A DNA stretch of 64,000 nt from Hamadaea flava. Lineage in GTDB: Bacteria > Actinomycetota > Actinomycetes > Mycobacteriales > Micromonosporaceae. The notes under the pieces are model-generated. The model was not told where the DNA came from. It saw nothing but the letters and a program-made list of their open reading frames with translations, and made no database searches. The stretch spans positions 1,550,001-1,614,000 of the forward strand of contig NZ_JAMZDZ010000001.1 of assembly GCF_024172085.1 (NCBI RefSeq). Reading direction: 5' to 3'. Within the stretch, counting starts at the first letter, position 1, and every line of letters starts with the position of its first letter. This document shows positions 1-64,000 of the stretch, piece by piece. The position numbers were made by a program, and so were the translations under genes.

Positions 1-101
1 AGGACCAACGCCAGCAGGGTGAGCAGCTGGATCGTTCGCAGCCCGAACCGGGTGCCCGGCCGCCGCCGTTCGTGGGTGGAGATGAAGGTGGTCGTGCTCA
101 C
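1..101 (-). CDS. Sugar ABC transporter permease, second subunit (5' fragment)
   Basis: This is the start of a second inner-membrane permease of a carbohydrate ABC importer (MalG type), cut by the left window edge after about 33 residues. It begins with GTG at 101-99, inside the stop codon of the preceding permease (GTGA overlap), which indicates translational coupling. The visible product reads MSTTTFISTHERRRPG, then turns hydrophobic (IQLLTLLALVL), as expected for an N-terminal tail leading into the first membrane helix. The assignment rests on position after a binding protein and a MalF-type permease, plus this hydrophobic start. The rest lies outside the window. Confidence 0.7.
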   Translation of the reverse strand, partial: MSTTTFISTHERRRPGTRFGLRTIQLLTLLALV

Positions 102-1054
102 GAGCGGCTCCAGCTTCGGGTGGCGCGCAGGTACACCGCCGACAGCACGGCCAGCGCGATGGCGAGCAGGAACGACAGCGCGGCGGCCTGGCCGTACGCG
201 CCGTTCTGGAAGGCGTACCGGAAGATCAGCAGCAGCACGGTGACCGTCGAGTCCTGCGGTCCACCACCGGTGAAGACGTAGGGCTCGGTGAACACCTGGA
301 TCGTGCTGATCAGCTGCATCAGCAGCAGCAAGCCGATGGTGGGGCGCAACTGGGGCAGCGTCACGTGCCAGATCCGCTTCCAGATGCCGGCGCCGTCGCT
401 CTCGGCCGCCTCGTAGAGTTCGGCCGGGATGCCGACCATCGCGGCGAGGTAGATCAGCACCGCGCCGCCCATGCCGGCCCAGGTGGACTCCAGGACGAGG
501 CTGAGCATCGCGGAGTCCGGCGACTGCAACCACGGGAACGGGCCGAGCCCGACCAGCCCGAAGACCGCGTTGAACAGGCCCGATCCGGGGTCGTAGAACC
601 ACTTCCACAGCAGCACCGACACCACCGGCGGGATGACCACCGGCAGGTACGCCAGGAAGCGGTAGATGCCGCCGGCCCGGCGTACCGTCGACATGATCGC
701 GGCGAGGATCAGCGGCGCGGGGAAGCCGATCAGCAACGCCAGGCCGACGAACAGCAGCGTGTTGCCGGCGGCCTTGCCCAGCAGCGGGTCGGCGAAGATC
801 GCGTGGAAGTTGTCCAGGCCGACCCAGCGGGCCGGCTCGACCAGATTGGTCTCCTGGAAGCTGATCAGCAGGCCCCGGATGATCGGCCACCAGGAGAACA
901 GCCCGAACACCACGAACGCCGGGATGAGCAGGACGAACGCGACCGCGTCGGCCCGCCACGCCGACCGGCGGCGCGACCGGGCCGCTCCGGCGGCGATGGC
1001 GCCGCCGGAGCGTTCGGTGGACCGGGCCGGGACCTCGGTCAGGTCGGCACTCAT
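98..1054 (-). CDS. Sugar ABC transporter permease (MalF/UgpA type)
   Basis: A 318-residue integral membrane permease of an ABC sugar importer. It has a basic cytoplasmic N-terminus of about 35 residues and then six probable membrane helices. Near the C-terminal third is the EAA loop (EAAESDGAGIWKRIWHVTLP), the site that docks the ATPase subunit; this loop defines binding-protein-dependent permeases. The start ATG overlaps the stop of the binding-protein gene (ATGA) and its own stop overlaps the next permease (GTGA), so the three genes form one transcription unit. No ATPase gene is visible; many actinomycete sugar importers share one MsiK-type ATPase encoded elsewhere. The substrate cannot be read from the sequence. 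Confidence 0.93.
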   Translation of the reverse strand: MSADLTEVPARSTERSGGAIAAGAARSRRRSAWRADAVAFVLLIPAFVVFGLFSWWPIIRGLLISFQETNLVEPARWVGLDNFHAIFADPLLGKAAGNTLLFVGLALLIGFPAPLILAAIMSTVRRAGGIYRFLAYLPVVIPPVVSVLLWKWFYDPGSGLFNAVFGLVGLGPFPWLQSPDSAMLSLVLESTWAGMGGAVLIYLAAMVGIPAELYEAAESDGAGIWKRIWHVTLPQLRPTIGLLLLMQLISTIQVFTEPYVFTGGGPQDSTVTVLLLIFRYAFQNGAYGQAAALSFLLAIALAVLSAVYLRATRSWSRS

Positions 1055-2430
1055 TTCTGGGCGGCGGCGAGCTTGGCGTTCACGTCGGACTCGGCCTTCG
1101 CCAGCAGGGCGTCGACGTCGGCGTTGCGGTCGGTCAGCACGGCCTGGATCGCGGTGTCGAGGGCGGCGTAGATGGCCTGGGCCTGCACCGCCGGCTCCGC
1201 GCGCAGCGCCAGCGCGGGCGTCCCGGTCAGGTACGGCGCGAAGTGCGGCAGCTCGACGTTGACGTACGGCTGGATCGCGGCCGTGATCTTGTCCTGCTGC
1301 GCCTGGTTGAACAGCGGCAACGTGGGTACGCCGACTGCCGCCTTCGGGTCGGCCGCCAGCGCCTTGGCGTTGGCCGCGGCGACCGCCGGGTCATACTGCG
1401 GCTGGGCGTACGCGAACAGCAGCCACTTGACCGCGGCGGCGCGCTTGGCCGCCGACACCGACGCCGGAACCATGTAGATCTTGCCGCCCGACAGCGTGGC
1501 GTTGCCGCCCGCCTGGGGCATCGCGCCGATGCCGTAGTCGCCGGTGTTCGTCATGCCGTAGGTGACCTTGGCCAGCCGGTAGGTGCCCGGCGTGCCGAGG
1601 AACATGCCGACCTGGCCGGCGGCGAACGCCTTGATCACGTCGTTCTGGTTGTTGAGCAGGTTGCGGCCCAGCGAGTCGTCGGTCCACCGCATCGTCTTGA
1701 GCAGGTTCAGCGCGCTCTTGGTCGGCGCGCTGTTGAAGTCCGCCACGTACTTGCCGTTGTCGAGGCGCTCCATCGAGCCGCCGTGCGCGTACGTGATCAT
1801 CGTGAGCTGCCAGCCGCCCTGGTTGTCCTTCGACTCCTGGACATAGCCGGGCTTGCCGGTCTTGGCGGCGATCTGCTTCGCGTACGCCTGGACGTCGGCC
1901 CACGTCGTCGGCGGCTTGTCCGGGTCGAGCCCGGCCTGGGCGAACAGCGCGCGGTTGTAGACCAGGCCCAGCGCGAACGGAGCCTCCGGTACGCCGTACA
2001 CCTCGCCGGCGGCGTCGCTGATCGGCTTGAGGACCTGCGGGTTGAACTCCTGGTAGTGGTTCCACCCGCGCAGGTCGCCGGTGATCGACGAGACCTGCTT
2101 GCGTTCGATGAGCCCCTGCGGCTCGGTGAGCGGGACGCTGATGACGTCCTCGATGCTGCCGCCGGCCAGCTTGGCCGAGAAGGTCATCGAGTCCCAGACG
2201 TTGGTCGAGCCCTCGATCTTGATGCCCGGGTTGGCCTTCTCGAAGTCGGCGACCAGCTTGGCGAACTGGTCCAGGCTCGCCTTCTCGGTGGCCGGCGGCA
2301 TCCCCTGCACGCGGAGGACGATCGTGTCGCCCGTGCCGTCGCTGGTGGGCTTGAGCGAGTCGCAGCCGGTCAACGCGGCCACCGCCGCGCCGCCGAACAG
2401 CGCGAGGGCGGACCGTCGGGTGGTTCTCAT
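1051..2430 (-). CDS. Extracellular sugar-binding lipoprotein of ABC importer
   Basis: A 459-residue family-1 solute-binding protein that would capture a sugar outside the membrane and hand it to the permeases downstream. The N-terminus MRTTRRSALALFGGAAVAAL is a twin-arginine-like signal ending in an LTGC lipobox, so the mature protein should be lipid-anchored at Cys23. Further on are features typical of maltose/oligosaccharide-binding folds, including a YGVPEAPFALGLVYNRALF stretch and a GQVGMFLGTPG loop. It is the first gene of the importer operon and lies downstream of a LacI regulator on the same strand. The neighbouring sugar-acid dehydratase suggests an acidic sugar or glycoside as substrate, but that is inference. 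Confidence 0.93.
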   Translation of the reverse strand: MRTTRRSALALFGGAAVAALTGCDSLKPTSDGTGDTIVLRVQGMPPATEKASLDQFAKLVADFEKANPGIKIEGSTNVWDSMTFSAKLAGGSIEDVISVPLTEPQGLIERKQVSSITGDLRGWNHYQEFNPQVLKPISDAAGEVYGVPEAPFALGLVYNRALFAQAGLDPDKPPTTWADVQAYAKQIAAKTGKPGYVQESKDNQGGWQLTMITYAHGGSMERLDNGKYVADFNSAPTKSALNLLKTMRWTDDSLGRNLLNNQNDVIKAFAAGQVGMFLGTPGTYRLAKVTYGMTNTGDYGIGAMPQAGGNATLSGGKIYMVPASVSAAKRAAAVKWLLFAYAQPQYDPAVAAANAKALAADPKAAVGVPTLPLFNQAQQDKITAAIQPYVNVELPHFAPYLTGTPALALRAEPAVQAQAIYAALDTAIQAVLTDRNADVDALLAKAESDVNAKLAAAQK

Positions 2431-2485
2431 GTCGCACTCCCAGGGGTGGGGCGTCCGTACGCGGGACGCGAAGGGCTGCCGGCTC

Positions 2486-2500
2486 GGGGCCGATGGCCCC
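2486..2500 (-). terminator. Short GC hairpin between lacI and importer genes
   Basis: GGGGCC and GGCCCC are separated by GAT, giving a 6-bp stem with a three-base loop in the 92-bp gap after the LacI stop codon. It has no T-tract. It may weakly terminate lacI transcription before the importer operon, or be incidental. Confidence 0.3.
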
Positions 2501-2522
2501 TGCCGTTGCGGATGTTCAGATG

Positions 2523-3497
2523 TCAGGCGGCGGCCGGACCGGTCGACGCCCGGGGAATGAGCCGCGATCCGATCTCGACCTTGCGGGCGGGCTGATCGGG
2601 ATCGGCGACGGTCTCGGCGAGCAGGTCGCCCGCCTTCGTGGCGATCTCCTCGGCGGAGATGCGGATGGTGGTCAGCGACGGGGTCGCGGTGGTGGCCAGC
2701 AGGGTGTCGTCGATGCCGATGACGCTGACGCGGCCGGGCACGTCGATGCCGAGCCGGGACAGTTGGTGCAGGATGCCGAGGGCGACGAGGTCGTTGTGGG
2801 CCACGACGGCGGTCGCCTCGTTGGCGGCGACCAGAGTCGCGGCGTGGACGCCGGTCTCGAAGCGCGGTTCGTAGGGGCCGAGTTCGATCAGGGCGAGGTC
2901 ATGCGCGGCGAACGATTCCCGGATGGACTTGCCCCGCGACAGTTCGGGGCGGGACCCGTCGACGAAGACGCACCGGCGATGCCCATACGCCCGCAGGTGC
3001 TCGGCGGCCTGAGTCAGCCCGGCGGCGAGCGACACGTGCACCTCGCTGATCCCGTCGACGTGCCGGTTGCCCAGCACCAGCGGCACCTGCCGGGACAGCT
3101 CGACGAGCCGGTCGTCGGGCAATGTGGACGCCCACAGCAGCAGCCCGTCGACCTTCTTCACGACCGCCGCGATCGTCTCGATCTCGTCGGCCTCACGCTC
3201 GTCGCTGTCGGCGACCAGCAGGGTGTAGCCCTGACGGCGGGCGCGGGCCTGCATCGCCTTGAAGATCGGCGGGAAGAACGGGTTGGCGATGTCGGGGATG
3301 ACCAGACCCAGCGTCCCGGTACGCCCGCCGCGCAGCGACCGCGCCGCCGGGTTCGGCGAGTAGCCCAGCCGGGTGGCCGCCTCCAGGATGCGCTGCAACG
3401 TACGCTCGCCGACCTGGTCCGGGGCGGTGAACGCCCGCGAGACGGTGGAGATGGATACTCCCGCCGCGCTGGCGACCTCACGAATGGTGACCGCCAC
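2523..3497 (-). CDS. LacI-family transcriptional regulator
   Basis: A 324-residue repressor. The N-terminal helix-turn-helix reads TIREVASAAGVSISTVSRAF and is followed by a hinge region and a periplasmic-binding-protein-like effector domain ending with a typical VIGIDDTLLATTATPSLTTI stretch. I start it at GTG 3497 because AGGAGG lies 7 nt upstream and the reading begins directly with VAVTIREVA; an in-frame GTG two codons earlier is also possible. It sits between the importer operon and the divergent dehydratase gene, so it most likely controls both in response to the imported sugar. A LacI-like half-palindrome with a central AACGTT lies at 3647-3658 in front of the dehydratase. Confidence 0.92.
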   Translation of the reverse strand: MAVTIREVASAAGVSISTVSRAFTAPDQVGERTLQRILEAATRLGYSPNPAARSLRGGRTGTLGLVIPDIANPFFPPIFKAMQARARRQGYTLLVADSDEREADEIETIAAVVKKVDGLLLWASTLPDDRLVELSRQVPLVLGNRHVDGISEVHVSLAAGLTQAAEHLRAYGHRRCVFVDGSRPELSRGKSIRESFAAHDLALIELGPYEPRFETGVHAATLVAANEATAVVAHNDLVALGILHQLSRLGIDVPGRVSVIGIDDTLLATTATPSLTTIRISAEEIATKAGDLLAETVADPDQPARKVEIGSRLIPRASTGPAAA

Positions 3498-3646
3498 CCT
3501 CACCCCTCCTCGCATGATCCGATGCCCGAGGATCGTTGCAAACCTTCCCGCAAGTGTCAAGGGCGTTACGCCACGGAAAAATCCCTGCTGTTGACGCCGA
3601 TCAAGGCTGCCGTTTACCTTGTTCCGCGAACGCTCCCATGATTTGC

Positions 3647-3658
3647 GGGAACGTTTTC
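3647..3658. promoter_or_regulatory. Candidate LacI operator upstream of dehydratase
   Basis: GGGAACGTTTTC has the central CpG dyad (AACGTT) typical of LacI-family operators. A weaker related box, GAACGCTC, is centred 21 bp upstream at 3631-3632, two helical turns away. Both lie in the 206-bp gap between the divergent regulator and dehydratase genes. This is a motif reading only; binding is not shown. Confidence 0.45.
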
Positions 3659-3703
3659 ATAGGCGCTCATGGGCCCTCACGGGCTGTCTGGGGAGGACAC
3701 GGC

Positions 3704-4834
3704 ATGAAGATCACGGGGTGGGAGATCCTGACCCTGCCCGATCACGGCGACAGCATGATGCTCGTCGTGGTCGACACGGACGAGGGCGTCTACGGACTCG
3801 GCGAAGTCGGCATCCGGTCCCGGCAACGGGCGGTCGCCGGTGGGATCGACCACCTCGGCGAGCTGCTGATCGGCGAGGACCCGATGCGCGTCGAGCACCT
3901 GTGGCAGGTCATGTTCCGCCGCGGCTTCTTCCCGGCCGACCGCATCCTCGGCGCGGCCATCGCCGCCCTCGACGTCGCGCTGTGGGACATCCGGGGCAAG
4001 GCTTTGGGCGTACCGATCTATCAATTGCTGGGCGGCGCGAATCGCGACTTCGTGCCCTGCTACACCCACCTCGGTGACGACGTGTCCGTGCTCCTGGACC
4101 GGGCCGCGGACCTGGTGGCCAAGGGCTGGCGGCACCTGCGCTTCGCGGTGCCGCAGGAGGGCGACCAGCTGGACCAGCGCGCGAGCATGCGCGCGGGCAT
4201 CGAGCTGTTCCATCGAGTACGCGACGCGGTCGGCGACGAGATCGAACTGATCCTGGACGTCCACACGCGACTGGATCCGCCGGAGGCGGTGACCCTGTGC
4301 CGGGAGATCGAGTCGGCGCGACCGTACTTCGTGGAGGATCCACTTCGGAGCGAAGGGCTGGACAGCTATCGCATGCTCCGGACGCGCACCGGCGTGCCGT
4401 TGGCGGCCGGCGAGCAGTTCGGCTCCAAATGGGAGTTCCAGCGGCTGCTCGAACAGGATCTGATCGACTACGCGCGGGTGGACGTCGGCGTGGCGTCCGG
4501 GCTGACCGAGGCGAAGAAGATCGCCGCGATGGCCGAAGCCCACTACATCAAGCTCGCCACCCACAATCCGCTTGGGCCGGTGACCGCCGCCTCGTCGCTG
4601 CACCTCAATCTGGCCTGCCCGAACGTCGGCGTTCAGGAGCACCAGAACGATCCGGAACCGGTCACCGCGGCGGTCTTCACGCAGCGGCCGGAGGTGCGTC
4701 CCGGCCGGGCCGAGATCCCCACCGCGCCGGGCCTCGGCGTCGACATCGACCGGGCCGCCGCCCGGGAGCTGCAGGCGCGGGCAGCCGAACGCCCGCATCT
4801 GCGCGCCACCGACGGCGCCTTCACCAACTGGTGA
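3704..4834 (+). CDS. Enolase-superfamily sugar-acid dehydratase (mandelate racemase/muconate lactonizing group)
   Basis: A 376-residue enzyme expected to abstract a proton alpha to a carboxylate and eliminate water from a sugar acid, giving a 2-keto-3-deoxy acid. Visible metal ligands are Asp185 in DVH, Glu211 in VEDP and Glu237 in GEQ, with His287 in HNPLGP as a probable catalytic residue. DVH with HNPLGP resembles galactonate, gluconate or mannonate dehydratases (DgoD/RspA-like) rather than muconate cycloisomerases. The exact substrate is open. The start at 3704 is chosen because GGGGAGG lies about 6 nt upstream; longer in-frame starts would run through the presumed operator. It is followed 13 bp later by an SDR gene. 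Confidence 0.88.
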   Translation: MKITGWEILTLPDHGDSMMLVVVDTDEGVYGLGEVGIRSRQRAVAGGIDHLGELLIGEDPMRVEHLWQVMFRRGFFPADRILGAAIAALDVALWDIRGKALGVPIYQLLGGANRDFVPCYTHLGDDVSVLLDRAADLVAKGWRHLRFAVPQEGDQLDQRASMRAGIELFHRVRDAVGDEIELILDVHTRLDPPEAVTLCREIESARPYFVEDPLRSEGLDSYRMLRTRTGVPLAAGEQFGSKWEFQRLLEQDLIDYARVDVGVASGLTEAKKIAAMAEAHYIKLATHNPLGPVTAASSLHLNLACPNVGVQEHQNDPEPVTAAVFTQRPEVRPGRAEIPTAPGLGVDIDRAAARELQARAAERPHLRATDGAFTNW

Positions 4835-4847
4835 GAGGCTTAGCCGC

Positions 4848-5702
4848 ATGACAATCTCGCGCGTACTGGTGACGGGCGCGGCCGGGCGGATCGGCCGGGC
4901 GGTGCTCGCCCGGCTCGCCGAGCAGGGGGTCGCCGCGCACGCCCTGGTCCTCGATGATCCCGGCGACCTGGCCGCCGACCGCGTCTTCACCGGTTCGGCC
5001 GCCGATCCCGCGCGCGTGCGTACGGCGCTGGACGGGGTGGACGGCGTGATCCACCTCGCCGCGATCCCGACCCCCGAACGCAACGAGGCGCTGGAGGTGT
5101 TCACCGCCAACGTCTCGGCGACCTTCGCCGTCCTCGAGGAGGCGGGCCGGGCCGGCATCCGGCGGGCGGTCATCGCCAGCAGCTACGCCGCGACCGGGCT
5201 GCCGTTCGCGCGTACGCTGCTGCATCCGGCGTACGTGCCGATCGATCCGGCGATGCCGACCGAGATCGAGGACCCGTACGCCCTGTCTAAGCAGACCGAC
5301 GAACTCACCGCGGCGATGATGGCCCACCGACACGGCATGACCGTCGTCGCGCTGCGCTACCCGTTCGTCGGCGGCTTCGACGAACGCCTCCCCGGCTGGG
5401 CCGCGAAGATCGCCGAGCGGCCGGAACTGGGCGCCCGGGATCTCTGGTCCTATCTGGAGACGGGGGACGCGGCCCGTGCGGCGCACCTCGCCCTCGGCGC
5501 TCCGGTGTCCGGCGCCCCGGTGTTCTACGTCGCCGCACCCCGGACGGTGGTCCCCTACTCGACCGCCGAGCTGCTCGACCGCTTCCATCCCGGCGTACCG
5601 CGCCGGGCGGACCTGCCGGGCCGGACCGTGCCGATCGATCTGCGGCCCGCCCGCGAGGTGCTGGGTTTCACCGCCGCATACGAACTCGACCTCGGCGACT
5701 GA
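4848..5702 (+). CDS. NAD(P)-dependent epimerase/dehydratase-like SDR oxidoreductase
   Basis: A 284-residue extended short-chain dehydrogenase. The nucleotide-binding motif GAAGRIG lies near residues 9-15, an HLAAIP strand follows, and the catalytic YALSK (YxxxK) lies about two-thirds of the way to the C-terminus, preceded by SSYAATG. The arrangement resembles sugar-nucleotide epimerases and uronate dehydrogenases. The 13-bp gap to the dehydratase gene implies one operon, so a sugar or sugar-acid oxidation feeding the dehydratase is plausible but unproven. The C-terminal half shows no extra domain. Confidence 0.8.
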   Translation: MTISRVLVTGAAGRIGRAVLARLAEQGVAAHALVLDDPGDLAADRVFTGSAADPARVRTALDGVDGVIHLAAIPTPERNEALEVFTANVSATFAVLEEAGRAGIRRAVIASSYAATGLPFARTLLHPAYVPIDPAMPTEIEDPYALSKQTDELTAAMMAHRHGMTVVALRYPFVGGFDERLPGWAAKIAERPELGARDLWSYLETGDAARAAHLALGAPVSGAPVFYVAAPRTVVPYSTAELLDRFHPGVPRRADLPGRTVPIDLRPAREVLGFTAAYELDLGD

Positions 5703-5720
5703 TCACGGGCGAGGTACGCG

Positions 5721-6275
5721 TCAGCGGGCGATCAGGGTACGCAGGACGGGGCGGGCCGCTTCGACGGGATCGGCGTCCGGCGGCATTCGTAGCGCGCCGC
5801 TGATCCACAGGCTCGCGAAGCCGTGTGCGATCGACCACGCGGCCAAGGTGGCGTCCGCCGGCCGTGCCGCCGCGCCCGGCACGGCGACCGAGCCCTTGCG
5901 CAGCACTTCGGCCGCCCGGATCTCGGCCGCCTGGAGGGCTTCGTCGTCTTGCCGGTAGAGGGCCGGTTGGAACATCACGGAGAAGTGCACCGGGTGGTGG
6001 ACGGCGAATCCCACGTACGCCACCCCGGCCGCGAGGAAGTCCGTCTCCGCGGCTTCCAGCGCGTCCGCGAGCAGGCCGAATCCCTCGGCGGCGATGGCGG
6101 TGAGCACGCCTGCCTTGTCGCCGAAGTGGTACGCCGGAGCCGCGTGGGAGACCCCGGCCCGGCGGGCCAGCTCCCGCAGGCTCCACCCGTCGAGACCGGA
6201 TTCGCCGATCGCCGCGACGGCGGCGGTGACGATCGTGCGGCGGAGGTCTCCATGGTGGTATCCGGCCTTGGTCAC
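5721..6275 (-). CDS. TetR-family transcriptional regulator
   Basis: A 184-residue TetR-type repressor. The N-terminal DNA-binding part contains GYHHGDLRRTIVTAAVAAI and the recognition helix region LRELARRAGVSHAAPAYHF; a helical ligand domain follows. The start at GTG 6275 is supported by GGAGAG about 7 nt upstream and by reading straight into TKAGYHHGD; the longer open frame upstream would run through the operators. It is divergent from a DoxX-like gene, and two related operator-like boxes lie in the 105-bp gap, so control of both genes is likely. Confidence 0.92.
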   Translation of the reverse strand: MTKAGYHHGDLRRTIVTAAVAAIGESGLDGWSLRELARRAGVSHAAPAYHFGDKAGVLTAIAAEGFGLLADALEAAETDFLAAGVAYVGFAVHHPVHFSVMFQPALYRQDDEALQAAEIRAAEVLRKGSVAVPGAAARPADATLAAWSIAHGFASLWISGALRMPPDADPVEAARPVLRTLIAR

Positions 6276-6302
6276 GGCGTTCTCTCCTCGACATCGACTC
6301 AA

Positions 6303-6317
6303 CTTGTCATTGACAAG
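6303..6317. promoter_or_regulatory. Candidate TetR operator, perfect inverted repeat
   Basis: CTTGTCATTGACAAG is a perfect 7-bp inverted repeat around one central base. It lies 28 bp upstream of the TetR start and between two divergent genes, where autoregulatory TetR operators are usually found. Confidence 0.7.
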
Positions 6318-6350
6318 ATAGCGTACCGGAGCTAGTTTTTTCGACCATAT

Positions 6351-6365
6351 CTTGACGTTGACTAG
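6351..6365. promoter_or_regulatory. Second, imperfect copy of the TetR operator
   Basis: CTTGACGTTGACTAG matches the perfect box at 6303-6317 at 11 of 15 positions and sits 16 bp upstream of the DoxX-like start codon. A weaker second site of this kind would let the regulator repress the membrane-protein gene directly. Confidence 0.5.
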
Positions 6366-6380
6366 TTCCGGAGGTCCGCC

Positions 6381-6887
6381 ATGACAATCCTCGTCCTGCT
6401 GATCGCGCTCGCCGTGTTTCGCGGGCTCGGCGCGCTCGGCGTACGCCGCTTCGCGACCTGGCCCACGGCTGCGGCCCACGCCCTAGCGATCATGCTGTTC
6501 ATGACGTCCAGCGCACACTTCGTCCCCGGCGACGTCACCGTGATGCCGACCCACGACGATCTGCTGGCGATGGTCCCGCCGGTCGTGCCGTTCCCGTCCG
6601 CCATGGTCTACCTCACCGGCGTACTGGAGTTCCTGGGCGCACTCGGCCTGATCATCGGCCGCACCCGCCGGGCGGCCGGATACTGCCTCGCCCTGCTGTT
6701 CGTCATCATGCTCCCCGCCAACGTGTACGCCGCCGTCGCCGAAGTCCCGTTCGACGGCGCCCCGGCGACTCCGTTGTGGCAGCGCATCCCGGAGCAGATC
6801 CTCTACATCGCGGTGGCGCTGTGGCCCACCCGCGGTGCGCTGCCTCTGCCACGCCTGCCGATGCGGTCGCGCCGTCAGGCGGCCTGA
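6381..6887 (+). CDS. DoxX-like small integral membrane protein
   Basis: A 168-residue membrane protein with four hydrophobic segments and the conserved helix pair FPSAMVYLTGVLEFLGALGLIIGRTRRAAGYCLALLFVIMLPANVYAA seen in the DoxX family. Members have been linked to redox and thiol stress in actinobacteria, but the biochemical role here is unknown. GGAGG lies 7 nt upstream of the ATG. It is divergent from a TetR regulator whose operator copies lie in the gap, so expression is probably induced by that regulator's ligand. Its 3' end overlaps the convergent F420-type gene by 13 bp. Confidence 0.8.
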   Translation: MTILVLLIALAVFRGLGALGVRRFATWPTAAAHALAIMLFMTSSAHFVPGDVTVMPTHDDLLAMVPPVVPFPSAMVYLTGVLEFLGALGLIIGRTRRAAGYCLALLFVIMLPANVYAAVAEVPFDGAPATPLWQRIPEQILYIAVALWPTRGALPLPRLPMRSRRQAA

Positions 6888-7342
6888 CGAGGATCCAGCC
6901 GGATGACCGGCAGTACGCGGTCGGTCCGCTCCTGGTACTGCGCGAAACGCGGGGCAGCCGCGACGATCTGCCGCCAGGCGTGCTCGCGTTCGTCACCGTG
7001 GAGTTGGCGGGCGACCACCTCGATGGTCCGGCCCCCGACCTCGATCCGGACCTTGTCGGGGTGGGCGGAGAGGTTGTAGTACCAGGCGGGGTTGTCGACA
7101 GCGGCATTGGCCGAGGCGACGATGATGCGGCTGCCGTCGGGACCGGGAAACCAGCCGACCGGGTTCGCCCGTTCCTGGCCGCTGCGGCGGCCGACGGTGG
7201 TGAGGACAAGGGCGTTGAAGCCCATCATCGTGCCGGTGCCGGACCGACGCAGGCGCCTGGTCATCATCGTGTTGACCCAGCGAAAGAACCGCCCCTTGGG
7301 CTGGCGCCGGCCGCGGGTTCCCCGGCGAGTGTCGAATGTCAT
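6875..7342 (-). CDS. Deazaflavin (F420)-dependent nitroreductase-family protein (Ddn-like)
   Basis: A 155-residue protein of the Ddn/FDOR-B type, which uses reduced F420 to reduce quinones, nitro compounds or similar acceptors. The diagnostic stretch is LVLTTVGRRSGQERANPVGW followed by IIVASANAAVDNPAWYYNLSAHP and the VGGRTIEVVARQL strand. The basic N-terminus is typical of membrane-associated members. It lies 29 bp downstream of the MarR gene on the same strand and is probably co-transcribed with it. The physiological acceptor cannot be told from sequence. Confidence 0.9.
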   Translation of the reverse strand: MTFDTRRGTRGRRQPKGRFFRWVNTMMTRRLRRSGTGTMMGFNALVLTTVGRRSGQERANPVGWFPGPDGSRIIVASANAAVDNPAWYYNLSAHPDKVRIEVGGRTIEVVARQLHGDEREHAWRQIVAAAPRFAQYQERTDRVLPVIRLDPRQAA

Positions 7343-7371
7343 GGGGCAGCCTCCGATGTCGAGGGGTCCGG

Positions 7372-7827
7372 TCAGCAGGTGTCGGCCCGGACGGCGGGGG
7401 ACGTGCCGTCGCCGTGCAGTCGCTCGAGCAACGGGGTCAGCGTCTCGCGCTCGCCGTCCGTGAGCCGATGCAGGATCATGTTGCGCTCGGCCACCGCCTC
7501 GGCGATCCGGCCTCGCACCGCCGCCCCCTCGTCCGTCAGGGCGAGCATCTTGACGCGGCGGTCCTCGCCGGGAACCCGGGCCACGAGGCCGCGCTCCTCC
7601 AGCTGATCGGCCAGGCTCGTGATGTAGGACCGATCGCAGTGCAAGCGCTCGGCGAGGTCCCGCATCGGGGCCGGGGTGGCCAGCAGCACGACCGCCCGAG
7701 CGAGCGGCACGGACAGACCCAGCGCACCGACCGTGGCGGCGAAGTCCACCTTGGCCTGCTCCACGATGCCGACCAGCAGCTCCGCCAATCGGCCCGCCTC
7801 AGCGAGTCGCGCCTCCCGATCTGTCAT
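7372..7827 (-). CDS. MarR-family transcriptional regulator
   Basis: A 151-residue winged-helix regulator. It has the MarR recognition helix region MRDLAERLHCDRSYITSLADQLEERGLV and the wing PGEDRRVKMLALTDEG. I start it at ATG 7827 (MTDREARL) rather than the longer frame from 7854, which would include the operator region. It is divergent from an Old Yellow Enzyme gene and upstream of a Ddn-like gene, both reductases of electrophiles. An electrophile- or quinone-responsive role is a reasonable inference. Confidence 0.9.
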   Translation of the reverse strand: MTDREARLAEAGRLAELLVGIVEQAKVDFAATVGALGLSVPLARAVVLLATPAPMRDLAERLHCDRSYITSLADQLEERGLVARVPGEDRRVKMLALTDEGAAVRGRIAEAVAERNMILHRLTDGERETLTPLLERLHGDGTSPAVRADTC

Positions 7828-7847
7828 GCGCCCCACATTACTACACA

Positions 7848-7859
7848 AACTCAATAGTT
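7848..7859. promoter_or_regulatory. Candidate MarR operator
   Basis: AACTCAATAGTT is a 4-bp inverted repeat (AACT/AGTT) around CAAT, lying between the divergent MarR and ene-reductase genes in a short AT-rich stretch. A related half-site, GAACTCAT, follows at 7863-7870. Confidence 0.4.
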
Positions 7860-7945
7860 GACGAACTCATGTATTGCGCTACGGTGGATGCGTGACCCGC
7901 TCAACTATCTGGCGGGCCAACGAATGCCTTCGGGAGCGGACAACG

Positions 7946-9016
7946 ATGAACACCCCATTTGAACCATTCGACCTCGGCGGTACGCGGCTGGCGAACCGCA
8001 TCGCGATGGCGCCGATGACCCGCAGCCGGGCGTACGGCCCCGGCGGCACGCCGACCGATCTCATGGCGACCTACTACGCACAACGGGCGGGCGCCGGACT
8101 GATCGTGACGGAGGGCATCCAGCCCTCGGTCGTCGGTCAGGGCTACCCCGACACGCCGGGCCTGCACTCCACGGAGCAGGTCGCCGCCTGGCGAACAGTC
8201 ACCGACGCCGTCCACGAGCGCGGCGGGGTGATCTTCGCCCAGCTGATGCACACCGGACGGGTGGGCAACCCCGACCTGCTGCCCGGCGACCTGACGCCGG
8301 TCAGCGCGTCGGCGGTGGCCGCCCAGGGCCAGGTCTACACGCACGATGGCCCGAAGCCCTTCCCGACGCCACGGCCGCTGACCGAGGCCGAGATCACCGA
8401 GACCATCGCCGACTTCGCCGACGCGGCACGCAACGCGATCGACGCCGGGTTCGACGGCGTGGAACTGCACGGCGCCAACGGCTACCTGATCCACCAGTTC
8501 CTGTCGTCCAACGCCAACCAGCGCACCGACGGGTGGGGCGGCACGGTCGAGGGCCGGATCCGCTTCGCCGTCGAGGTCACGACGGCGGTGGTGGCCGCCG
8601 TCGGCGGCGACAAGGTAGGCCTGCGGATCTCGCCCGGCAACACGCTGCACGACATCGTCGAGGACGACGTGGACCAGACCTACAAGTCGCTGGTCGGCGC
8701 GATCGCCGAGCTCGGGCTGGCGTACCTGCACATCATGGAGGCTCCGGCCAAGCGGGAGCTGACCACCGCGCTGCGGGCACAATGGCCGAGCGCCTTGATC
8801 CTCAACCCCAACACGTATCCGGAGCCGACCGGGCTCGACGCGCTGTCGCTCCTGCGGGACGGCACCGCCGACCTCATCTCGTTCGGCGCGCTGTTCGTGG
8901 CCAACCCCGATCTGCCCGACCGACTGGCCGCCGGCGGTCCGTTCACCTCGCCGGACCGCGGCAGCTTCTTCGGCGGCGACCACCGCGGGTACACCGACTA
9001 CCCCACCCTCCCCTGA
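7946..9016 (+). CDS. Old Yellow Enzyme-family FMN ene-reductase (NemA-like)
   Basis: A 356-residue FMN-dependent NAD(P)H oxidoreductase that would reduce activated C=C bonds or nitro groups in electrophiles. The barrel begins PFDLGGTRLANRIAMAPMTR. The substrate-binding His-Asn pair is present in ELHGANGYLIHQFL, and FAQLMHTGRV and SFGALFVANPDLPDRL are also family hallmarks. The start at ATG 7946 gives the usual family N-terminus; a longer frame from 7874 would overlap the operator. Divergence from MarR suggests substrate-induced expression. Confidence 0.93.
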   Translation: MNTPFEPFDLGGTRLANRIAMAPMTRSRAYGPGGTPTDLMATYYAQRAGAGLIVTEGIQPSVVGQGYPDTPGLHSTEQVAAWRTVTDAVHERGGVIFAQLMHTGRVGNPDLLPGDLTPVSASAVAAQGQVYTHDGPKPFPTPRPLTEAEITETIADFADAARNAIDAGFDGVELHGANGYLIHQFLSSNANQRTDGWGGTVEGRIRFAVEVTTAVVAAVGGDKVGLRISPGNTLHDIVEDDVDQTYKSLVGAIAELGLAYLHIMEAPAKRELTTALRAQWPSALILNPNTYPEPTGLDALSLLRDGTADLISFGALFVANPDLPDRLAAGGPFTSPDRGSFFGGDHRGYTDYPTLP

Positions 9017-9018
9017 AA

Positions 9019-9057
9019 GGCGGTCCGGGGCGGCGTCCACCATCGCCTCGGACCGCC
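9019..9057 (+). terminator. Hairpin terminator after ene-reductase gene
   Basis: GGCGGTCCG (9019-9027) pairs with CGGACCGCC (9049-9057), and an inner GGCG/CGCC extends the stem. It begins two bases after the ene-reductase stop codon and ends 31 bp before the next gene. There is no T-tract, as is common for actinobacterial terminators. Confidence 0.6.
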
Positions 9058-9088
9058 CTCGCCCATCGACGTCTCATCTGGAGCAGAC

Positions 9089-9514
9089 ATGGCTTTCACC
9101 GAAGAAGAGATCGCCTACCTGCGGTCCCAGCCGCTGGCTCGGATCGCCACCGTCGCGGCCGACGGCCAGCCCGACGTCGTCCCGGTGGGCTTCGAGTTCG
9201 ACGGCACGTACTTCTACATCGGCGGCTTCGACCCGGGCAAGACGCGCCGCACCAAGAACGTGCGAGCGGGCAACATCAAGGTCGCTCTGGTCATCGACGA
9301 CCTGGCCTCGGTACGCCCATGGTCCCCGCGATACGTGCGTGTGTACGGCACCGCGGAGATCATCGAGCGCCGGACCCGGTTCGGCACGGCCCCGATCCTG
9401 AAGATCACTCCGGAGGTCTCCTGGAGCATGAACCTCGGCGGCGAGTGGCATCGCGACAGCGGCGAGCTCACTCCACACAAGACTGTCCACGAACCTCCGG
9501 CAGCATCGAGCTGA
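9089..9514 (+). CDS. PPOX-class F420-dependent oxidoreductase
   Basis: A 141-residue split-beta-barrel protein of the pyridoxamine-5'-phosphate-oxidase-like family, F420-binding type. It begins FTEEEIAYLRSQPLARIATVAADGQPDVVPVGFEFDG, with a strand reading TRRTKNVRAGNIKVALVIDDL, both typical of the group. It probably reduces or oxidises a small aromatic or quinone-like substrate with F420. A GGAG box lies upstream of the ATG. It follows the ene-reductase after a hairpin, so it may have its own promoter or be a read-through product. Confidence 0.88.
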   Translation: MAFTEEEIAYLRSQPLARIATVAADGQPDVVPVGFEFDGTYFYIGGFDPGKTRRTKNVRAGNIKVALVIDDLASVRPWSPRYVRVYGTAEIIERRTRFGTAPILKITPEVSWSMNLGGEWHRDSGELTPHKTVHEPPAASS

Positions 9515-9637
9515 TCACGGTCACGGCTTTCGGCGTACCAGCAGGCCATCGACGCGCTGATGCGGGCGATGGCCGGGTTCGCCCTCGACCGGAAGCGATC
9601 CGCCCGCCGGCGATCGCGATCGTCGAAGGCGGACCGG

Positions 9638-9919
9638 CTACCGGCGGCGCCGGAACGGCGTAGGGGCTCCCTCGACCACGTGGCGCCGGCGGAACGCCGC
9701 CCAGCTGATGCCGTCCGGCCGGGCCTCGCGCGGGCCGCCGGTGGAGTCGAAGTGGTAGGGCCCACTCTCCCGCTCGCCGACGAAGCCGTCCATGAACGCG
9801 CTGGCCTCGGCCTCGGCGGCCTGGAACGCCTCCTCGGTCGGATAGTCCGCCGAGCGGAGGTGGAAAGCCAGCTGAAGCTCGTCGTACGCCTCGCCCCAGT
9901 AGAAGTGGTAGAGCGTCAT
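9638..9919 (-). CDS. Conserved-looking hypothetical protein, 93 aa
   Basis: I do not recognise this protein. It reads MTLYHFYWGEAYDELQLAF at the start and has acidic, aromatic-rich composition with a basic RRRR tail; no signal peptide or membrane segment is visible. It lies 42 bp downstream of the CsoR-type regulator on the same strand and could be co-transcribed with it. The composition and codon use look like real coding sequence, and the opposite strand offers no better gene. Confidence 0.5.
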   Translation of the reverse strand: MTLYHFYWGEAYDELQLAFHLRSADYPTEEAFQAAEAEASAFMDGFVGERESGPYHFDSTGGPREARPDGISWAAFRRRHVVEGAPTPFRRRR

Positions 9920-9961
9920 GTCAGAAGAACGCGCCGGCCACCCCCTCCGGTTGGGCGAAAC

Positions 9962-10288
<327 letters not shown>

Positions 10289-10332
10289 CTATGGCGATCG
10301 GCCGTCCAGCCGGGCTATTGTTCCTGGTAGCA

Positions 10333-10348
10333 ATACCCCCGGGGGTAT
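10333..10348. promoter_or_regulatory. CsoR/CstR operator, rhodanese side (perfect palindrome)
   Basis: ATACCCCCGGGGGTAT is a perfect 16-bp palindrome with the G/C-tract form typical of CsoR-family operators. It lies 25 bp upstream of the first rhodanese start and just ahead of its ribosome-binding site. Confidence 0.8.
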
Positions 10349-10372
10349 CAAATCAGAGCTGGAGGGAACCAC

Positions 10373-10711
10373 ATGTCCGAGATCGATATGTCCGAGATCG
10401 ATCTGGCGGCCTTCACCGCCGCCCACGCCGCCGGAGCGGTGGTCGTCGACGTCCGCGAGCCGGAGGAGTACGTGCGCGGCCACGTGCCCGGCGCCCGCCT
10501 GATCCCGCTCGGCCGGCTGCCCCAGCAGGTCTCCGAGCTGCCCCTGGCCGAGCGGATCTACCTGATCTGCGCGGCTGGCAATCGCAGCAAGGCGGCCGTG
10601 AGCCTGCTCACCCGAGCCGGCTTCGACGCGGTCTCGGTCGTCGGCGGCACCAGCGCCTGGCAGCGCGCGGGCCGGGCCACGGTGACCGGCAGCCAGCCGG
10701 GCTCGATCTGA
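10373..10711 (+). CDS. Single-domain rhodanese (sulfurtransferase)
   Basis: A 112-residue rhodanese-fold protein that would carry a persulfide on Cys66 in the loop CAAGNRS, transferring sulfane sulfur between donor and acceptor. The DVREPEEYVRGHVPGARLIPLG stretch is typical. GGAGGG lies 6 nt before ATG 10373. The first ten codons are a tandem duplication of MSEID, so a second in-frame ATG at 10388 also exists; the ribosome-site spacing favours the first. A perfect CsoR-type operator lies upstream and a second rhodanese gene 18 bp downstream, so it probably forms a persulfide-responsive operon. Confidence 0.92.
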   Translation: MSEIDMSEIDLAAFTAAHAAGAVVVDVREPEEYVRGHVPGARLIPLGRLPQQVSELPLAERIYLICAAGNRSKAAVSLLTRAGFDAVSVVGGTSAWQRAGRATVTGSQPGSI

Positions 10712-10729
10712 GCACGAAGGAGGCCCCGC

Positions 10730-11074
10730 ATGAGTATCACCAAGTGGCTGACCGGCCTGTTCGCCAAGCCGTACCGGACGGTCAGTGCGGCCGAGGCCCA
10801 GCAGTTGCAGAGCGGCGGAGCGATCCTGCTCGACGTACGCGAGAAGCACGAGTGGCGAGCGGGACATGCGCCGAAGGCGCGCCACATCCCGCTCGGCCAG
10901 CTCTCCGCGCGGTCGTCCGAGCTGCCCGCGGGCCGAACCGTCGTCACCGTCTGCCAGTCGGGGATGCGCTCGGCCCAGGCCGCCCGATACTTGGCCGCCG
11001 AGGGCCGGGAGGTCGCCAACCTGTCCGGCGGGATGCACGCCTGGTCGCGGGCCGGGCTGCCGGTCACCCGCTGA
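10730..11074 (+). CDS. Second single-domain rhodanese
   Basis: A 114-residue rhodanese with catalytic Cys75 in CQSGMRS and the usual LLDVREKHEWRAGHAPKARH start of the domain, preceded by an amphipathic N-terminal helix (ITKWLTGLFAKPYRTV). AAGGAGG lies directly upstream of ATG 10730. It follows the first rhodanese by 18 bp, in the same operon. Two different active-site loops (CAAGNRS and CQSGMRS) suggest different partners or acceptors. No persulfide dioxygenase is visible in the window. Confidence 0.92.
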   Translation: MSITKWLTGLFAKPYRTVSAAEAQQLQSGGAILLDVREKHEWRAGHAPKARHIPLGQLSARSSELPAGRTVVTVCQSGMRSAQAARYLAAEGREVANLSGGMHAWSRAGLPVTR

Positions 11075-11148
11075 CGCCCACCGCCGAAGTCGCGACGAAA
11101 TGACGTCCGGTACGCGTGTTCCCCACCGTTCGCACGGGAGCAACCCCC

Positions 11149-11154
11149 TAATGT
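11149..11154 (+). promoter_or_regulatory. -10 element for a leaderless surface-protein gene
   Basis: TAATGT ends 6 nt before ATG 11161. No ribosome site lies at normal distance, so transcription would begin at or beside the start codon. Confidence 0.45.
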
Positions 11155-11160
11155 GGGCAT

Positions 11161-12774
11161 ATGCGACCAAATCAACCGGAATCAATCTCACGTCCTCGTC
11201 GCGTCCTGGTCGGCGGCATCGCGGTGGCGATCGCCGTCCTGACCGGTGGCGGAGTCGGCTGGGCGGCTCCGGCTGAGGGAACGCTGCTGGTGGACGAGCC
11301 GTTCACCGGCGCGGCCGCCGACGCCCGGTTCGCCGGGTACGGCTCCGCCTGTCTCACCGGAGCGCCGCCGGTCACCGGCATCGGCGACGGGCCGCATCCG
11401 CTGGGCGGTTGCGGGTCCGCAGTCGGGCCGGTCCCCCCGGCGGGCGGGGCGCCGTTCGGTTTCCTCCGGCTCACCGACGACCTCAACGACCAGTCCGGCG
11501 CAGTCCTCTTCGAGCAGGCCCTGCCCGCCTCCGAAGGCATCGAGGTCACGTTCGATCAGTATCAGTACGGCTCCACGACCCCAGCGACTCCAGCGGACGG
11601 GATCTCGTTCTTCCTCGTCGACGGGTCGGGTGGGCTCAGCGCCCCCGGGGCGTTCGGCGGAAGCCTCGGCTACGGCAAGAAGCTGCCGGACGACGACCCG
11701 GCCAACCCGTTCCTGCCCGGCGTCGACCACGGCTACCTCGGCGTCGGATTCGACGTCCTCGGCAACTACTTCGGCGACTGGGAACACCGCGGCAGCGGCT
11801 GCGCCCAGCAGTCCCCGGCCGGCACCCCGTTCCGCATACCCGGGCCGGGTCAGAACATGGTGACCGTGCGAGGGCCGGGCAACGGCACCGAGGGGTACTG
11901 CTTCCTGACCGCGACGACCAGCAACTTCACCACCACCGGCCCCTGGCCGTCGACGCTGCCCGGACAGTTGCAGGGACCGCTGACCGCGTTCCCGCCCGGA
12001 ACGACCGCCGAGCAGGCCGCCCAGCTGCTCCAGCCGTCCAAGCGAACGGTCACCATCCAGCTCAGCCCGGGTCCCACACCGCACGTCACCGTCGACATCG
12101 ACTTCAACGACGGCGCGGGCGCGCGGCGGGTGCTGGACTTCGATGCGCCGACCCCCGTTCCGGACACCTACAAGTTCGGCTTCGGCGCGTCCACCGGCCT
12201 GTTCACCGACATCCACCTCATCGGCAACGTGACGGTGCGATCCATGCAGCCGCTCGCGATGCTGGATCTCGCCAAGTCGGCGGACACGAGCCGGGTGTAC
12301 CGCGAAGGCGACACCGTCGAGTACACCTACACCGTCACCAACGTCACCGGCGTACCGGTGCCGGACATCAAGGTGGCCGACGATCGGGTCACCGGCGTCG
12401 TCTGCGAGAGCACCTCGCTCGCCCCGGCCGGGTCGCCCGGCGACAGCACGACCTGCACCGGAAGCTACCTGGTGACGGCCGAGGATGTGCTGGCCGGGAC
12501 CATCACCAACACCGCGACCGCCACCGGCGACGACGGACGGGTCGTGTCACCCGAGCGAGCCGTGACGGTGGAGACCGAACCCACGCCGTCACCGTCGCCG
12601 TCGCTCTCACCGTCCAGCTCACCAGGCCCGGCCGTCTCGCCCGCGCCGTCCGGACCGGCCCTGGCGAACACGGGAACCTCGCTGTCGCCGATGCTCTTCT
12701 TCGGCGCGGCCGCGATCCTGCTCGGCGTCATCACGCTGCTGATCAGCCGGCGGCTTTACGGCTCCCGCCACTGA
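11161..12774 (+). CDS. Secreted, sortase-anchored surface protein with lectin-like and DUF11-type domains
   Basis: A 537-residue exported protein. A signal peptide (RRVLVGGIAVAIAVLTGGGVGWAAPA) is followed by a region of about 330 residues resembling bacterial L-type lectin-like beta-sandwich domains (DGISFFLVDGSGG, GYLGVGFDVLGNYFGDW). Next comes one DUF11/conserved-repeat domain (LDLAKSADTSRVYREGDTVEYTYTVTN), then a Pro/Ser-rich wall linker. The C-terminus has LANTG, a hydrophobic helix and RRLYGSRH. LAxTG is the motif read by class E sortases of GC-rich actinobacteria, so cell-wall anchoring is likely. The sortase is not in the window. Carbohydrate binding is inferred from the fold only. Confidence 0.85.
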   Translation: MRPNQPESISRPRRVLVGGIAVAIAVLTGGGVGWAAPAEGTLLVDEPFTGAAADARFAGYGSACLTGAPPVTGIGDGPHPLGGCGSAVGPVPPAGGAPFGFLRLTDDLNDQSGAVLFEQALPASEGIEVTFDQYQYGSTTPATPADGISFFLVDGSGGLSAPGAFGGSLGYGKKLPDDDPANPFLPGVDHGYLGVGFDVLGNYFGDWEHRGSGCAQQSPAGTPFRIPGPGQNMVTVRGPGNGTEGYCFLTATTSNFTTTGPWPSTLPGQLQGPLTAFPPGTTAEQAAQLLQPSKRTVTIQLSPGPTPHVTVDIDFNDGAGARRVLDFDAPTPVPDTYKFGFGASTGLFTDIHLIGNVTVRSMQPLAMLDLAKSADTSRVYREGDTVEYTYTVTNVTGVPVPDIKVADDRVTGVVCESTSLAPAGSPGDSTTCTGSYLVTAEDVLAGTITNTATATGDDGRVVSPERAVTVETEPTPSPSPSLSPSSSPGPAVSPAPSGPALANTGTSLSPMLFFGAAAILLGVITLLISRRLYGSRH

Positions 12775-12795
12775 GCGACGCCTTGGCAACCAGGG

Positions 12796-13254
12796 CTATC
12801 CGCGCTCGTCGGCCGAATCGGGCGGCGGCCCGTGCAGCCGCTTCTGAAAGTCGGCCGCCACGCGGGGCAGTCGTTCACCGGTCGCCGGATCCGACGGCGC
12901 CAGGTCCGCGCGACCGTGTTCGCGATACTCGAACAGCCAGCGGTGACACGTGCCGTCCTCAGCCTCCGCCCAGTGAATGGCCCGCAGCACCACCGGCCGA
13001 TACACCAGCTGCGCCCGGAAGCCGCCGAGGTACTTGGCCTTGATGTGCGCCTTGACGGGGCTCCGGCGGCGATGGGCGTACCCGAGAACGGTCAAGGTCT
13101 CGTAGCCCATGCCAGCGAAGCCGCCCAGCACGTAGAGCTTGGCTCCGGCCGGAAAGATCTTCTGACTGCGCAGCTCGGCCTGCGGCCCGGTCGGGCTGTA
13201 CGGGTACGGCAGCAAGGTGCCGACGACGCACCACTCCGGGCCGAGCTCAGTCAT
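12796..13254 (-). CDS. Hypothetical protein, 152 aa
   Basis: I do not recognise the family. The protein starts MTELGPEWCVVGTLLPYPYS, is rich in basic and aromatic residues, has no signal peptide or membrane helix, and contains GGFAGMGYETLTVLGYAHRR and RPVVLRAIHWAEAEDG. Its start overlaps the end of the YjbR-like gene by 8 bp, so the two are co-translated. Their joint presence suggests a small two-gene operon of unknown role. Confidence 0.6.
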   Translation of the reverse strand: MTELGPEWCVVGTLLPYPYSPTGPQAELRSQKIFPAGAKLYVLGGFAGMGYETLTVLGYAHRRRSPVKAHIKAKYLGGFRAQLVYRPVVLRAIHWAEAEDGTCHRWLFEYREHGRADLAPSDPATGERLPRVAADFQKRLHGPPPDSADERG

Positions 13255-13675
13255 CCTGGCCCGCCCGACGGGCCAGCCAGTCCGACGCCCGGCGGGCCGA
13301 GGCTCGGGCCAGCCAGGCGTCCTGGACGACCTCGGCCAGCTCGGCCCGGGAGATCTCCCCGAGTCGGCCGGCCCGGATCAGGACCGACGGGTGCCCGTTG
13401 AAATGCGGCGTCGTGAAGAACGGCGACTCCTCGTCCTGGACGAGCGCCTGCTTGTCCGCGTCGGAGCCGACCCAGAAGACGATCACGTCGGCGTAGCGCT
13501 CCCCGGTCTCCGGGTCGTACGCGTCCGGCCGCGGGTTCCGGAAGAAGATGAACGACTTCCCGCCCACCTGGTAGATCGGATTGTCGCCGGTGCCGTTCTC
13601 GACGGTCACGTGCGGCATCGCCAGCGCCAACTCGTGCACGTCGTCCACCTGGGCGGGGCGGCTTTGGTCAACCAT
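13247..13675 (-). CDS. MmcQ/YjbR-family protein
   Basis: A 142-residue protein of the YjbR/MmcQ (DUF419-type) group, recognised by VDDVHELALAMPHVTVENG near the start, KSFIFFRNP in the middle and PSVLIRAGRLGEISRAELAEVVQDAWLARA towards the end. Members have a cyclic-nucleotide-regulator-like or DNA-binding fold; function is unknown. The start ATG 13675 is chosen because the protein then begins at the family N-terminus. TACGCT lies 6 nt upstream on this strand, which suggests a leaderless transcript. It is divergent from the HNH gene. Confidence 0.75.
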   Translation of the reverse strand: MVDQSRPAQVDDVHELALAMPHVTVENGTGDNPIYQVGGKSFIFFRNPRPDAYDPETGERYADVIVFWVGSDADKQALVQDEESPFFTTPHFNGHPSVLIRAGRLGEISRAELAEVVQDAWLARASARRASDWLARRAGQDD

Positions 13676-13681
13676 GACCTC

Positions 13682-13687
13682 AGCGTA
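13682..13687 (-). promoter_or_regulatory. -10 element for the YjbR-like gene
   Basis: Read on the minus strand, TACGCT ends 6 nt before ATG 13675, the same spacing as other leaderless candidates in this window. Confidence 0.4.
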
Positions 13688-13805
13688 GGACGGACGCCGC
13701 CTTCGCGCGGTCGAATCGCAACCTTCCAATGTAGAGCCATCGTGGCACATTCTCGTGACCTTGACCCCCTGGAAGGTGTCGGACGGTTGTTCTAACGTTG
13801 ACTCT

Positions 13806-15398
13806 GTGAGCGGGGTGTTGGCGCAGGTCGAGGCGGATGTCGCCGAGCTGGCGACTAGTCCCCTGTGGACACTTTCGGACACCGAGATCACCGACGAAAT
13901 CCGCCGGGTCCACGCCGTGATCCAGCAGCTTTCCGGTCGGCTGCTGACGTTGATCGGCACCGCGGACAGTCGCGAGATTCCGTACAACGCGGGCGCGACC
14001 GGCACGGCAAACTGGCTGTCCTACCTCCTGGCCATGCGGCACAAGGATGCTGTCGGTTGGACGAAGCTGGCCAAGCTGCTGCCTGAGACTCCGGTGGTCG
14101 AGGAAGCCCTCGTTGCGGGGCGGGTCACCGTCGAGCAGGCGCGGGTCATCGCCAAGACGGTGGATGATCTGCCGTCGGCGGTGGGTGCTGTCGGCAAGGC
14201 GAAAGCCGCCGAGGTGCTGACCAAGCTTGCTGTGAACGACCGGTTGCGGCCGGAGACGCTGGAGAATCATCGGTCGCAGATCCTGGAGCTGGTCGCGCCG
14301 GAGATCGCCGAGGAACGGCTGCGCCGCGACCTCGAGCGTGCCGAACGGTCGGCCTACGACCGGCGCGACTTCACCCTCATCCCCTACGGCGAAGGCGAAT
14401 ACCGGGTCCGCGGCGTCCTGGACGCTGAAATGGCGGCGATCGTGCGGACCGCGTTGGATCCGCTGTCCGCGCCGCGCAAGCCCGCGCCCACCGCGACCGC
14501 TGCGGCTGGGCTGGCTGGGGGTCAGGAAGCCGCAGACGGCTCCCACGCGTCGGGCGGCACGGGTGTGGACGCAGCAGACAGCTTCACCATGGCAGGCTGC
14601 GCGGGCGCGGGCTGCGTGGGTGTGGACGCAACGGGCGGATTCACCATGGCAGGCTGCACGGACGCGGGCTGCGCGGGCGGGTGCGCGGATGCGAGCGGCG
14701 CGGGCGGGTGCGCGGATGCGAGCGGCGCGGGCGGGTGCGCGGATGCGAGCGGCGCGGGCGCGGGACGTGGCGCTGATGCGGCAGACGGCGGTCGCGTTGC
14801 AGCCCGGGTGCTGCCGGGGGAACCGGATCTGCGTTCGGCTGGCGCTCGGCGGGCCGATGCGCTGGTCGAGATATGCCAGCGGATCATGAACGCCGGTGAG
14901 CTGCCGGACAACGGCGGCGAGAAACCGCACCTGACGATCACCCTGCCGTGGGACGCGCTCCAAGCCAAGGTCGGCGCAGGGCTGCTCGACACCGGTGACC
15001 TGCTTACCCCGGAGACGGTGCGACGGTTGGCATGCGACGCGATGATCATTCCCGCGGTGCTCGGCGGCGACGGGCAAGTCCTCGACGTCGGCCGCGCCCG
15101 ACGCCTCATCGACGGGCCGCTGCGTCGTGCGCTTGTGTTGCGGGACAAGGGATGCGCCTTCCCTGGCTGCGAGAGGCCGCCGCAGTGGTGCCACGGGCAT
15201 CACGTCCGATCCTGGGCAGACGGTGGTGACACCTGCCTCGCGAACTCAGTCCTGCTCTGCGCGTTCCACCACCGCGAGATCCACCACGGGCACTGGGAAG
15301 TCCGCATGAGACCCGACGGCTTCCCCGAATTCCTGCCACCCGCTTTCGTCGACCCACAACGAAGACCGGTACGGAACACTCTCCACCGACGATGCTGA
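13806..15398 (+). CDS. DUF222/HNH endonuclease-domain protein (13E12-repeat family)
   Basis: A 530-residue protein with an N-terminal DUF222 helical domain (LTLIGTADSREIPYNAGATG, VEQARVIAKTVDDLP) and a C-terminal HNH nuclease motif (CAFPGCERPPQWCHGHHV, then DNSVLLC-like LANSVLLCAFHHREIHHG). The metal-binding Cys and His residues look intact. Residues around 250-330 are a low-complexity Gly/Ala/Cys/Asp insert made of in-frame repeats. The start at GTG 13806 follows TAACGT by 7 nt with no ribosome site. The family is abundant and repetitive in actinobacteria (REP13E12 in Mycobacterium tuberculosis, where it also serves as a prophage target). A degenerate 16-bp array follows it. Confidence 0.88.
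   Translation: MSGVLAQVEADVAELATSPLWTLSDTEITDEIRRVHAVIQQLSGRLLTLIGTADSREIPYNAGATGTANWLSYLLAMRHKDAVGWTKLAKLLPETPVVEEALVAGRVTVEQARVIAKTVDDLPSAVGAVGKAKAAEVLTKLAVNDRLRPETLENHRSQILELVAPEIAEERLRRDLERAERSAYDRRDFTLIPYGEGEYRVRGVLDAEMAAIVRTALDPLSAPRKPAPTATAAAGLAGGQEAADGSHASGGTGVDAADSFTMAGCAGAGCVGVDATGGFTMAGCTDAGCAGGCADASGAGGCADASGAGGCADASGAGAGRGADAADGGRVAARVLPGEPDLRSAGARRADALVEICQRIMNAGELPDNGGEKPHLTITLPWDALQAKVGAGLLDTGDLLTPETVRRLACDAMIIPAVLGGDGQVLDVGRARRLIDGPLRRALVLRDKGCAFPGCERPPQWCHGHHVRSWADGGDTCLANSVLLCAFHHREIHHGHWEVRMRPDGFPEFLPPAFVDPQRRPVRNTLHRRC
14561..14672 (+). repeat. Imperfect 57-bp in-frame repeat inside the HNH gene
   Basis: Two copies begin with GGGTGTGGACGCA at 14561 and 14618 and each contains TTCACCATGGCAGGCTGC followed by ACGCGGGCTGC-like sequence. 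The period is 19 codons, so the frame is kept. They directly precede the 27-bp repeats. Confidence 0.75.
14673..14753 (+). repeat. Three perfect 27-bp in-frame minisatellite units
   Basis: The unit starts GCGGGCGGGTGCGCGGATGC and ends GAGCGGC; three identical copies lie at 14673-14699, 14700-14726 and 14727-14753, with a partial copy after them. Each encodes nine residues rich in Gly, Cys, Ala, Asp and Ser (GGCADASGA). Identity at DNA level points to recent expansion. Confidence 0.9.
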
Positions 15399-15488
15399 TG
15401 CGGTGAGCCACGGCGCGCGCCGCAGGCGGCCCATGCGCCCTGCCTTCGCGAACTCAGGCCGGTTCGAGCCGACAATCGCCCTCCGCCT

Positions 15489-15690
15489 GCGCGAAACGAC
15501 CGCCGCGCAGACCACGGCTGCGTGAGTCGACCGCCGCACGAGACGACCGCCACGCGAGACGACCGCCACGCGAAACAACCGCCGCGCAAGACGACCGTCA
15601 TGCGAAACAACCGCCGCACACCGCTGCACGAGACGACCGCTGCACGAACGAGCGACCCGCGAACGACCCGCCCACGAAACGACCGCTGCG
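15489..15690 (+). repeat. Degenerate 16-bp tandem repeat array, non-coding
   Basis: The 326-bp space between the HNH gene and the DUF3800 gene holds no plausible gene but contains about 12 units approximating RYGCGARACRACCGCC. Five are contiguous at exact 16-bp spacing between 15536 and 15615. Flanking units are worn or shortened. There are no unique spacers, so it is not a CRISPR array. Sixteen is not a multiple of three, so open frames through it are accidental. Confidence 0.85.
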
Positions 15691-15724
15691 CATGCGGAGG
15701 GCGAATGACCATCGAATTCCGCGG

Positions 15725-16768
15725 TTAGACCGCTCGGTCAGCCGGCCACGCGCACCAGCAGGAGGCGGGATCGAGGTAGGGCTGGATCAGCTCGGACAGC
15801 TCTGGATGGCTCGACCGGAGCGGGCCACCAGAGGCGATCTTGCGGGTCACCCCGGCGAGGACGTCGGCGACCTGGACGCGGGGCTCGGTACGCGAGTCCG
15901 TCTGGCGGAACTGGAGGAACCGGCCTTGGGCAGGCGGGCGAATCAGTTCCAGCGGCGGTTCGGCCAGCACGTGTTCCAGTCGCTGGATCCGTCGTTCGGT
16001 CAGCGCCGACTGCTCGTCGTGGACGATTGCGATGGGCTGCGTACCAGCGCTCCAGTGCAGGACGGTGCGCGCCAGCGCCGGGAGCAGCGGCTCCAGCACG
16101 GGTTGCAGGACGTGGTTCTCGATCAGCCGGATGCGCGCCGCGTAGCCGCCGGGCCGGGCGTCGGCCAGGTCGCCGAGCAGCCCGGCGAGCCAGCCGTCGG
16201 CGGTCGTGCCCACCGTCGCGCGGAGGGCGTCGACCTGGTCGAAGAAGGCGTCCACCGGCCCGTGCACCTTGGGATGGCGGTTCTCGCGCAGCACAAGATT
16301 GGTGGCGGACAGGAATGCCTGCCACCGATCGCGGCCGAAGATCTCCTGGCCGGATCGGCACAGCGCGGTCGCCTGGGCCGCCAGCCGTGGATCGGGCCGC
16401 AGGCCCAGGCTGACCGTGTCGGCGAAGTCTCCGAGGAAGATGTCGAGGACGCGGCCGATGATGAAGCAGGATTTGTGGGTCAGATGGACCCTGGCCCGGC
16501 CGTGCACGGGACCGTCCTGGCCGAGGAACGCGGCGAGGCCGGCTCCGTCGGTGTTCCGGATCAGATGGCCGGCCTTGAATTCGTGGTGCTGCCGTTCGGT
16601 TCGGCCGCGCAGCAGCCGTACGCACGCCTCGGCGTCGTCGACGGACAACCGGACGCTGGCGTACGCGATGACGTCGGAATTCGCGGCGGCGAAGTTGCTA
16701 CCTTCCCAGCCTGACTCGTCGCAGGCGATCTCCAGGGCAGGGTGGCGCGATATGTCTGTGGGGTTCAA
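15725..16768 (-). CDS. DUF3800-like protein (RNase H-like fold)
   Basis: A 347-residue protein. The N-terminal ACDESG strand, a central IAIVHDEQ and a late VQVADVLAGVTRKI match the acidic-residue pattern of DUF3800 proteins, which have a predicted RNase H-like nuclease fold and often occur near mobile or defence genes. The start is TTG at 16768 with AGGAGAG 5 nt upstream; no ATG or GTG lies closer. No signal or membrane helix is visible. It stands alone on its strand beside the repeat array. Function is unknown; nuclease activity is inference from the conserved Asp/Glu residues. Confidence 0.72.
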   Translation of the reverse strand: MNPTDISRHPALEIACDESGWEGSNFAAANSDVIAYASVRLSVDDAEACVRLLRGRTERQHHEFKAGHLIRNTDGAGLAAFLGQDGPVHGRARVHLTHKSCFIIGRVLDIFLGDFADTVSLGLRPDPRLAAQATALCRSGQEIFGRDRWQAFLSATNLVLRENRHPKVHGPVDAFFDQVDALRATVGTTADGWLAGLLGDLADARPGGYAARIRLIENHVLQPVLEPLLPALARTVLHWSAGTQPIAIVHDEQSALTERRIQRLEHVLAEPPLELIRPPAQGRFLQFRQTDSRTEPRVQVADVLAGVTRKIASGGPLRSSHPELSELIQPYLDPASCWCAWPADRAV

Positions 16769-16891
16769 AGTCTCTCCTGGCAGTCCAACGGATACGTCGA
16801 CGGGTGATCACCGAACGACGATCACGTTCACGGAGCTGCCAGTGGTAGTCATAGAGCCATCGTGCCCGCTCGGCCGGGAACGCGCCACCGC

Positions 16892-18103
16892 TTATCGCGC
16901 CTGATGCCGCAGCTCCGTGTACGCCGCGTGCACGCCGAGGACGCGTTGCAGCTCGTCGACGCTGGGGGCGAAGTACTCGGCGCGGTCGTCCGGATCGCTC
17001 ATCCCGTTGACCATGAAGTTCATCCCGCCGAACCCGGCCAGCAGCATCGCCAGTTTGAACATCGCCAGCGGCTGCCCCGGGAACAGCTTCGAGTACGCCA
17101 CGGGCGCGTCGATCCACTTCTGGGCGATCGCCGGGTAGACCACGACGAGGCCGAAGACCATGAGGATCGCGAACAGGCCCGCCCCGACGATCGCCGCCCG
17201 GACGAGCTGGCGTACGGCGAGGACGAACAGCACGTTGATGCGCTGCCGGGGACGCAGCGGGATCGGGGCCAGGCCGCTGATGCTCGTCGCGCGCTGGGCG
17301 AGCGGCGTACCCCGGCAGGCGTCGGCCACTCCGGCCGGGGTGAAGTCGTGTTCGATCCGCGCCGCCTCCTGATTGAGGCGTACGCCGACGGCGAGGCTGG
17401 CGATCAGCGCGAACACCCCGACCAGCAGACCGATCCTTGCCCAGCCGAGACGGTTACACGCCTGCCAGAGTTCGTTGGTGAAGAACAGGAACAGGGTCGC
17501 GAACATCACCACCGGCAGCGCCCGGCCTTGGAGCCGAACCGTCTGGCGCAGGTCATGCCCGGCATGCCGCAAAGCTCGTAGCGTCAACGCGAACAACCCG
17601 TTGCTGGTGATCACGTACCCGATCGCGATGAGCGCCGCGTCGAGGAGCACCCAGGTGGCCGTCACCGTGAGCACGATCGCCCGGAAGTCCGCGTCCGTGA
17701 AGTCCTCGTCCGCGCCCACGGTGACCTCGACCAGGCCGCCGAGCAGGGACAGGTTCACCTCGATCCAGCCGAGCATCGCGGCGAGCAGGAACATGGCGGG
17801 GGGAATCAGGGCGTGGGCCGCCAGCACCATGACGGCGGTCCGGGTGGAGAGCCGCGGCGAAGGCCGTCGGCCGAACCGGGTCAGCCAGCCCCACACCGCC
17901 AGTGCCGCGATCGCGCCGATGAGCCCCGCGATCCACGGGCTGATCGCGGCGAACATGTCCAGCCAGAGCAGCGCGGTGAACGCCAGGAACGGCAGCATCC
18001 GCGCGACGACCTGGCGGAAGTCGTAGCCCTCGATGAGTTGCGGCAGGCCCTGCCGGAGGAACCACCGTTCGGTCCGCCACAACAGCCGATCGTCGGCGCG
18101 CAT
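16892..18103 (-). CDS. Polytopic membrane protein of unknown function, 403 aa
   Basis: A membrane protein with roughly eight hydrophobic segments, for example MLPFLAFTALLWLDMFAAI, IAGLIGAIAALAVWGWL, VMFATLFLFFTNELWQ and AGLFAILMVFGLVVVYPAI. The N-terminus (LWRTERWFLRQGLPQLIEGYDF) and C-terminus (SDPDDRAEYFAPSVDELQRVLGVHAAY) are cytoplasm-like and charged. I do not recognise a transporter or enzyme signature. A GGGGGACGG sequence precedes the ATG. It is a single gene, convergent towards no partner, and divergent from the small ORF at 18259. Confidence 0.7.
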   Translation of the reverse strand: MRADDRLLWRTERWFLRQGLPQLIEGYDFRQVVARMLPFLAFTALLWLDMFAAISPWIAGLIGAIAALAVWGWLTRFGRRPSPRLSTRTAVMVLAAHALIPPAMFLLAAMLGWIEVNLSLLGGLVEVTVGADEDFTDADFRAIVLTVTATWVLLDAALIAIGYVITSNGLFALTLRALRHAGHDLRQTVRLQGRALPVVMFATLFLFFTNELWQACNRLGWARIGLLVGVFALIASLAVGVRLNQEAARIEHDFTPAGVADACRGTPLAQRATSISGLAPIPLRPRQRINVLFVLAVRQLVRAAIVGAGLFAILMVFGLVVVYPAIAQKWIDAPVAYSKLFPGQPLAMFKLAMLLAGFGGMNFMVNGMSDPDDRAEYFAPSVDELQRVLGVHAAYTELRHQAR

Positions 18104-18258
18104 CCGTCCCCCGAAGTCCGCTCGCGCGCATCACGACGCGCCCACCAGGGCCAGCATGCGCCCCGGCCGTGCGGCCGACCGGGCCGACACGCGGGCGAAC
18201 GAATTCGTTCGGCGTCGCTCTTGCATCCGGTACCCAGGTACAGGTTTGCCGTGGGACC

Positions 18259-18588
18259 ATGACCGATCAGATCCCCGCTGACCTGGGGTGGGTTCCGGAG
18301 GCGTGCACCTTGCCGACCGCCGAGCAGCCGTTGCGCCTCGCGGAATTCGACGCGCTGTTCACCGGCTCGGTCCGCGCCGGCGACCGGCTCGCGCCTCGGC
18401 GCCTGCGCGTCACCCTGGCCGGCGATGCCGGTCTCGCCCAGGTGGTACGCGATCTCGTCGACCGTGAGACGCGATGCTGTTCCTTCTTCACCTTCACCGT
18501 CGACACACCCGAGCCAGGAGTGGTACGCCTCGACGTCGAAAGTCCCGGCCGGCTCGCAGATGGCACCTTGTGGTTCTGTTGGTCCTAA
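18259..18588 (+). CDS. Hypothetical protein with a Cys-Cys motif, 109 aa
   Basis: A small soluble protein beginning MTDQIPADLGWVPEACTLP and containing RDLVDRETRCCSFFTFTVD, where paired cysteines precede an aromatic strand; the end is a beta-rich WFCWS tail. I cannot name the family. A further Cys16 lies near the N-terminus, so a metal or redox role is possible but unsupported. It is a single-gene unit between the membrane protein and the GNAT gene. Confidence 0.6.
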   Translation: MTDQIPADLGWVPEACTLPTAEQPLRLAEFDALFTGSVRAGDRLAPRRLRVTLAGDAGLAQVVRDLVDRETRCCSFFTFTVDTPEPGVVRLDVESPGRLADGTLWFCWS

Positions 18589-18617
18589 CAAACCGCCGTC
18601 ATGAAAGGCCTGGAGCG

Positions 18618-19559
18618 TCACACGGTGACGAGGACGTGGGTCCAGGTCGCCGTCTCGATGAAGCCGAGCTTCGTGTTCACGGCGATCATCGCCGCGTTCG
18701 TGGCGTCGTTGCTGGTGGAGACGGTGGTGACCGCTGGATGGTCGGCGACGAGGAGACGGAGCGACTCGTACTTCACGGCTTGGGCGAGCCCTCGGTTGCG
18801 ATGCTCGGGGAGCACGGCGGTGTCGTCGACCATCGCCTGAGTGCCGGTCACGCGTAGATCGGTGAAGCCGGCCACCGTTCCGTCGGCGGTGAGGGCGGCG
18901 GTGACCCTTACTTCGTTGCCACGGTCGGCGGCGGCTTGTTCGACTTCGCGGAGGCGTTCGGGCGTCCAGACTTCGTCGTCGATCGCGGCGTCGCGGGGCG
19001 CGTCGTTGATCGCCGCTCGGGCGCGGACGAAGGAGTCGAGCAGGCCGTCCGGCGTCGCGCCGATCCACGATCGCAGGTGGTAACCCGCTGGCAGGTCGCG
19101 GCGCAGGTCCGGGTCCAGCGGCGGGTGCCAGACGCTGCGGCGGCTGCGATTGGACTCGCGCCCGCCGAGGGCGGTGACGAAGGCGCGGCCGGGCTCGGTG
19201 AGCACCGAACCGGCCACCGAACGACAGCCCCTGCTTTCGGCGTACCCCTTGACGAGCGTGAACAGCGCGCGGCCGTGCCCCTGGCGGCGGTGCTCAGGCG
19301 CGACGATCAGGTCCGAGACCCAGACGGTACGCGCGGAGTGGAGCACGGCCCAGGCGAACGCCACGATATCGCCGGTGGGGGCGCGATGGGCCCAGGCGGC
19401 GGCGTGGGCCGAGGGCGGCAGGTGGCTGAGCCGGGCGCGGTAGTCGGCCTCGGTGGTGATGGACTCGGCCGGCGCCGCCTGGGTGCGATGGTTCGCGTGC
19501 AGCCGGTAGACGTCCGCCCAGTCGGTGTCGGAGCCGGTCGTCAGATCGAAGGGCGTCAT
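18618..19559 (-). CDS. Tandem GNAT-family N-acetyltransferase
   Basis: A 313-residue protein with two GNAT folds. The N-terminal domain has acetyl-CoA motif A as VSDLIVAPEHRRQGHGRALF and the C-terminal domain as DDTAVLPEHRNRGLAQAVK; both keep the R/Q-x-x-G-x-G/A core, the second with Ala in place of Gly. The tandem form is known in mycothiol synthase (MshD) and in antibiotic-modifying enzymes, but the length and flanks do not identify the substrate. I start at ATG 19559 (MTPFDLTTG) because TACGCT lies 6 nt upstream on this strand, a leaderless arrangement; the longer frame to 19643 has no ribosome site. Confidence 0.85.
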   Translation of the reverse strand: MTPFDLTTGSDTDWADVYRLHANHRTQAAPAESITTEADYRARLSHLPPSAHAAAWAHRAPTGDIVAFAWAVLHSARTVWVSDLIVAPEHRRQGHGRALFTLVKGYAESRGCRSVAGSVLTEPGRAFVTALGGRESNRSRRSVWHPPLDPDLRRDLPAGYHLRSWIGATPDGLLDSFVRARAAINDAPRDAAIDDEVWTPERLREVEQAAADRGNEVRVTAALTADGTVAGFTDLRVTGTQAMVDDTAVLPEHRNRGLAQAVKYESLRLLVADHPAVTTVSTSNDATNAAMIAVNTKLGFIETATWTHVLVTV

Positions 19560-19565
19560 AGCCGC

Positions 19566-19571
19566 AGCGTA
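19566..19571 (-). promoter_or_regulatory. -10 element for the GNAT gene
   Basis: On the minus strand TACGCT ends 6 nt before ATG 19559, as in the other candidate leaderless genes here. Confidence 0.4.
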
Positions 19572-19705
19572 GGTATGCGGACCGCGCCGTGCCAAGGACT
19601 TGCGGCGCGTCCTGAGTGGAACTCGTTGCGCGCTCGTCGACATCGAACTCGTTGACGCAGCGCCCCGGCGACACTAGTCTCCAGAAACTATCGGACCGAT
19701 GTCGA

Positions 19706-19714
19706 GAAAGTTTC
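19706..19714. promoter_or_regulatory. Candidate LacI/CebR-type operator for glycosidase locus
   Basis: GAAAGTTTC is a perfect inverted repeat around one base, of the kind bound by LacI-family sugar regulators of actinomycete glycoside-hydrolase genes. A partial copy, GAAACTATC, lies at 19684-19692. Both precede the secreted glycosidase gene; a LacI gene lies at the end of the locus. Confidence 0.45.
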
Positions 19715-19800
19715 CAGGCATTCTGCCCTAACTGGACACAACGTCGTGCCCCTCGATCGTCCGAAGCCGAGAAACGCCCATTTCTCGTTTGGGAGGCCCC

Positions 19801-21636
19801 ATGTCCGGCTCCACGAACCTCCGAAGGTCCCTCGCTCCCGCCCTCGCCGTCCTGACGATCGCCGCCGGCGCCGCTGCCGCGGTCACGCTGCCCGCCGCCG
19901 CCGCGACGGCCGCGACCGTGTCGGTCAACGCCGGCCAGCGGCTGGCCACGATTCCCACCGAAGCCGTCGGCATGAACGTGGCCGTGTGGGACGGCCGGAT
20001 GAACGATCCGGAGACGACCCAGCTGCTCGCCAACGCGGGCATGAAACTGGTGCGCTACCCCGGCGGCGGGTACGCCGACGGATATCACTGGCAGACGCAC
20101 ACCGTCGAAGGCGGTGGCTACGTCGCGCCGAACACCGAGTTCGACAAGTACGTCGCCACCGTGAAGGCGGCCGGCGCGCAGCCGATCATCACCGCGAACT
20201 ACGGTTCCGGCACGCCGCAGGAGGCCGCGGACTGGGTGCGCTACGCCAACGTCACCAAGGGCTACGGCATCAGATACTGGGAGATCGGCAACGAGCTGTA
20301 CGGCAACGGCCACTACGGCGCGCAGTGGGAGACCGACAACCACGCGGACAAGAGCCCGGCGGCGTACGCGACGAACCTGTTGCAGTTCATCACCGCGATG
20401 AAGGCGGTCGACCCGACGATCAAGATCGGTGCGGTGCTGACGACGCCGAACAACTGGCCCGACGGAGTGATCGGGTCCGGCGACACGATGGACTGGAACC
20501 ACACCGTCCTGTCGATCGCCGGGTCCCGCATCGACTACGTGATCGTGCACCACTACCCGTACAGCACCAGCGAAGCCGAGCTGCTCGGCAAGCCGCAGGC
20601 GGAGATCCCGGCGATGACGAGCACCCTGCGTGCGCTGATCACCCAGTACGCGGGCACGAACGCGCCCAACGTCGGCATCGCGGTGACCGAGGGCAACTCG
20701 CAGTACGCCGTCGACACCTCCCCCGCCGGGCTGTACGCCCCGGACACCTACCTGACCTGGCTGGAGAACGGCGCGTTCACCATCGACTGGTGGAACCTGC
20801 GCAACGGCACCGACTGCAGCAAGGTCACCACGATCCAGGGCGCGACCGACTACAACGACGGCGGGGTGGTCTCCAGCGGCGCGTCCTGTGAACCGGCGGC
20901 GAACACGCCGTTCGCGCCGTACTACGGCATCCAGCTGATGACGAAGCTGTTCAGTCCGGGCGACTCGCTCGTCCAGGCCACCAGCTCGTCGTCGCTGTTG
21001 TCGGCGCACGCGGTCAAGCGGGTCAACGGCGACCTGTCGGTCATGCTGATCAACAAGGACCCGAACAACGACGTGTCGGTGGGCCTCGCCTACAGCGGGT
21101 TCACCGCGGCGGCGGGCAGCCCGACGGTCTACTCGTACCTGAAGAACGCGTCCGGCATCGGCTCGGCCACGACCGGCAGCTCCGGGACGCAGACCGTGCC
21201 GGCGTACTCGATCGTGGTGGTGCAGTTGCACCCGGGGACGGGGGCGAGTCCCAGCGCGTCGGCGTCCGCGTCCGCGTCGGCATCTGCATCTCCGAGTCCG
21301 AGTCCGAGTCAGGGTGGCTCGTGCCGGGTCGCGTACGTGAAGTCGAGCGAGTGGCCGGGCGGCCTCGTGGCGAACGTGACCGTCGCCAACACCGGGAGCA
21401 GTGCGGTCACCGGGTGGCGGCTCACCTGGACGTTCCCGGGCGACACCCGGGTCGGCAACGCGTGGAACGCCACGGTCACCCAGTCCGGGGTCGCGGTCAC
21501 CGCCGTCAACGCCGCCTACAACGCGACCATCCCGGCCGGCGGCTCCCAGTCGTTCGGCTTCACCGGCACCTGGTCCAGCAACGACGCCAGCCCGACAAGC
21601 TTCGCCCTCAACGGCGCACTCTGCACGACCGGCTGA
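19801..21636 (+). CDS. Secreted clan-A glycoside hydrolase with CBM2, probable arabinofuranosidase-like
   Basis: A 611-residue secreted enzyme. Signal peptide residues 1-38 are followed by a TIM-barrel domain with the acid/base Glu165 in WEIGNELYG and a likely nucleophile Glu297 in AVTEGNSQ, the clan GH-A pattern seen in GH51/GH39-like enzymes. After about 480 residues comes an Ala/Ser then Pro/Ser linker, and then a family 2 carbohydrate-binding module (CRVAYVKSSEWPGGLVANVTVANTG with conserved Trp and Cys). The product should bind cellulose or xylan while cleaving a hemicellulose side chain. GGGAGG lies upstream of ATG 19801. Exact family and substrate remain open. Confidence 0.85.
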   Translation: MSGSTNLRRSLAPALAVLTIAAGAAAAVTLPAAAATAATVSVNAGQRLATIPTEAVGMNVAVWDGRMNDPETTQLLANAGMKLVRYPGGGYADGYHWQTHTVEGGGYVAPNTEFDKYVATVKAAGAQPIITANYGSGTPQEAADWVRYANVTKGYGIRYWEIGNELYGNGHYGAQWETDNHADKSPAAYATNLLQFITAMKAVDPTIKIGAVLTTPNNWPDGVIGSGDTMDWNHTVLSIAGSRIDYVIVHHYPYSTSEAELLGKPQAEIPAMTSTLRALITQYAGTNAPNVGIAVTEGNSQYAVDTSPAGLYAPDTYLTWLENGAFTIDWWNLRNGTDCSKVTTIQGATDYNDGGVVSSGASCEPAANTPFAPYYGIQLMTKLFSPGDSLVQATSSSSLLSAHAVKRVNGDLSVMLINKDPNNDVSVGLAYSGFTAAAGSPTVYSYLKNASGIGSATTGSSGTQTVPAYSIVVVQLHPGTGASPSASASASASASASPSPSPSQGGSCRVAYVKSSEWPGGLVANVTVANTGSSAVTGWRLTWTFPGDTRVGNAWNATVTQSGVAVTAVNAAYNATIPAGGSQSFGFTGTWSSNDASPTSFALNGALCTTG

Positions 21637-21698
21637 ACCTCACGGCTCGCCCAGCCAAGTGAGCCAAGCCAAGTGAGCTAAGGCCGACCTCCTCAGCT

Positions 21699-21741
21699 GC
21701 CGGTGGCGGCCCGGCTTGGGTCTTGCCAGGCCGCCACCGGC
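21699..21741 (+). terminator. 13-bp stem hairpin between glycosidase and binding-protein genes
   Basis: GCCGGTGGCGGCC (21699-21711) pairs perfectly with GGCCGCCACCGGC (21729-21741) around a 17-nt loop, followed by a pyrimidine-rich tract. It starts 63 bp after the glycosidase stop and ends 26 bp before the next start. It is either a terminator or an attenuating or stabilising hairpin within the operon. Confidence 0.65.
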
Positions 21742-21767
21742 TCCCCCTCTTCCTCAAGGTGGTTCCC

Positions 21768-23450
21768 ATGACGTCGTTTCCCGAAGCAACGCGACTCTCC
21801 CGGCGGGCCGTCCTCACCGGTGCGGCGGCCGCCGCCGGTGCGCTGGCGAGCGGCGGTCTGACCGCCTGCGGTCCGGGCGACAAGACCAACGCCCCCGGCA
21901 CGACCGGCGCCGACGCGCTCAAGCGGGCCCTGCCCAAGTACATCCCGAGCACCTCGGTCACGCCGGACATCCCCAGCGTCACCGGCGCCACCGGCGCCGC
22001 GTCCGATCCGGCCTTCCTCAGCTATCCCGCCACTCCGGCCCAGACGGTCGCCGCGAGGCCCGGGTCCGGCGGCGTCTTCTCCACGCGTACGCCGTTGTGG
22101 GGAGCCATTCCACCGTCGAGTGGCAACACATACTACGACGCGGTGAACGCCGCCCTCGGTTCGACGATGACGATGCAGCCCGCCGACGGAAACACCTATG
22201 TGGACACCCTGCCGGCGTTGTTCGCGGCGGGCAAACTGCCCGATTGGCTCCAGATTCCGTCCTGGGGCAACCAGAAGCTGAACCTCGGCACGGCGGTCGA
22301 GCAGTTCGTCGACCTGACCCCGTATCTGTCCGGCGACAACGTCGCCCAATACCCGAACCTCGCCAACATCCCGTCGGCGGCGTGGCAGGCCGGAGTGTGG
22401 AACGGCAAGCTCTACGGCATCCCGTCGTTCTCCTCGCCGAACAACTTCCCGGGGTATCTGTTCTACCGCAAGGACTTGCTTGAAGCCGCCGGAGTCTCGC
22501 CGGACGTGAAGTCGGCCGACGACCTCTTCGCGGCCGGTAAACAGCTGACCAATGCGAACGCGGGCCGCTGGGCCTTCGACGACCTGTGGCCGTTCCTGCT
22601 GTTCCCGTACGGCGTGGTCAGCACCTGGAATCCCGGCCCGGATGGCAAGCTGGTCCACCAGTACGAGACCGACGGGATCGTCGAGGCGATGTCGTTCGCG
22701 GCCCGGCTCGCCAAGGCCGGGTACGTCCACCCGGACGCGCTCGCCGGCAACACCGGCAACGGCCAGCAACGGTTCTGGAGCGGCAAGGTCGCCATCGGCG
22801 CGGGCGGCACCGGCGCGATGGACGGCGACGACCACAAGGGCGGCACCGCGGCGAATCCGGCCTACAGCCGCCAGCTGGTCAAGGTCTTCAGCGCCACCGG
22901 CGGTACGCCGCAGATCCAGCTCGGTCCCGGCGCGGGCTGGTTCAGCTACCTGAACAGGAAGCTGTCGGACAAGCAGATCCGCGAAGCGCTGGCCATCGCG
23001 AACTTCCTCGCCGCGCCGTACGGGTCGAAGGAGTATCTGCTGGTCAACTTCGGTGCCGCAGACGTGGACCATACGATGACCGGCGGCAACCCGGTACTGA
23101 CCCAGCAGGGTTCCAAGGACGTGGCGACCAGCTACCAGTTCCTCGCCAGCGGGCCGCAGGTGTCGCTGGTCAAGAACGGGTTCACCCAGGTCGTCAAGGA
23201 CTACGCCGCTTGGCAGGCGGACGCGGTCAAGCACGCGGTCCGGCCGATGTTCTTCGCGATGAACGTCACCGAGCCCGCCCAGTACGCCTCGATCGGCCAG
23301 CAGGTCGAGGACACCATCAAGGATGTGCGGTCGGGTCGCAAGTCGATCGACGACTACCGGGCCGCCGTCGCCGCCTGGCGCAAGCAGGGCGGCGACGACC
23401 TTCGGAAGTTCTACGAGGGCGTCCGCGAGAAGCACGGCACCGGACAGTGA
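21768..23450 (+). CDS. Extracellular sugar-binding lipoprotein (LplA-like)
   Basis: A 560-residue solute-binding protein, longer than the common 430-residue sugar binders and similar to LplA-type proteins. The N-terminus RLSRRAVLTGAAAAAGALAS carries a twin-arginine motif and ends in an LTAC lipobox. Typical internal segments are IPSFSSPNNFPGYLFYRKDLLEAAG and YGSKEYLLVNFG. AAGGTGG lies upstream of ATG 21768. It lies between two glycoside hydrolases, so it should capture their oligosaccharide products. No permease genes accompany it in the window; its transporter must be encoded elsewhere or the protein acts with a shared one. Confidence 0.88.
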   Translation: MTSFPEATRLSRRAVLTGAAAAAGALASGGLTACGPGDKTNAPGTTGADALKRALPKYIPSTSVTPDIPSVTGATGAASDPAFLSYPATPAQTVAARPGSGGVFSTRTPLWGAIPPSSGNTYYDAVNAALGSTMTMQPADGNTYVDTLPALFAAGKLPDWLQIPSWGNQKLNLGTAVEQFVDLTPYLSGDNVAQYPNLANIPSAAWQAGVWNGKLYGIPSFSSPNNFPGYLFYRKDLLEAAGVSPDVKSADDLFAAGKQLTNANAGRWAFDDLWPFLLFPYGVVSTWNPGPDGKLVHQYETDGIVEAMSFAARLAKAGYVHPDALAGNTGNGQQRFWSGKVAIGAGGTGAMDGDDHKGGTAANPAYSRQLVKVFSATGGTPQIQLGPGAGWFSYLNRKLSDKQIREALAIANFLAAPYGSKEYLLVNFGAADVDHTMTGGNPVLTQQGSKDVATSYQFLASGPQVSLVKNGFTQVVKDYAAWQADAVKHAVRPMFFAMNVTEPAQYASIGQQVEDTIKDVRSGRKSIDDYRAAVAAWRKQGGDDLRKFYEGVREKHGTGQ

Positions 23451-23464
23451 AAGGAACCCTGCGC

Positions 23465-25036
23465 GTGAGTTCTACGCCCCAGCCGGCCCCGGCCCCGGCC
23501 GTCGCCGCTACCGCGAGCGACTGGCCCGACGAGACCTTCGCGAACCCGGTCATCGCCGGGTTCCACCCCGATCCCAGCGTCTGCCGGGTCGGCGACGACT
23601 ACTACCTGGCCTGTTCGAGCTTCGAGTACTTCCCGGGCGTACCGGTGTTCCACAGTCGCGACCTGGTGCACTGGGAGCAGATCGGCAACGCCCTGGACCG
23701 GCCGAGCCAACTCGTGCTGACGGCGGAGATGCCGTCGTCGGCCGGGGTGTACGCACCGACGCTACGTCACCACGACGGCCGGTTCTGGCTGATCACGACC
23801 AACGTCGGGGTCGGCAACCTGCTCGTCACCGCGACCGATCCGGCCGGACCCTGGTCGGAGCCGACGCTGCTGCCCGGCGTGACCGGGATCGATCCCGATC
23901 TGGCCTGGGACGAGCAGGGCCGCTGCTTCTGCACCGTTGCCGGGGTGGCGCAGGTGCGGCTCGACCCGGCGACCGGGCAGGCGATCGGCGAGCCGATCCG
24001 CTTGTGGTCCGGTACGCCGGGAGCCCAGGCGCCGGAAGCCCCGCATCTCTACCGGATCGGCGACTACTGGTACCTGATGATCGCCGAGGGCGGCACCGAG
24101 CGGGGACACGCCGTGTCCATCGCCCGGGGCCCCGCGCCGGACGGGCCGTTCGAGCCGTGCCCGGCCAATCCGATCCTGACGCATCGGGGCACCCACCGGC
24201 CGATTCAGAACACGGGCCACGCAGACCTCGTCCAGGCCGCCGACGGGTCGTGGTGGCTGCTGCTGCTCGGCGTACGCCCCCGCGGCGGGACACCCGGGTG
24301 GCATGTGCTCGGCCGGGAGACCTTCCTCGCCCCCGTGACCTGGGTCGACGGCTGGCCGGTGGTCGGCGAGGTCGCCCCGGCGACGGCCGTCCCGCCGTGG
24401 CCGCCGTCGCCCGTCCCCGAGCCGCCCGTCCGGGACGACTTCGACGCCGAGCGGCTGCACCCGCGCTGGGTGTCCGTACGCTCCCGGCCGGCGGCGTACT
24501 GGTCGCTGGCCGAGCGGAGCGGCTGGCTCACGCTGCGAGCCCGAGGCGATTCGCTGGACCACCCGGAGGTGATCTTCGTCGGCCGCCGCCAACAGCACCT
24601 GTCGTGCCGGGCGCGGACCCTGATCGACACCGCGGACGGCCGCGGCGGCCTGGCGGTACGCCTGGACGAGCGGCACCACTACGAGATCGAGGCGGGCGAC
24701 GGCCAGGTGAGCGTGCTCGCCCGGCTCGGCTCGGTACGCACCACCGTCGCGTCGAAGGCCGTGCCGGGCAAGGAGGTCCGGCTGCGGGTCGACGTGCTCG
24801 CGACCGACCCGGCCGACTGGAACCCGTGCAAGGAGCCGGATCGGCTACGCCTAGGTGTCGAGTACGCCGACGGCGCCTTCGACGTGCTGGCCGAGCTGGA
24901 CGGCCGCTACCTGTCGACGGAGGTCGCCGGTGGCTTCACCGGCCGGGTGATCGGCATGTACGCCGCCGCCGGGACGGTGCGGTTCGACTGGTTCGACTAC
25001 GAGCCCACCGCCGAGCCCACCGCCGAAGCGGCCTAG
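23465..25036 (+). CDS. Glycoside hydrolase family 43 enzyme with C-terminal beta-sandwich
   Basis: A 523-residue enzyme, probably beta-xylosidase or arabinofuranosidase. The five-bladed propeller shows the GH43 triad: catalytic base Asp36 in GFHPDPSVC, Asp143 in GIDPDLAW and acid Glu191 in APEAPHLYRIGDYWYL. The last 180 residues form a beta-sandwich (DFDAERLHPRWVSVRSRP) as in two-domain GH43 enzymes. No signal peptide is visible, so it likely works in the cytoplasm on imported oligosaccharides. It starts at GTG 23465, 15 bp after the binding-protein stop with AAAGGAA upstream; the longer open frame from 22586 is out of context. Confidence 0.9.
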   Translation: MSSTPQPAPAPAVAATASDWPDETFANPVIAGFHPDPSVCRVGDDYYLACSSFEYFPGVPVFHSRDLVHWEQIGNALDRPSQLVLTAEMPSSAGVYAPTLRHHDGRFWLITTNVGVGNLLVTATDPAGPWSEPTLLPGVTGIDPDLAWDEQGRCFCTVAGVAQVRLDPATGQAIGEPIRLWSGTPGAQAPEAPHLYRIGDYWYLMIAEGGTERGHAVSIARGPAPDGPFEPCPANPILTHRGTHRPIQNTGHADLVQAADGSWWLLLLGVRPRGGTPGWHVLGRETFLAPVTWVDGWPVVGEVAPATAVPPWPPSPVPEPPVRDDFDAERLHPRWVSVRSRPAAYWSLAERSGWLTLRARGDSLDHPEVIFVGRRQQHLSCRARTLIDTADGRGGLAVRLDERHHYEIEAGDGQVSVLARLGSVRTTVASKAVPGKEVRLRVDVLATDPADWNPCKEPDRLRLGVEYADGAFDVLAELDGRYLSTEVAGGFTGRVIGMYAAAGTVRFDWFDYEPTAEPTAEAA

Positions 25037-25149
25037 CGGGGACCGCTTGGCAGTATCCTTTGCGCCGTACGCCGGTCCGCCGCGCAGCCGCGTTCACGAG
25101 GACGCCGGCCGGGTGGACCGGTGCACGGCGCGGGAAGGAGGAGAGCCAG

Positions 25150-26169
25150 GTGCCCGACGCCGAGGATGACGCCCGCCCGGTGACGATCTCCTACATCGCC
25201 GAGTCGGCCGGGGTGTCGATCCCGACCGTGTCCAAGGTCATCAACGGCCGCCGGGGCGTCGCGGCCGACACCCGCGCCCGGGTCGAGGCCGTGATCAGCG
25301 AGACCGGCTATCGCAAGCCCAGCCTCGGGCCGAACCCGAACAAGCTGATGGAGCTGGTCTTCGACGAGCTGGAACACCAGTGGGGCCTGCAGATCATCCA
25401 CGGTGTACAGCGGGTCGCCCGGAAGCACCGCATGGGCGTGGTGCTGACCGAGTTCGGGCCGCATCGGGGCGCCATCCGGTACTGGATCGACGATGCCCTG
25501 GCCCGCCGTCCGTCCTGTGTGGTCACTGTCGCGCAGCTGTCCGGCGAGCAACGCAGTCAGCTCAAGGCGCAGGGCATCCCGTTCGTGGTGTTCGACCCGA
25601 GCGGCGAACTGCCCGAGGACGTGCCGTTCGTGGGAGCCACCAACTGGAACGGCGGGCGTACGGCGACGCGCCATCTCCTCGAACTGGGCCATCGCCAGAT
25701 CGGCATGATCGCGGGGCCTGGTGACCAGCTCTACTGCCGCGCCCGGCTCGACGGCTACCGCGCGGCGCTGGAGACGGCGGGACGGCTTCTCGTGCCGCAT
25801 CTGGTGGTGCACGCCGAGCTGACCCGCGAAGGCGGCTACACGGCCGCGCAGACCCTGTTGAGCCGGCCCGACCGGCCCACCGCGATCTTCGCCAGCAACG
25901 ACCTGCAGGCGCTCGGCGTCTACCAGGCCGCCCGGGTGGCGGGGTTGCGCGTACCGGCGGATCTCAGCGTGGTCGGCTTCGACGACCTGCCGATCGCGGC
26001 GCTGACCGATCCCCCGCTGACCACGATCCACCAGCCGCTGACGGAGATGGCGGTCGCCGCGACCGAGTTGGCGCTCGCGCTCGGCCGGGGGGAACGTACG
26101 CAGCAGGTCGGGCTCGAACTCGGCACGACGCTGACCGTACGCGAAAGCACCGCCCCGCCCCCGCAGTGA
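25150..26169 (+). CDS. LacI-family transcriptional regulator
   Basis: A 339-residue repressor with helix-turn-helix TISYIAESAGVSIPTVSKVINGRRGVA and an effector domain containing FASNDLQALGVYQAARVAGL and VVGFDDLPIAALTDPPLTTI. AAGGAGGAG lies 7 nt before GTG 25150, which settles the start; a longer open frame upstream belongs to another reading frame of the GH43 gene. As the last gene of the hemicellulose locus it probably represses the locus until the sugar is imported; GAAAGTTTC in front of the secreted glycosidase is a candidate target. Confidence 0.92.
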   Translation: MPDAEDDARPVTISYIAESAGVSIPTVSKVINGRRGVAADTRARVEAVISETGYRKPSLGPNPNKLMELVFDELEHQWGLQIIHGVQRVARKHRMGVVLTEFGPHRGAIRYWIDDALARRPSCVVTVAQLSGEQRSQLKAQGIPFVVFDPSGELPEDVPFVGATNWNGGRTATRHLLELGHRQIGMIAGPGDQLYCRARLDGYRAALETAGRLLVPHLVVHAELTREGGYTAAQTLLSRPDRPTAIFASNDLQALGVYQAARVAGLRVPADLSVVGFDDLPIAALTDPPLTTIHQPLTEMAVAATELALALGRGERTQQVGLELGTTLTVRESTAPPPQ

Positions 26170-26173
26170 TCCT

Positions 26174-26944
26174 TCAGACGTCGAGATACTCGCCGACCCG
26201 CAGGACGTGCGGCCGGACTCCGGTGCCGTAGAGCGCCTCGGCGAACAGCGGCCCCGGCTGAGTCAGCACAGATCCCATGAATCGCCGCAGTCCCAACGGA
26301 TGCAGCGTTCCCCAGTGCACGGGGATCGCCTGCGACGCCCCGGACAGCACGGCCGCCCGAGCCGCCGTACGCGGATCCATGTGGCCGGGCCCGAGGGTGG
26401 GACCCCAGCCCCACACCGGGACGACCGCCACGTCGAGCCGTCCGGTGCGGGTGGCGTACCGGAGATCACGGAAGGACTGGTGCAGCCCGGTGTCGCCGGC
26501 CAGCCAGACCGACCCGTCCGGGGTGTCGACGACATGGCCGACGGCCTCGGCGGACGGTCCGCGCGGTTCGCGGCGACCCTGGTGCTCGGCGTGAACAGCG
26601 GTGACAGTGACTCCCGCGCCGAGATGCGTACCGTCGCCCACGGTCGCTTCGATCACGCCGTCGACGCCCTGGCGGCGCAGCCACGCGCCCGATCTCGGCG
26701 GCGCGAGGACGACCGGCGCACGCAATGCCCGCAAGGACGGCAGGTCGCAGTGGTCGTGATGCAGGTGGGAGACGAGCACGGCGTCGACCGGCGGACCACG
26801 CCGAGCCAGGTGCGCCGCCACCTCCGGCAGGGGCTTGGCCCGGACGAGTCCGCCGATCCGGCGGCGGACCAGCGGATCGGCCAGCAGGCGCAGACCGGGG
26901 ACTTCGATGAGTACCGCCGAGTGCCCCAGCCAGGTGATCCTCAT
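26174..26944 (-). CDS. Metallo-beta-lactamase-fold hydrolase (UlaG/RomA-like)
   Basis: A 256-residue metallohydrolase. The metal site is visible as SHLHHDHCD (HxHxDH-type), with further ligands in WLAGDTGLH and the late PVHWGTLHP. The start MRITWLGHSAVLIEV is characteristic of the UlaG/YcbL-like branch, which hydrolyses phosphodiester, lactone or N-acylethanolamine-type substrates. ATG 26944 overlaps the stop of the upstream phosphodiesterase fusion gene (ATGA), so both are translated from one mRNA. The shared phosphoester chemistry suggests a lipid or nucleotide substrate, but this is inference. Confidence 0.88.
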   Translation of the reverse strand: MRITWLGHSAVLIEVPGLRLLADPLVRRRIGGLVRAKPLPEVAAHLARRGPPVDAVLVSHLHHDHCDLPSLRALRAPVVLAPPRSGAWLRRQGVDGVIEATVGDGTHLGAGVTVTAVHAEHQGRREPRGPSAEAVGHVVDTPDGSVWLAGDTGLHQSFRDLRYATRTGRLDVAVVPVWGWGPTLGPGHMDPRTAARAAVLSGASQAIPVHWGTLHPLGLRRFMGSVLTQPGPLFAEALYGTGVRPHVLRVGEYLDV

Positions 26945-29034
26945 GACTCGTCCGGCTTGGCGCGTACTCCGCACCGTTCGAGCCAGCGCACGAGTTGCCG
27001 GTGCACGAGGTCCGCGCCGTAGAGGACGGCCTCACCGTCGACGGACCGGTCCAGCAGGTCGTCGTCCAGCGGCCAGTCGGCCGGGTGCACGAGCGCGGCC
27101 CGGTTCTGCCAGCCGCCTAGGCCGCCGTGGCAGCCGACCAGTTCCTCGAAGGCGTGCACCTCGCCGGTCCGCTCGTCGAAGGTCGAGTGGACGATGATGT
27201 CGGGCGCGGTCGACATGGCCGCAACCCGGGCAAGGTCCGCGGCGGCGCGCGGCCCGAACGGCACCAGCGGGTCGGTCCCCTCGATCACCGCGTCGGTCAG
27301 CACGTGGACGCCCGCGGGTCCGATCGCCAGCGGACCGCGCTCGCTGTCCACGACCACGAATCCGATCCCGGGCTCGGTGAGCAGTCCCGGCACGAGGCCG
27401 GGGAACTCGCGCTCCAGCGTCCGCCACGGCACGCGGCCCGGCAGCCGCGGAAACCAGACCAGCCCGAGGTTGCCGGACCCGGCCACCACCAGCTCCGGGC
27501 GGCCGATGGCGCTCAGATCGTGGCGAGGTCCGAGCACCATGCCCGCGCCGCCCGCCTGCTGTTCGCGGCGGGCGCTCCACTGCGAGGTGGTACGCGTGAC
27601 GCTGAGCACCTGAGTGAGCATGGCGTTGACCGGACCCCACGCCTCCACCGCCTGGGTCTCGTCCACCGTGGCCGACGGGGTGGCCCCGATGCGCTCCCGC
27701 ACGGCGGCTTCGAGGGTTCGGCCGGTGAGTTGGAGGAAGGTGGCGCCCTGGCTCTGACCGTGGTCGGAGAGAACCACGAACCGATAGCGCCGCGGCGCGG
27801 CCGCCGCGACCTGCTCCAATGTGCTCAGTACGCGGTCCACCCCGCGCAACGCCGCGAGCGACTCGGCTCGGGCGACCCCGGCGTGGTGGGCGATCTCGTC
27901 GTAGTCCACGAAGTCGACATAGATCACGGGCGCGCCCGCCATCATGTGCTCGGCCACCAGCGCCACGTTCAGGTCCCGCAGCACGGCGTTGGTGGCGCCC
28001 CGCAGCGCGACGTAGGAACCGTGCCGGCGGATACGTGGTTCGACGCCGCGCAGGCGTTGCTGGCGTCCCTGGTACAGCTCCTTGATCATCTCTCCGACGG
28101 TCAGCACCAGCGCCCGGGCGAAGACGAAGGGGCTGGCGAAGAACCGCAGGTATGCCCGGCCGGGGCCGAGGCCCTGCGTACCGGAGACGCGGCTCATCAC
28201 CATGAGCGAGGTGGCGGCGTCGCCGCTGAACATGTTGGACACGCTGACGCCGCCGCCGGCGAGCAGTCCCCGCCCGTCCGACAGCCGCGACTCCACCAGC
28301 GCCGCGTCGGCCGGGCGATTGGTGACCACCAGCCGCCCCAGTTCCTTGTCGTACCAGCGGAAGGCGCAGATGCCGTCGTTGGTGCCGTGCAGGAGAGCGG
28401 CCTGGCTGGCCGGCGTCGTCGACGGTACGCGCGCCCACCACTGCGTCATGTCGTGGCTGCCGGACCGGACCCAGCGGGCGAGGGTCGGCAGGTCGCCGGA
28501 GAGCACACCGAACCGCAACACGGGATAGGGCATCCCGTCGATCTGCACCACGACGACGCCCTCCGTGTCGTCACCGGAGTCGGTGGGATGACGTCGCCTA
28601 CCGCGCCGGATCAGGTCCGAGACCAGATAGGAGCTGTCGTTCACGCCGAGCAGCCAGCGGGTCACCGCGAGGATGATCGCCACCACGAAGAACGTGCCGA
28701 GGAACGCGCCCACGCCGCTCATCGACGCGCCCGGGACGATCAGCACGGCGACCCAGAGCACGAGGAGCTGAACGACGAGGCCGACCGTGAGCGCCATGAC
28801 CGCCCCGGCCTTGCCGGCCAGCAGGCGCAGCAGCGGCCGGGCGACCGCGTCGACCACGCCCGTCGCGGCGGCCAGGACGATCGCGGCCCACCACGGAGCC
28901 AGCTCGAAGCCCTCCACCAGCCACGACGCCACGAGCAGCGCCACCGCCGTCGGCACCAGGCCCAGCAGTGCGTCGCGTACGTCGCGGGCGCCCGCGCGGT
29001 AGCGGAGTCGTCGGCTGGGGTCGGTCACCTCCAT
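26941..29034 (-). CDS. Holin-like membrane domain fused to a type I phosphodiesterase/alkaline phosphatase-superfamily domain
   Basis: A 697-residue fusion. Residues 1-135 hold four hydrophobic helices of the mycobacterial-type 4-TMS phage holin superfamily. From about residue 165 an alkaline-phosphatase-superfamily domain begins (VVVVQIDGMPYPVL), with the nucleophile region VPSTTPASQAALLHG, metal ligands in DFVDYDEIAHHAG and LSDHGQSQG, and a final CHGGLGGWQ. It should be a membrane-anchored phosphodiesterase or phosphatase, facing out or in depending on topology. The fusion is known among actinobacteria but its substrate is not. It is coupled to the downstream metallohydrolase by a 4-bp overlap. 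Confidence 0.85.
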   Translation of the reverse strand: MEVTDPSRRLRYRAGARDVRDALLGLVPTAVALLVASWLVEGFELAPWWAAIVLAAATGVVDAVARPLLRLLAGKAGAVMALTVGLVVQLLVLWVAVLIVPGASMSGVGAFLGTFFVVAIILAVTRWLLGVNDSSYLVSDLIRRGRRRHPTDSGDDTEGVVVVQIDGMPYPVLRFGVLSGDLPTLARWVRSGSHDMTQWWARVPSTTPASQAALLHGTNDGICAFRWYDKELGRLVVTNRPADAALVESRLSDGRGLLAGGGVSVSNMFSGDAATSLMVMSRVSGTQGLGPGRAYLRFFASPFVFARALVLTVGEMIKELYQGRQQRLRGVEPRIRRHGSYVALRGATNAVLRDLNVALVAEHMMAGAPVIYVDFVDYDEIAHHAGVARAESLAALRGVDRVLSTLEQVAAAAPRRYRFVVLSDHGQSQGATFLQLTGRTLEAAVRERIGATPSATVDETQAVEAWGPVNAMLTQVLSVTRTTSQWSARREQQAGGAGMVLGPRHDLSAIGRPELVVAGSGNLGLVWFPRLPGRVPWRTLEREFPGLVPGLLTEPGIGFVVVDSERGPLAIGPAGVHVLTDAVIEGTDPLVPFGPRAAADLARVAAMSTAPDIIVHSTFDERTGEVHAFEELVGCHGGLGGWQNRAALVHPADWPLDDDLLDRSVDGEAVLYGADLVHRQLVRWLERCGVRAKPDES

Positions 29035-29085
29035 ATCTTCTCAGCAGATGAGCAGATATACGGCTTATGACCGCAAAGCGGAGGA

Positions 29086-29763
29086 TCAGGCGGCCCGTTC
29101 GCGCCCCTCGAACCAGCGCCGCTCGGCCTCGGCGTGCATCTGCTCGGCGTACGCCAGCCCGGCCCGGCTGAGCATGCGGCAGGCCAGGATGTAGCGGCGG
29201 TACCCCGAAAACAGCAGGACCAGCATGATCGGGACGGCGACCAGCCACCACCGCGACTGGACCGCCGACAGATACCCGGCCAGCGCCGCCAGCGGCCAGG
29301 GCGCCGCCGCGAAGATCTGGACCTGCGTGCACATCCAGCGGAAGTCGTCGACGAACGGGCCGAGGCTGTACAGCTCGGGTGGCACCACCCCGTGCACCAC
29401 GTATTCGGTGGTCGGCTCCTCGCGGAAGTTGCCGTAGGAGGGTCGCCGGTCGCCCAGCTCCGGCCGGCGCAGATGGATCTCTCGGACCTCCTTCGGCACG
29501 GGCAGCACCCGCAGCCCGATCATCACCAGCCAGATCGTCGCCCAGCCGAGCCCGAACGCGATGATCGTCCCGGCGACGAAGCCGAGATATTTGCCCATCG
29601 TCTGGGCGACCTCGTAGAGGACGCCGACGACGCCGGTGGCCGCCGACAACGACGGCAGGCCGGGCCGCGCCATGAGGTAGACCAGCACGAGCCAGCTGTA
29701 GCCGATCACGATCGGCGCCGCGATCCTCCCGAACGCCCGCGAAAGCACTGTCACGCGAGCCAT
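29086..29763 (-). CDS. Membrane protein of unknown function, 225 aa
   Basis: The protein has about four membrane helices: IVIGYSWLVLVYLMARPG, a second around KYLGFVAGTIIAFGLGWATIWLVMI, and a C-terminal pair near APWPLAALAGYL and WWLVAVPIMLVLLFSGYRRYIL. Between the pairs is a hydrophilic loop of about 70 residues with Arg/Glu/Pro-rich sequence. I do not recognise the family. It lies 51 bp upstream of the phosphodiesterase fusion gene on the same strand and may belong to the same operon. Confidence 0.65.
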   Translation of the reverse strand: MARVTVLSRAFGRIAAPIVIGYSWLVLVYLMARPGLPSLSAATGVVGVLYEVAQTMGKYLGFVAGTIIAFGLGWATIWLVMIGLRVLPVPKEVREIHLRRPELGDRRPSYGNFREEPTTEYVVHGVVPPELYSLGPFVDDFRWMCTQVQIFAAAPWPLAALAGYLSAVQSRWWLVAVPIMLVLLFSGYRRYILACRMLSRAGLAYAEQMHAEAERRWFEGRERAA

Positions 29764-29847
29764 CGAACGCCGTCATGCTTCACGCGGCCATCCCCCGGGC
29801 GGCGGACGGGGCGTCGGATTGCCGATAGTGGATTCCCGGCGGTCGGC

Positions 29848-29853
29848 TAAGGT
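29848..29853 (+). promoter_or_regulatory. -10 element for the APH-like gene
   Basis: TAAGGT ends 7 nt before ATG 29861 and no ribosome site is visible, which supports a leaderless transcript and this start. Confidence 0.45.
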
Positions 29854-29860
29854 CCCCGCC

Positions 29861-31345
29861 ATGGAGCAACCGGACGAGTTCCGGCAGCTTGCCGACTATC
29901 TCGGGACGGACAGCGCCGACGCCGTCCGCGGCTGGTGCCGGGCCAACGGCCATCGCGTACGCGTTCCGCGGCCGCCCTGGCGTTCGTCGGACGGCTACTC
30001 CGGCGCCTGGCTGCACAGCCTCCTGGTCGACCGGGGCCGGGTCTCCTACAAGGTGCTCGTCAAACGCATCCCGCCGTGGCCGGAGAACCCGTCCTCACCG
30101 GGCTGGCCGACGGGCGAACCCGCCCGGCATCGGTTCTTCCTAGACGACGACCCCACTGGTTTCGCCCGGGATCATCTGGTGGGCCAGCGGTTCGACGCGC
30201 TCACGACTCAGTCGGGCCATGTGCTGATGTTCCAGGATCTGGCGGCCGACGGCGGCACGACCGTCCCGCTGGCCGAAGTCCCACCCGAGCGCCTTGCCGA
30301 CGCCTGCGCGCTCGTGCTCGGCGGAGTGACCGGGTCCTGGAACGACTACCGGTTGTCCCGGCCGTCGGTCTCGGTCAGCCGGTTCCTCCACGATGAGGTC
30401 GGCGCCACCGTCGCGTCCGGCGGAACGCTGAACGGCTGGGCCCGGCGAGCGGGACTGCTGGACATCCGCGACGCCTGGCTCATGGTCGATCCGGCCGGAC
30501 CGGTCCTGCCCAATCCACTGCCGTCGGCCGCCGGGCACTGGTGGGACGGGACCCCGCCCCCCATCGACGTGCTGAGCGGGCGTACGCACGGCGACCTGCA
30601 TCTGCTGAACGTCCTGATCCCGGTGACGCCGGACGGCGTACCCGATCTCGGTGCGTATCGGATCATCGACCTCGCGACCGCCCGGGAGACGGGATCGCTG
30701 ACCCGGGATCTGGTGACGATGCTGCTGTCGGCCATCGGCGGCGGGCTGGACAGTCTTCCCGAGGACCGTTGGCAACCGCTGATCCGGCATCTGCTGGACC
30801 TCGGCCGGGGTGACGGACCGGAGCCGCCGTTCGCGGTGACGACGGCGTTGTGCGAGACCTTCGCCCGGACGGTGTCGCGCACCCGGACCGGGTCCACCGG
30901 AGCGTGGCAGCTTCAGTACTGGCTGAGCCTGCAGGCGCTTGGGCTCGCCTTCACCGCGTACGCACGCTTCCGCCCGGCGGTCCGCTGGTGGTTCTTCCAG
31001 CTGGCCGCGTACGCGGCGGGCGCGGCGTTGCGGGTGCTGGCCCCCGGCCGCGTCGCGCCGAGAACCGCTCGCCTGGTGCCGAACCCGTTCCAGGTTGGGC
31101 AGACCGCGACCGACCAGACCGGTACGCCGCTCTCGGCGTACGACCGGAAGATGCCGGAACCGGACGACGAGGCTGGACTCGTCGCGCTCTTCAACGAGGC
31201 GGTCCGGCTGGAGGCGACCGACACCGCGCTGGCCTTGCGGCGGTATCAGCAGGTGTTCGTGCGGGCCAGGTCGGTGCTGGGCGCGGACCATCAGGTCACC
31301 GTGCGGGCCGAGGCGGCCCTGCGACGGTGGGATCTGCGCCGCTAG
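29861..31345 (+). CDS. Kinase-fold (APH-like) protein with C-terminal TPR-like segment
   Basis: A 494-residue protein. Near the middle is the catalytic-loop signature THGDLHLLNVLI (HGDxxxxN) followed by the metal-binding YRIIDLATA, the arrangement of aminoglycoside-phosphotransferase and related small-molecule or protein kinases. An N-terminal ATP-lobe is less clear. The last 50 residues (ALRRYQQVFVRARSVLGADHQVTVRAEAALRRW) resemble the TPR repeat found in NB-ARC/STAND proteins. It converges on the Shedu-like gene with a 4-bp 3' overlap, inside a cluster of conflict-type genes. Whether it phosphorylates a partner of the module is unknown; antibiotic resistance is unlikely given the length and tail. 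Confidence 0.7.
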   Translation: MEQPDEFRQLADYLGTDSADAVRGWCRANGHRVRVPRPPWRSSDGYSGAWLHSLLVDRGRVSYKVLVKRIPPWPENPSSPGWPTGEPARHRFFLDDDPTGFARDHLVGQRFDALTTQSGHVLMFQDLAADGGTTVPLAEVPPERLADACALVLGGVTGSWNDYRLSRPSVSVSRFLHDEVGATVASGGTLNGWARRAGLLDIRDAWLMVDPAGPVLPNPLPSAAGHWWDGTPPPIDVLSGRTHGDLHLLNVLIPVTPDGVPDLGAYRIIDLATARETGSLTRDLVTMLLSAIGGGLDSLPEDRWQPLIRHLLDLGRGDGPEPPFAVTTALCETFARTVSRTRTGSTGAWQLQYWLSLQALGLAFTAYARFRPAVRWWFFQLAAYAAGAALRVLAPGRVAPRTARLVPNPFQVGQTATDQTGTPLSAYDRKMPEPDDEAGLVALFNEAVRLEATDTALALRRYQQVFVRARSVLGADHQVTVRAEAALRRWDLRR

Positions 31346-32181
31346 CCTTCCAACGGGTCGAGCTCGCCCCGCTCGTAGAGTTCCAGGGTCTGGTCCACAC
31401 TGGCCATCAGCTCCTGGTAGGTCATGATCTCCAGGCCCACCAACCGGCTGCTGAAGGTACGCAGGGTGTTGCGGACGCCGTCCTTGACCTTCTCCGTCGC
31501 GTAGGCGGGATGTCCGATCAGGACGGTCGCGAGCGCCCGCTTGGACTCGACGCCGAGCTTCTCGCGGATCAGCCCTTCCTGGGCCTCCACCGTGTGCAGG
31601 TGGTTCATCGTCTTCTGCACCAGGCTGTCCACCAGCGGCCCGACCCGTAGACCGTCGTCGGCGCGGCCGATCAGGTCGGGCACGTTCGCCGGGCCGATGG
31701 TGACGAGGTGGATCGCGCCGTCGGAGCGCATCAGCGCGAGGTCGACCGTCGTCAGGATGTCGATGTCCTGCAGGTCGACCGGCGGCATGTAGCGACCGCC
31801 GAAGACCCAGGGCTGCGCGCGGATCGCCGCCCGCATCTCGTCGGCCGTCCGCGTCGCGTCGTTGACCGCCTGATGCAGCGCCTTGGCGCCCTTGCGGCGC
31901 CGGGCCAGCTCGATCAGGCTGCCGAACCTAGTCGCGCCCTCCACTTCGGCCAGTGCCTTGGCCAGCGAGTCGTTCTCCACGACCGCTCCGAGGAAGCGCT
32001 GGAGCACCGGAAGGTCGCCTCGGCTCGCGGATTCGGCGAGCTGCTGGGTGAGCCCGTGGACGAGATCGGCCGCCGCGCCGTCGCCACCCGGGCCGCCGCC
32101 GCTCTGCCCGGTCGACTCGGTGCTCAGCAGGGCCTGCAATCGGCGGATCTCCGGATCGCGCAAGCGATCCACGCTGTCCAT
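31342..32181 (-). CDS. Shedu (SduA/DUF4263)-like protein with altered active site
   Basis: A 279-residue protein matching the Shedu-type domain order. QPWVFGGRY lies at residues 123-131, a core VDLALMRSDGAIHLV follows, then the C-terminal ALATVLIGHPAYATEKVKDG and LEIMTYQELMASVDQTL. Shedu proteins are PD-(D/E)xK nucleases acting in antiphage defence. Here Asp147 is kept but the E-x-K triad of the next strand reads Thr161-Ile-Gly163, so nuclease activity may be lost or use other residues. The start is uncertain: 32181 gives a natural N-terminus, but in-frame ATGs reach 32334. It is divergent from the large NTPase and convergent with the kinase-fold gene. Confidence 0.7.
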   Translation of the reverse strand: MDSVDRLRDPEIRRLQALLSTESTGQSGGGPGGDGAAADLVHGLTQQLAESASRGDLPVLQRFLGAVVENDSLAKALAEVEGATRFGSLIELARRRKGAKALHQAVNDATRTADEMRAAIRAQPWVFGGRYMPPVDLQDIDILTTVDLALMRSDGAIHLVTIGPANVPDLIGRADDGLRVGPLVDSLVQKTMNHLHTVEAQEGLIREKLGVESKRALATVLIGHPAYATEKVKDGVRNTLRTFSSRLVGLEIMTYQELMASVDQTLELYERGELDPLEG

Positions 32182-32425
32182 TCGGCGGTCGGCGTACCGG
32201 CGTCTCCCGGCTCGCGCCGCAACGCCGGGCGGGTCGATCGGAATCATGATTGTCTGCGCGCGCACATCTCCCGGCTGGCGAGGCATGGGCCGCACTCTAG
32301 AGCAGAATTCCGCATTCTCTCCAGTCGTCATCACGACTCGCCGCCGCCCCGCCGGGACGAGTGACGCGGTCTACCATACGCGTCGGCATGAGCGTCACCG
32401 ACGTTCTCTCGGAAGCAGGTTCTCG

Positions 32426-35400
32426 ATGTCCGAAGCAGACCGCGGCCGCGTCCGGATCGGGACCGCCGACGGCTCCCCGTACGCCGCCGCGGGCGTACTG
32501 ATCGCCCCGCGCATCGTTCTGACCAGCGCGGATGCCTGCCCTCCGGGCGCCGCGCCGACGGTCACGCCGGCCGGCTCGGACCACCGGTACGCCGCCGAAC
32601 GGATCTGGCCGCGCAGCGGCGCGGAATCCGCGGTCGCGCTATTAGAGATCATCGATCACGAATGGGTGAATAGTGCGTTCGTCACCCGATGGGGCGTACT
32701 CACGAGTAGTGACCAATGGATCACGTCGGAGGTGGACGGAGATCATCCGGTCGCGATCGAGATCAATAATTCGGCCACCCTTCCGGACGGTTCGCGAGAA
32801 TGCCGGCCCGCTCTCACCGATCAATTGCCCGCCGGTACTGCTGTATATAGTGGACAGATCTTGGTGGGCGTGCTGGCCCGCCCCGGTGAGCCCGGGCGCC
32901 GGCCCCTGGTGCGGCCGGTCGCCCCGCTCCTGGCCGACGAGGACTTCCGGGCGATCGTCGACCAGGCGGCCGGACGGCGGATCCGCGTCGAACCCGTCGA
33001 ACTCGCCGGGACGATCCGGCGCTGGCGACCGGACCTGGACGCCAGCCGGGCCGCCACGCTGCTGCTGCCGGAACACGAGGTCGTCCCGCTGCACGGCCGG
33101 GAACTGCTGACGCACCAGATCCTTCAGTGGTGCGCCGAACGGCGTCCCAGCTCCGCCGCCCTGCTGGTCGGGCCGGCCGGGCAGGGCAAACGGCGGCTCG
33201 CCCGCCACGTCGCGGACAGCCTGCGCGACACCGGGTGGGCCGTGGGCGAACTCGCCGACCGGCCGGCCGAGGATTGGCTGGAGGGCGTGGCGCACTCCCG
33301 GATGCCGGTGTTCCTCATCGCCGACGCGGATCGGCACCTGCCGGCGATCACCGCGCTCGCCCGGACGGTGCTGCCGACGGGCGGCCGGGTGCGAGTGCTC
33401 CTGCTGGCCGCCGATCCGTCGCTGCCACCCGATCCGGCCCTCGACATCCTGTTCGAGGACCGGGTGCACCGGCTCGACCCGATCGCCGCCGACGCGGAGG
33501 CGATGGCGCAGCGGCTCACCGAGGCGACCGTCGCCTTCGGCGGCTTGCTGTCCCTGCCGCCCGAGCCGTGGCTGCCCGGACCCGACGGCTGGCTCGTCGC
33601 CGGCGCACGCCGGTACGCCACCACCCCCGACGCCGGCGACGCGCTCCAGCTCCACGTGGCCGCGCTCGCGAGCCTGCTGACCGGGGCGCCGGACGATCGG
33701 CGCTCGGCGGTCGGCGTACTGCTCGACGAGGAGGAGTTCCGATGGCGACAAGCGACCGAGACGCTCCCGGCCGACGCGAAGACGTCGTGGTCCGCGGCGT
33801 TGGCGGCGGCTCTGCTGTTCGGGGCGGCCGACGAGGCGACCGCCGTGCAGACCCTGCGGATGACGATGCGTGGAGTCGCGGAGTCAGCGATCGGTGAGAC
33901 GGCGGCCTGGATTCGCGGGCTCTATCCGCCCGACGACGCCGACGGAACGTTCTGGGGCACGCTGCGGCCCCGGCCGCTGCTGCTGGAACACATCGCACAG
34001 AGCTGGACGGGGTCGTCGCTGCTGGAGGCGATGCTGCCCTCGGTGGAACCCGAGCAGGCCCGCCGGGCGTTGTCCCTGCTGTTGGCCACGGAGGACGCCG
34101 CGTTGCTCGACCGGGTGGCCAAGCTCGCCGGCGACCGCGTACGCGAACTCGGCCCCGCACTGATCGAGGCGGCGTACGCACAGCCGGCCGCACTGACCAT
34201 CGTGGAGCGGATCGTCGACGACCCGGACAGCGATCTCACCGACGACCTCTGCCGGACGCTGCTCGACCGGGTGCCGCCGACCGCCGGGCCGCTCGCCGAG
34301 GTCGCCCGGCGGCTGCACGAACGGCTGATCGCGGCGTACGAGGTCGCCGTGGAGGAGGGCCAGGATCGGGTTCGGCCCGCGCTCGCTGCACAGCTCGCGG
34401 CGTACGCCGTGCTCCGATCCGAGGTCGGTTCGGCGACGGCTGCCGCAGATCTCGCCGGTCGGGCCGTCGAGCAGTATCAGTGGCTCGTCGAATCCGGCGA
34501 CCGCGGCGCGGGCTACGTGATCTCGTTGGCCGAGAGCCGTCAGTTGTACGCCCGGCTGCAGGCCGGGGCCGGGCGGCCGATCGCTGCTGCGGACCTCGCC
34601 GGGCAGGCCGCCGGCGTCTACCGCACGCTCGCCGAGGCGACCGGTACGCACGGACGCCCCGAGCTGGCGGACGCGTTGACCACGCAGGCCGCGTACGCCG
34701 TCCAGGCAGGCGATCTGCCGGGTGCTGAGGCGGCGCTGCGGGAAGCGGTCGGCGTACTGGATGTGCTGGTCGACGGCGAGTCGACGGCCGACGCACGGTT
34801 CGACCTTTCGGGCCGGCTCGTGGACGCCGCGTCCCAGCTGGCCGAGGTGCTCTGGGACGACGGGCAGGCCACAGCCTCGCTGGCCGCGCGCGAGGACGCC
34901 GTGCGGGCCGCCCAGCGCATGTACGCCGTCGAACCCGCCACGGCCCGGCCGCTGCTGATCGACTGCCTGGACGCGGTCGCCCGGGCACAGCTCCAGCTGC
35001 GGGGAGCCGAAGCCGCCCTGGACGCGCTGCGGCGGTCGCTGCGGTTGTGCCGTGAAGCGGCCGAGGCGGATCCCGCCACGCAGCTGCCGGCCCTGGCATC
35101 GGCGGCGATGGCGCTGTCGGTCCGGCTCAGCGAGGCCGGGCAGCCCGCCGCCGCGCTCGACGCCGCCACCGAGGCCATCGAGGCACTGGCCCAGGCGAAC
35201 AAGGCCGCCCCGGGTTCGGTCCTCGCCGAACTGGCTTTGGCCCAGCACACCTTGAGCCTGCGGCTGGCCGAGGCCGGTCGCTGGCGGGAAGCCGCCCACT
35301 CCGCTGATCAGGCGCTGACGGCGTACACCCGGGCGCTCCACGATGGACGGACTGAGCTCCGGACCGAATTCGCCGCCGCACTGGTCAACCGGGCCGCGAT

Positions 35401-36925
35401 CCACGCCACCCGCGACCAGCACACCGAAGCCGCCCAGATCGCGCAGCAGGCGATCGGGTTGCTGTCGACGCAGTCGGCCCCGGGACGGCCGGGCGACGGC
35501 GGTGCGGCGAACCGGATCCTGGCCGCCGCCTATACCAACGCGGCCGTGGCGCTCAGCCACCTCGGCCGGCGCGACGAGAGCCTCACCCTCGTCTCCCGCG
35601 CGGTGGAGACAGATCCGGCGGACATCCCGGCGACGGACCAGGTCCGGGCCCTCAGCCTGCACCGGGATCTGCTGATGGGCGCGAACCGGCCGAAGGACGC
35701 GGCGGACGTCGCGGCCCGAATCGTCGTCCTGTACGACCAGTTCGGTCCCCGCGAACCGGACGTCTACCGAGGCCCGTACGCGGTCGCCCTGCACGAGGCC
35801 GCGCGCTGCTTCGCCGCCTTCCGCAACTGGGATACCGCCATCGCGTACGCGCGCCGGGCCACCACCGAGTACGCCGCCGATCAGCGCCCGGCCCGACCGT
35901 GGCTCGACGAGCGGACCGCGGTCGCCATGCTCCTGTGCACCTGTTACGCCGAGACGAACCGGGGCGCGGAGGCGGCCGCCGCCGCCGAACGGGCGGTCGC
36001 CTTGCATCGGGAGGCGACCGGCGACGGGGACGCCCGCGATCCGGCCGACCTGGCCGACACCCTCGACGCGGTCGCCGATCTGCCGACCGACGCGTTGGGC
36101 CGCGACCTGGCCCGCTCGTACGCCGAGCAGGCGGTCGCGCACCGTCGACCGGTCGCGATGGGCGGCAACCCCGAGCAGATGCGCAAACTGGTCCGGGCGT
36201 TGCGCCGGTCGGCCAAGCGGCAGGCCGAGGCAGCCGGAGCCGAGGAGGCGTTGCCGGCGGCGCAGGAGTCCGTGGCGCAGGCCCGGCTGCTCAAGGAGTT
36301 CTCCCGGGTCGACGGCATGGCGGAGATCGCGGTGTGCCTGCGGGACCTGTCGGAGTACCTCGCGAGCAGCGGCCGTGAAGCGGCCAGCCGGGACGCCGCC
36401 GCGGACGCCGCGCGCGAAGCCGCCGACGAGTACCGGCTGCTCGCCGCCGACGACCCGGCCCGCTACCTAACCGAGTACGCGGGTGCGCTGCTCGACCTGT
36501 CCCACCGGCAGGCCCGGCTCGACGCGTGGACGGATGCCCTGCTGTCGGCCGAGGCGGCCGCCGAGGCCCTGGAGCGCGTACCACCGGCGACGGTCGCCGA
36601 CCGGGCACGGCTCGGCCAGATCCTCCTCCAGGCCGCGCTGTGCCTGAACGAGTTGCACCAGAAGGAACGGCAGTACGAGGTGACCCTGCGCCTCGTGGGA
36701 CTCTACGACTCGATGGCGCGGGACGACCGGCGGTACCAGCACGATCACGCCGTGGCCCTGCGCAACCTCGCCGAGGTGCGCGCCGGCCGCAAGACCCTGC
36801 CCGACCGTCGCGATGCGGCCCGGCAGGCCGTCGAGCTCCACCGCATCCTCGCCGAACGCGACTCGGTCCGCTATGACGCGGAATTGAAGGCATCCCGGCG
36901 GACGCTGGAGACCCTGCGCCGCTGA
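32426..36925 (+). CDS. Degenerate trypsin-like domain + P-loop NTPase + TPR protein (STAND-like)
   Basis: A 1499-residue multidomain protein. Residues 1-175 look like a trypsin-fold domain (GVLIAPRIVLTSADAC), but the catalytic His position reads Asp/Ala and no GDSGG is present, only TAVYSGQILVGVLA, so it is probably a non-catalytic sensor. A P-loop follows: Walker A GPAGQGKR at 249-256 and Walker B MPVFLIADAD at 293-302. From about residue 590 to the end lie many Ala-rich helical pairs of TPR type. The layout is that of signal-transducing NTPases of conflict systems. Codon 73 is a rare TTA inside an AT-rich patch. The next gene, 11 bp away, is a putative pore effector. Confidence 0.8.
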   Translation: MSEADRGRVRIGTADGSPYAAAGVLIAPRIVLTSADACPPGAAPTVTPAGSDHRYAAERIWPRSGAESAVALLEIIDHEWVNSAFVTRWGVLTSSDQWITSEVDGDHPVAIEINNSATLPDGSRECRPALTDQLPAGTAVYSGQILVGVLARPGEPGRRPLVRPVAPLLADEDFRAIVDQAAGRRIRVEPVELAGTIRRWRPDLDASRAATLLLPEHEVVPLHGRELLTHQILQWCAERRPSSAALLVGPAGQGKRRLARHVADSLRDTGWAVGELADRPAEDWLEGVAHSRMPVFLIADADRHLPAITALARTVLPTGGRVRVLLLAADPSLPPDPALDILFEDRVHRLDPIAADAEAMAQRLTEATVAFGGLLSLPPEPWLPGPDGWLVAGARRYATTPDAGDALQLHVAALASLLTGAPDDRRSAVGVLLDEEEFRWRQATETLPADAKTSWSAALAAALLFGAADEATAVQTLRMTMRGVAESAIGETAAWIRGLYPPDDADGTFWGTLRPRPLLLEHIAQSWTGSSLLEAMLPSVEPEQARRALSLLLATEDAALLDRVAKLAGDRVRELGPALIEAAYAQPAALTIVERIVDDPDSDLTDDLCRTLLDRVPPTAGPLAEVARRLHERLIAAYEVAVEEGQDRVRPALAAQLAAYAVLRSEVGSATAAADLAGRAVEQYQWLVESGDRGAGYVISLAESRQLYARLQAGAGRPIAAADLAGQAAGVYRTLAEATGTHGRPELADALTTQAAYAVQAGDLPGAEAALREAVGVLDVLVDGESTADARFDLSGRLVDAASQLAEVLWDDGQATASLAAREDAVRAAQRMYAVEPATARPLLIDCLDAVARAQLQLRGAEAALDALRRSLRLCREAAEADPATQLPALASAAMALSVRLSEAGQPAAALDAATEAIEALAQANKAAPGSVLAELALAQHTLSLRLAEAGRWREAAHSADQALTAYTRALHDGRTELRTEFAAALVNRAAIHATRDQHTEAAQIAQQAIGLLSTQSAPGRPGDGGAANRILAAAYTNAAVALSHLGRRDESLTLVSRAVETDPADIPATDQVRALSLHRDLLMGANRPKDAADVAARIVVLYDQFGPREPDVYRGPYAVALHEAARCFAAFRNWDTAIAYARRATTEYAADQRPARPWLDERTAVAMLLCTCYAETNRGAEAAAAAERAVALHREATGDGDARDPADLADTLDAVADLPTDALGRDLARSYAEQAVAHRRPVAMGGNPEQMRKLVRALRRSAKRQAEAAGAEEALPAAQESVAQARLLKEFSRVDGMAEIAVCLRDLSEYLASSGREAASRDAAADAAREAADEYRLLAADDPARYLTEYAGALLDLSHRQARLDAWTDALLSAEAAAEALERVPPATVADRARLGQILLQAALCLNELHQKERQYEVTLRLVGLYDSMARDDRRYQHDHAVALRNLAEVRAGRKTLPDRRDAARQAVELHRILAERDSVRYDAELKASRRTLETLRR

Positions 36926-36936
36926 CCGGCCTACTC

Positions 36937-37848
36937 ATGGATCTGGAGACGCGGTTGACCACACAGCAGCCCACGATTCTGGCTCGGCAGAAAGATCCGG
37001 AGATCCACGCCCTGCTCCGGGCGATGTCCGTGTCCCACAAACGGGCGCAGCGGCTCGACCTCGCCCAGACCGTGCTGTCCCTGGGGATCGCGGCGTCCAG
37101 CCTCGCCGCCACCTTCGTCGACGTCGCCACCGCCCTCACGATCATCGGCGCGCTGTGGGCCGTGATCTATTCGGTGGGCCTGGTCTCCTGGGCCGACAAC
37201 GAGTTGCGCCGGGCCGCCGTCCTGCAGGAGATGCTGGACGTACGCCTGTTCCGGCTGCCCTGGAACCCGGTCATCGCCGGCGACCAGGTCGGCCACGAGG
37301 AGATCAATCGGCTGAGCACTCGGTATCGGGGCCGCCAGGACATGATCGAGCACTACTACGAGGTCCCCGACCTGCCCGCCCCCTACGACGTGGTGGCCTG
37401 CCAGCAGCAGAACCTGGGCTGGGGCATCCGAGTCCGCCGCCGGTACGCGTACGTGGTGCTCAGCGGGGTCGTCGCGTGGTCCGTCCTCGGCGTCGTCATC
37501 GGCGCCTGGACCGGGCTGACCGTCGGCGACGTCGTGCTGCGGTGGTACGTGCCGTCGCTGGGCGCGATCCTGCTCGGCCTCGACATCTTCCGCAGCCAGC
37601 GGGACGTCGCGGAGGAACGGGGCCGGGCGCTGCGCATCATGCGCGACCGCGTCCGCGAGTCCATCCGCACGCCCGGCGTCGACCTCGCTGGGTTCGCCCG
37701 GCAGGTGCAGGACGTCATCTACCTCACCCGGCAGCGGACGCCGCGCGTACCGGACTGGTTCTTCCTGCGGTACCGGGCCGGCGACCGCGCCGATTTCAAG
37801 GCGATGATGGACGAGCTGGCGGGCACCCTCGCCACTCGCGTCCCGTAA
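36937..37848 (+). CDS. S-4TM-family putative pore-forming effector
   Basis: A 303-residue membrane protein. Its order matches the SMODS-associated 4TM effector family: RQKDPEIHALLRAMSVSHKRAQRLD, a helix pair (LSLGIAASSLAATFV, TIIGALWAVIYSVGLVSW), then LQEMLDVRLFRLPWN at about 96-110, and EHYYEVPDLPAPYDVVACQQQNLGWGIRVRRRYAYVV leading into a second helix pair. Such proteins are predicted to perforate the host membrane when a partner senses infection, and usually sit beside a cGAS-like nucleotidyltransferase. Here the upstream partner, 11 bp away, is the trypsin-like/NTPase/TPR protein. The start could be ATG 36937 or TTG 36955, which has a better ribosome site (GGAG). Confidence 0.78.
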   Translation: MDLETRLTTQQPTILARQKDPEIHALLRAMSVSHKRAQRLDLAQTVLSLGIAASSLAATFVDVATALTIIGALWAVIYSVGLVSWADNELRRAAVLQEMLDVRLFRLPWNPVIAGDQVGHEEINRLSTRYRGRQDMIEHYYEVPDLPAPYDVVACQQQNLGWGIRVRRRYAYVVLSGVVAWSVLGVVIGAWTGLTVGDVVLRWYVPSLGAILLGLDIFRSQRDVAEERGRALRIMRDRVRESIRTPGVDLAGFARQVQDVIYLTRQRTPRVPDWFFLRYRAGDRADFKAMMDELAGTLATRVP

Positions 37849-37863
37849 CGCGACCGGGCTGCG

Positions 37864-37869
37864 TACGAT
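37864..37869 (+). promoter_or_regulatory. -10 element for the small membrane-protein gene
   Basis: TACGAT ends 6 nt before GTG 37876. This suggests that the last gene of the cluster also has its own leaderless promoter. Confidence 0.4.
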
Positions 37870-37875
37870 CTTGCC

Positions 37876-38433
37876 GTGAGCGAGACCCCCACGCCCGCGT
37901 ACCGTCACCTGCGCATCAGCTTGAGCATCGCGGCCCTGGCCGCGTCCGTGGCTGCCACCGTCGGAGTCGCCCTGGCGGCCGACGACGTCGCCGCGCTCCG
38001 CGAGGCCCGCGAGCGATGGCAGGACGTCGGCTTCCTATTGATCAGCTGGTACGCGTTCGCGGTGCCGGTCGGCACGCTCGCGCTGTCACCCTGGGCGCGC
38101 CGAGTGGGCCGGTCGGCGCGGCTGGGCTGGCGGAACGCCGGCCTCGTGCTGGGGCATGGGGTGCTGGTGGCCGCGCTCGCCTGGTTCTTCGGCGACATCG
38201 TGGCCGACTACTTCAGCGGCAATCGGGGCGGCGGCTCGAAGGGCGCATATCTGACCTGGTTGATCGCGACGCTCCCTGCTTTCGCCGCCGTCGCGCTGGC
38301 GGGCGGGCTGTTCCCCCGCCCCGCTGCCCCTAGAACTCACGGCGTCGTCGCCGGAGTCGCCGCCGTGAGCTGGATCTGCGGCGCGCTCCCCTTCCTCTTC
38401 CTCATCGTCTACGCCTTCGCCGAGTTCGCGTGA
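37876..38433 (+). CDS. Small polytopic membrane protein of the same cluster
   Basis: A 185-residue protein with about five membrane helices (LSIAALAASVAATVGVALA, VGFLLISWYAFAVPVGTLAL, AGLVLGHGVLVAALAWFF, LIATLPAFAAVALAGGLF, GALPFLFLIVYAFAEFA). There is no recognisable family signature. It begins 27 bp after the S-4TM-like gene on the same strand, so it could be an accessory or immunity-type membrane partner, although its own -10 element argues for partly separate expression. Its TGA stop codon is the first three bases of a palindromic repeat element. Confidence 0.65.
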   Translation: MSETPTPAYRHLRISLSIAALAASVAATVGVALAADDVAALREARERWQDVGFLLISWYAFAVPVGTLALSPWARRVGRSARLGWRNAGLVLGHGVLVAALAWFFGDIVADYFSGNRGGGSKGAYLTWLIATLPAFAAVALAGGLFPRPAAPRTHGVVAGVAAVSWICGALPFLFLIVYAFAEFA

Positions 38434-38500
38434 TCATTGCGCCAGCCACGTTTCGGGCGGCGATTCGTCGGCCCAAGCAGCATGGCCGGCGCAACTATCA
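38431..38500 (+). repeat. Palindromic repeat element, copy A
   Basis: A 70-bp element whose ends form imperfect inverted repeats: TGATCATTGCGCCAGCCACG at the left and CATGGCCGGCGCAACTATCA at the right. It is closely similar to the reverse complement of the element at 50348-50420, so it is a dispersed family. The TGA of the upstream gene lies inside it. Confidence 0.85.
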
Positions 38501-38516
38501 CGGTGCTCGCGGCGGC

Positions 38517-39455
38517 TCACGGTGCGAGCGCGTGGCGTTGGGCGGGAGTGAGGCGGTCCGGTCGCGGGATGAGCGAGTAGGTGGCCCCGATCGCTTGCAG
38601 CGCAAAGGGATCGGCGATCGCGGGTTGCCCGTCGATCGCGTCGAGGGCGGCGGTCGCCCGCTCCGGCGGCCAGCCGAGCGCGGCGGCGAGGTCGGCCGGA
38701 GTGAGCGGGCGGGCGGCGTACATCAGGGCGGCGAGCACGGTCAGTGCGTCGTAGACGACGGACTCGGCGAGCGTGCTGCCGCTCATGTGCTCGCTGAGGC
38801 GGCCGAAGAACTGGCCCATCCGGGCTAGCCGGGCCCCGGCCGTCGTGCCCTCGCCGAAGATCTCGATGCCGCGCCGGGTGGCGGTCGCGATCTCGGTGTG
38901 CGCGCCCGTGTCGGCCTGCCACGCCCTGAGCCAGACGTCGTCGTCGATGCCGTACCGCTCACGTCGGCCGCTGACGTCTGGTCGGCGGACGACGAGGTCC
39001 ATGGTTTCGAGGTAGGCGATCGACTTCGACACCGAGGCCGGGCTCACGTGCAACCGGGCGACCAGGTCCGCCGAGGTCAGACCGGCAGCGTCCGCGGTGA
39101 GCAGGCAGACGAACACCCGCGCGGTCATCCGTGGCAGTCCGGTCGCGGCCAGCAGGACCGCGAACTCGTCCACGAACTCGCGGGCTGGTTCCGTCCCGGC
39201 GGCGGTGGGCTCGGGCGGTCGCGCGGGCTTGCGCCGCCGCGCCCGGTCGCCGGCGGCTTCCTGCGCGTGGTCGGCCAGATAATCCCCGGGTACGCCGTTG
39301 CGCGCGACTTCGCGGCTGATCGTGGAGGTCGGGCGGCCGAGGCGGCGGCCGATCTCGGCGTACCCGAGGTCGTCGGCGAGCCAGAGCGCGATCTGGCGGC
39401 GGTCCTCCGGCGTCAGCCTGGCTCCCGGCACTGGCGTCCCCTCTCGTGCGTTCAC
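38517..39455 (-). CDS. Two-module winged-helix (MarR/GbsR-like) regulator with IS30-type HTH
   Basis: A 312-residue regulator. The first 55 residues carry an HTH like that of IS30 transposases (LTPEDRRQIALWLADDLGYAEIGRRLGRPTSTISREVARNG). After a basic linker comes a winged helix (LTSADLVARLHVSPASVSKSIAYLETMDLVVRRPD) as in GbsR/MarR proteins, and a second winged-helix-like part near the end (LTPADLAAALGWPPERATAAL). The combination gives several DNA-reading heads. The start is GTG 39455. It is divergent from a two-gene operon, with repeated GTTGC/GCAAC boxes in the gap. Confidence 0.85.
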   Translation of the reverse strand: MNAREGTPVPGARLTPEDRRQIALWLADDLGYAEIGRRLGRPTSTISREVARNGVPGDYLADHAQEAAGDRARRRKPARPPEPTAAGTEPAREFVDEFAVLLAATGLPRMTARVFVCLLTADAAGLTSADLVARLHVSPASVSKSIAYLETMDLVVRRPDVSGRRERYGIDDDVWLRAWQADTGAHTEIATATRRGIEIFGEGTTAGARLARMGQFFGRLSEHMSGSTLAESVVYDALTVLAALMYAARPLTPADLAAALGWPPERATAALDAIDGQPAIADPFALQAIGATYSLIPRPDRLTPAQRHALAP

Positions 39456-39467
39456 TCACAGTACAGT

Positions 39468-39575
39468 GCAACGGCCGTGGCTTGATGTTGCGTTCATCGA
39501 CAATTCTGTTGCAATGATTGGCTTTCAGCAAGGCTTTTCTTGCTTCCCTGCGTTGCTCACTCCTGAAACGCAACG
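39468..39575. promoter_or_regulatory. Cluster of GTTGC/GCAAC boxes between divergent genes
   Basis: GCAACG occurs at 39468-39473 and 39570-39575, GTTGCG at 39487-39492, GTTGCA at 39508-39513 and CGTTGC at 39551-39556. Five copies in both orientations within 108 bp are suggestive of sites for the adjacent regulator. The intervening sequence is AT-rich for this genome. Confidence 0.4.
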
Positions 39576-39625
39576 TAGCTTTTCCGTAGCCGGAAACCTC
39601 CGGGGGGAACGTCGGAAAGGAAACC

Positions 39626-39886
39626 ATGATGCATGTGATGGCCGTGTCGACCGTCTCGGACGACGCCAAGTTCTGGGGCGCGCTGAAGAAGGCGCACTCG
39701 AAGCTGCCCAAGGGTGCGAAGTGGGTGCTGGCGGTCGCCAGCAAGGACGGGGCCAAGGCGGTGAACGTGATCACGCACGATTCCGTCGCCGGCGTACGGG
39801 ACTTCTTCGAGAGCTTCACCGGTGCGTACGCGACGACGGAGTATGCCGAGGCGGACGCCGCGAACGCGGTCGGGCTCCCCCGATGA
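39626..39886 (+). CDS. Small hypothetical protein, 86 aa
   Basis: A soluble protein beginning MMHVMAVSTVSDDAKFWGAL and continuing with KKAHSKLPKGAKWVLAVASKDG, a lysine-rich helix and strand; the end AEADAANAVGLPR is acidic. I do not recognise a named family, but the pattern resembles small alpha/beta ferredoxin-like stress proteins. GGAAAGGAAA lies upstream of the ATG. Its stop overlaps the next start (ATGA), so it is translated together with the serine hydrolase. Confidence 0.7.
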   Translation: MMHVMAVSTVSDDAKFWGALKKAHSKLPKGAKWVLAVASKDGAKAVNVITHDSVAGVRDFFESFTGAYATTEYAEADAANAVGLPR

Positions 39887-41265
39887 CGATCGACCTGCCC
39901 GGCCTGTCCGCCCGGATCGGCGACCTGCTCACCGCGTACGCCATCCCGAGCGCGGCGATCGGCGTACTCCGCGAGGGCGAGCTGACCGAGTTCGCGGTCG
40001 GCGTCAAGAACGTGGTCACGGGGGAGCCCGCGACGGCGGACACCGTCTACCAGTGCGGATCGATGACGAAGACCTGGACCGCGCTGGCCTTCCTGCAACT
40101 CGTCGACGAGGGCGCGGTGGACCTCGACACCCCGGTACGCACCTACCTGCCCGGCTTCGCGGTCGCCGATCCCGAGGTCAGCGCCACGGTGACCCCGCGG
40201 CACCTGCTCCAGCACACCAACGGGATCGAGGAGGCGTACGGCGATCCCGGCGAGGACGACGACGTCTACGAGCGAATGGTCGATGCGATCGCCGATGCGC
40301 CGCAGGTCTTCCCGCTCGGTCACACGCACGGCTACAGCGCTGCCCTGGGGTACGCCGTCCTCGCCCGCATCCTGGAGGTCCACGACGGCAAGCGCTGGGA
40401 TGACGTCATGCGCGACCGGGTCTTCGGTCCGCTGGGGCTGACCGGTACCGGCAGCCGGCGCGAGCAGGTCGACGAGAGCCGGGCGGCGACCGGTCACCTC
40501 ACCGTGTCGTTGACGGAGGACCCGATCGTCACGCCGGTGGACTACCTGCCGCGCGCCTTCGGCCCCGGCGGCAACGTCACCTCGACGGTCCGGGAGGTGC
40601 TCGCGATGGCGCACGTCATCCTCACCGAAGGGTTGGCGCCCACCGGAAAGCGCATCCTCTCGGCGGAGCGCGTCCGGGAGATGAAGGAGTCGCGGGTGCC
40701 CGTGCCCGACCCCTACATGTTCGGACCGGAGTGGGCGCTCGGGCTCATCGTGTGCGACTGGCACGGCCAGACCGTGTACGCCAGCGACGGCAGCACGATC
40801 GGGCAGAACTCCCGGCTGCGCATCCTGCCCGAGGCGGACACGGCCATCGTGCTGCTGACCAACGGCGGACCCCGGGAAAGCTTCTACCGCAAGGCGTTCA
40901 CCGAGATCCTGGCCGACCTCGGCTTGCCAGGCGTCCCGGATCTCCCGGCCCCCGACCCGGCGCTGATCCTCGACCCGACCCGGTACGCCGGGGTCTACGA
41001 GCGCCCCGGCGCGCGGTTCGAGGTGACCGCGGAGGACGGCAGGCTCCACCTGACCCTCGGGATCGATCCGATGCAGGCGGAGTTCCTCGGCAAGCCCGAT
41101 CGGGTCACGTATGAGCTGCTGGCCGTCAGCGAGACGCATTTCCTGATGCCGCCGACCGACGAACTGGAGGACACCCAGACGGTCGCGATCTACGACTTCG
41201 CCAGCGGTACCGGTAGAGCGCAGTACCTGCACACCAACTGCCGGGTGCACCCGCGCGTCGAGTGA
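39883..41265 (+). CDS. Serine hydrolase of the beta-lactamase/class C family
   Basis: A 460-residue penicillin-binding-protein-like hydrolase. The nucleophile is Ser60 in SMTK (SxxK), and a Tyr in HGYSAALGYAVLARILE occupies the YxN-like position. FGPGGNVTSTVREVLAMAHVIL and the C-terminal lipocalin-like beta domain (DPTRYAGVYERPGARFEVTAEDG) follow the family pattern. There is no signal peptide, so it is likely cytoplasmic and an esterase or peptidase rather than a resistance beta-lactamase. It is coupled to the preceding small gene by ATGA. The 3' end abuts the convergent histidine kinase gene. Confidence 0.9.
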   Translation: MTIDLPGLSARIGDLLTAYAIPSAAIGVLREGELTEFAVGVKNVVTGEPATADTVYQCGSMTKTWTALAFLQLVDEGAVDLDTPVRTYLPGFAVADPEVSATVTPRHLLQHTNGIEEAYGDPGEDDDVYERMVDAIADAPQVFPLGHTHGYSAALGYAVLARILEVHDGKRWDDVMRDRVFGPLGLTGTGSRREQVDESRAATGHLTVSLTEDPIVTPVDYLPRAFGPGGNVTSTVREVLAMAHVILTEGLAPTGKRILSAERVREMKESRVPVPDPYMFGPEWALGLIVCDWHGQTVYASDGSTIGQNSRLRILPEADTAIVLLTNGGPRESFYRKAFTEILADLGLPGVPDLPAPDPALILDPTRYAGVYERPGARFEVTAEDGRLHLTLGIDPMQAEFLGKPDRVTYELLAVSETHFLMPPTDELEDTQTVAIYDFASGTGRAQYLHTNCRVHPRVE

Positions 41266-41266
41266 C

Positions 41267-42376
41267 TCAGGCTCCCGAATAGGGCTCAGGCCGCGGGAAG
41301 CCGACTGTGACGGTGAGCCCACCGTCCGCATTGGGGCGAACCTGGAGGTCGGCGCCGTGGCTGCCGGCGATGGCACGGACGATCGCCAGTCCCAGCCCGG
41401 AGTTCGCGGTCTGCGGACGATCGGCCGGCTGCCGATCGGCCTGAAGATGGGGGCTGAGGCGCTGGAACGGCTGCATGATCCGGCCGACCGCGTCGGGCGG
41501 CACGATCGGCCCGGTGTTGGCGACGGTGAGGACCGTACGCCCGGCGGCGAAGCGAGTGGCGAGGTCGATCCGACCACCGGCCACGTTGTAGGTGACGGCG
41601 TTGTCGAGCAGGTTGCCGATCAGGCTGGACAGCTGGGTCGGATCGGCCCGGGACACCAGTGCCGGCTGGATGTCCGTGCGTACGGTGAGGCCCCGGCTCT
41701 CGGCGGCGGAGCGGCGGGCGGCCACCGCGTCGGCGACGAGCCGGGCCAGGTCGACCGGTTCGGCGGCCACCGGGCGCTGCTCTCCCTGCGCCAATGCCAG
41801 CAGGGCCCCGACGAGCCGCTCCTGCTGGTCCCCGAGACGGAGCACCTCCTCGCACACCGCGCGGAGGGACGTCGCGTCCGCTTCGGGGTCGGCGAGCTTG
41901 ACCTGGATCAGGGCACGTTGGACGGTCAACGGCGTACGCAGCTCGTGGGAGGCGTCGGCGACGAACCGCCGCTGGGCGGCGTACGCGCTGTCCAGGCGGG
42001 CGTACAAGCTGGTCAACGTGGCGGACAGGTCGGCGTACTCCTGGTATTTGCCGAGTTCGCCGTGGCCGGGCAGCCGATCCGGGGCCGCGCCCCCGGCGGC
42101 GGTGGTGAGTTCGTGGAGCGGGCGGACCGCGCGGCCCGCGAGCAGCCACCCGATGGGACCGGCGGCGAGGGCGACCACGAGCAGTCCGAGCAGCGCGGCG
42201 AGGAGCACGGCCAGGGTGTTGTCGGGGGGTCCGGGCGGAGCGCCGTATTCCCGCGTGGAGCCGCCGGACCAGGCGCCGAGGCCGGCGACGGCCACCGGTC
42301 CCGCGCCGAGGACGACGGCGGTCAGGGCATAGAGCACTGCGAGCCGCGTACGCAGCCGCGGCCGGTCAGCCTGCAC
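41267..42376 (-). CDS. Sensor histidine kinase
   Basis: A 369-residue membrane kinase with two N-terminal helices (TRLAVLYALTAVVLGAGPVAVAGLG and TLAVLLAALLGLLVVALAAGPIGWLL) enclosing a short extracellular loop of about 30 residues. A HAMP-like region follows, with phospho-acceptor His144 in ADASHELRTPL and ATP-binding boxes (SLIGNLLDNAVTYN, SGLGLAIVRAIAGSHGADL). The short loop suggests intramembrane sensing, as for cell-envelope or antibiotic stress kinases. GTG 42376 overlaps the response regulator by 11 bp. The pair is divergent from an ABC exporter. Confidence 0.93.
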   Translation of the reverse strand: MQADRPRLRTRLAVLYALTAVVLGAGPVAVAGLGAWSGGSTREYGAPPGPPDNTLAVLLAALLGLLVVALAAGPIGWLLAGRAVRPLHELTTAAGGAAPDRLPGHGELGKYQEYADLSATLTSLYARLDSAYAAQRRFVADASHELRTPLTVQRALIQVKLADPEADATSLRAVCEEVLRLGDQQERLVGALLALAQGEQRPVAAEPVDLARLVADAVAARRSAAESRGLTVRTDIQPALVSRADPTQLSSLIGNLLDNAVTYNVAGGRIDLATRFAAGRTVLTVANTGPIVPPDAVGRIMQPFQRLSPHLQADRQPADRPQTANSGLGLAIVRAIAGSHGADLQVRPNADGGLTVTVGFPRPEPYSGA

Positions 42377-43022
42377 GGTAGCCGCCTTCCCGGATCGTGG
42401 TGATGATCGGCGGCGGGCCGAGTTTGGCCCGCAGCCGGCCGAGCGTGGTCTTCACCGTGGTGGTGAACGGGTTGGCCGCCTCGTCCCACACGTGGTCGAG
42501 CAGTTCCTCCGTGGACACCACCCGGCCGGGCCGGGCCATCAGGTACGCCAGCAGCGTGAACTCCTTGGCGGTGAGCGGCACCGGTCGCCCGGACCGGGTG
42601 ATCGTCCGGCGGGCCGGATCGAGTTCGACGTCGCCGATCCGCAACACCGGCGGCACCGGCGCGACGGAGCGCCGGCCGAGCGCGCGGACCCGGGCGACCA
42701 GTTCCGGGAAGTCGAACGGCTTGGTCAGGTAGTCGTCGGCGCCGAGGTCGAGCCCGGCGACGCGGTCGGTGAGCGTGCCCGCCGCAGTGAGCATCAGGAC
42801 GCGGGCGGGCAGCCCGCGCGCGCCGACCTGGCGGCAGACGTCGTCGCCGGAGACGACCGGCAGCCCACGGTCGAGCACCAGCACGTCGTACGCCGTGGCG
42901 GCCAGCCGGTGCAGCGCTTCGCCGCCGTCGGTCACCACGTCGACCGCCATGCCCTCGCGGCGCAGCCCGGTCCCGATCGTCTCGGCGAGCAGCCGGTGGT
43001 CCTCCGCGACCAGTACGCGCAT
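42366..43022 (-). CDS. OmpR-family response regulator
   Basis: A 218-residue regulator. The receiver starts MRVLVAEDHR with phospho-acceptor Asp51 (VLDRGLP) and Lys in LTKPFDFPEL, followed by a winged helix (RPVPLTAKEFTLLAYLMARPGRVVSTEELLDHVWD, TTVKTTLGRLRAKLG). The start at ATG 43022 gives the standard receiver N-terminus. It is the first gene of the kinase operon. Tandem GGTGACA boxes 11 bp apart lie in the gap to the divergent ABC operon and fit OmpR-type binding, so it probably controls itself and the exporter. Confidence 0.93.
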   Translation of the reverse strand: MRVLVAEDHRLLAETIGTGLRREGMAVDVVTDGGEALHRLAATAYDVLVLDRGLPVVSGDDVCRQVGARGLPARVLMLTAAGTLTDRVAGLDLGADDYLTKPFDFPELVARVRALGRRSVAPVPPVLRIGDVELDPARRTITRSGRPVPLTAKEFTLLAYLMARPGRVVSTEELLDHVWDEAANPFTTTVKTTLGRLRAKLGPPPIITTIREGGYRAG

Positions 43023-43044
43023 CGGCCCAGCATGCCAGCCCGCA

Positions 43045-43062
43045 GGTGACACCGAGGTGACA
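43045..43062 (+). promoter_or_regulatory. Candidate response-regulator box (direct repeats, 11-bp spacing)
   Basis: GGTGACA occurs at 43045-43051 and 43056-43062, exactly 11 bp apart, and once inverted at 43081-43087. Direct half-sites one helical turn apart are the usual OmpR-family pattern. The region separates the regulator operon from the exporter operon. Confidence 0.55.
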
Positions 43063-43111
43063 GCGGCCGTGTGACCGGGCTGTCACCCGGCTCCGCGTAG
43101 AACTCGACGGC

Positions 43112-43837
43112 ATGATCCTGGAAACCGAGGCCCTCGCCAAGCGTTACCGGCGGCGATGGGCGTTGCACGACTGCACGCTGGCCGTGCCCGAGGGTGCGAT
43201 CGTCGGTCTGGTCGGGCCGAACGGCGCGGGCAAGTCCACCTTGTTGCAGCTGATCGTCGGCCTGCTGCCGCCGACGTCAGGCGCGGTCCGGGTGTTGGGC
43301 GGCCCGCCCGCCACGGTGATGCGCTCCGGCCGGGTCGGGTTCGTCGCGCAGGACGCGCCGACCTACGCCGGCCTCACCGTCGCCGACCACCTGAACCTGG
43401 GCGCCGGGCTGAATCCGCACCGCTGGGACGCCGTCGCCGCGGCGAGCCGGATCGACCGGCTGGGTCTGCCGCTGCGGCAGCGGGCCGGCGGGCTCTCCGG
43501 AGGTCAGCGGGCTCAACTGGCCCTCACCATCGCCCTGTCGAAACGGCCCGACCTGCTGATCCTCGACGAGCCGGTGGCCGCCCTCGACCCGCTCGCGCGA
43601 CGGGCGTTCCTGGACGAGACCGCGGCCGCCGCCACGGCCGCGGGCACCGCCGTCGTGCTCTCCACGCACCTGGTCGCCGATCTGGCCCACGTCTGTACGC
43701 AGGTCGTGGTGCTCGCGGGCGGCCGGGTTCGGCTTGCCTCCGCCATCGCCGAGCTGTGCGGATCGCCGGCCGAATTGGAGCGCATCGTGCTCGACCAGCT
43801 CACCCAGGCCGCCGCGGAAAGGACGCCGAACTCATGA
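43112..43837 (+). CDS. ABC transporter ATP-binding protein
   Basis: A 241-residue ATPase with Walker A GPNGAGKST, Q-loop in GFVAQDAPTYAG, signature LSGGQRAQLALTIALS, Walker B LLILDEPVAALD and switch His in STHLVADL. It energises the membrane partner encoded immediately downstream (ATGA overlap). The architecture, with only one membrane gene, is typical of drug or peptide exporters. Control by the divergent two-component system is likely. Confidence 0.95.
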   Translation: MILETEALAKRYRRRWALHDCTLAVPEGAIVGLVGPNGAGKSTLLQLIVGLLPPTSGAVRVLGGPPATVMRSGRVGFVAQDAPTYAGLTVADHLNLGAGLNPHRWDAVAAASRIDRLGLPLRQRAGGLSGGQRAQLALTIALSKRPDLLILDEPVAALDPLARRAFLDETAAAATAAGTAVVLSTHLVADLAHVCTQVVVLAGGRVRLASAIAELCGSPAELERIVLDQLTQAAAERTPNS

Positions 43838-44880
43838 TCAGGCTCGCCCTCCGACAGTTCCGCGCGTCGGCGTGGACCGCCGCGATCGGGCTCCTCGCCG
43901 TCGCCGCCCTGGTCCTCGCAACGCGGTCGCACCTGGTCGCCGCGGCCGCCGCCGCCCAACGGGCCTGCGGAGACGACCCCGACTGCCCGGCGCTGCTCAC
44001 CTTCGTGCACGGCAACGCACCGTTGAGCACGGCGGTCGGGCTCATCGTCCTCGTGACGCCCGCTCTGATCGGCGCGTTCTGGGGCGCGCCGATGGTGGCC
44101 CGCGAGGTCGAGACCGGTACGCACCGGCTGGTCTGGACGCAGAGCATCAGCCGGACGCGGTGGCTCACGGTGAAGCTGGGCGTCGTCGGGGCCGCGACCG
44201 TCGTGCTCACTGGACTGCTGAGCCTGCTCGTCACATGGTGGGCGGAGCCGCTGGACAAGGCGGCAGCCGCCGTCTACGGAACCTTCGACCAGCGCGACCT
44301 CGTGCCCGTCGGGTACGCGATGTTCGCCCTCGCCATCGGCCTGACGCTGGGACTGGCGACGCGCCGGACGCTGCCGGCCATGGCCCTGACGTTCGGCGGC
44401 GTACTGGCCGTGCGGATCGCGGTGACCAGCCGGATCCGGCCGCTGGCCGCCACGCCGGAGAAGACGGCGTTCGCCCTCGACCCGGATCGCACCGGCTACG
44501 GCTCCGGCGGCAACATCCTCCTCGGCATCCCGAAGGCGAGTCTGCAACCGCCGCCACCGGACCTGCCGAACGCGTGGGTCCGGTCGGCCGACGTGGTCGA
44601 CGGGGCCGGCAAGCCGCTCACCGACGCAGTGTTCCGCTCGACCTGCCCGACCGTTGGACAAGGCGGCGGCGGCAAAGCAGCGGGACCGGTCCCGGCCGAG
44701 GCGGCCCAGCAGATGCACGACTGCGTCGTCCGGCTCGGCCAGACCTACCACCAGGCCGTCGCGTACCAGCCGGGCGATCGCTATTGGACGTTCCAGTGGT
44801 GGGAGTTCGGCGTGTACGCCGGCATCACGGCCGTGCTGTGCGCGTACGCGTTCCATCGGCTGCGCCGCCACGGCGGCTGA
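43834..44880 (+). CDS. ABC transporter membrane subunit
   Basis: A 348-residue membrane protein with six probable helices. One lies near the N-terminus (WTAAIGLLAVAALVLATRS) and four in the first 200 residues, including the ABC-2-type loop PMVAREVETGTHRLVWTQSISRTRWLTVKLGVVG. A large extracytoplasmic region of about 120 residues with two Cys comes before the last helix. The ABC-2 loop before the third helix is diagnostic. It pairs with the upstream ATPase. A hairpin terminator follows 10 bp after the stop. The substrate is unknown. Confidence 0.9.
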   Translation: MIRLALRQFRASAWTAAIGLLAVAALVLATRSHLVAAAAAAQRACGDDPDCPALLTFVHGNAPLSTAVGLIVLVTPALIGAFWGAPMVAREVETGTHRLVWTQSISRTRWLTVKLGVVGAATVVLTGLLSLLVTWWAEPLDKAAAAVYGTFDQRDLVPVGYAMFALAIGLTLGLATRRTLPAMALTFGGVLAVRIAVTSRIRPLAATPEKTAFALDPDRTGYGSGGNILLGIPKASLQPPPPDLPNAWVRSADVVDGAGKPLTDAVFRSTCPTVGQGGGGKAAGPVPAEAAQQMHDCVVRLGQTYHQAVAYQPGDRYWTFQWWEFGVYAGITAVLCAYAFHRLRRHGG

Positions 44881-44890
44881 CGGTTCTTCT

Positions 44891-44920
44891 CGCCGGGTCG
44901 GACGCTGACCCGACCCGGCG
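44891..44920 (+). terminator. Rho-independent-like hairpin after ABC exporter operon
   Basis: CGCCGGGTCGG (44891-44901) pairs perfectly with CCGACCCGGCG (44910-44920) around an 8-nt loop, starting 10 bp after the stop codon. No T-tract follows. Confidence 0.7.
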
Positions 44921-44957
44921 GGCTCAGCCACTCTGGCGCGGCCATCCATTGATCCAC

Positions 44958-44963
44958 TACAGT
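44958..44963 (+). promoter_or_regulatory. -10 element for the secreted-protein gene
   Basis: TACAGT ends 6 nt before ATG 44970, with no ribosome site, consistent with a leaderless transcript. Confidence 0.45.
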
Positions 44964-44969
44964 GCTTCA

Positions 44970-46160
44970 ATGTTGATCTCCCGCCGATCTGTCCTCAACG
45001 GACTGATGGCCGCCCCGATCGCCGCCGCCGCCGGAGCCCTGATCGTGCCCGGCTCGGCCGCCGCCGCCCCCGCCTCCATCGACCGGACCGCTTTCAAGCT
45101 GCGCCGCCGCGCCGGTGCGTACGCCACCGCCATCGCCGGACTGGACGCCGCCCTGCCGAACGTCACCGTCCAGCACGTCCTCGACGACGCCAACCGCACC
45201 GCCACCCGGATCACCGCGAGCGAGGGCGCCGGGCTGGTCACCAACTTCGCCGCGGGATTCCACTTCGACAGCGGCGACGACGGCACCGCCGAGTGGACCC
45301 CGCAAGGGATCACGACCAGCTCCGACGCGTACGCCGACGGGCTCTACGAGGACCGCAAGGCGGTGCTCGTCAGCTGGTACTCCACCGGCGTGGACGGGGA
45401 GAAGGGCGTACGGGTCAGCTTCGTCGACCGCACCGACCCGCTGACCCCGAAGTATCGCCACGTGCTGCTCGTCGAGCCCTACACCTCGGGCGGCGTGCAC
45501 TCCTTCCGCGCGATCAACGTGCACGCGGGCGGCATCTTCTGGTACGGCCACCACCTCTACATCGCCGACACCACGAAGGGGCTGCGGGTCTTCGACCTGA
45601 ACCACCTCTGGCAGACCTCGACGTCCAGCTCCACCGCGTGCGGACGCCAGTCCGACGGCAGCTACCAGGCCTACGGGTACAAGTACGTCCTGCCGCAGGC
45701 GCTGGCGTACGACCAGGTCGGGTCGGCCTCGCTGACGTTCTCGTTCGTCTCGCTGGACCGCACCACCGCGCCGGACAGCATCCTGGTCGGCGAGTACGCG
45801 TACCCCGGCGCCGGAACCCGGCTGGTGCGGTGGAACATCGACTACACCGATCGCGAACTCGCCTACGACAGCGGTTCCACCACCGACGCGACGGCGAGCT
45901 GGGCGTACCGGGTGGACGTCACCTCGATGCAGGGCGCGCTCAGCCTCAACGGCAAGTACTTCCTGTCCACAAGCGACGGCGACGCCAACGAGGGCGACCT
46001 GGCGACCTGGAAGCCGGGCGGATCGGTGGCGATGAACTACGACTCGCTGCCGATCGGCAACGAGGATCTGACCTACCGCAGCAGCACCGACGAGCTGTGG
46101 ACGGTCACCGAGTACGCCGGCAACCGGATGGCGATCTCAGTCACCGCCGGAGCCTTCTGA
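44970..46160 (+). CDS. Secreted (Tat-type signal) beta-propeller-like protein of unknown function
   Basis: A 396-residue exported protein. The signal SRRSVLNGLMAAPIAAAAGALIVPGSAAA has a twin-arginine motif, so it is probably folded before export. The body is beta-rich with aromatic repeats (AINVHAGGIFWYGHHLYIADTTKGLRVFDL, SILVGEYAYPGAGTRLVRWNID, SLNGKYFLSTSDGD) spaced like blades of a propeller. I see no catalytic signature and no wall anchor. It has its own apparent promoter and lies after the terminator of the ABC operon. Its end overlaps the convergent esterase gene by 24 bp. Confidence 0.75.
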   Translation: MLISRRSVLNGLMAAPIAAAAGALIVPGSAAAAPASIDRTAFKLRRRAGAYATAIAGLDAALPNVTVQHVLDDANRTATRITASEGAGLVTNFAAGFHFDSGDDGTAEWTPQGITTSSDAYADGLYEDRKAVLVSWYSTGVDGEKGVRVSFVDRTDPLTPKYRHVLLVEPYTSGGVHSFRAINVHAGGIFWYGHHLYIADTTKGLRVFDLNHLWQTSTSSSTACGRQSDGSYQAYGYKYVLPQALAYDQVGSASLTFSFVSLDRTTAPDSILVGEYAYPGAGTRLVRWNIDYTDRELAYDSGSTTDATASWAYRVDVTSMQGALSLNGKYFLSTSDGDANEGDLATWKPGGSVAMNYDSLPIGNEDLTYRSSTDELWTVTEYAGNRMAISVTAGAF

Positions 46161-47045
46161 CAGGGTGGTGAGGTCGGTGAAGAGGCGGCGGGCGGCGGCT
46201 GCGCACGCGGGCGAGACGAGGTCCATCGTGAGGAACCCGTGGACCAGCCCGGCCTCACACCGGTGCAGGGTCGGCACCCCGGCGCGCTGGAGGCGGTCGG
46301 CGTACTCGTCGCCCTCGTCGCGCAGCGGATCGTGTTCGGCCGTGACCACGATCGCGCGCGGCAGCCCGTGCAGATCCGCGTACAGCGGGCTCACCCGCGG
46401 GTCGGCCCGCCGCGCGGGGTCGGGGACCCACAGCTCCGCGCCCCACGCCACGTCGTCGGTGGCCAAGGCCCAGCCAGCTGCTTTGGTACGCGTACTGGGC
46501 CGGCTGAGCGTGAGATCCGTGTTCGGGTAGGCCAGGATCTGGGCGTCCGGCAACGCGGCGCCCTCGTCCCGCAGCCGCAGGCAGGCCAGCGTGGCGAGGG
46601 TGCCGCCCGCACTGTCGCCCATGACGAACACGGGTCCGCCCGCCTCGATCGCCTGACGCAGGACGGTCACGACGTCGTCCACCGCCGCCGGCCAAGGATG
46701 CTCTGGTGCGCGGCGGTAGTCGACGGCGATCACCGTCGCGCTCGTGGCCTCGGCGAGCAGCCGGCACGCCCGGTCGTGCGATTCCAGGTCGCCGATCACC
46801 CACATGCCGCCGTGCGCGTACACGATGGTGGCCCGGGACTCGGCCGGCCGGTAGACGCGGACGGCGACCTCGTCGATGTTCCGGTCGGAGACCTCGGCCA
46901 GGTCCGGGCCGGCCGGCCGGGCGGCGGCCCGCTGCCGTTGCCCGCTGCGGATCGCCGCCGCCCCGGCCGTCCGCGCGGGCGACCCCGGATTCTCCCGGAA
47001 GGCCGCCAGCCAGGCGGCGAGTTCGGCGTCGGCGAGCTGATCCAT
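46137..47045 (-). CDS. Alpha/beta hydrolase (HSL-family esterase/lipase)
   Basis: A 302-residue esterase with the oxyanion motif HGGMW, the nucleophile elbow GDSAGG, the catalytic acid region EHDPLRDEG and His in GLVHGF, as in the hormone-sensitive-lipase group. The characteristic VIAVDYRRAPEHPWPAAVDDV is present. There is no signal peptide, so it acts in the cytoplasm on short acyl esters. Starts at 47045 (MDQLADAEL) or 47054 are both possible. It runs on the same strand as kdpE, 50 bp downstream of it, but is functionally unrelated. Confidence 0.9.
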   Translation of the reverse strand: MDQLADAELAAWLAAFRENPGSPARTAGAAAIRSGQRQRAAARPAGPDLAEVSDRNIDEVAVRVYRPAESRATIVYAHGGMWVIGDLESHDRACRLLAEATSATVIAVDYRRAPEHPWPAAVDDVVTVLRQAIEAGGPVFVMGDSAGGTLATLACLRLRDEGAALPDAQILAYPNTDLTLSRPSTRTKAAGWALATDDVAWGAELWVPDPARRADPRVSPLYADLHGLPRAIVVTAEHDPLRDEGDEYADRLQRAGVPTLHRCEAGLVHGFLTMDLVSPACAAAARRLFTDLTTLSEGSGGD

Positions 47046-47095
47046 TCGGCCCATCCTGCCACCCGGATCTGCCGCCTTGATCCGTACCACCTGGA

Positions 47096-47776
47096 TCACG
47101 GCGTGAAGCGGTACCCCATGCCGGGCTCGGTGAGCAGATGGCGCGGTCGCGACGGATCCGGTTCGAGCTTGCGGCGCAGCTGCGCCAGGTATTGCCGCAG
47201 ATACTGGGTCTCCGTCGCGTACGTCGGGCCCCACACCTGCTGGAGCAGCTGACGCTGGGTGATCAGCATCCCGGGATTGCGGACCAGGGCCTCCAGCAGC
47301 AGCCACTCGGTCCGGGTGAGGTGCACCGTGTCGCCGGTGGCCGCGTCCGTCACGGTGTGGGCGGTCAGATCCACCTCGTACGCACCGATGCGCGCGGTCG
47401 CCGGAGCCTCCGTGCCGCCGAGCCGCCGGGTGACGGCGCGAAGGCGGGCAAGCAGCTCATCCATGTTGAACGGCTTGGTGACGTAGTCGTCGGCCCCGGC
47501 GTCGAGGGCGTCGACCTTGTCCGCGCTGCCCGCCCGGCCGGACACCACGATGATCGGCACCGGCGACCACGTACGCAGCTTACGGATCACCTCGACGCCG
47601 TCGACGTCGGGCAGGCCGAGGTCGAGCACGATGAGATCGGGGTGTTCGTTGGCCGCCGCGTGCAACGCCTGGGTGCCGTCGGCCGCCACCACGACCTCGT
47701 ACTGCCGGGCGGTCAGGTTGATCCGCAACGCCCGCAGGATCTGCGGCTCGTCGTCGACGATGAGGACCCGGGTCAC
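47096..47776 (-). CDS. kdpE: KdpE potassium response regulator
   Basis: A 226-residue OmpR-family regulator. The receiver has Asp52 (VLDLGLPDVDG) and Lys in VTKPFNMDEL; the winged helix contains LTRTEWLLLEALVRNPGMLITQRQLLQQVWGP and TQYLRQYLAQLRRKLE, which match KdpE. ATG 47776 overlaps the KdpD stop (ATGA). Phosphorylated by KdpD under potassium limitation or ionic stress, it should activate the kdp operon; the TTGACG half-sites upstream of kdpF are candidate targets. Confidence 0.93.
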   Translation of the reverse strand: MTRVLIVDDEPQILRALRINLTARQYEVVVAADGTQALHAAANEHPDLIVLDLGLPDVDGVEVIRKLRTWSPVPIIVVSGRAGSADKVDALDAGADDYVTKPFNMDELLARLRAVTRRLGGTEAPATARIGAYEVDLTAHTVTDAATGDTVHLTRTEWLLLEALVRNPGMLITQRQLLQQVWGPTYATETQYLRQYLAQLRRKLEPDPSRPRHLLTEPGMGYRFTP

Positions 47777-50331
47777 ATATCCCCCTGTGGAAGCGCGATA
47801 GGCAGGCTCACGATCATCGTGACACCCCCGCCCGGGGTGGTCTGCGGTTCGACGCTGCCGTCCATCGCCTCGGCGAGTCCACGCGACAGCGCCAGGCCCA
47901 GCCCGACGCCGGTGGTGTTGTCCCGGTCGCCCAGCCGCTGGAAGGGCTGGAAGACGTTCGCCCGGTCCTCCGCCCGGATGCCCCGGCCGTGGTCGACGAC
48001 CCGGATCTCCACCCGGTCGTCGTACTCGCTGGCGTGGACCGACGGCGGCCGGTCCGGCGGGCTGAACCGCAGCGCGTTGGCGAACAGGTTGGCCAGAATG
48101 CGTTCCAGCAGCGCCGGGTCGGCGGCGATCTCGGGCAGGTCGTCCGGCAGGTGCACCTCGACGGCGGCGGCAGAGGGGCCGAGATCTCGCAGGGCCAGCC
48201 CGGCGACCTCGCCGACGCTCGTCGGCTGAACGGCCATGCCGAGCGCACCGGCCTGCAACCGGCTCATGTCGAGGAGGTTGTCGACGAGCCGGGTCAGCTT
48301 GTCCAGCGACTCATCGGCGGCGGCCAGCAGCTCCCGCCGGTCCTCGTCGGCGAACTCCACGTCCGGGCTGCGCAGGCTGCCGACCGCTGCCTTCGCGGAC
48401 GTCAACGGCGTACGCAGATCGTGGCTGACGGCCTGGAGCAGCGCCGTGCGTACGCGGTCGGCCTCGGCGAGCGGTCCGGCAGCGGCGGCCTGCGCGGCGA
48501 GGCGCTCCTGCCGCAGGGCGGTCGCGGCCTGCGCGGCGAACGCCTCCACCACTCGCTGGTCGCCCGCGTCGAGGGGATGTCCCTTGAGGACGAGCGCGAG
48601 ATCGTCGTCGACCGGCACGTCCACGTCACCGTCGGCCGGGCTGACCGAGGGCTCGTTGCCGACGCTCGCGGCGACCTGCCACTTGGCCGGATCCCGGCGC
48701 ATGTCCGGGGCGCTGGGCGTGTCCGGGCGGCGTTCCAGGAGGGTGACGCTGGCCAGGGTGAACGTCTCCCGCAGCTGCTCCAGCAGGGCCGGCAGCGGTC
48801 GCTCACCGCGCAGGACGCTCCCCGCGACGGTGGCCAGCGTCTGCGCCTCGGCTCGGGCGCGCGCCGCCTCAGCCGTACGCCGGGCGGCCAGGTCGACCGT
48901 GGCGCTCACGGCGACGGCGACGAGCACGAAGACGAGCAGCGCGAGCAGGTTCTCGTGCTCGGCGATCGTCCACTCGTGGATCGGCGGAGTGAAGTAGTAG
49001 TTGAGCACCAGGAAGCTGGCGACGGCGGCGACCACTGCGGGCCAGATCCCGCCGACGAGGCCGATGAGCACGACCGCCGAGAGGAAGATCAAGATCTCGC
49101 TGGGCAGGGACAGCACGCTGCGGGACTCGTCCAACGCGAAGGTGAGGATCGGCATCAGCAATGCCGTCAGGACGAAACCCGCGACCCGGCGTCGCCACGT
49201 CAACCCGCTGCCGAAGGTGAGTCGTCCGGAGAATCGGCGGCGACCGCGCTTGGTCTCCTCGTGGGTCACGAGGTGGACGTCGATCGGCCCGGACTCGGCG
49301 GTGGTGGTGACGCCGACGCCGGGTGAGAAGATCTGGGCGAACCGGCCTCGGCGGCTCGCGCCGAGCACGAGCTGGGTGGCGTTGACCGCCCGGGCGAAGT
49401 CGAGCAGGGCCGTCGGGATGTCGTCGCCGATGACCTGGTGATAACTGCCGCCGACCCCCTCCACCAGTACGCGCTGCCGGGCGAGGTTGGCCGGATCGGT
49501 TCCGGAGGCGAGCCCGTCGCTGCGGGCGACGTGGACGGCGAGCAGTTCGGCGCCCTTGGTCCGGTCGGCGATCCGCCCGGCCCGCCGGATCAGGGTGTCG
49601 CCTTCGGGGCCGCCGGTCAGCGCCACGACGACCCGTTCCCGGGCTTCCCAGACGCCGCCGATGTTGTGCTCGGCCCGATAGCGTTCGAGCTGGTCGTCCA
49701 CCTTGTCAGCAAGCCACAGCAGGGCCAGTTCCCGTAGTGCGGTGAGGTTGCCGACCCGGAAGTAGTTGCCGAGCGCGGCGTCGACCTTCTCCGGCCCGTA
49801 CACGTTGCCGTGGGCCATCCGGCTGCGCAGCGCCTCGGCCGTCATGTCGACCAGCTCGATCTGGGCCGCCTGCCGGACGACGGCGTCGGGGACGGTCTCC
49901 TGCTGATGGATCTTGGTGATCGCCTCGACGACGTCGTTCAACGACTCGATGTGCTGGATGTTGAGCGTGGTGATCACCGAGACGCCCGCGTCGAGCAGCT
50001 CGGTGATGTCCTGCCAGCGCTTGGCGTTGCGGCTGCCCGGCACGTTGGTGTGGGCGAACTCGTCGATCAACGCGACCGCGGGCCGCCGGGCCAGCACGGC
50101 GTCGACGTCCATCTCGGTGAACGTCGCCCCGCGGTACGCCATGGTCTTGCGCGCGACGACCTCCAGGTCGCCGATCATCGCCTCGGTCAGTCTGCGGCCA
50201 TGCGTCTCCACGAGGCCGACGACGACGTCGGTCCCCCGTTCCCGGCGCCGGTTGCCCTCCTCGAGCATCTTGTAGGTCTTGCCGACCCCCGGCGCGGCCC
50301 CGAGATAGATCCGCAGGGTTCCGCGTGGCAC
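47773..50331 (-). CDS. kdpD: KdpD turgor/potassium-sensing histidine kinase
   Basis: An 852-residue full-length KdpD. It has the N-terminal KdpD domain with Walker-type GAAPGVGKTYKMLEEGN and LIDEFAHTNVPGSRNAKRW, then a universal-stress-like segment (VLVEGVGGSYHQVIGDDIPTALLDFARAVNATQLVLGASRRGR). Four closely spaced membrane helices (DUF4118), a GAF-like region and a kinase core with His in QAVSHDLRTPLTSAK follow. AAGGAGG 5 nt upstream settles the start at GTG 50331. A longer open frame to 50421 reads through a palindromic repeat and is not real. It is the fifth gene of kdpFABCDE. Confidence 0.95.
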   Translation of the reverse strand: MPRGTLRIYLGAAPGVGKTYKMLEEGNRRRERGTDVVVGLVETHGRRLTEAMIGDLEVVARKTMAYRGATFTEMDVDAVLARRPAVALIDEFAHTNVPGSRNAKRWQDITELLDAGVSVITTLNIQHIESLNDVVEAITKIHQQETVPDAVVRQAAQIELVDMTAEALRSRMAHGNVYGPEKVDAALGNYFRVGNLTALRELALLWLADKVDDQLERYRAEHNIGGVWEARERVVVALTGGPEGDTLIRRAGRIADRTKGAELLAVHVARSDGLASGTDPANLARQRVLVEGVGGSYHQVIGDDIPTALLDFARAVNATQLVLGASRRGRFAQIFSPGVGVTTTAESGPIDVHLVTHEETKRGRRRFSGRLTFGSGLTWRRRVAGFVLTALLMPILTFALDESRSVLSLPSEILIFLSAVVLIGLVGGIWPAVVAAVASFLVLNYYFTPPIHEWTIAEHENLLALLVFVLVAVAVSATVDLAARRTAEAARARAEAQTLATVAGSVLRGERPLPALLEQLRETFTLASVTLLERRPDTPSAPDMRRDPAKWQVAASVGNEPSVSPADGDVDVPVDDDLALVLKGHPLDAGDQRVVEAFAAQAATALRQERLAAQAAAAGPLAEADRVRTALLQAVSHDLRTPLTSAKAAVGSLRSPDVEFADEDRRELLAAADESLDKLTRLVDNLLDMSRLQAGALGMAVQPTSVGEVAGLALRDLGPSAAAVEVHLPDDLPEIAADPALLERILANLFANALRFSPPDRPPSVHASEYDDRVEIRVVDHGRGIRAEDRANVFQPFQRLGDRDNTTGVGLGLALSRGLAEAMDGSVEPQTTPGGGVTMIVSLPIALPQGDM

Positions 50332-50347
50332 CTGATCCTCCTTCTCA

Positions 50348-50420
50348 TGATCATTGCGCCGGCCATGCCGCTTCAGCGGACGTTTCGCCGCGCGAACCCA
50401 CATGGCTGGCGCAATGATCA
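50348..50420 (-). repeat. Palindromic repeat element, copy B
   Basis: A 73-bp element with 20-bp terminal inverted repeats: TGATCATTGCGCCGGCCATG and, at the other end, CATGGCTGGCGCAATGATCA. Its reverse complement aligns closely with copy A at 38431-38500. It sits in the 91-bp gap between kdpC and kdpD, where a folded hairpin would affect the mRNA. Confidence 0.88.
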
Positions 50421-50422
50421 CG

Positions 50423-51325
50423 CTACTGCGGGTATGGGTAGTTTGCGTCTAGGGCGAGGTTGAGGAGGAGGACGTTGACGGCGGGTTCCCCCAGGAATCC
50501 CAGGGCACGCCCGGTGGTGTTGTCGTCGACGAGCTTCTGCACCTCGACAGGCGTGATGTTGCGGGCCTGGGCGACCCGGCCGATCTGCAGCTTCGCGTAC
50601 GCCGGGCTGATCTGCGGGTCCAGGCCGCTGCCGCTGGCCGTGACCGCGTCCGCCGGGACCGCCGAGTCGGCCGGGGCGTCGCCCCGGATCGGCACGAGCA
50701 CGCCCCCGGAGTAGTCCTCGCCGAACGTGGCGCACTCCACGGCCACGCCCTCGTAGGACGAGCGGAAGGGCGTCGCGGGGCAGCGCTGGTTGACGCTGAC
50801 CACGCGGGTGACCTTGCCGGTCAGGCCGTCGCTGTGAAAGACCCGGAGCACCGCGCCGAGCCCGTCGGCGGTGCAGTACGGCCGGCTGCCGTCCACGCCT
50901 TCCAGCTCGCCGACGGCCTTGCTTCGCGAGCAGACCTGCGACAACAGGCTCAGCGAGCTGCCGTCACCGGCCTCGGAGTTCGGGTCCAGGGCCGGGTCGC
51001 CGAGGGTGTCCTCGATCGATTCCGGGCCGAGGTTGCTCGCACTGGTCGAGTCCGGGTCGTAGCCGTCGCCCGCGGCCGACGGCCGCGACTGGAAGTACTG
51101 CTTCAGCGCGTTGCCCTGATCGTCGGTGAACAGCTGCCCGACGATCTCGCTACCGACCGGCTTGCCGTTCGCGGTCACGACCGAGCCGTTCGCCTTGTCC
51201 CGCAACCCGGGCAGCTGGGCCACCCCGGTCACCACCAACGGGTACGCGATGCCGAGGAGCACGGTGAAGGCGAGTACCGCCCGCAGTGCCGCCAAATGTT
51301 GTGAAACCCATGAAGGAAGTCGCAT
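50423..51325 (-). CDS. kdpC: KdpC subunit of K+-transporting ATPase, enlarged
   Basis: A 300-residue KdpC, the periplasm-facing subunit that stabilises KdpB and raises potassium affinity. One N-terminal helix (HLAALRAVLAFTVLLGIAYPLVVTGVAQL) is followed by GSEIVGQLFTDDQGNALKQYFQSRPSAAGDGYDPDSTSASNLGP, and the C-terminus has SPAYAKLQIGRVAQARNI and VNVLLLNLALD. The usual length is about 190-220 residues; here roughly 100 extra residues with four Cys are inserted between the conserved halves. The start ATG 51325 lies 4 bp after the kdpB stop with AAGG upstream. Confidence 0.93.
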   Translation of the reverse strand: MRLPSWVSQHLAALRAVLAFTVLLGIAYPLVVTGVAQLPGLRDKANGSVVTANGKPVGSEIVGQLFTDDQGNALKQYFQSRPSAAGDGYDPDSTSASNLGPESIEDTLGDPALDPNSEAGDGSSLSLLSQVCSRSKAVGELEGVDGSRPYCTADGLGAVLRVFHSDGLTGKVTRVVSVNQRCPATPFRSSYEGVAVECATFGEDYSGGVLVPIRGDAPADSAVPADAVTASGSGLDPQISPAYAKLQIGRVAQARNITPVEVQKLVDDNTTGRALGFLGEPAVNVLLLNLALDANYPYPQ

Positions 51326-51329
51326 TGCC

Positions 51330-53465
51330 TTACATCCCCGGCAGATTGAGCCAACTGGAGAGGCTCTGAATGAGAAGGTCGATGAGTTTGATGCCGATGA
51401 ACGGCGCGACGACGCCGCCCAGGCCGTAGATCCACAGGTTGCGCCGCAACATCTCCGCCGCGCCACCGGGCCGATACCGCACACCGCGCAGGGCGAGCGG
51501 GATCAGCAGCACGATGATGATGGCGTTGAAGATGACGGCCGACAGGATCGCCGACTGCGGGCTGTGCAGCCGCATGATGTTCAGCGCGTCGAGGGACGGG
51601 TAGACCGCCGCGAACATCGCCGGGATGATCGCGAAGTACTTGGCGATGTCGTTGGCGATCGAGAACGTCGTCAGGGCGCCCCGGGTGATCAGCAGTTGCT
51701 TGCCGATCTCGACGATCTCGATGAGCTTGGTCGGGTCGGAGTCGAGGTCGACCATGTTGCCGGCCTCTTTCGCCGCGGACGTGCCGGTGTTCATCGCCAC
51801 CCCGACGTCGGCCTGCGCCAGCGCCGGCGCGTCGTTGGTGCCGTCACCGGTCATCGCGACGAGCTTGCCGCCCTCCTGCTCCTTCTTGATCAGGGCGAGC
51901 TTGTCCTCGGGAGTCGCCTCGGCGAGGAAGTCGTCCACCCCGGCCTCGTCCGCGATCGCCCTGGCGGTCAGCGGGTTGTCGCCGGTGATCATGACGGTGC
52001 GGATGCCCATGGCGCGCATCTCGTCGAAGCGCTCCCGCATGCCCTGTTTGACGACGTCCTTGAGGTGGATGACGCCCAGGGCCCGGGCCGGCTGCCCGTC
52101 GACGTGTTCGGCGACGACCAATGGCGTACCGCCGCTGCCGCTGATCCCGTCGACCATGGGGCCGACCTCGTCGGTCGGGTGGCCGCCGTTATCGCGTACC
52201 CACTTCATGACCGCAGTCGCGGCACCCTTGCGGATGCGCCGCGTGGAGCCGTTCTCGGTCACGTCCACGCCGGACATCCGGGTCTGCGCCGTGAACTCCA
52301 CCCACGTCGCGTGGGTCAGCTCGCCCGGCTCGCGCTCGCGCAGGCCGTACTGCTGCTTGGCGAAGACCACGATGGACCGGCCTTCAGGCGTCTGGTCGGC
52401 CAGGCTGGACAGCTGGGCGGCGTCGGCGAGCAGGTCTTCGGAGACGTCGGTGACCGGGGTGAACTCGCCGGCCTGCCGGTTGCCCAGGGTGATGGTGCCG
52501 GTCTTGTCCAGCAGCAGGGTGTTGACGTCGCCGGCGGCCTCGACCGCTCGGCCGGACATGGCCAGCACGTTGCGCTGTACGAGCCGGTCCATGCCCGCGA
52601 TGCCGATCGCGGACAGCAACGCGCCGATCGTGGTCGGGATGAGGCAGACCAGCAGCGAGACGAGCACGATGCCGGTGACGCCGTCGGCGTTGATCGCCAG
52701 GGTGTCGGGTGCGGCCCCCTGCCAGTTCTTGGCGTAGATCGCCATCGGCTGCAAGGTGACGGTGGCCAGCAGGAAGATGATCGTCATCGCGGCGAGCAGG
52801 ATGTTCAGCGCGATCTCGTTCGGCGTCTTCTGCCGGTTGGCCCCCTCGACCAGGGCGATCATCCGGTCGATGAAACTCTCCCCTGGCTTCTGGGTGATCT
52901 TCACGACGATCCGGTCCGAGAGGACCTTCGTGCCGCCGGTGACGGCGCTGCGGTCTCCGCCGGACTCCCGGATGACCGGGGCCGACTCGCCGGTGATCGC
53001 CGACTCGTCGACGCTGGCGATGCCCTCGACGACGTCGCCGTCACCGGGGATGATCTGGCCCGCCTCGACGACCACGAGGTCGCCGAGCGTCAGGGCGGTC
53101 GCGGCGACCGCCTCTTCGCGGGTCTCCGTCTGGCCGGGCTGCCAGCCGATGAGCTTGCGGGCCATCGTCTGGGTCTTGGCCTTGCGCAGGGTGTCGGCCT
53201 GCGCCTTGCCTCGGCCCTCGGCGACCGCCTCGGCCAGGTTGGCGAAGACGACGGTCAACCAGAGCCATACGACGATCGCCCAGGCGAAGAAGCTCGGGCC
53301 GGCCAGCGCCAGCACGGTGGTGAACACCGCGCCGATCTCGACGATGAGCATGACGGGGTTACGCCACAGCGTGACCGGGTTGAGCTTGCGCAAGGCGTCC
53401 GGAAGGGAGTTCAGCATCTGCCGGGGGTCGAGCAGACCGCCGGAGACGCGATTCTTAGCAGACAC
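51330..53465 (-). CDS. kdpB: KdpB, ATP-hydrolysing subunit of K+-transporting ATPase
   Basis: A 711-residue P-type ATPase that drives high-affinity potassium uptake. Signatures are [19 protein letters not shown], the phosphorylation site [46 protein letters not shown] and [19 protein letters not shown], with seven probable membrane helices. The start is GTG 53465 with AAGGAAA upstream. It lies 111 bp downstream of kdpA, an unusually long gap for this operon. Confidence 0.97.
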
Positions 53466-53577
53466 GGGGTTTCCTTGAAAGCACGGGTGTGGAAGGGAAG
53501 GCCGTCAAGGCCTGACCGGTGCGGCGGGAGCAACGGGCGGAACCACCGCGATGGCACGACATGATGTTGATGATCAT
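53455..53577 (-). CDS. Possible 40-aa ORF bridging kdpA and kdpB
   Basis: ATG 53577 overlaps the kdpA stop (TGATG), and the frame runs through the 111-bp gap to overlap the kdpB start by 11 bp. The peptide starts [20 protein letters not shown] and is basic with three Cys; I recognise no family. Its only support is the perfect placement for translational coupling across a gap that is normally absent. It may be accidental. Confidence 0.25.
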
Positions 53578-55238
53578 CAGCGGAGTCCTTCCGCCAGCGG
53601 GCCGAGGGCCAACGCGGGGAGGAAGGTGAGCGCGACGAGGATGATCGTCACGCCGGCCACCATGCCGATGAACAGCGGTTTGTGGGTCGGGAGGGTGCCT
53701 GCGGAGGCCGGGGTCGGTTTCTGCCGGGCGAGCGATCCGGCCATGCCGAGCACGAAGATGATCGGCAGGAACCGGCCGAACAACATCGCCAGCCCGAGCG
53801 CGGTGTTCCACCAGGGGGTGTTGACCGTGATGCCGGCGAACGCGGAGCCGTTGTTGTTGGCCGCCGAGGTGAACGCGTAGAGCACTTCGGAGAAGCCGTG
53901 CGGGCCGACGTTGAGCTGGGTCGACCAGTTGCCGGTCGCCATCGCCGCGGCCGTGCCGATGAGCACGATCGCCGGGGTGACGAGGAAGTACAGCGACGCG
54001 AACTTCATCTCGCGGGCGCCGATCTTCTTGCCGAGGTACTCCGGGGTGCGCCCGACCATGAGGCCGGCCACGAACACCGTGATCACGGCGAGGACGAGCA
54101 TGCCGTAGAGGCCCGTGCCCGTGCCGCCGGGCGCGACCTCGCCCAGCATCATGTTGAACAAGGTGACCGCGCCGCCGAGGGACGTGTAGGAATCGTGGAA
54201 CGAGTCCACGGCACCCGTCGAGGTCAGCGTCGTCGCGGAGGCGAAGGTCGCCGAGTTGGCGACGCCGAACCTGGTCTCGACGCCCTCCAGGGCCGCGCCG
54301 ACCGCGTTCGGGACGGTGCCGGCGTGCGCCAGCTGCGCCCAGTTGATGAGCACGACGCTGCCGATCGCCAGGATCGCCATGACCGAGACGATGGCCAGGC
54401 CCTGCCGCTTGTCGCCGACCATCCGGCCGAAGACCCGCGGAATCGAGAAGCCGATCATCGTGAGCAGGTAGATCTCGATCCAGTTGGTCCAGCTCGTCGG
54501 GTTCTCGAACGGATGCGCGCTGTTGACGTTGTAGAAGCCGCCGCCGTTGGTGCCCAGCAGCTTGATGACCTCCTGGCTGGCCACGCCGCCCCCGGTGAGG
54601 TGCTGCGACGCCCCGTTCAGCGTGGTCACGTCGGTGCCGTTGCTGAAGTTCTGCACGACGCCTCCGGCGATCAGGATGATCGCGAAGACGACGGCCACCG
54701 GCAGCAGCACTCGGATCACCGTCCGGGTCAAGTCGACCCAGAAGTTGCCCAGCTGATCGGTCTTGCTGCGGGCAAAGCCGCGCACGACCGCCAGGGCGAC
54801 CGCGATGCCGACCGCCGCCGAGACGAAGTTCTGCACCGCCAGGCCGGCCGCCTGCGTCGCGTGCGACATCGTCGACTCGCCGGAGTACGCCTGCCAGTTG
54901 GTGTTGGTGGTGAAGCTGACCGCCGTGTTCCAGGCCAGTTCGACCGGCACGGCGGTGAAGTCGGTACCGAACTGCCAGATCTTGTCCTGGAACCGCTCGA
55001 AGGCGTACAGGAAGAGCAGGGACAGCGCCGAGAAGGCCAGCACGCTGCGGGCGTACGTGGTCCACTTCTGCTCGGCTGCGGGGTCGACCCCGATCGTCTT
55101 GTAGACGCCGCGCTCGACGACCAGGTGCTTGGTCGAGGTCAACGCCCGATACATGTAGTCGCCGAAGAAGCGGTACGACACCGCCAGGGCGGCGATCAGC
55201 GAGACGATGAAGACAACGCCCGCCGTAGTTGTGGACAT
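53577..55238 (-). CDS. kdpA: KdpA, potassium-binding channel-like subunit
   Basis: A 553-residue membrane protein with about ten helices, the potassium-selective subunit related to SKT-type channels. Selectivity-filter-like regions are recognisable in [64 protein letters not shown] and [14 protein letters not shown]. The kdpF stop and kdpA ATG are adjacent (TAGATG), so the two are co-translated. KdpA ends LAEGLR with TGA overlapping a following small ORF. Confidence 0.97.
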
Positions 55239-55328
55239 CTAAAACTTCTCCGGTTTGATGAGGGCGAAAACCAGGAATGCCGCCAGCACGACCGCGAGGA
55301 CCAGGCCGGCCACGTTCGACGCGCTCAC
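55239..55328 (-). CDS. kdpF: KdpF, small stabilising subunit of Kdp
   Basis: A 29-residue single-helix membrane peptide, VSASNVAGLVLAVVLAAFLV followed by FALIKPEKF, with the KPEKF end typical of KdpF. It stabilises the KdpABC complex. GTG 55328 overlaps the stop of another tiny ORF (GTGA), and TAG is directly followed by the kdpA ATG. Confidence 0.9.
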   Translation of the reverse strand: MSASNVAGLVLAVVLAAFLVFALIKPEKF

Positions 55329-55408
55329 AGCCGTTCCACTCCCTTGACCAGCAGACCCATGGCGACGAAAGCCGCCACCGTGATCAGCACGTACGCCACG
55401 TCAGGCAT
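55325..55408 (-). CDS. Tiny membrane ORF preceding kdpF, 27 aa
   Basis: The peptide MPDVAYVLITVAAFVAMGLL with a VKGVERL tail is one membrane helix with a basic end. GAGGAG lies about 9 nt upstream, and its stop overlaps the kdpF start (GTGA). The strong ribosome site, the hydrophobic helix and the coupling all support a real gene, the first of the kdp operon. Its function is unknown; a second KdpF-like helper is possible. Confidence 0.75.
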   Translation of the reverse strand: MPDVAYVLITVAAFVAMGLLVKGVERL

Positions 55409-55504
55409 CGTGCTCGTCCTCCTCGATGTCAGCGGCCGCTGTTCGGCCGCGCCACCGAAGTCAAGCGCCGGGGGAACCGGGCGGACAGAGGTCCTTACGC
55501 GTTC

Positions 55505-55542
55505 TTGACGCGCGGCCGGGGTTTCTTGACGGTTCGTTGACG
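55505..55542 (+). promoter_or_regulatory. TTGACG direct repeats upstream of the kdp operon
   Basis: TTGACG occurs at 55505-55510, 55526-55531 and 55537-55542. Start-to-start distances are 21 and 11 bp, two turns and one turn of the helix, as expected for OmpR-family regulators such as KdpE. The cluster is about 100 bp upstream of the first kdp start. Confidence 0.6.
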
Positions 55543-55572
55543 ACCTGGTGCTCGTGGCTCACTCGGGCGCTT

Positions 55573-55628
55573 CATGATCAGGGTCAGTTTCGTGGTGCTA
55601 TAGCACCACAAAAGTTCCCCTGATCATG
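55573..55628. repeat. Nested palindromic element in the kdp/kimA control region
   Basis: Outer arms CATGATCAGGG (55573-55583) and CCCTGATCATG (55618-55628) are perfect 11-bp inverted repeats. Inside them GTGGTGCTATAGCACCAC (55592-55609) is a perfect 18-bp palindrome. The whole could fold as a long cruciform or act as a bidirectional terminator between divergent operons, or be a small mobile palindrome. Confidence 0.8.
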
Positions 55629-55657
55629 GGGAGGCGCCGCATCCCCGCTAACGCCGT

Positions 55658-55694
55658 GTCAAGATCCGCGCCGGAGCCGTTAAGAACGCGTCAA
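55658..55694 (-). promoter_or_regulatory. TTGACG-type repeats upstream of kimA-like gene
   Basis: On the minus strand TTGACG lies at 55689-55694 and TTAACG at 55678-55683, 11 bp apart, with TTGACA at 55658-55663, about three helical turns from the first. The same half-site as on the kdp side suggests common control by a KdpE-type regulator. Confidence 0.5.
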
Positions 55695-55734
55695 GATCGC
55701 CGCTGCCGCACTCCTGACGGCCTTGACTGGAAGC

Positions 55735-57714
55735 GTGTTCGAGGTGTTCAAGCGCCTGGTGGTGGGCCGGCCCCTCCGCAGCGACCGGCTCGGCGAGCAA
55801 CTGCTCTCCAAGCGGATCGCGCTGCCGGTCTTCGCCAGCGACCCGCTCTCCTCCGTCGCGTACGCCACGCAGGAGATCCTGCTGGTCCTGACGCTGGGCG
55901 GATTGGCGTACCTGTATCTAGCGCCGTGGGTGGGGCTGGGTGTCATCGTGCTGCTGGCCGTCGTCGTGCTGTCGTACCGGCAGGTGGTGCGGGCGTACCC
56001 CAGTGGCGGCGGCTCGTATGAGGTGGCGAGCAGCAACCTCGGGCCGTCGGCCGGTCTCGTCGTGGCCGCCGCGCTGCTCGTCGACTACGTGATGACCGTG
56101 GCCGTGTCGGTGGCGGCGGGCGTGGACAACATCATCTCGGCGTTCCCGGACCTGAACCCGTGGCGGGTGCCGGTCAATCTCGCCTTCGTCGCCGTGCTCA
56201 TGGCGTTGAACCTGCGCGGGGTCAAGGAGTCCGGCCGGATCTTCGCGGTGCCGACCTACATGTTCGTCGCCGGCGTCCTGGTCATGATCGTGACCGGTGC
56301 CGTACGCGTCGCCTTCGGAGACGCACCGGTCGCCGAGAGCGCTGCGTTCGGCGTCGTGCCCGAACCGGGGCACACCGGGTTGTCCGGACTGGCGTTGCTG
56401 TTCCTGGCGTTGCGCGCCTTCTCATCGGGCTGCACCGCGTTGACCGGAGCCGAGGCGATCTCCAACGGCGTACCGGCGTTCAAACCGCCCAAGGGCGACA
56501 ACGCCGCCCGGACGATGGCCGCCATGGGCCTGCTGTCGATCGTCATGTTCGGCGGCATCACGGCGCTGGCGATGATCTCGAAGGTGCACTACGTCGAGAA
56601 CACCTGTGACCTCGTCGGATATCCGGGCAACTGCGCTACCGCGGCGCAGCGTACGGTGATCGCCCAGCTCGCCTCGGCGATCTTCGGCGGGTCCGGCTCG
56701 ATCGGCTTCTACTACATCCAGGCCGCGACCGCGTTGATCCTGATCCTCGCGGCGAACACCGCGTTCAACGGCTTCCCGCTGCTGGGCTCGATCCTCGCCG
56801 AACACCGGTATCTGCCGCGTCAGTTGCACACCCGCGGCGACCGGCTGGCGTACTCGAACGGGATCATCCTGCTGGCCGTCGTCGCCGGGGCGCTGATCTA
56901 CGCGTACGAGGGGTCGGTCACGAGCCTGATCCAGCTCTACATCCTCGGTGTGTTCACTTCGTTCACCCTGTCGCAGACCGGGATGGTCCGGCACTGGAAC
57001 AAGCTGCTGCGGGTCGAACGCGATCCGGGACAGCGACGGCGGATGCACCGGTCGAAGGCGATCAACGCGGTCGGCGCCTGCTTCACCGGGTTAGTGCTGA
57101 TCATCGTCACCGTCACCAAGTTCACGCATGGTGCGTACCTCGTGGTCATCGCGATCCCGGTGCTGTTCGCGATGATGCGGGCGATCCGCCGGCACTACGA
57201 CCGGGTGGCGACGGAGCTGACGCCCGAACCGGGCGGCATGCTGCTGCCGCCGCGCATCCACGCGGTGGTGCTGGTCTCGCGGCTGCACCGGCCGACGATC
57301 CGCGCACTGGGTTTCGCCCGCGCGACCCGGCCGGACACGCTGACCGCGCTGACGGTGGCGATCACCCCCGACGAGGTACGCCAGTTGCAGGCCGAATGGG
57401 AGGCCCACGACATCCCGGTGCCGCTGACCATCGTGGACTCGCCCTATCGCGACATCACCGGCTCGGTGCTGACGTTCGTCGCACGGCTGCACGCGGAGCA
57501 TCCGCAGGATCTGATCTCGATCTACATCCCCGAATACGTGGTCGACCGCTGGTGGGAGCATCTGCTGCACAACCAGTCCGCGTTGCGGCTCAAGGCCCGG
57601 CTGCTCTACAAGCGCGGGGTGATGGTGACCAGCGTGCCCTGGCAGCTCGACTCGACCGGCGCGCCGACTGCGATCCCGGCCGAGCTGCCTACTCCGGCCG
57701 GGCACACGAGTTAA
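55735..57714 (+). CDS. KimA-like high-affinity potassium importer (APC/KUP superfamily)
   Basis: A 659-residue proton-coupled transporter resembling Bacillus KimA (YdaO). It shares FASDPLSSVAYATQEI near the start, SYRQVVRAYPSGGGSYEVASSNLG, DYVMTVAVSVAAGVDNIISAFP, FSSGCTALTGAEAISNGVPAFK and, in the cytoplasmic tail, LLHNQSALRLKARLLYKRGVMV. Twelve helices are followed by a soluble C-terminal domain. The start is uncertain among TTG 55723 and GTG 55735; the latter follows GGAAGC. It is divergent from kdp with shared half-sites and followed by a second KdpDE-like pair. Codon 453 of this frame (57091) is a rare TTA. Confidence 0.9.
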   Translation: MFEVFKRLVVGRPLRSDRLGEQLLSKRIALPVFASDPLSSVAYATQEILLVLTLGGLAYLYLAPWVGLGVIVLLAVVVLSYRQVVRAYPSGGGSYEVASSNLGPSAGLVVAAALLVDYVMTVAVSVAAGVDNIISAFPDLNPWRVPVNLAFVAVLMALNLRGVKESGRIFAVPTYMFVAGVLVMIVTGAVRVAFGDAPVAESAAFGVVPEPGHTGLSGLALLFLALRAFSSGCTALTGAEAISNGVPAFKPPKGDNAARTMAAMGLLSIVMFGGITALAMISKVHYVENTCDLVGYPGNCATAAQRTVIAQLASAIFGGSGSIGFYYIQAATALILILAANTAFNGFPLLGSILAEHRYLPRQLHTRGDRLAYSNGIILLAVVAGALIYAYEGSVTSLIQLYILGVFTSFTLSQTGMVRHWNKLLRVERDPGQRRRMHRSKAINAVGACFTGLVLIIVTVTKFTHGAYLVVIAIPVLFAMMRAIRRHYDRVATELTPEPGGMLLPPRIHAVVLVSRLHRPTIRALGFARATRPDTLTALTVAITPDEVRQLQAEWEAHDIPVPLTIVDSPYRDITGSVLTFVARLHAEHPQDLISIYIPEYVVDRWWEHLLHNQSALRLKARLLYKRGVMVTSVPWQLDSTGAPTAIPAELPTPAGHTS

Positions 57715-57717
57715 CTT
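57712..57717 (+). promoter_or_regulatory. -10 element overlapping the kimA stop
   Basis: TAACTT ends 7 nt before ATG 57725 and includes the TAA stop of the transporter gene. It suggests a separate leaderless transcript for the sensor kinase. Confidence 0.4.
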
Positions 57718-57724
57718 GGCGGAG

Positions 57725-59161
57725 ATGAGCGACGCGCAGCCTGGACCACCGCCCGCCGTCCAGGCCCGGCGGCGGGTCCGGACAGGCGCGCTGGTCGCCC
57801 TGGTCTGCCTGGCCGCGCTGACGGCGATCCTGCTGCCGATGCGCGATCACGTCTCGCTGGCCGGCGTGATCCTGCTGTACCTGGTGGTGGTCGTCGTGAC
57901 GGCCATCGTGGGCGGGCTGGCCGTCTCGCTCGCGGCGGCGGTCGCGGCGAATCTGCTGATCAACTTCTTCTTCGTGCCGCCCTACCACACCTTCCGGGTG
58001 GCCAGCGGCGACAACGTGATCACCCTGGTCGTGTCGGTCGCGGTCGCGATCACCGTCAGCGTCGCGATGGACCTCGCCGCCCGGCAGCGCGCGGAAGCCG
58101 CGCGTACCGGGGTCGAGGCCGCCCTGCTCGCGCGGATCAGTGCGGAGCCGGTGGCCGCCGGATCCACGGACTCTCTTCTTACCCGGGTACGCCAGACGCT
58201 GCGCATGGATGCCGCCGCTCTCGTCGAGACCGATCCGGCCGGCATCGATCACGTCGTGGCGCAGTCGGGCCGGGGCCTGACCGGGGAGCCGGTGTTGACC
58301 GTGCCCGCCGGACCCGGGCTGAAGCTCGTCGTCGAGGGACCTGAGATCTTCGCCCCCGATCCCCGGTTCCTCGTCCGCATCGCCGCCGCGTCGGCCCGGG
58401 TGCTGCAGGCCGAACGCCTGGCGGAGGAGGCCGCCCAGGCCCGGGAACTGGCCGCGATCGACCGGCTGCGGTCGGCGCTGCTCGCGGCGGTCGGCCACGA
58501 TCTGCGTACGCCGTTGGCCGGGATCAAGGCGGGCGTGTCGAGCCTGCGTGATCCGGAGTTGCGGCTCGGTCCCGGGGAGCAGGCCGAGCTGCTGGAGACG
58601 ATCGAGGAGTCCGCCGACCGGATGGCCGACCTCGTCGAGAACCTCCTCGCGATGAGCCGTCTTCAGGCGGGTGCGCTCAGCGTCGACGCCCGGCCGACCG
58701 CCGTCGACGAGGTGGTGGCGTCCGCCATGTTGCACCAACCCGAGCCGCAGGCGGCGGTGACCGTCGACGTCTCCGACGACCTGCCGTTGGCGTACGCCGA
58801 TCCCGGTCTGCTCGAACGCGTCGTCGCCAACCTCGTCGTCAACGCCGTGCATCACAGCCCACCCGGTACGCCGATCCTGGTGACCGCGTCGGCTGGGGAA
58901 CGGACGCTCGACCTTCGGGTGATCGACCATGGGCCGGGCATTCCCGAGGCCGACCGCGATCGGCTGTCCGCGCCGTTCCAGCGGCTCGACGATCGCACCA
59001 CCACCGGCGGGCTCGGCCTCGGCCTGGCGATCGCCCGCGGTTTCACCGAGGCGATGGGCGGCACGCTGTCCTTCTCGGACACACCCGGCGGCGGTCTCAC
59101 GGTGACCGTCGGCCTGCCGCTCGCCCGCACTCCGGGCGCCGATGATGGAATCGTTCCGTGA
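57725..59161 (+). CDS. KdpD-like histidine kinase lacking the N-terminal KdpD domain
   Basis: A 478-residue kinase that corresponds to the C-terminal half of KdpD. Four tight membrane helices (DUF4118: LVALVCLAALTAILLPM, VILLYLVVVVVTAIVGGL, ANLLINFFFVPPYHTF, VITLVVSVAVAITVSVAMDL) are followed by a GAF-like stretch and a kinase core with His258 in AVGHDLRTPLAGIK. The roughly 370-residue N-terminal KdpD/universal-stress region is missing, so its input differs from the full-length KdpD at 47773-50331. The start is ATG 57725; TTG 57716 is an alternative. It is coupled to the following regulator by GTGA. Confidence 0.9.
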   Translation: MSDAQPGPPPAVQARRRVRTGALVALVCLAALTAILLPMRDHVSLAGVILLYLVVVVVTAIVGGLAVSLAAAVAANLLINFFFVPPYHTFRVASGDNVITLVVSVAVAITVSVAMDLAARQRAEAARTGVEAALLARISAEPVAAGSTDSLLTRVRQTLRMDAAALVETDPAGIDHVVAQSGRGLTGEPVLTVPAGPGLKLVVEGPEIFAPDPRFLVRIAAASARVLQAERLAEEAAQARELAAIDRLRSALLAAVGHDLRTPLAGIKAGVSSLRDPELRLGPGEQAELLETIEESADRMADLVENLLAMSRLQAGALSVDARPTAVDEVVASAMLHQPEPQAAVTVDVSDDLPLAYADPGLLERVVANLVVNAVHHSPPGTPILVTASAGERTLDLRVIDHGPGIPEADRDRLSAPFQRLDDRTTTGGLGLGLAIARGFTEAMGGTLSFSDTPGGGLTVTVGLPLARTPGADDGIVP

Positions 59162-59844
59162 CTCGGGTGCTGGTCGTCGACGACGACCGTCAACTGCTGC
59201 GGGCGTTGCGCATCGCCTTGTCCGCCCGGGGCTACGAGGTCGTGGTCGCCCCGGACGGCGCGACAGGGCTGGCCGCCGCCCAGCAGAATCCGCCCGACCT
59301 GGTGATCGTGGACCTCGGCCTGCCCGACCTGGACGGGGTCGCCGTCGTGGAGGCGATCCGGGGCTGGTCGAGTGTGCCGATCCTGGTGCTGTCGGCCCGG
59401 CTCACCGAGCAGTCGAAGATCAACGCGCTGGACGCCGGGGCCGACGACTACGTCACGAAGCCGTTCGGCATGGGCGAGCTGCTCGCTCGTATCCGGGCGG
59501 CGATGCGGCGTACGACGCCGGCGGAGTCCCCTGCCGTCGTGACGACGACCGCGTTCTCCGTCGACCTGGCCGCCAGACGAGCCATGGCCGCGGACGGAGC
59601 CGAGGTCCGGCTGACGCCGACCGAGTGGCATCTGCTGGAGATGCTGCTGCGCAATCCCGACCGGCTGATCACTCATCAGCAGCTGCTGCAGGAGGTCTGG
59701 GGACCGCGCTACCGCACCGAGACCAACTACCTGCGCGTGCACATGGCCAACCTGCGCCGGAAGCTGGAACCGGACCCGAGCCGGCCGCGCTATCTGCGTA
59801 CGGATCCGGGCCTCGGCTATCGCTTCGTCCCCGACCCGGCCTGA
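59158..59844 (+). CDS. KdpE-like response regulator (second copy)
   Basis: A 228-residue OmpR-family regulator. Asp52 (VDLGLPDLDG) is the phospho-acceptor and Lys in VTKPFGMGEL is present; the winged helix reads LTPTEWHLLEMLLRNPDRLITHQQLLQEVWGP and TNYLRVHMANLRRKLE, nearly the same helices as KdpE. GTG 59158 overlaps the kinase stop. Similar recognition helices suggest overlapping DNA targets with KdpE. The stop codon lies in a 10-bp tandem repeat. Confidence 0.92.
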   Translation: MTRVLVVDDDRQLLRALRIALSARGYEVVVAPDGATGLAAAQQNPPDLVIVDLGLPDLDGVAVVEAIRGWSSVPILVLSARLTEQSKINALDAGADDYVTKPFGMGELLARIRAAMRRTTPAESPAVVTTTAFSVDLAARRAMAADGAEVRLTPTEWHLLEMLLRNPDRLITHQQLLQEVWGPRYRTETNYLRVHMANLRRKLEPDPSRPRYLRTDPGLGYRFVPDPA

Positions 59845-59880
59845 TCCAGCCTGATCCGCCCTGATCCGCCCTGACCAGCC
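59841..59880 (+). repeat. Four tandem 10-bp units at the regulator stop codon
   Basis: CTGATCCAGC, CTGATCCGCC, CTGATCCGCC and CTGACCAGCC follow each other; the first contains the TGA stop of the second KdpE-like gene. It looks like slippage and has no evident function. Confidence 0.75.
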
Positions 59881-59894
59881 CAGCTCAGCGGGGA

Positions 59895-60569
59895 TCAGAA
59901 CGCTCCCGCGATCCCCTTGCCGACCAGGACCACGCCGATGACCAGCAGCAGGACGAACATGACAGTGGCGTTGTTTTCCTGCAGCCAGACCTTGAGCCGG
60001 TCGAGTGGCGCTCGCATCCGGCTGCGCGCCACCGCGTACGCGAGGACCGGGACGGCGACGGTGCAGCCCGCGATGATCGTGAAGACGACGACGGCGACGG
60101 CCTGCTGCCCGCCGGACAAGGCGGCCGCGCCGATGGCGACCCCGGCAGCCGCGCACATCGCCAGGTTCTTGGGGTTGATCGCCGACAGGGCGAAGCCGAG
60201 ACCGAGTGCCTTGGCCGCGGTGAACTCGTCGATCGCGGCCATCCACTTGGGCAGCTCCGCCCGGGTTCCAGGCGCCGGCCGGGACCGCCACTGATTCACG
60301 GCGAGCAACAGCATCACCACGCCCAGGAGGAGCTTGACCCACGCCGCGCCGGTCGAACCGCCGCTGTCGGCGTCCAGGTCGGACGCCGTCGCGAGCCACC
60401 GGAACACCACGGTGGCGACCACGATCCCGAGCAGCCAGCCGAGCAGAAACCCGAAGCTCGCGCCACCGGCTCGCGGGGCGAACAGCATCAGGATCACGGC
60501 GATGATCGGAACGGGGCTGATCGCGACGCCGAGCGCGAGTGGCAGCAGGTCGCCGACCACCTCCCCCAC
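59895..60569 (-). CDS. GAP-family (LysE-like) membrane protein
   Basis: A 224-residue protein with six helices and the family start LPLALGVAISPVPIIAVILML, a central ALGLGFALSAINPKNLAMCAAAGVAIG and a C-terminal NNATVMFVLLLVIGVVLVGKGI. This is the pattern of the actinobacterial GAP/Sap family, related to LysE exporters and known for glycolipid export in mycobacteria. The start is GTG 60569, two bases after the stop of the DUF1254 gene, so the two are co-transcribed. The exported compound is unknown. Confidence 0.85.
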   Translation of the reverse strand: MGEVVGDLLPLALGVAISPVPIIAVILMLFAPRAGGASFGFLLGWLLGIVVATVVFRWLATASDLDADSGGSTGAAWVKLLLGVVMLLLAVNQWRSRPAPGTRAELPKWMAAIDEFTAAKALGLGFALSAINPKNLAMCAAAGVAIGAAALSGGQQAVAVVVFTIIAGCTVAVPVLAYAVARSRMRAPLDRLKVWLQENNATVMFVLLLVIGVVLVGKGIAGAF

Positions 60570-60571
60570 GG

Positions 60572-62017
60572 CTACGACCGCTTCCCGGCGACCGGCTCGA
60601 TCTCGCCGGGCCGCCAGGACTTGTCGAACCACGACTCCAGCGGCCCGTACAGCCGCAGCATCACGAACCAGCCTTTGCCCGGGACGGTCTGGATCCAGTT
60701 GGGCGATCCATCGGACGGCGGGTTCGGCCCGAAGTAGACGTCCGCGCTGCCGTCCGGATTTGTCGCCGTCTTCGGGTCGAGGCTGGACACTGAGGGGTAC
60801 GGGTTGTCGGTCCGCAACAGCGACCGGGTCTGGGTGTCGTAGACGCAGACCGACCAGAAGTTCTTCGCCGGTACGCCCGGCGGCAGGTGCAGCCGGTAGT
60901 CCTTCGCGCCGTCGAGCCAGCTGCCGTCGCTGTCCTCGGCCGTGTACGCGTACTGCGAACCCGCGCCGACCGAGGCGGCCGCCATCGCCGGGGTGATGAC
61001 GGTCGCGAAGTAGTGGAAGAGCGCTCGGGCGTCGAGCAGCCGGGCGCCGTCGCGGAGGAACTCGTAGCTGCCGCCGACGAAGGCCTGCTTCCACGAGGAG
61101 CCCTCGTAGTAATAGCTGTCCGGGTCTCGGGGCTTGTAGACGAGCGCGCGGGCGATGGCCGCGCCGAGCGGGGCGGCCTTGGCCAGGATGCCGCGCAGTC
61201 GCTCATCGGGGGCGAACGGCCGGCCCTTGACGATGCCGATCGCGGCCAGGATGCCGCGGCGCTCCGGGTCCAGGCTGTCCAGCGGCTCCTCCTGGACGAT
61301 GGCGTCGACTTCCTCGTAGAACGTGAAGTCGTTGGCGTGCACCGTGTTGTGCGGGGTGTCGGTGATGTCGACGAACCGGGTCGGCGGCGGATCGGCGGCC
61401 TTGGCGAGCGGATAGATCTTGATCGTCTTGATCGCCGGTACGCCTTCCAGCGCCCGGAACACCGCCCAGTTCGTGAAGGTCGGCGTACGCCGGACGAGGT
61501 AGCCGTCCGGCAGCGGTTCGTCGTAGCCCGGCGGCACGATGAGGTACTTCCCGCCCGCGCCCTGGTCCTCGCCCGCGATCCCCATGTCGGTGACGTAGCG
61601 GAACCAGAAGTCGTCGACGACGCAGAGCGACTTCGGCGGGGCCTCGATGACCACCGGTCCGTCGGCGTGCAGATCGAGGAACGCGTGGGCGTACGTGGTG
61701 TCGGTGTTGGGCGTCAGGTAGAGGCTCGTGGAGTTGGCCCGGGGGTCGGTGATGCCCACCGTCGCCGTGCTCGTCATCCCGATGGCGCGTACGCCGTTGC
61801 GCATGGCCGACAGCGCCGCGCCCGGCATCGCGACCAGGAACGCCTCGACGCCGCGCAGCAGGTCCAGGACGTCGTAGAGCGAACGGACGCTGTCGAGCGA
61901 CGGCACTCCGTCGATGAAGGAGAACTCCCCCACCGCCGTACGCAGCTCGTTCGGCAGCGCGATGCTGTCCAGCGTCTGCTGATCGATGCCAGTACCGACG
62001 CTCATGCCGATGCTCAT
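60572..62017 (-). CDS. DUF1254/DUF1214-domain protein
   Basis: A 481-residue protein. The N-terminal half has the DUF1254 pattern (FLVAMPGAALSAMRNGVRAIG, TSLYLTPNTDTTYAHAFLDLHADGPVVIEAP, FWFRYVTDMG), and the C-terminal half the DUF1214 pattern (NFWSVCVYDTQTRSLLRTDNPYPSV, DVYFGPNPPSDGSPNWIQTVPGKGWFVMLRLYGPLESWFDKSW). These beta-rich proteins are common but uncharacterised; some occur with VCBS or lipoprotein export systems. No signal peptide is visible. GGGGGG lies 6-7 nt before ATG 62017. A long open frame reaching into the MFS gene on the same strand is not coding. Confidence 0.85.
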   Translation of the reverse strand: MSIGMSVGTGIDQQTLDSIALPNELRTAVGEFSFIDGVPSLDSVRSLYDVLDLLRGVEAFLVAMPGAALSAMRNGVRAIGMTSTATVGITDPRANSTSLYLTPNTDTTYAHAFLDLHADGPVVIEAPPKSLCVVDDFWFRYVTDMGIAGEDQGAGGKYLIVPPGYDEPLPDGYLVRRTPTFTNWAVFRALEGVPAIKTIKIYPLAKAADPPPTRFVDITDTPHNTVHANDFTFYEEVDAIVQEEPLDSLDPERRGILAAIGIVKGRPFAPDERLRGILAKAAPLGAAIARALVYKPRDPDSYYYEGSSWKQAFVGGSYEFLRDGARLLDARALFHYFATVITPAMAAASVGAGSQYAYTAEDSDGSWLDGAKDYRLHLPPGVPAKNFWSVCVYDTQTRSLLRTDNPYPSVSSLDPKTATNPDGSADVYFGPNPPSDGSPNWIQTVPGKGWFVMLRLYGPLESWFDKSWRPGEIEPVAGKRS

Positions 62018-62088
62018 GTCGAAGCCCCCCGGAACACCCGACAAACTGAGCCCTAGATTACGGGCAAATGTCCCTTCTTCGGGGCGTT

Positions 62089-63561
62089 TCAGGTGCGCTC
62101 GGCGACCAGGTGCTCGGCCGGTTCGGTCATTGGCTCCGTCACCGGCTCGGTCACCGCTCTCCGCGTACGAGTGAATCCCCAGCCGACGAGAACCGCCGCC
62201 AGCACGGTGAGCGCGAGGCTCGCGAGCGTGGTGGCCGCGCGGAACTCGGCGGTCTGGTGCGGGCTCCAGCCGGACGAGGCGATGTCGCCGGTGAACCAGG
62301 CCGCGAGGATGGTGCCGACAACGGCGATGCCGACGCCGGAGGTGACCTCGGTCGCGGTGTCGGTGAGCGCGACGCCGATCGTCGTCCGGCTTTCCGGCAG
62401 GCCCCGGAGCACGTTGACCGCCGCGACGACGCCGACCACGCGAATCCCCGCCGCGACGAGCACGAGGGCGAGCGCGACCCAGCCGTAGCCGCTCCGGCCG
62501 AGCAGACAGTAGACGGCGAGTCCGGCGACCACGGAGACGGCGCTGAGCCAGCCGGCCCGTTCGAGACCGACACGGCGCACGAGCGGGTTGACGAAGGCGC
62601 TGCCCGCGAGGAGGACCACGACCTGCGGCAGCATGCCGAGGGCGGCGAGCACGGGCGGCCAGCCCCAGTCGAGTTGGAGTTGCAGCGTGACCAGGTAGGT
62701 CAGGCCCGCCGTCGCCAGCCCGGCGGCGGCCTTGAACGCCAGGCCGCTGGAGACGAGCGGATTGGCCAGCAGCGCCAGGTCGAGCAGTGGGTGGCGCGCC
62801 GTACGCTCGCGGCGGACGAAGAGGACCGCGCCGGTGACGGCCGCAGTGGTGACCGCCCAGGGGACCCACGATCCGGCGCCCTCGTCGACGAACAGCGTCG
62901 GCGCGAGGAGCGCGAACACGATGGTCACGGTGCCCAATGCCGCGCCCTGGACGTCGATCGGATCGCGGTGCCGGTCGGCCGGGTCGTCCGGCGCGATGCC
63001 GAACCGTACGCCGAGGATCGCGAGCGCGGCGATCGGCACATTCACCAGCAGCAGCACCTGCCACGGCGCGACCGCGAGCACCAGACCGCCCACGGTCGGG
63101 CCGATCGCCAGCCCGGCCAGGCCGACGGTCGAGATCAGCGTGGTGGCGCTGACGCGGAGGCGGTCCTCGTCGAACAGCCGGAAGGCCAGCGCCATCGAAC
63201 CTGGGGTGGTCATCGCGGCCGCGATCCCGGTCGCGACACGTACGGCGATCAGCTGTTCGGCGGTGGTGACGAACGCGGTCGCCAGGCTCGCCACGGCGAG
63301 CAGGGTCAGCCCGGCGATCATGACGCGCCGGCGGCCGAACCGGTCGGCGATCGCGCCGAAGGCCAGCATCAGCCCGCCGAACACGACGGCGTACGCGCCG
63401 GTGACCCACTGCACGGCTGTTGTGGAGGCGTGCAGGTCGCGGCCGATCGTGGGCAGCGCGACAGTCAAGATCGAGTTGTCGAGCATCTCGAAGAGGAAGA
63501 CCGCGGACAGCCCGGCCAGGGCGACCCAGGCCTCCCGGAGGGATCGAGGTGAGCGGTTCAT
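62089..63561 (-). CDS. MFS drug exporter, DHA2 (EmrB/QacA) type
   Basis: A 490-residue proton-driven exporter with about 14 helices. The start WVALAGLSAVFLFEMLDNSILTVALPTIGRDL and motif A GAIADRFGRRRVMIAGL are diagnostic, and motif C is seen in GLAGLAIGPTVGGLVLA. The cytoplasmic end is a threefold TEPVTEPMTEP repeat. It is divergent from a TetR gene with inverted repeats between them, so export is probably induced by a toxic ligand of that regulator. TAGACT ends 6 nt before the ATG, suggesting a leaderless mRNA. Confidence 0.93.
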   Translation of the reverse strand: MNRSPRSLREAWVALAGLSAVFLFEMLDNSILTVALPTIGRDLHASTTAVQWVTGAYAVVFGGLMLAFGAIADRFGRRRVMIAGLTLLAVASLATAFVTTAEQLIAVRVATGIAAAMTTPGSMALAFRLFDEDRLRVSATTLISTVGLAGLAIGPTVGGLVLAVAPWQVLLLVNVPIAALAILGVRFGIAPDDPADRHRDPIDVQGAALGTVTIVFALLAPTLFVDEGAGSWVPWAVTTAAVTGAVLFVRRERTARHPLLDLALLANPLVSSGLAFKAAAGLATAGLTYLVTLQLQLDWGWPPVLAALGMLPQVVVLLAGSAFVNPLVRRVGLERAGWLSAVSVVAGLAVYCLLGRSGYGWVALALVLVAAGIRVVGVVAAVNVLRGLPESRTTIGVALTDTATEVTSGVGIAVVGTILAAWFTGDIASSGWSPHQTAEFRAATTLASLALTVLAAVLVGWGFTRTRRAVTEPVTEPMTEPAEHLVAERT

Positions 63562-63567
63562 GTCGCC

Positions 63568-63573
63568 AGTCTA
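63568..63573 (-). promoter_or_regulatory. -10 element of the MFS gene
   Basis: On the minus strand TAGACT ends 6 nt before ATG 63561 and directly follows an operator arm. The same hexamer and spacing occur on the TetR side. Confidence 0.6.
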
Positions 63574-63605
63574 GAACACCGTTCGTATTCATGCGAACGG
63601 TGTTC
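63574..63605. promoter_or_regulatory. TetR operator between MFS and TetR genes
   Basis: GAACACCGTTCG (63574-63585) and CGAACGGTGTTC (63594-63605) are perfect 12-bp inverted arms around an 8-bp spacer. The left arm abuts the MFS -10 element, so binding would block that promoter. Confidence 0.8.
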
Positions 63606-63616
63606 CTAGTTTTGCC

Positions 63617-63628
63617 GAACACCGTTCG
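63617..63628 (+). promoter_or_regulatory. Third operator half-site, TetR promoter side
   Basis: GAACACCGTTCG is repeated identically 9 bp before the -10 element of the tetR gene, inside its core promoter. It would allow weaker autorepression. Confidence 0.65.
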
Positions 63629-63637
63629 CCTGTCCGC

Positions 63638-63643
63638 TAGACT
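63638..63643 (+). promoter_or_regulatory. -10 element of the tetR gene
   Basis: TAGACT ends 6 nt before ATG 63650, mirroring the MFS promoter; the mRNA is probably leaderless. Confidence 0.6.
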
Positions 63644-63649
63644 CTCCCC

Positions 63650-64000
63650 ATGTCACCGACTCCGCAGGAACGGCGCGCGGCACGGCATCAGCTCGGCGCC
63701 GAGTCGAGTACGCCCAAGGCCCGGCGCGGACCGTCCGGCGGCCGGAAAGCCCCCATCACGGTCGAAACCCTCGTCGACACCGCGTTCGGCATCGTCGCCC
63801 AGGAGGGCTACGAAGCACTGACGATGCGACGGCTCGCCACCGCACTGGAGACGGGACCCTCGTCGCTGTACGCCCACGTGGTCAACAAGGAGGATCTGGA
63901 CGAGCTGCTCATCGGGCGGTTGTGCGCGGAGATCCGCCTGCCGGAGCCGGATCCCGCCGCGTGGCGCGAGCAGATCATCAGCGTCTGCACCCAGCTCCGG
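63650..64000 (+). CDS. TetR-family regulator (3' end beyond window)
   Basis: The first 117 residues of a TetR-type repressor. A basic N-terminal tail (residues 1-35) is followed by ITVETLVDTAFGIVAQEGYEALTMRRLATALETGPSSLYAHVVNKEDLDELL, the canonical three-helix DNA-binding domain with Ser-Ser-Leu-Tyr in the recognition helix. The ligand domain begins but is cut by the window edge. It is divergent from an MFS exporter and flanked by GAACACCGTTCG boxes. Confidence 0.92.
   Translation, partial: MSPTPQERRAARHQLGAESSTPKARRGPSGGRKAPITVETLVDTAFGIVAQEGYEALTMRRLATALETGPSSLYAHVVNKEDLDELLIGRLCAEIRLPEPDPAAWREQIISVCTQLR

Follow-up and report, generated by a model that had tools for sequence, protein, structure and literature searches.

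Four adjacent genes of the soil actinomycete Hamadaea flava encode an aminoglycoside-phosphotransferase (APH)-type kinase, a Shedu-like protein, a 1499-aa degenerate-trypsin/nSTAND/TPR protein and an S-4TM effector predicted to disrupt membranes, in a self-contained set that was probably acquired horizontally. They lie in the window, as we call the whole stretch of 64,000 nucleotides that was analyzed. The module suggests that bacteria have a form of self-sacrificing immunity not yet described, and we put it at about an even chance that it is an NLR-like conflict system, probably of the anti-phage abortive-infection type, carried as an 8.8-kb insertion. A preliminary description had grouped five genes here; what stands of that is a four-gene unit that recurs elsewhere, with a different membership and a different center. 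The features, in window coordinates, are:

29079 to 37857, no strand: extent of the unit, missing at the empty site of congener G001 (locus L253)
29086 to 29763, minus strand: 225-aa membrane protein with about 3 hydrophobic segments by hydropathy, cargo within the unit
29861 to 31345, plus strand: predicted APH-type kinase (residues about 1-395) with a short helical/TPR-like tail, 494 aa
31342 to 32181, minus strand: DUF4263/Shedu-like pseudo-nuclease (PADLOC SduA E = 5.5 × 10−38; synteny)
32182 to 32425, no strand: divergent upstream region common to the Shedu-like and NTPase genes, from gene coordinates
32426 to 36925, plus strand: 1499-aa degenerate-trypsin/nSTAND/TPR protein, the proposed sensor (profiles, alignments)
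32426 to 32980, plus strand: degenerate trypsin-like domain of that protein, residues about 1-185
33128 to 33403, plus strand: its putative nSTAND NTPase, by a Pfam match under the cut-off, with Walker A around residues 249-256
about 34283 to 36925, plus strand: its long helical TPR-type C-terminal array
36937 to 37848, plus strand: S-4TM membrane effector (PF18159 E = 1.4 × 10−75; PADLOC 4TM effector E = 7.3 × 10−73)
37876 to 38433, plus strand: 185-aa membrane protein, a chromosomal neighbor outside the module, with a copy in G001

The borders come from blastn against L253, which aligns L253 3377-11720 with window 46160-37858 at 88% and L253 11746-14662 with window 29078-26174 at 87%. The intervening 8,779 bp of the window are absent from G001, where 25 unmatched bp separate the 2 aligned blocks, and no target duplication is obvious at the borders in this comparison. 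From this empty site, the unit is probably an insertion, as judged by sequence against one draft congener genome that is 87% complete, with a deletion in that genome as the alternative. The site encloses exactly the 4 module genes and one more, so the gene at 29086-29763 is added to the unit and the small membrane protein at 37876-38433, formerly counted as a member, is excluded. The latter is a bystander, having a 73% identical copy in G001, where the NTPase and S-4TM were not found, and homologs in 9 further genomes of 150. The added membrane protein is perhaps an accessory; it has no Pfam match and no counterpart in the related loci L029 and L030, and of 140 genomes, 2 others gave matches, which were faint and partial. 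The 5 ORFs of 29861-38433 all have codon-position GC of coding type.

The same kinase, Shedu-like, NTPase and S-4TM genes recur in another genus, at L029 (Phytohabitans maris) and L030, and the grouping is thereby beyond chance. Identities to the window are 30-52%. The order of a forward kinase, a reverse Shedu-like gene and a forward NTPase is kept, as are the overlapping convergent ends, where in the window the stop codons of the Shedu-like and kinase genes share CTAG; the S-4TM gene takes a different position in the window than in L029 and L030. (The KIN2, NTP, SHEDU, S4TM and SM models behind the searches are HMMs built for this analysis, and for ORFs outside the window the first start was taken mechanically.) That these are chance neighbors with no functional link we regard as extremely improbable: no more than 3 loci have the full form and most NTPase homologs lack the other genes, but a gene order conserved at this divergence already contradicts it, and the strong kinase/S-4TM pairing described below and the content of the empty site also speak against it.

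The assignment of the first gene as a kinase-fold protein with a TPR-like tail holds. Profile searches give weak TCAD9/EcKL matches, and the AlphaFold model (pLDDT 85.9) has APH-type kinases as its best solved relatives. On this model, the protein has an APH-type fold and is a putative phosphotransferase, with intact catalytic residues, H-x-D-x(4)-N and the D of the metal-binding loop both being present; K68, D245 and D270 are the residues predicted to matter for catalysis.

Homology of the second protein to Shedu is upheld by the PADLOC match, the Pfam SduA_C match (E = 7 × 10−4) being under the family cut-off, but it is not an intact nuclease. In the alignment, the nuclease E-x-K is gone from all 3 module members, and it is kept by 17/17 other Shedu-like relatives, representing the 17 of 24 other matching genomes that were fetched and aligned; S-4TM is absent from all 17 of the Shedu-like loci examined in those further genomes. 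It had been suggested as a "modifier," a role that it is unlikely to fill as a nuclease with its active site gone. It may be a ligand-binding regulator subunit, a sensor or a safety lock, with no nuclease activity. The region at 32182-32425, in which no sigma-70-type match was found, is probably regulatory, judging by gene layout.

The 1499-aa protein had been read as a degenerate trypsin joined to a P-loop and TPRs, and profiles and alignments are in keeping with this. Its match to nSTAND_NTPase5 has E = 3.5 × 10−5 (24.1 bits against a Pfam cut-off of 34), its TPR match is marginal and likewise under the cut-off, and AAA_5 matches weakly (E = 0.098) inside the protein. Relatives L031, which adjoins a Trypco2 gene, and L032 match Trypsin_2, nSTAND_NTPase5 and TPR, all above cut-off, and L034 matches nSTAND_NTPase5 above cut-off; by sequence relationship, the window protein belongs to this Trypsin_2-nSTAND5-TPR family. 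Walker A, G-x(4)-GK, is conserved across the 3 module members and includes K255 of the window protein. The trypsin His and Asp are substituted in 3/3 of them, and the Ser is substituted in the window and L030 and retained in L029, and 5 of 11 aligned relatives retain both His and Ser.

The S-4TM gene does begin 11 bp past the stop of the 1499-aa gene, as had been reported, and its PF18159 match spans residues 13-294 of 303. The model (pLDDT 93.2) is all-helical with long helix hairpins, and the protein has an R165/R167/R169 patch specific to the kinase-linked lineage. No phage records matched this protein. Plasmid records with an S-4TM match number 93, and the 3 that were opened comprise one from Streptomyces with the kinase, one with a CBASS cyclase, and one with an annotated nucleotidyltransferase. 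By analogy, S-4TM is effector-like, because a CBASS-type CD-NTase is its other recurrent partner.

The preliminary description had proposed counting S-4TM and Shedu-like genes around homologs of the NTPase, and a literal reading of the result would refute the grouping. A profile search gives 27 NTPase matches in 26 of 200 genomes; among the 21 loci examined (6 of the 27 matches were not fetched), both genes occur at 3, which are the window and its 2 best-scoring relatives from the other genus. The 18 loci lacking S-4TM hold more remote members of the family, in some of which the trypsin domain looks intact. The NTPase is not the right gene to anchor on; S-4TM is more constantly partnered by the kinase, with S-4TM on the fetched locus for 16 of 22 kinase-domain matches in 397 genomes.

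The wider core is this pair of kinase and S-4TM, found across many Actinomycetota genera. The kinase search matched 58 genomes, most via the TPR tail alone, and the 22 rows counted are those with the kinase domain. Starting from S-4TM with the general Pfam query, 31 of 200 genomes yield 35 matches. Of these, 32 were examined (all but 3 fragments, 2 in G172 and 1 in G055): the kinase is present at 16, a CD-NTase at 7, and neither at 9. A contig profile search puts the kinase at 41 of 50 S-4TM loci, 38 of them within 600 bp, a count biased towards the pair since 12 kinase-linked S-4TMs made up the query alignment. Some relatives have the kinase fused to NACHT, NB-ARC or nSTAND5 plus TPR or WD40, and a TCAD9 match, mostly weak, is found in 25/32 relatives at E 0.01. 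The partner can also be swapped: Sa_NUDIX adjoins one kinase-STAND gene, and a NUDIX gene adjoins a different kinase gene. The literature searched holds no description of the kinase/S-4TM pairing, and the module looks undescribed.

In a tree of S-4TM proteins from which identical rows were dropped, kinase-linked members cluster apart from CBASS ones. Labels were set before testing for L112, L132 and L171, called CBASS, in which the CD-NTase model found none; L112 ends near the gene, and the L171 record has an annotated nucleotidyltransferase adjoining S-4TM. L226, labeled "none," has a CD-NTase-like ORF (E = 6 × 10−12).

The module might be 2 independent units, a kinase and S-4TM system beside a separate pseudo-trypsin/nSTAND/TPR and pseudo-Shedu regulator. 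Relatives of the NTPase and of the Shedu-like protein mostly have no kinase or S-4TM alongside, and the shifting place of S-4TM would suit such a division, but the 4 genes stay together in L029 and L030 with order and overlapping ends kept, and the window kinase is without the NTPase portion present in cis in about half of its relatives, the window NTPase being a separate gene. We consider this division improbable.

Our preferred reading remains a single pathway, in which we infer the sensing, the order of signaling, the pore action and the defense role. The 1499-aa protein would be the sensor, a ligand at its repeats or pseudo-protease domain leading to NTP-dependent assembly. The assembled NTPase would signal to the APH-type kinase as relay enzyme, and the kinase would activate S-4TM either directly, by phosphorylation, or through a phosphorylated small molecule that it produces. 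Activated S-4TM would breach the membrane, and the infected cell would be stopped. The earlier proposal that a sensor NTPase opens a pore is still plausible, but the kinase is likely a relay rather than an accessory modifier, because at many loci, Micromonospora-type ones among them, nothing is recognizable beyond S-4TM and a kinase-STAND or kinase-repeat protein. In a more specific version, the STAND sensor would command the kinase to synthesize a second messenger that is new and non-cyclic, a small molecule or nucleotide in phosphorylated form, and the kinase would thereby replace the CD-NTase for CBASS effectors, namely S-4TM and, at other loci, NUDIX. We hold this version to be rather unlikely; if true, it would add another messenger-based immune pathway, one with a small-molecule kinase at its base.

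In 7 genomes of one genus, the locus has S-4TM but no kinase and no CD-NTase, and 6 of these genomes gave no kinase-domain match, so S-4TM need not act in a kinase circuit.

It is doubtful, though conceivable, that the kinase works the other way, as a safety lock keeping S-4TM phosphorylated or bound and silent until a phage inhibits or depletes the kinase or NTPase, in a toxin/antitoxin or guard logic. Such a lock would suit the close pairing (27 opposite-strand and 16 same-strand among 43 pairs at the loci of the contig search, most of them no more than a few hundred bp apart) and the 2-gene Micromonospora-type loci, but 6/22 kinase matches have no S-4TM on the locus, the orphan S-4TM is tolerated in the 6 genomes without a kinase-domain match, and kinase-STAND-repeat fusions resemble receptors. 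Quite unlikely, in our view, is a non-immune regulator of membrane state, serving stress or development in actinomycetes. The 7 orphan genomes would accord with it; patchy spread speaks against it, with no NTPase or S-4TM match in profile searches of 3 congeners and the kinase in 1 of 396 phylum-sample genomes (a weak negative, as few candidates were scored), as do the empty site, an effector family common to CBASS, and NUDIX as alternative partner.

The preferred reading would join STAND/NLR-like sensors and CBASS membrane effectors, usually treated apart, through a small-molecule-type kinase. If it is true, S-4TM and perhaps NUDIX are plug-in effectors drivable without cyclic nucleotides, and a fold familiar from antibiotic resistance and metabolism, that of APH, has a role in immune signaling. 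The module is small and cleanly bordered, and its catalytic residues are defined, so every step can be tested in Streptomyces.

Among known systems, CBASS with an S-4TM effector shares family PF18159 with the module. In CBASS-type loci a SMODS CD-NTase adjoins S-4TM, whereas the module has the APH-type kinase and STAND NTPase instead, and the S-4TMs of the two form separate sets in the tree. SMODS has no match at E of 1 or less among 10 window proteins (26174-41265), and a 4-sequence CD-NTase model finds none in L029 (= L208), L030, L126 and L136. Shedu (SduA, DUF4263) is a single-protein system whose C-terminal domain is homologous to the module protein, but the module copies lack the catalytic E-x-K and have partners. 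In Avs and bacterial NACHT (STAND) proteins, an NTPase with C-terminal repeats is the sensor architecture. The window sensor is built alike, going by the part of PMC10907252 available to us, but the module effector is an unfused, separate membrane protein and a kinase is added. For NTP-dependent conflict systems of multicellular bacteria, the part of Kaur et al. 2020 (PMC7159879) available to us mentions fusions of trypsin with STAND and, in small number, APH-like kinases that are active, and has no occurrence of "4TM" or "S-4TM". The Trypsin_2-nSTAND5-TPR family of the window NTPase and the mostly weak TCAD9 matches of the kinases are further points in common; compared with the systems in that part, the module has a degenerate trypsin triad and the kinase as a constant component. 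Unlike vWA-MoxR ternary systems, it shows neither a vWA match nor a MoxR-type gene in the scan of 10 window proteins. Finally, the aminoglycoside phosphotransferase/choline kinase superfamily resembles the module kinase in fold and catalytic residues, but the module kinases are paired with S-4TM and in part fused to STAND and TPR/WD40.

The genes of the window module, which lies in a genome assembled as a single 8.86-Mb contig, and the gene on its right were defined by ORF calls together with codon-position GC, and are as follows.

29086-29763, minus strand: 225-aa membrane protein gene, inside the unit absent from congener G001
29861-31345, plus strand: APH-type kinase gene; Pfam TCAD9 (E = 0.061) and EcKL (E = 0.1), both sub-threshold; no PADLOC match
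31342-32181, minus strand: DUF4263/Shedu-like gene; Pfam SduA_C, sub-threshold (E = 7e-4); PADLOC SduA (5.5e-38)
32426-36925, plus strand: 1499-aa NTPase gene; Pfam nSTAND_NTPase5, sub-threshold (E = 3.5e-5)
36937-37848, plus strand: S-4TM gene; Pfam S_4TM (E = 1.4e-75); PADLOC 4TM effector (7.3e-73)
37876-38433, plus strand: 185-aa membrane protein gene; no Pfam match

The borders of the unit are drawn by G001, where both module flanks adjoin each other in locus L253. Window 46160-37858 aligns with L253 3377-11720 at 88% identity and window 29078-26174 with L253 11746-14662 at 87%; 25 unmatched bases separate the two L253 stretches, so window 29079-37857 is absent from G001. The likelier reading of these alignments is that the segment was inserted in the lineage of the window, the alternative being a deletion in G001, a draft 87% complete. 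Neither the NTPase nor the S-4TM has a match in the three congeners searched. The unit borders show no evident target-site duplication or inverted terminal repeats. Another congener, G003, keeps the left flank beside other genes. The empty site in G001 makes the unit the four genes of interest plus the 225-aa membrane protein. The preliminary description had proposed a five-gene, NTPase-controlled conflict module; its kinase, Shedu-like, NTPase, and S-4TM genes are all inside the unit, and its small membrane protein, the 185-aa one, falls outside; this protein has a 73% identical copy in G001 and occurs in 11 of 150 family genomes, its own included. Directly left of the unit, window 26941-29034 codes for a protein, conserved in G001 and G003, in which a 4-TM holin-like domain at the N-terminus is joined to a type I phosphodiesterase domain; right of the module, ordinary potassium-uptake genes (KdpD, KdpC, E1-E2 ATPase, KdpA) occupy window 47773-55238.

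The module is real and conserved. The N-terminal part of the NTPase is matched in 26 of 200 family genomes, the window's own included, and its two best-scoring relatives, in Phytohabitans maris (L029) and in a second genome of that genus, g32 (L030), stand with an S-4TM gene, a kinase gene, and an opposite-strand Shedu-like gene. The same four genes occur together beyond the window. Identities to the window proteins in L029 and L030, respectively, are 38% and 31% for the kinase, with pairs of 30/31% for the Shedu-like protein, 32/31% for the NTPase, and 49/52% for the S-4TM. At all three loci the kinase and Shedu-like genes are convergent and overlap at their ends (CTAG in the window; from gene coordinates in the other two), and the Shedu-like gene is divergent from the NTPase gene. 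The S-4TM gene has changed position: in the window it follows the NTPase gene, and in the two relatives it lies upstream of the kinase gene, which it overlaps if mechanically placed start codons are taken.

The wider system is the kinase plus the S-4TM. A kinase-alignment search of 397 genomes of the order gives 22 kinase-domain matches, not counting those that reached the TPR tail alone, and 16 of the 22 have an S-4TM on the fetched locus. From the S-4TM side, PF18159 has 35 matches in 200 family genomes, and the 32 examined divide into 16 with the kinase, 7 with a CD-NTase, and 9 with neither. The last include a clade of seven orphans in genus g30 (L110, L115, L121, L127, L128, L130, and L131), whose loci carry neither CD-NTase nor kinase; a kinase-domain match anywhere in the genome is present in only 1 of these 7. 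A scan of genome_contigs, in which 84,980 species are represented by a single genome each, for relatives of twelve kinase-linked S-4TMs finds 50 S-4TM loci, with the kinase in 41 (38 of them within 600 bp), which is not an unbiased rate, as the query favours kinase-linked S-4TMs. Five others have a CD-NTase and 4 have neither, 3 of these at contig ends. By record title, all 50 are from actinomycete genera or an Actinomycetota bin; the pair is found in Micromonospora, Streptomyces, Actinomadura, Actinoallomurus, Nonomuraea, Frankia, Actinophytocola, Dactylosporangium, and Actinoplanes, among others. On a Streptomyces plasmid (L169:6540-13722) the S-4TM sits between two kinase-domain genes; transposase genes, one of the IS3 family, are nearby. 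A 78-row tree of S-4TMs, with identical rows removed, requires 6 changes of the kinase label, where shuffled labels average 22.7. In it L112, L132, and L171 were set as CBASS before testing, although the CD-NTase model used later has no match there (the L171 record annotates a neighboring nucleotidyltransferase, and L112 stops close to the gene), and L226 was labeled "none" despite a CD-NTase-like ORF (E = 6e-12).

Many kinase proteins run on into an NTPase and repeats. Scanned at E 0.01, 32 full-length relatives match TCAD9 (25), AAA_16 (13), NACHT (9), TPR_12 (9), nSTAND_NTPase5 (7), NB-ARC (4), and WD40 (3), and 21 of 43 proteins show a Walker A pattern beyond the kinase domain, one of them (L196) probably by chance. 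Others, such as the ~800-aa Micromonospora form, have a tail with no P-loop. The window, L029, and L030 have a short-tailed kinase and the nSTAND-TPR part as a separate gene, so there the NTPase may act in trans. Perhaps another split form is that of Actinoallomurus soli, where two P-loop genes (L205:10952-15868), whose products have apparently hydrophobic N-terminal stretches, adjoin a short kinase and S-4TM. The S-4TM partner may also be replaceable by another effector type, since a kinase-STAND gene in L140:5566-10689 lies beside a gene for Sa_NUDIX (PF18167), named in Pfam as SMODS-associated, and the kinase gene in L190:6587-9835 beside a NUDIX gene (PF00293, E = 1.1e-5). The L140 kinase-STAND protein has a TIR_2-like stretch (E = 1.7e-4), and in L145:7144-10544 the kinase gene neighbors a 335-aa gene that by eye resembles the L190 NUDIX-type gene. 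In L136, L146, and L148 a ~1200-aa kinase-STAND-TPR gene is closely followed, on the other strand, by a gene of ~200-260 aa, a possible third component; that of L146 matches an HTH weakly at its C-terminus. A kinase-containing protein of Actinomadura litoris (L207:4390-9864), with a very regular WD40 array of 16 stretches (PF00400, E = 8e-153), is possibly a fast-varying sensor.

For the observed gene content, conservation, empty site, and active-site states, the most economical reading would be an NLR-like conflict module, in which the NTPase with its repeats would be the sensor, the kinase the relay, and the S-4TM the executioner, the pseudo-protease and pseudo-Shedu parts serving as putative binding modules. 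S-4TM proteins have a place in CBASS, consistent with the CD-NTase-linked loci found here, and partly for that reason we infer that the S-4TM forms a pore, that the kinase stands between the NTPase and the S-4TM in the pathway, and that phage is the target. The kinase might phosphorylate the S-4TM directly, make a small-molecule messenger, or act as a lock.

PADLOC 2.0.0 gives no match specific to the kinase proteins: the window kinase is unmatched, as are 3 of five relatives scanned, the other 2 having generic TPR or MkoC matches only. No paper on the kinase/S-4TM pair was found in the literature searched, most subscription papers lying outside its coverage. For the conflict systems of multicellular bacteria, Kaur et al. 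2020 (PMC7159879) report fusions of trypsin to STAND, Trypco domains, and a small number of active APH-like kinases, in text with no occurrence of "4TM"; the accessible part of PMC8195603 mentions small-molecule kinases, with no occurrence of "4TM" or "Shedu"; and in PMC10910872 a figure about genes linked to CRISPR names TCAD9 among the domains that accompany vWA-MoxR-VMAP systems. The window module is best read as a variant of the known STAND-type conflict systems, the wider kinase/S-4TM core is apparently undescribed, and a bolder possibility is that effectors familiar from CBASS are reached here by a new messenger route.
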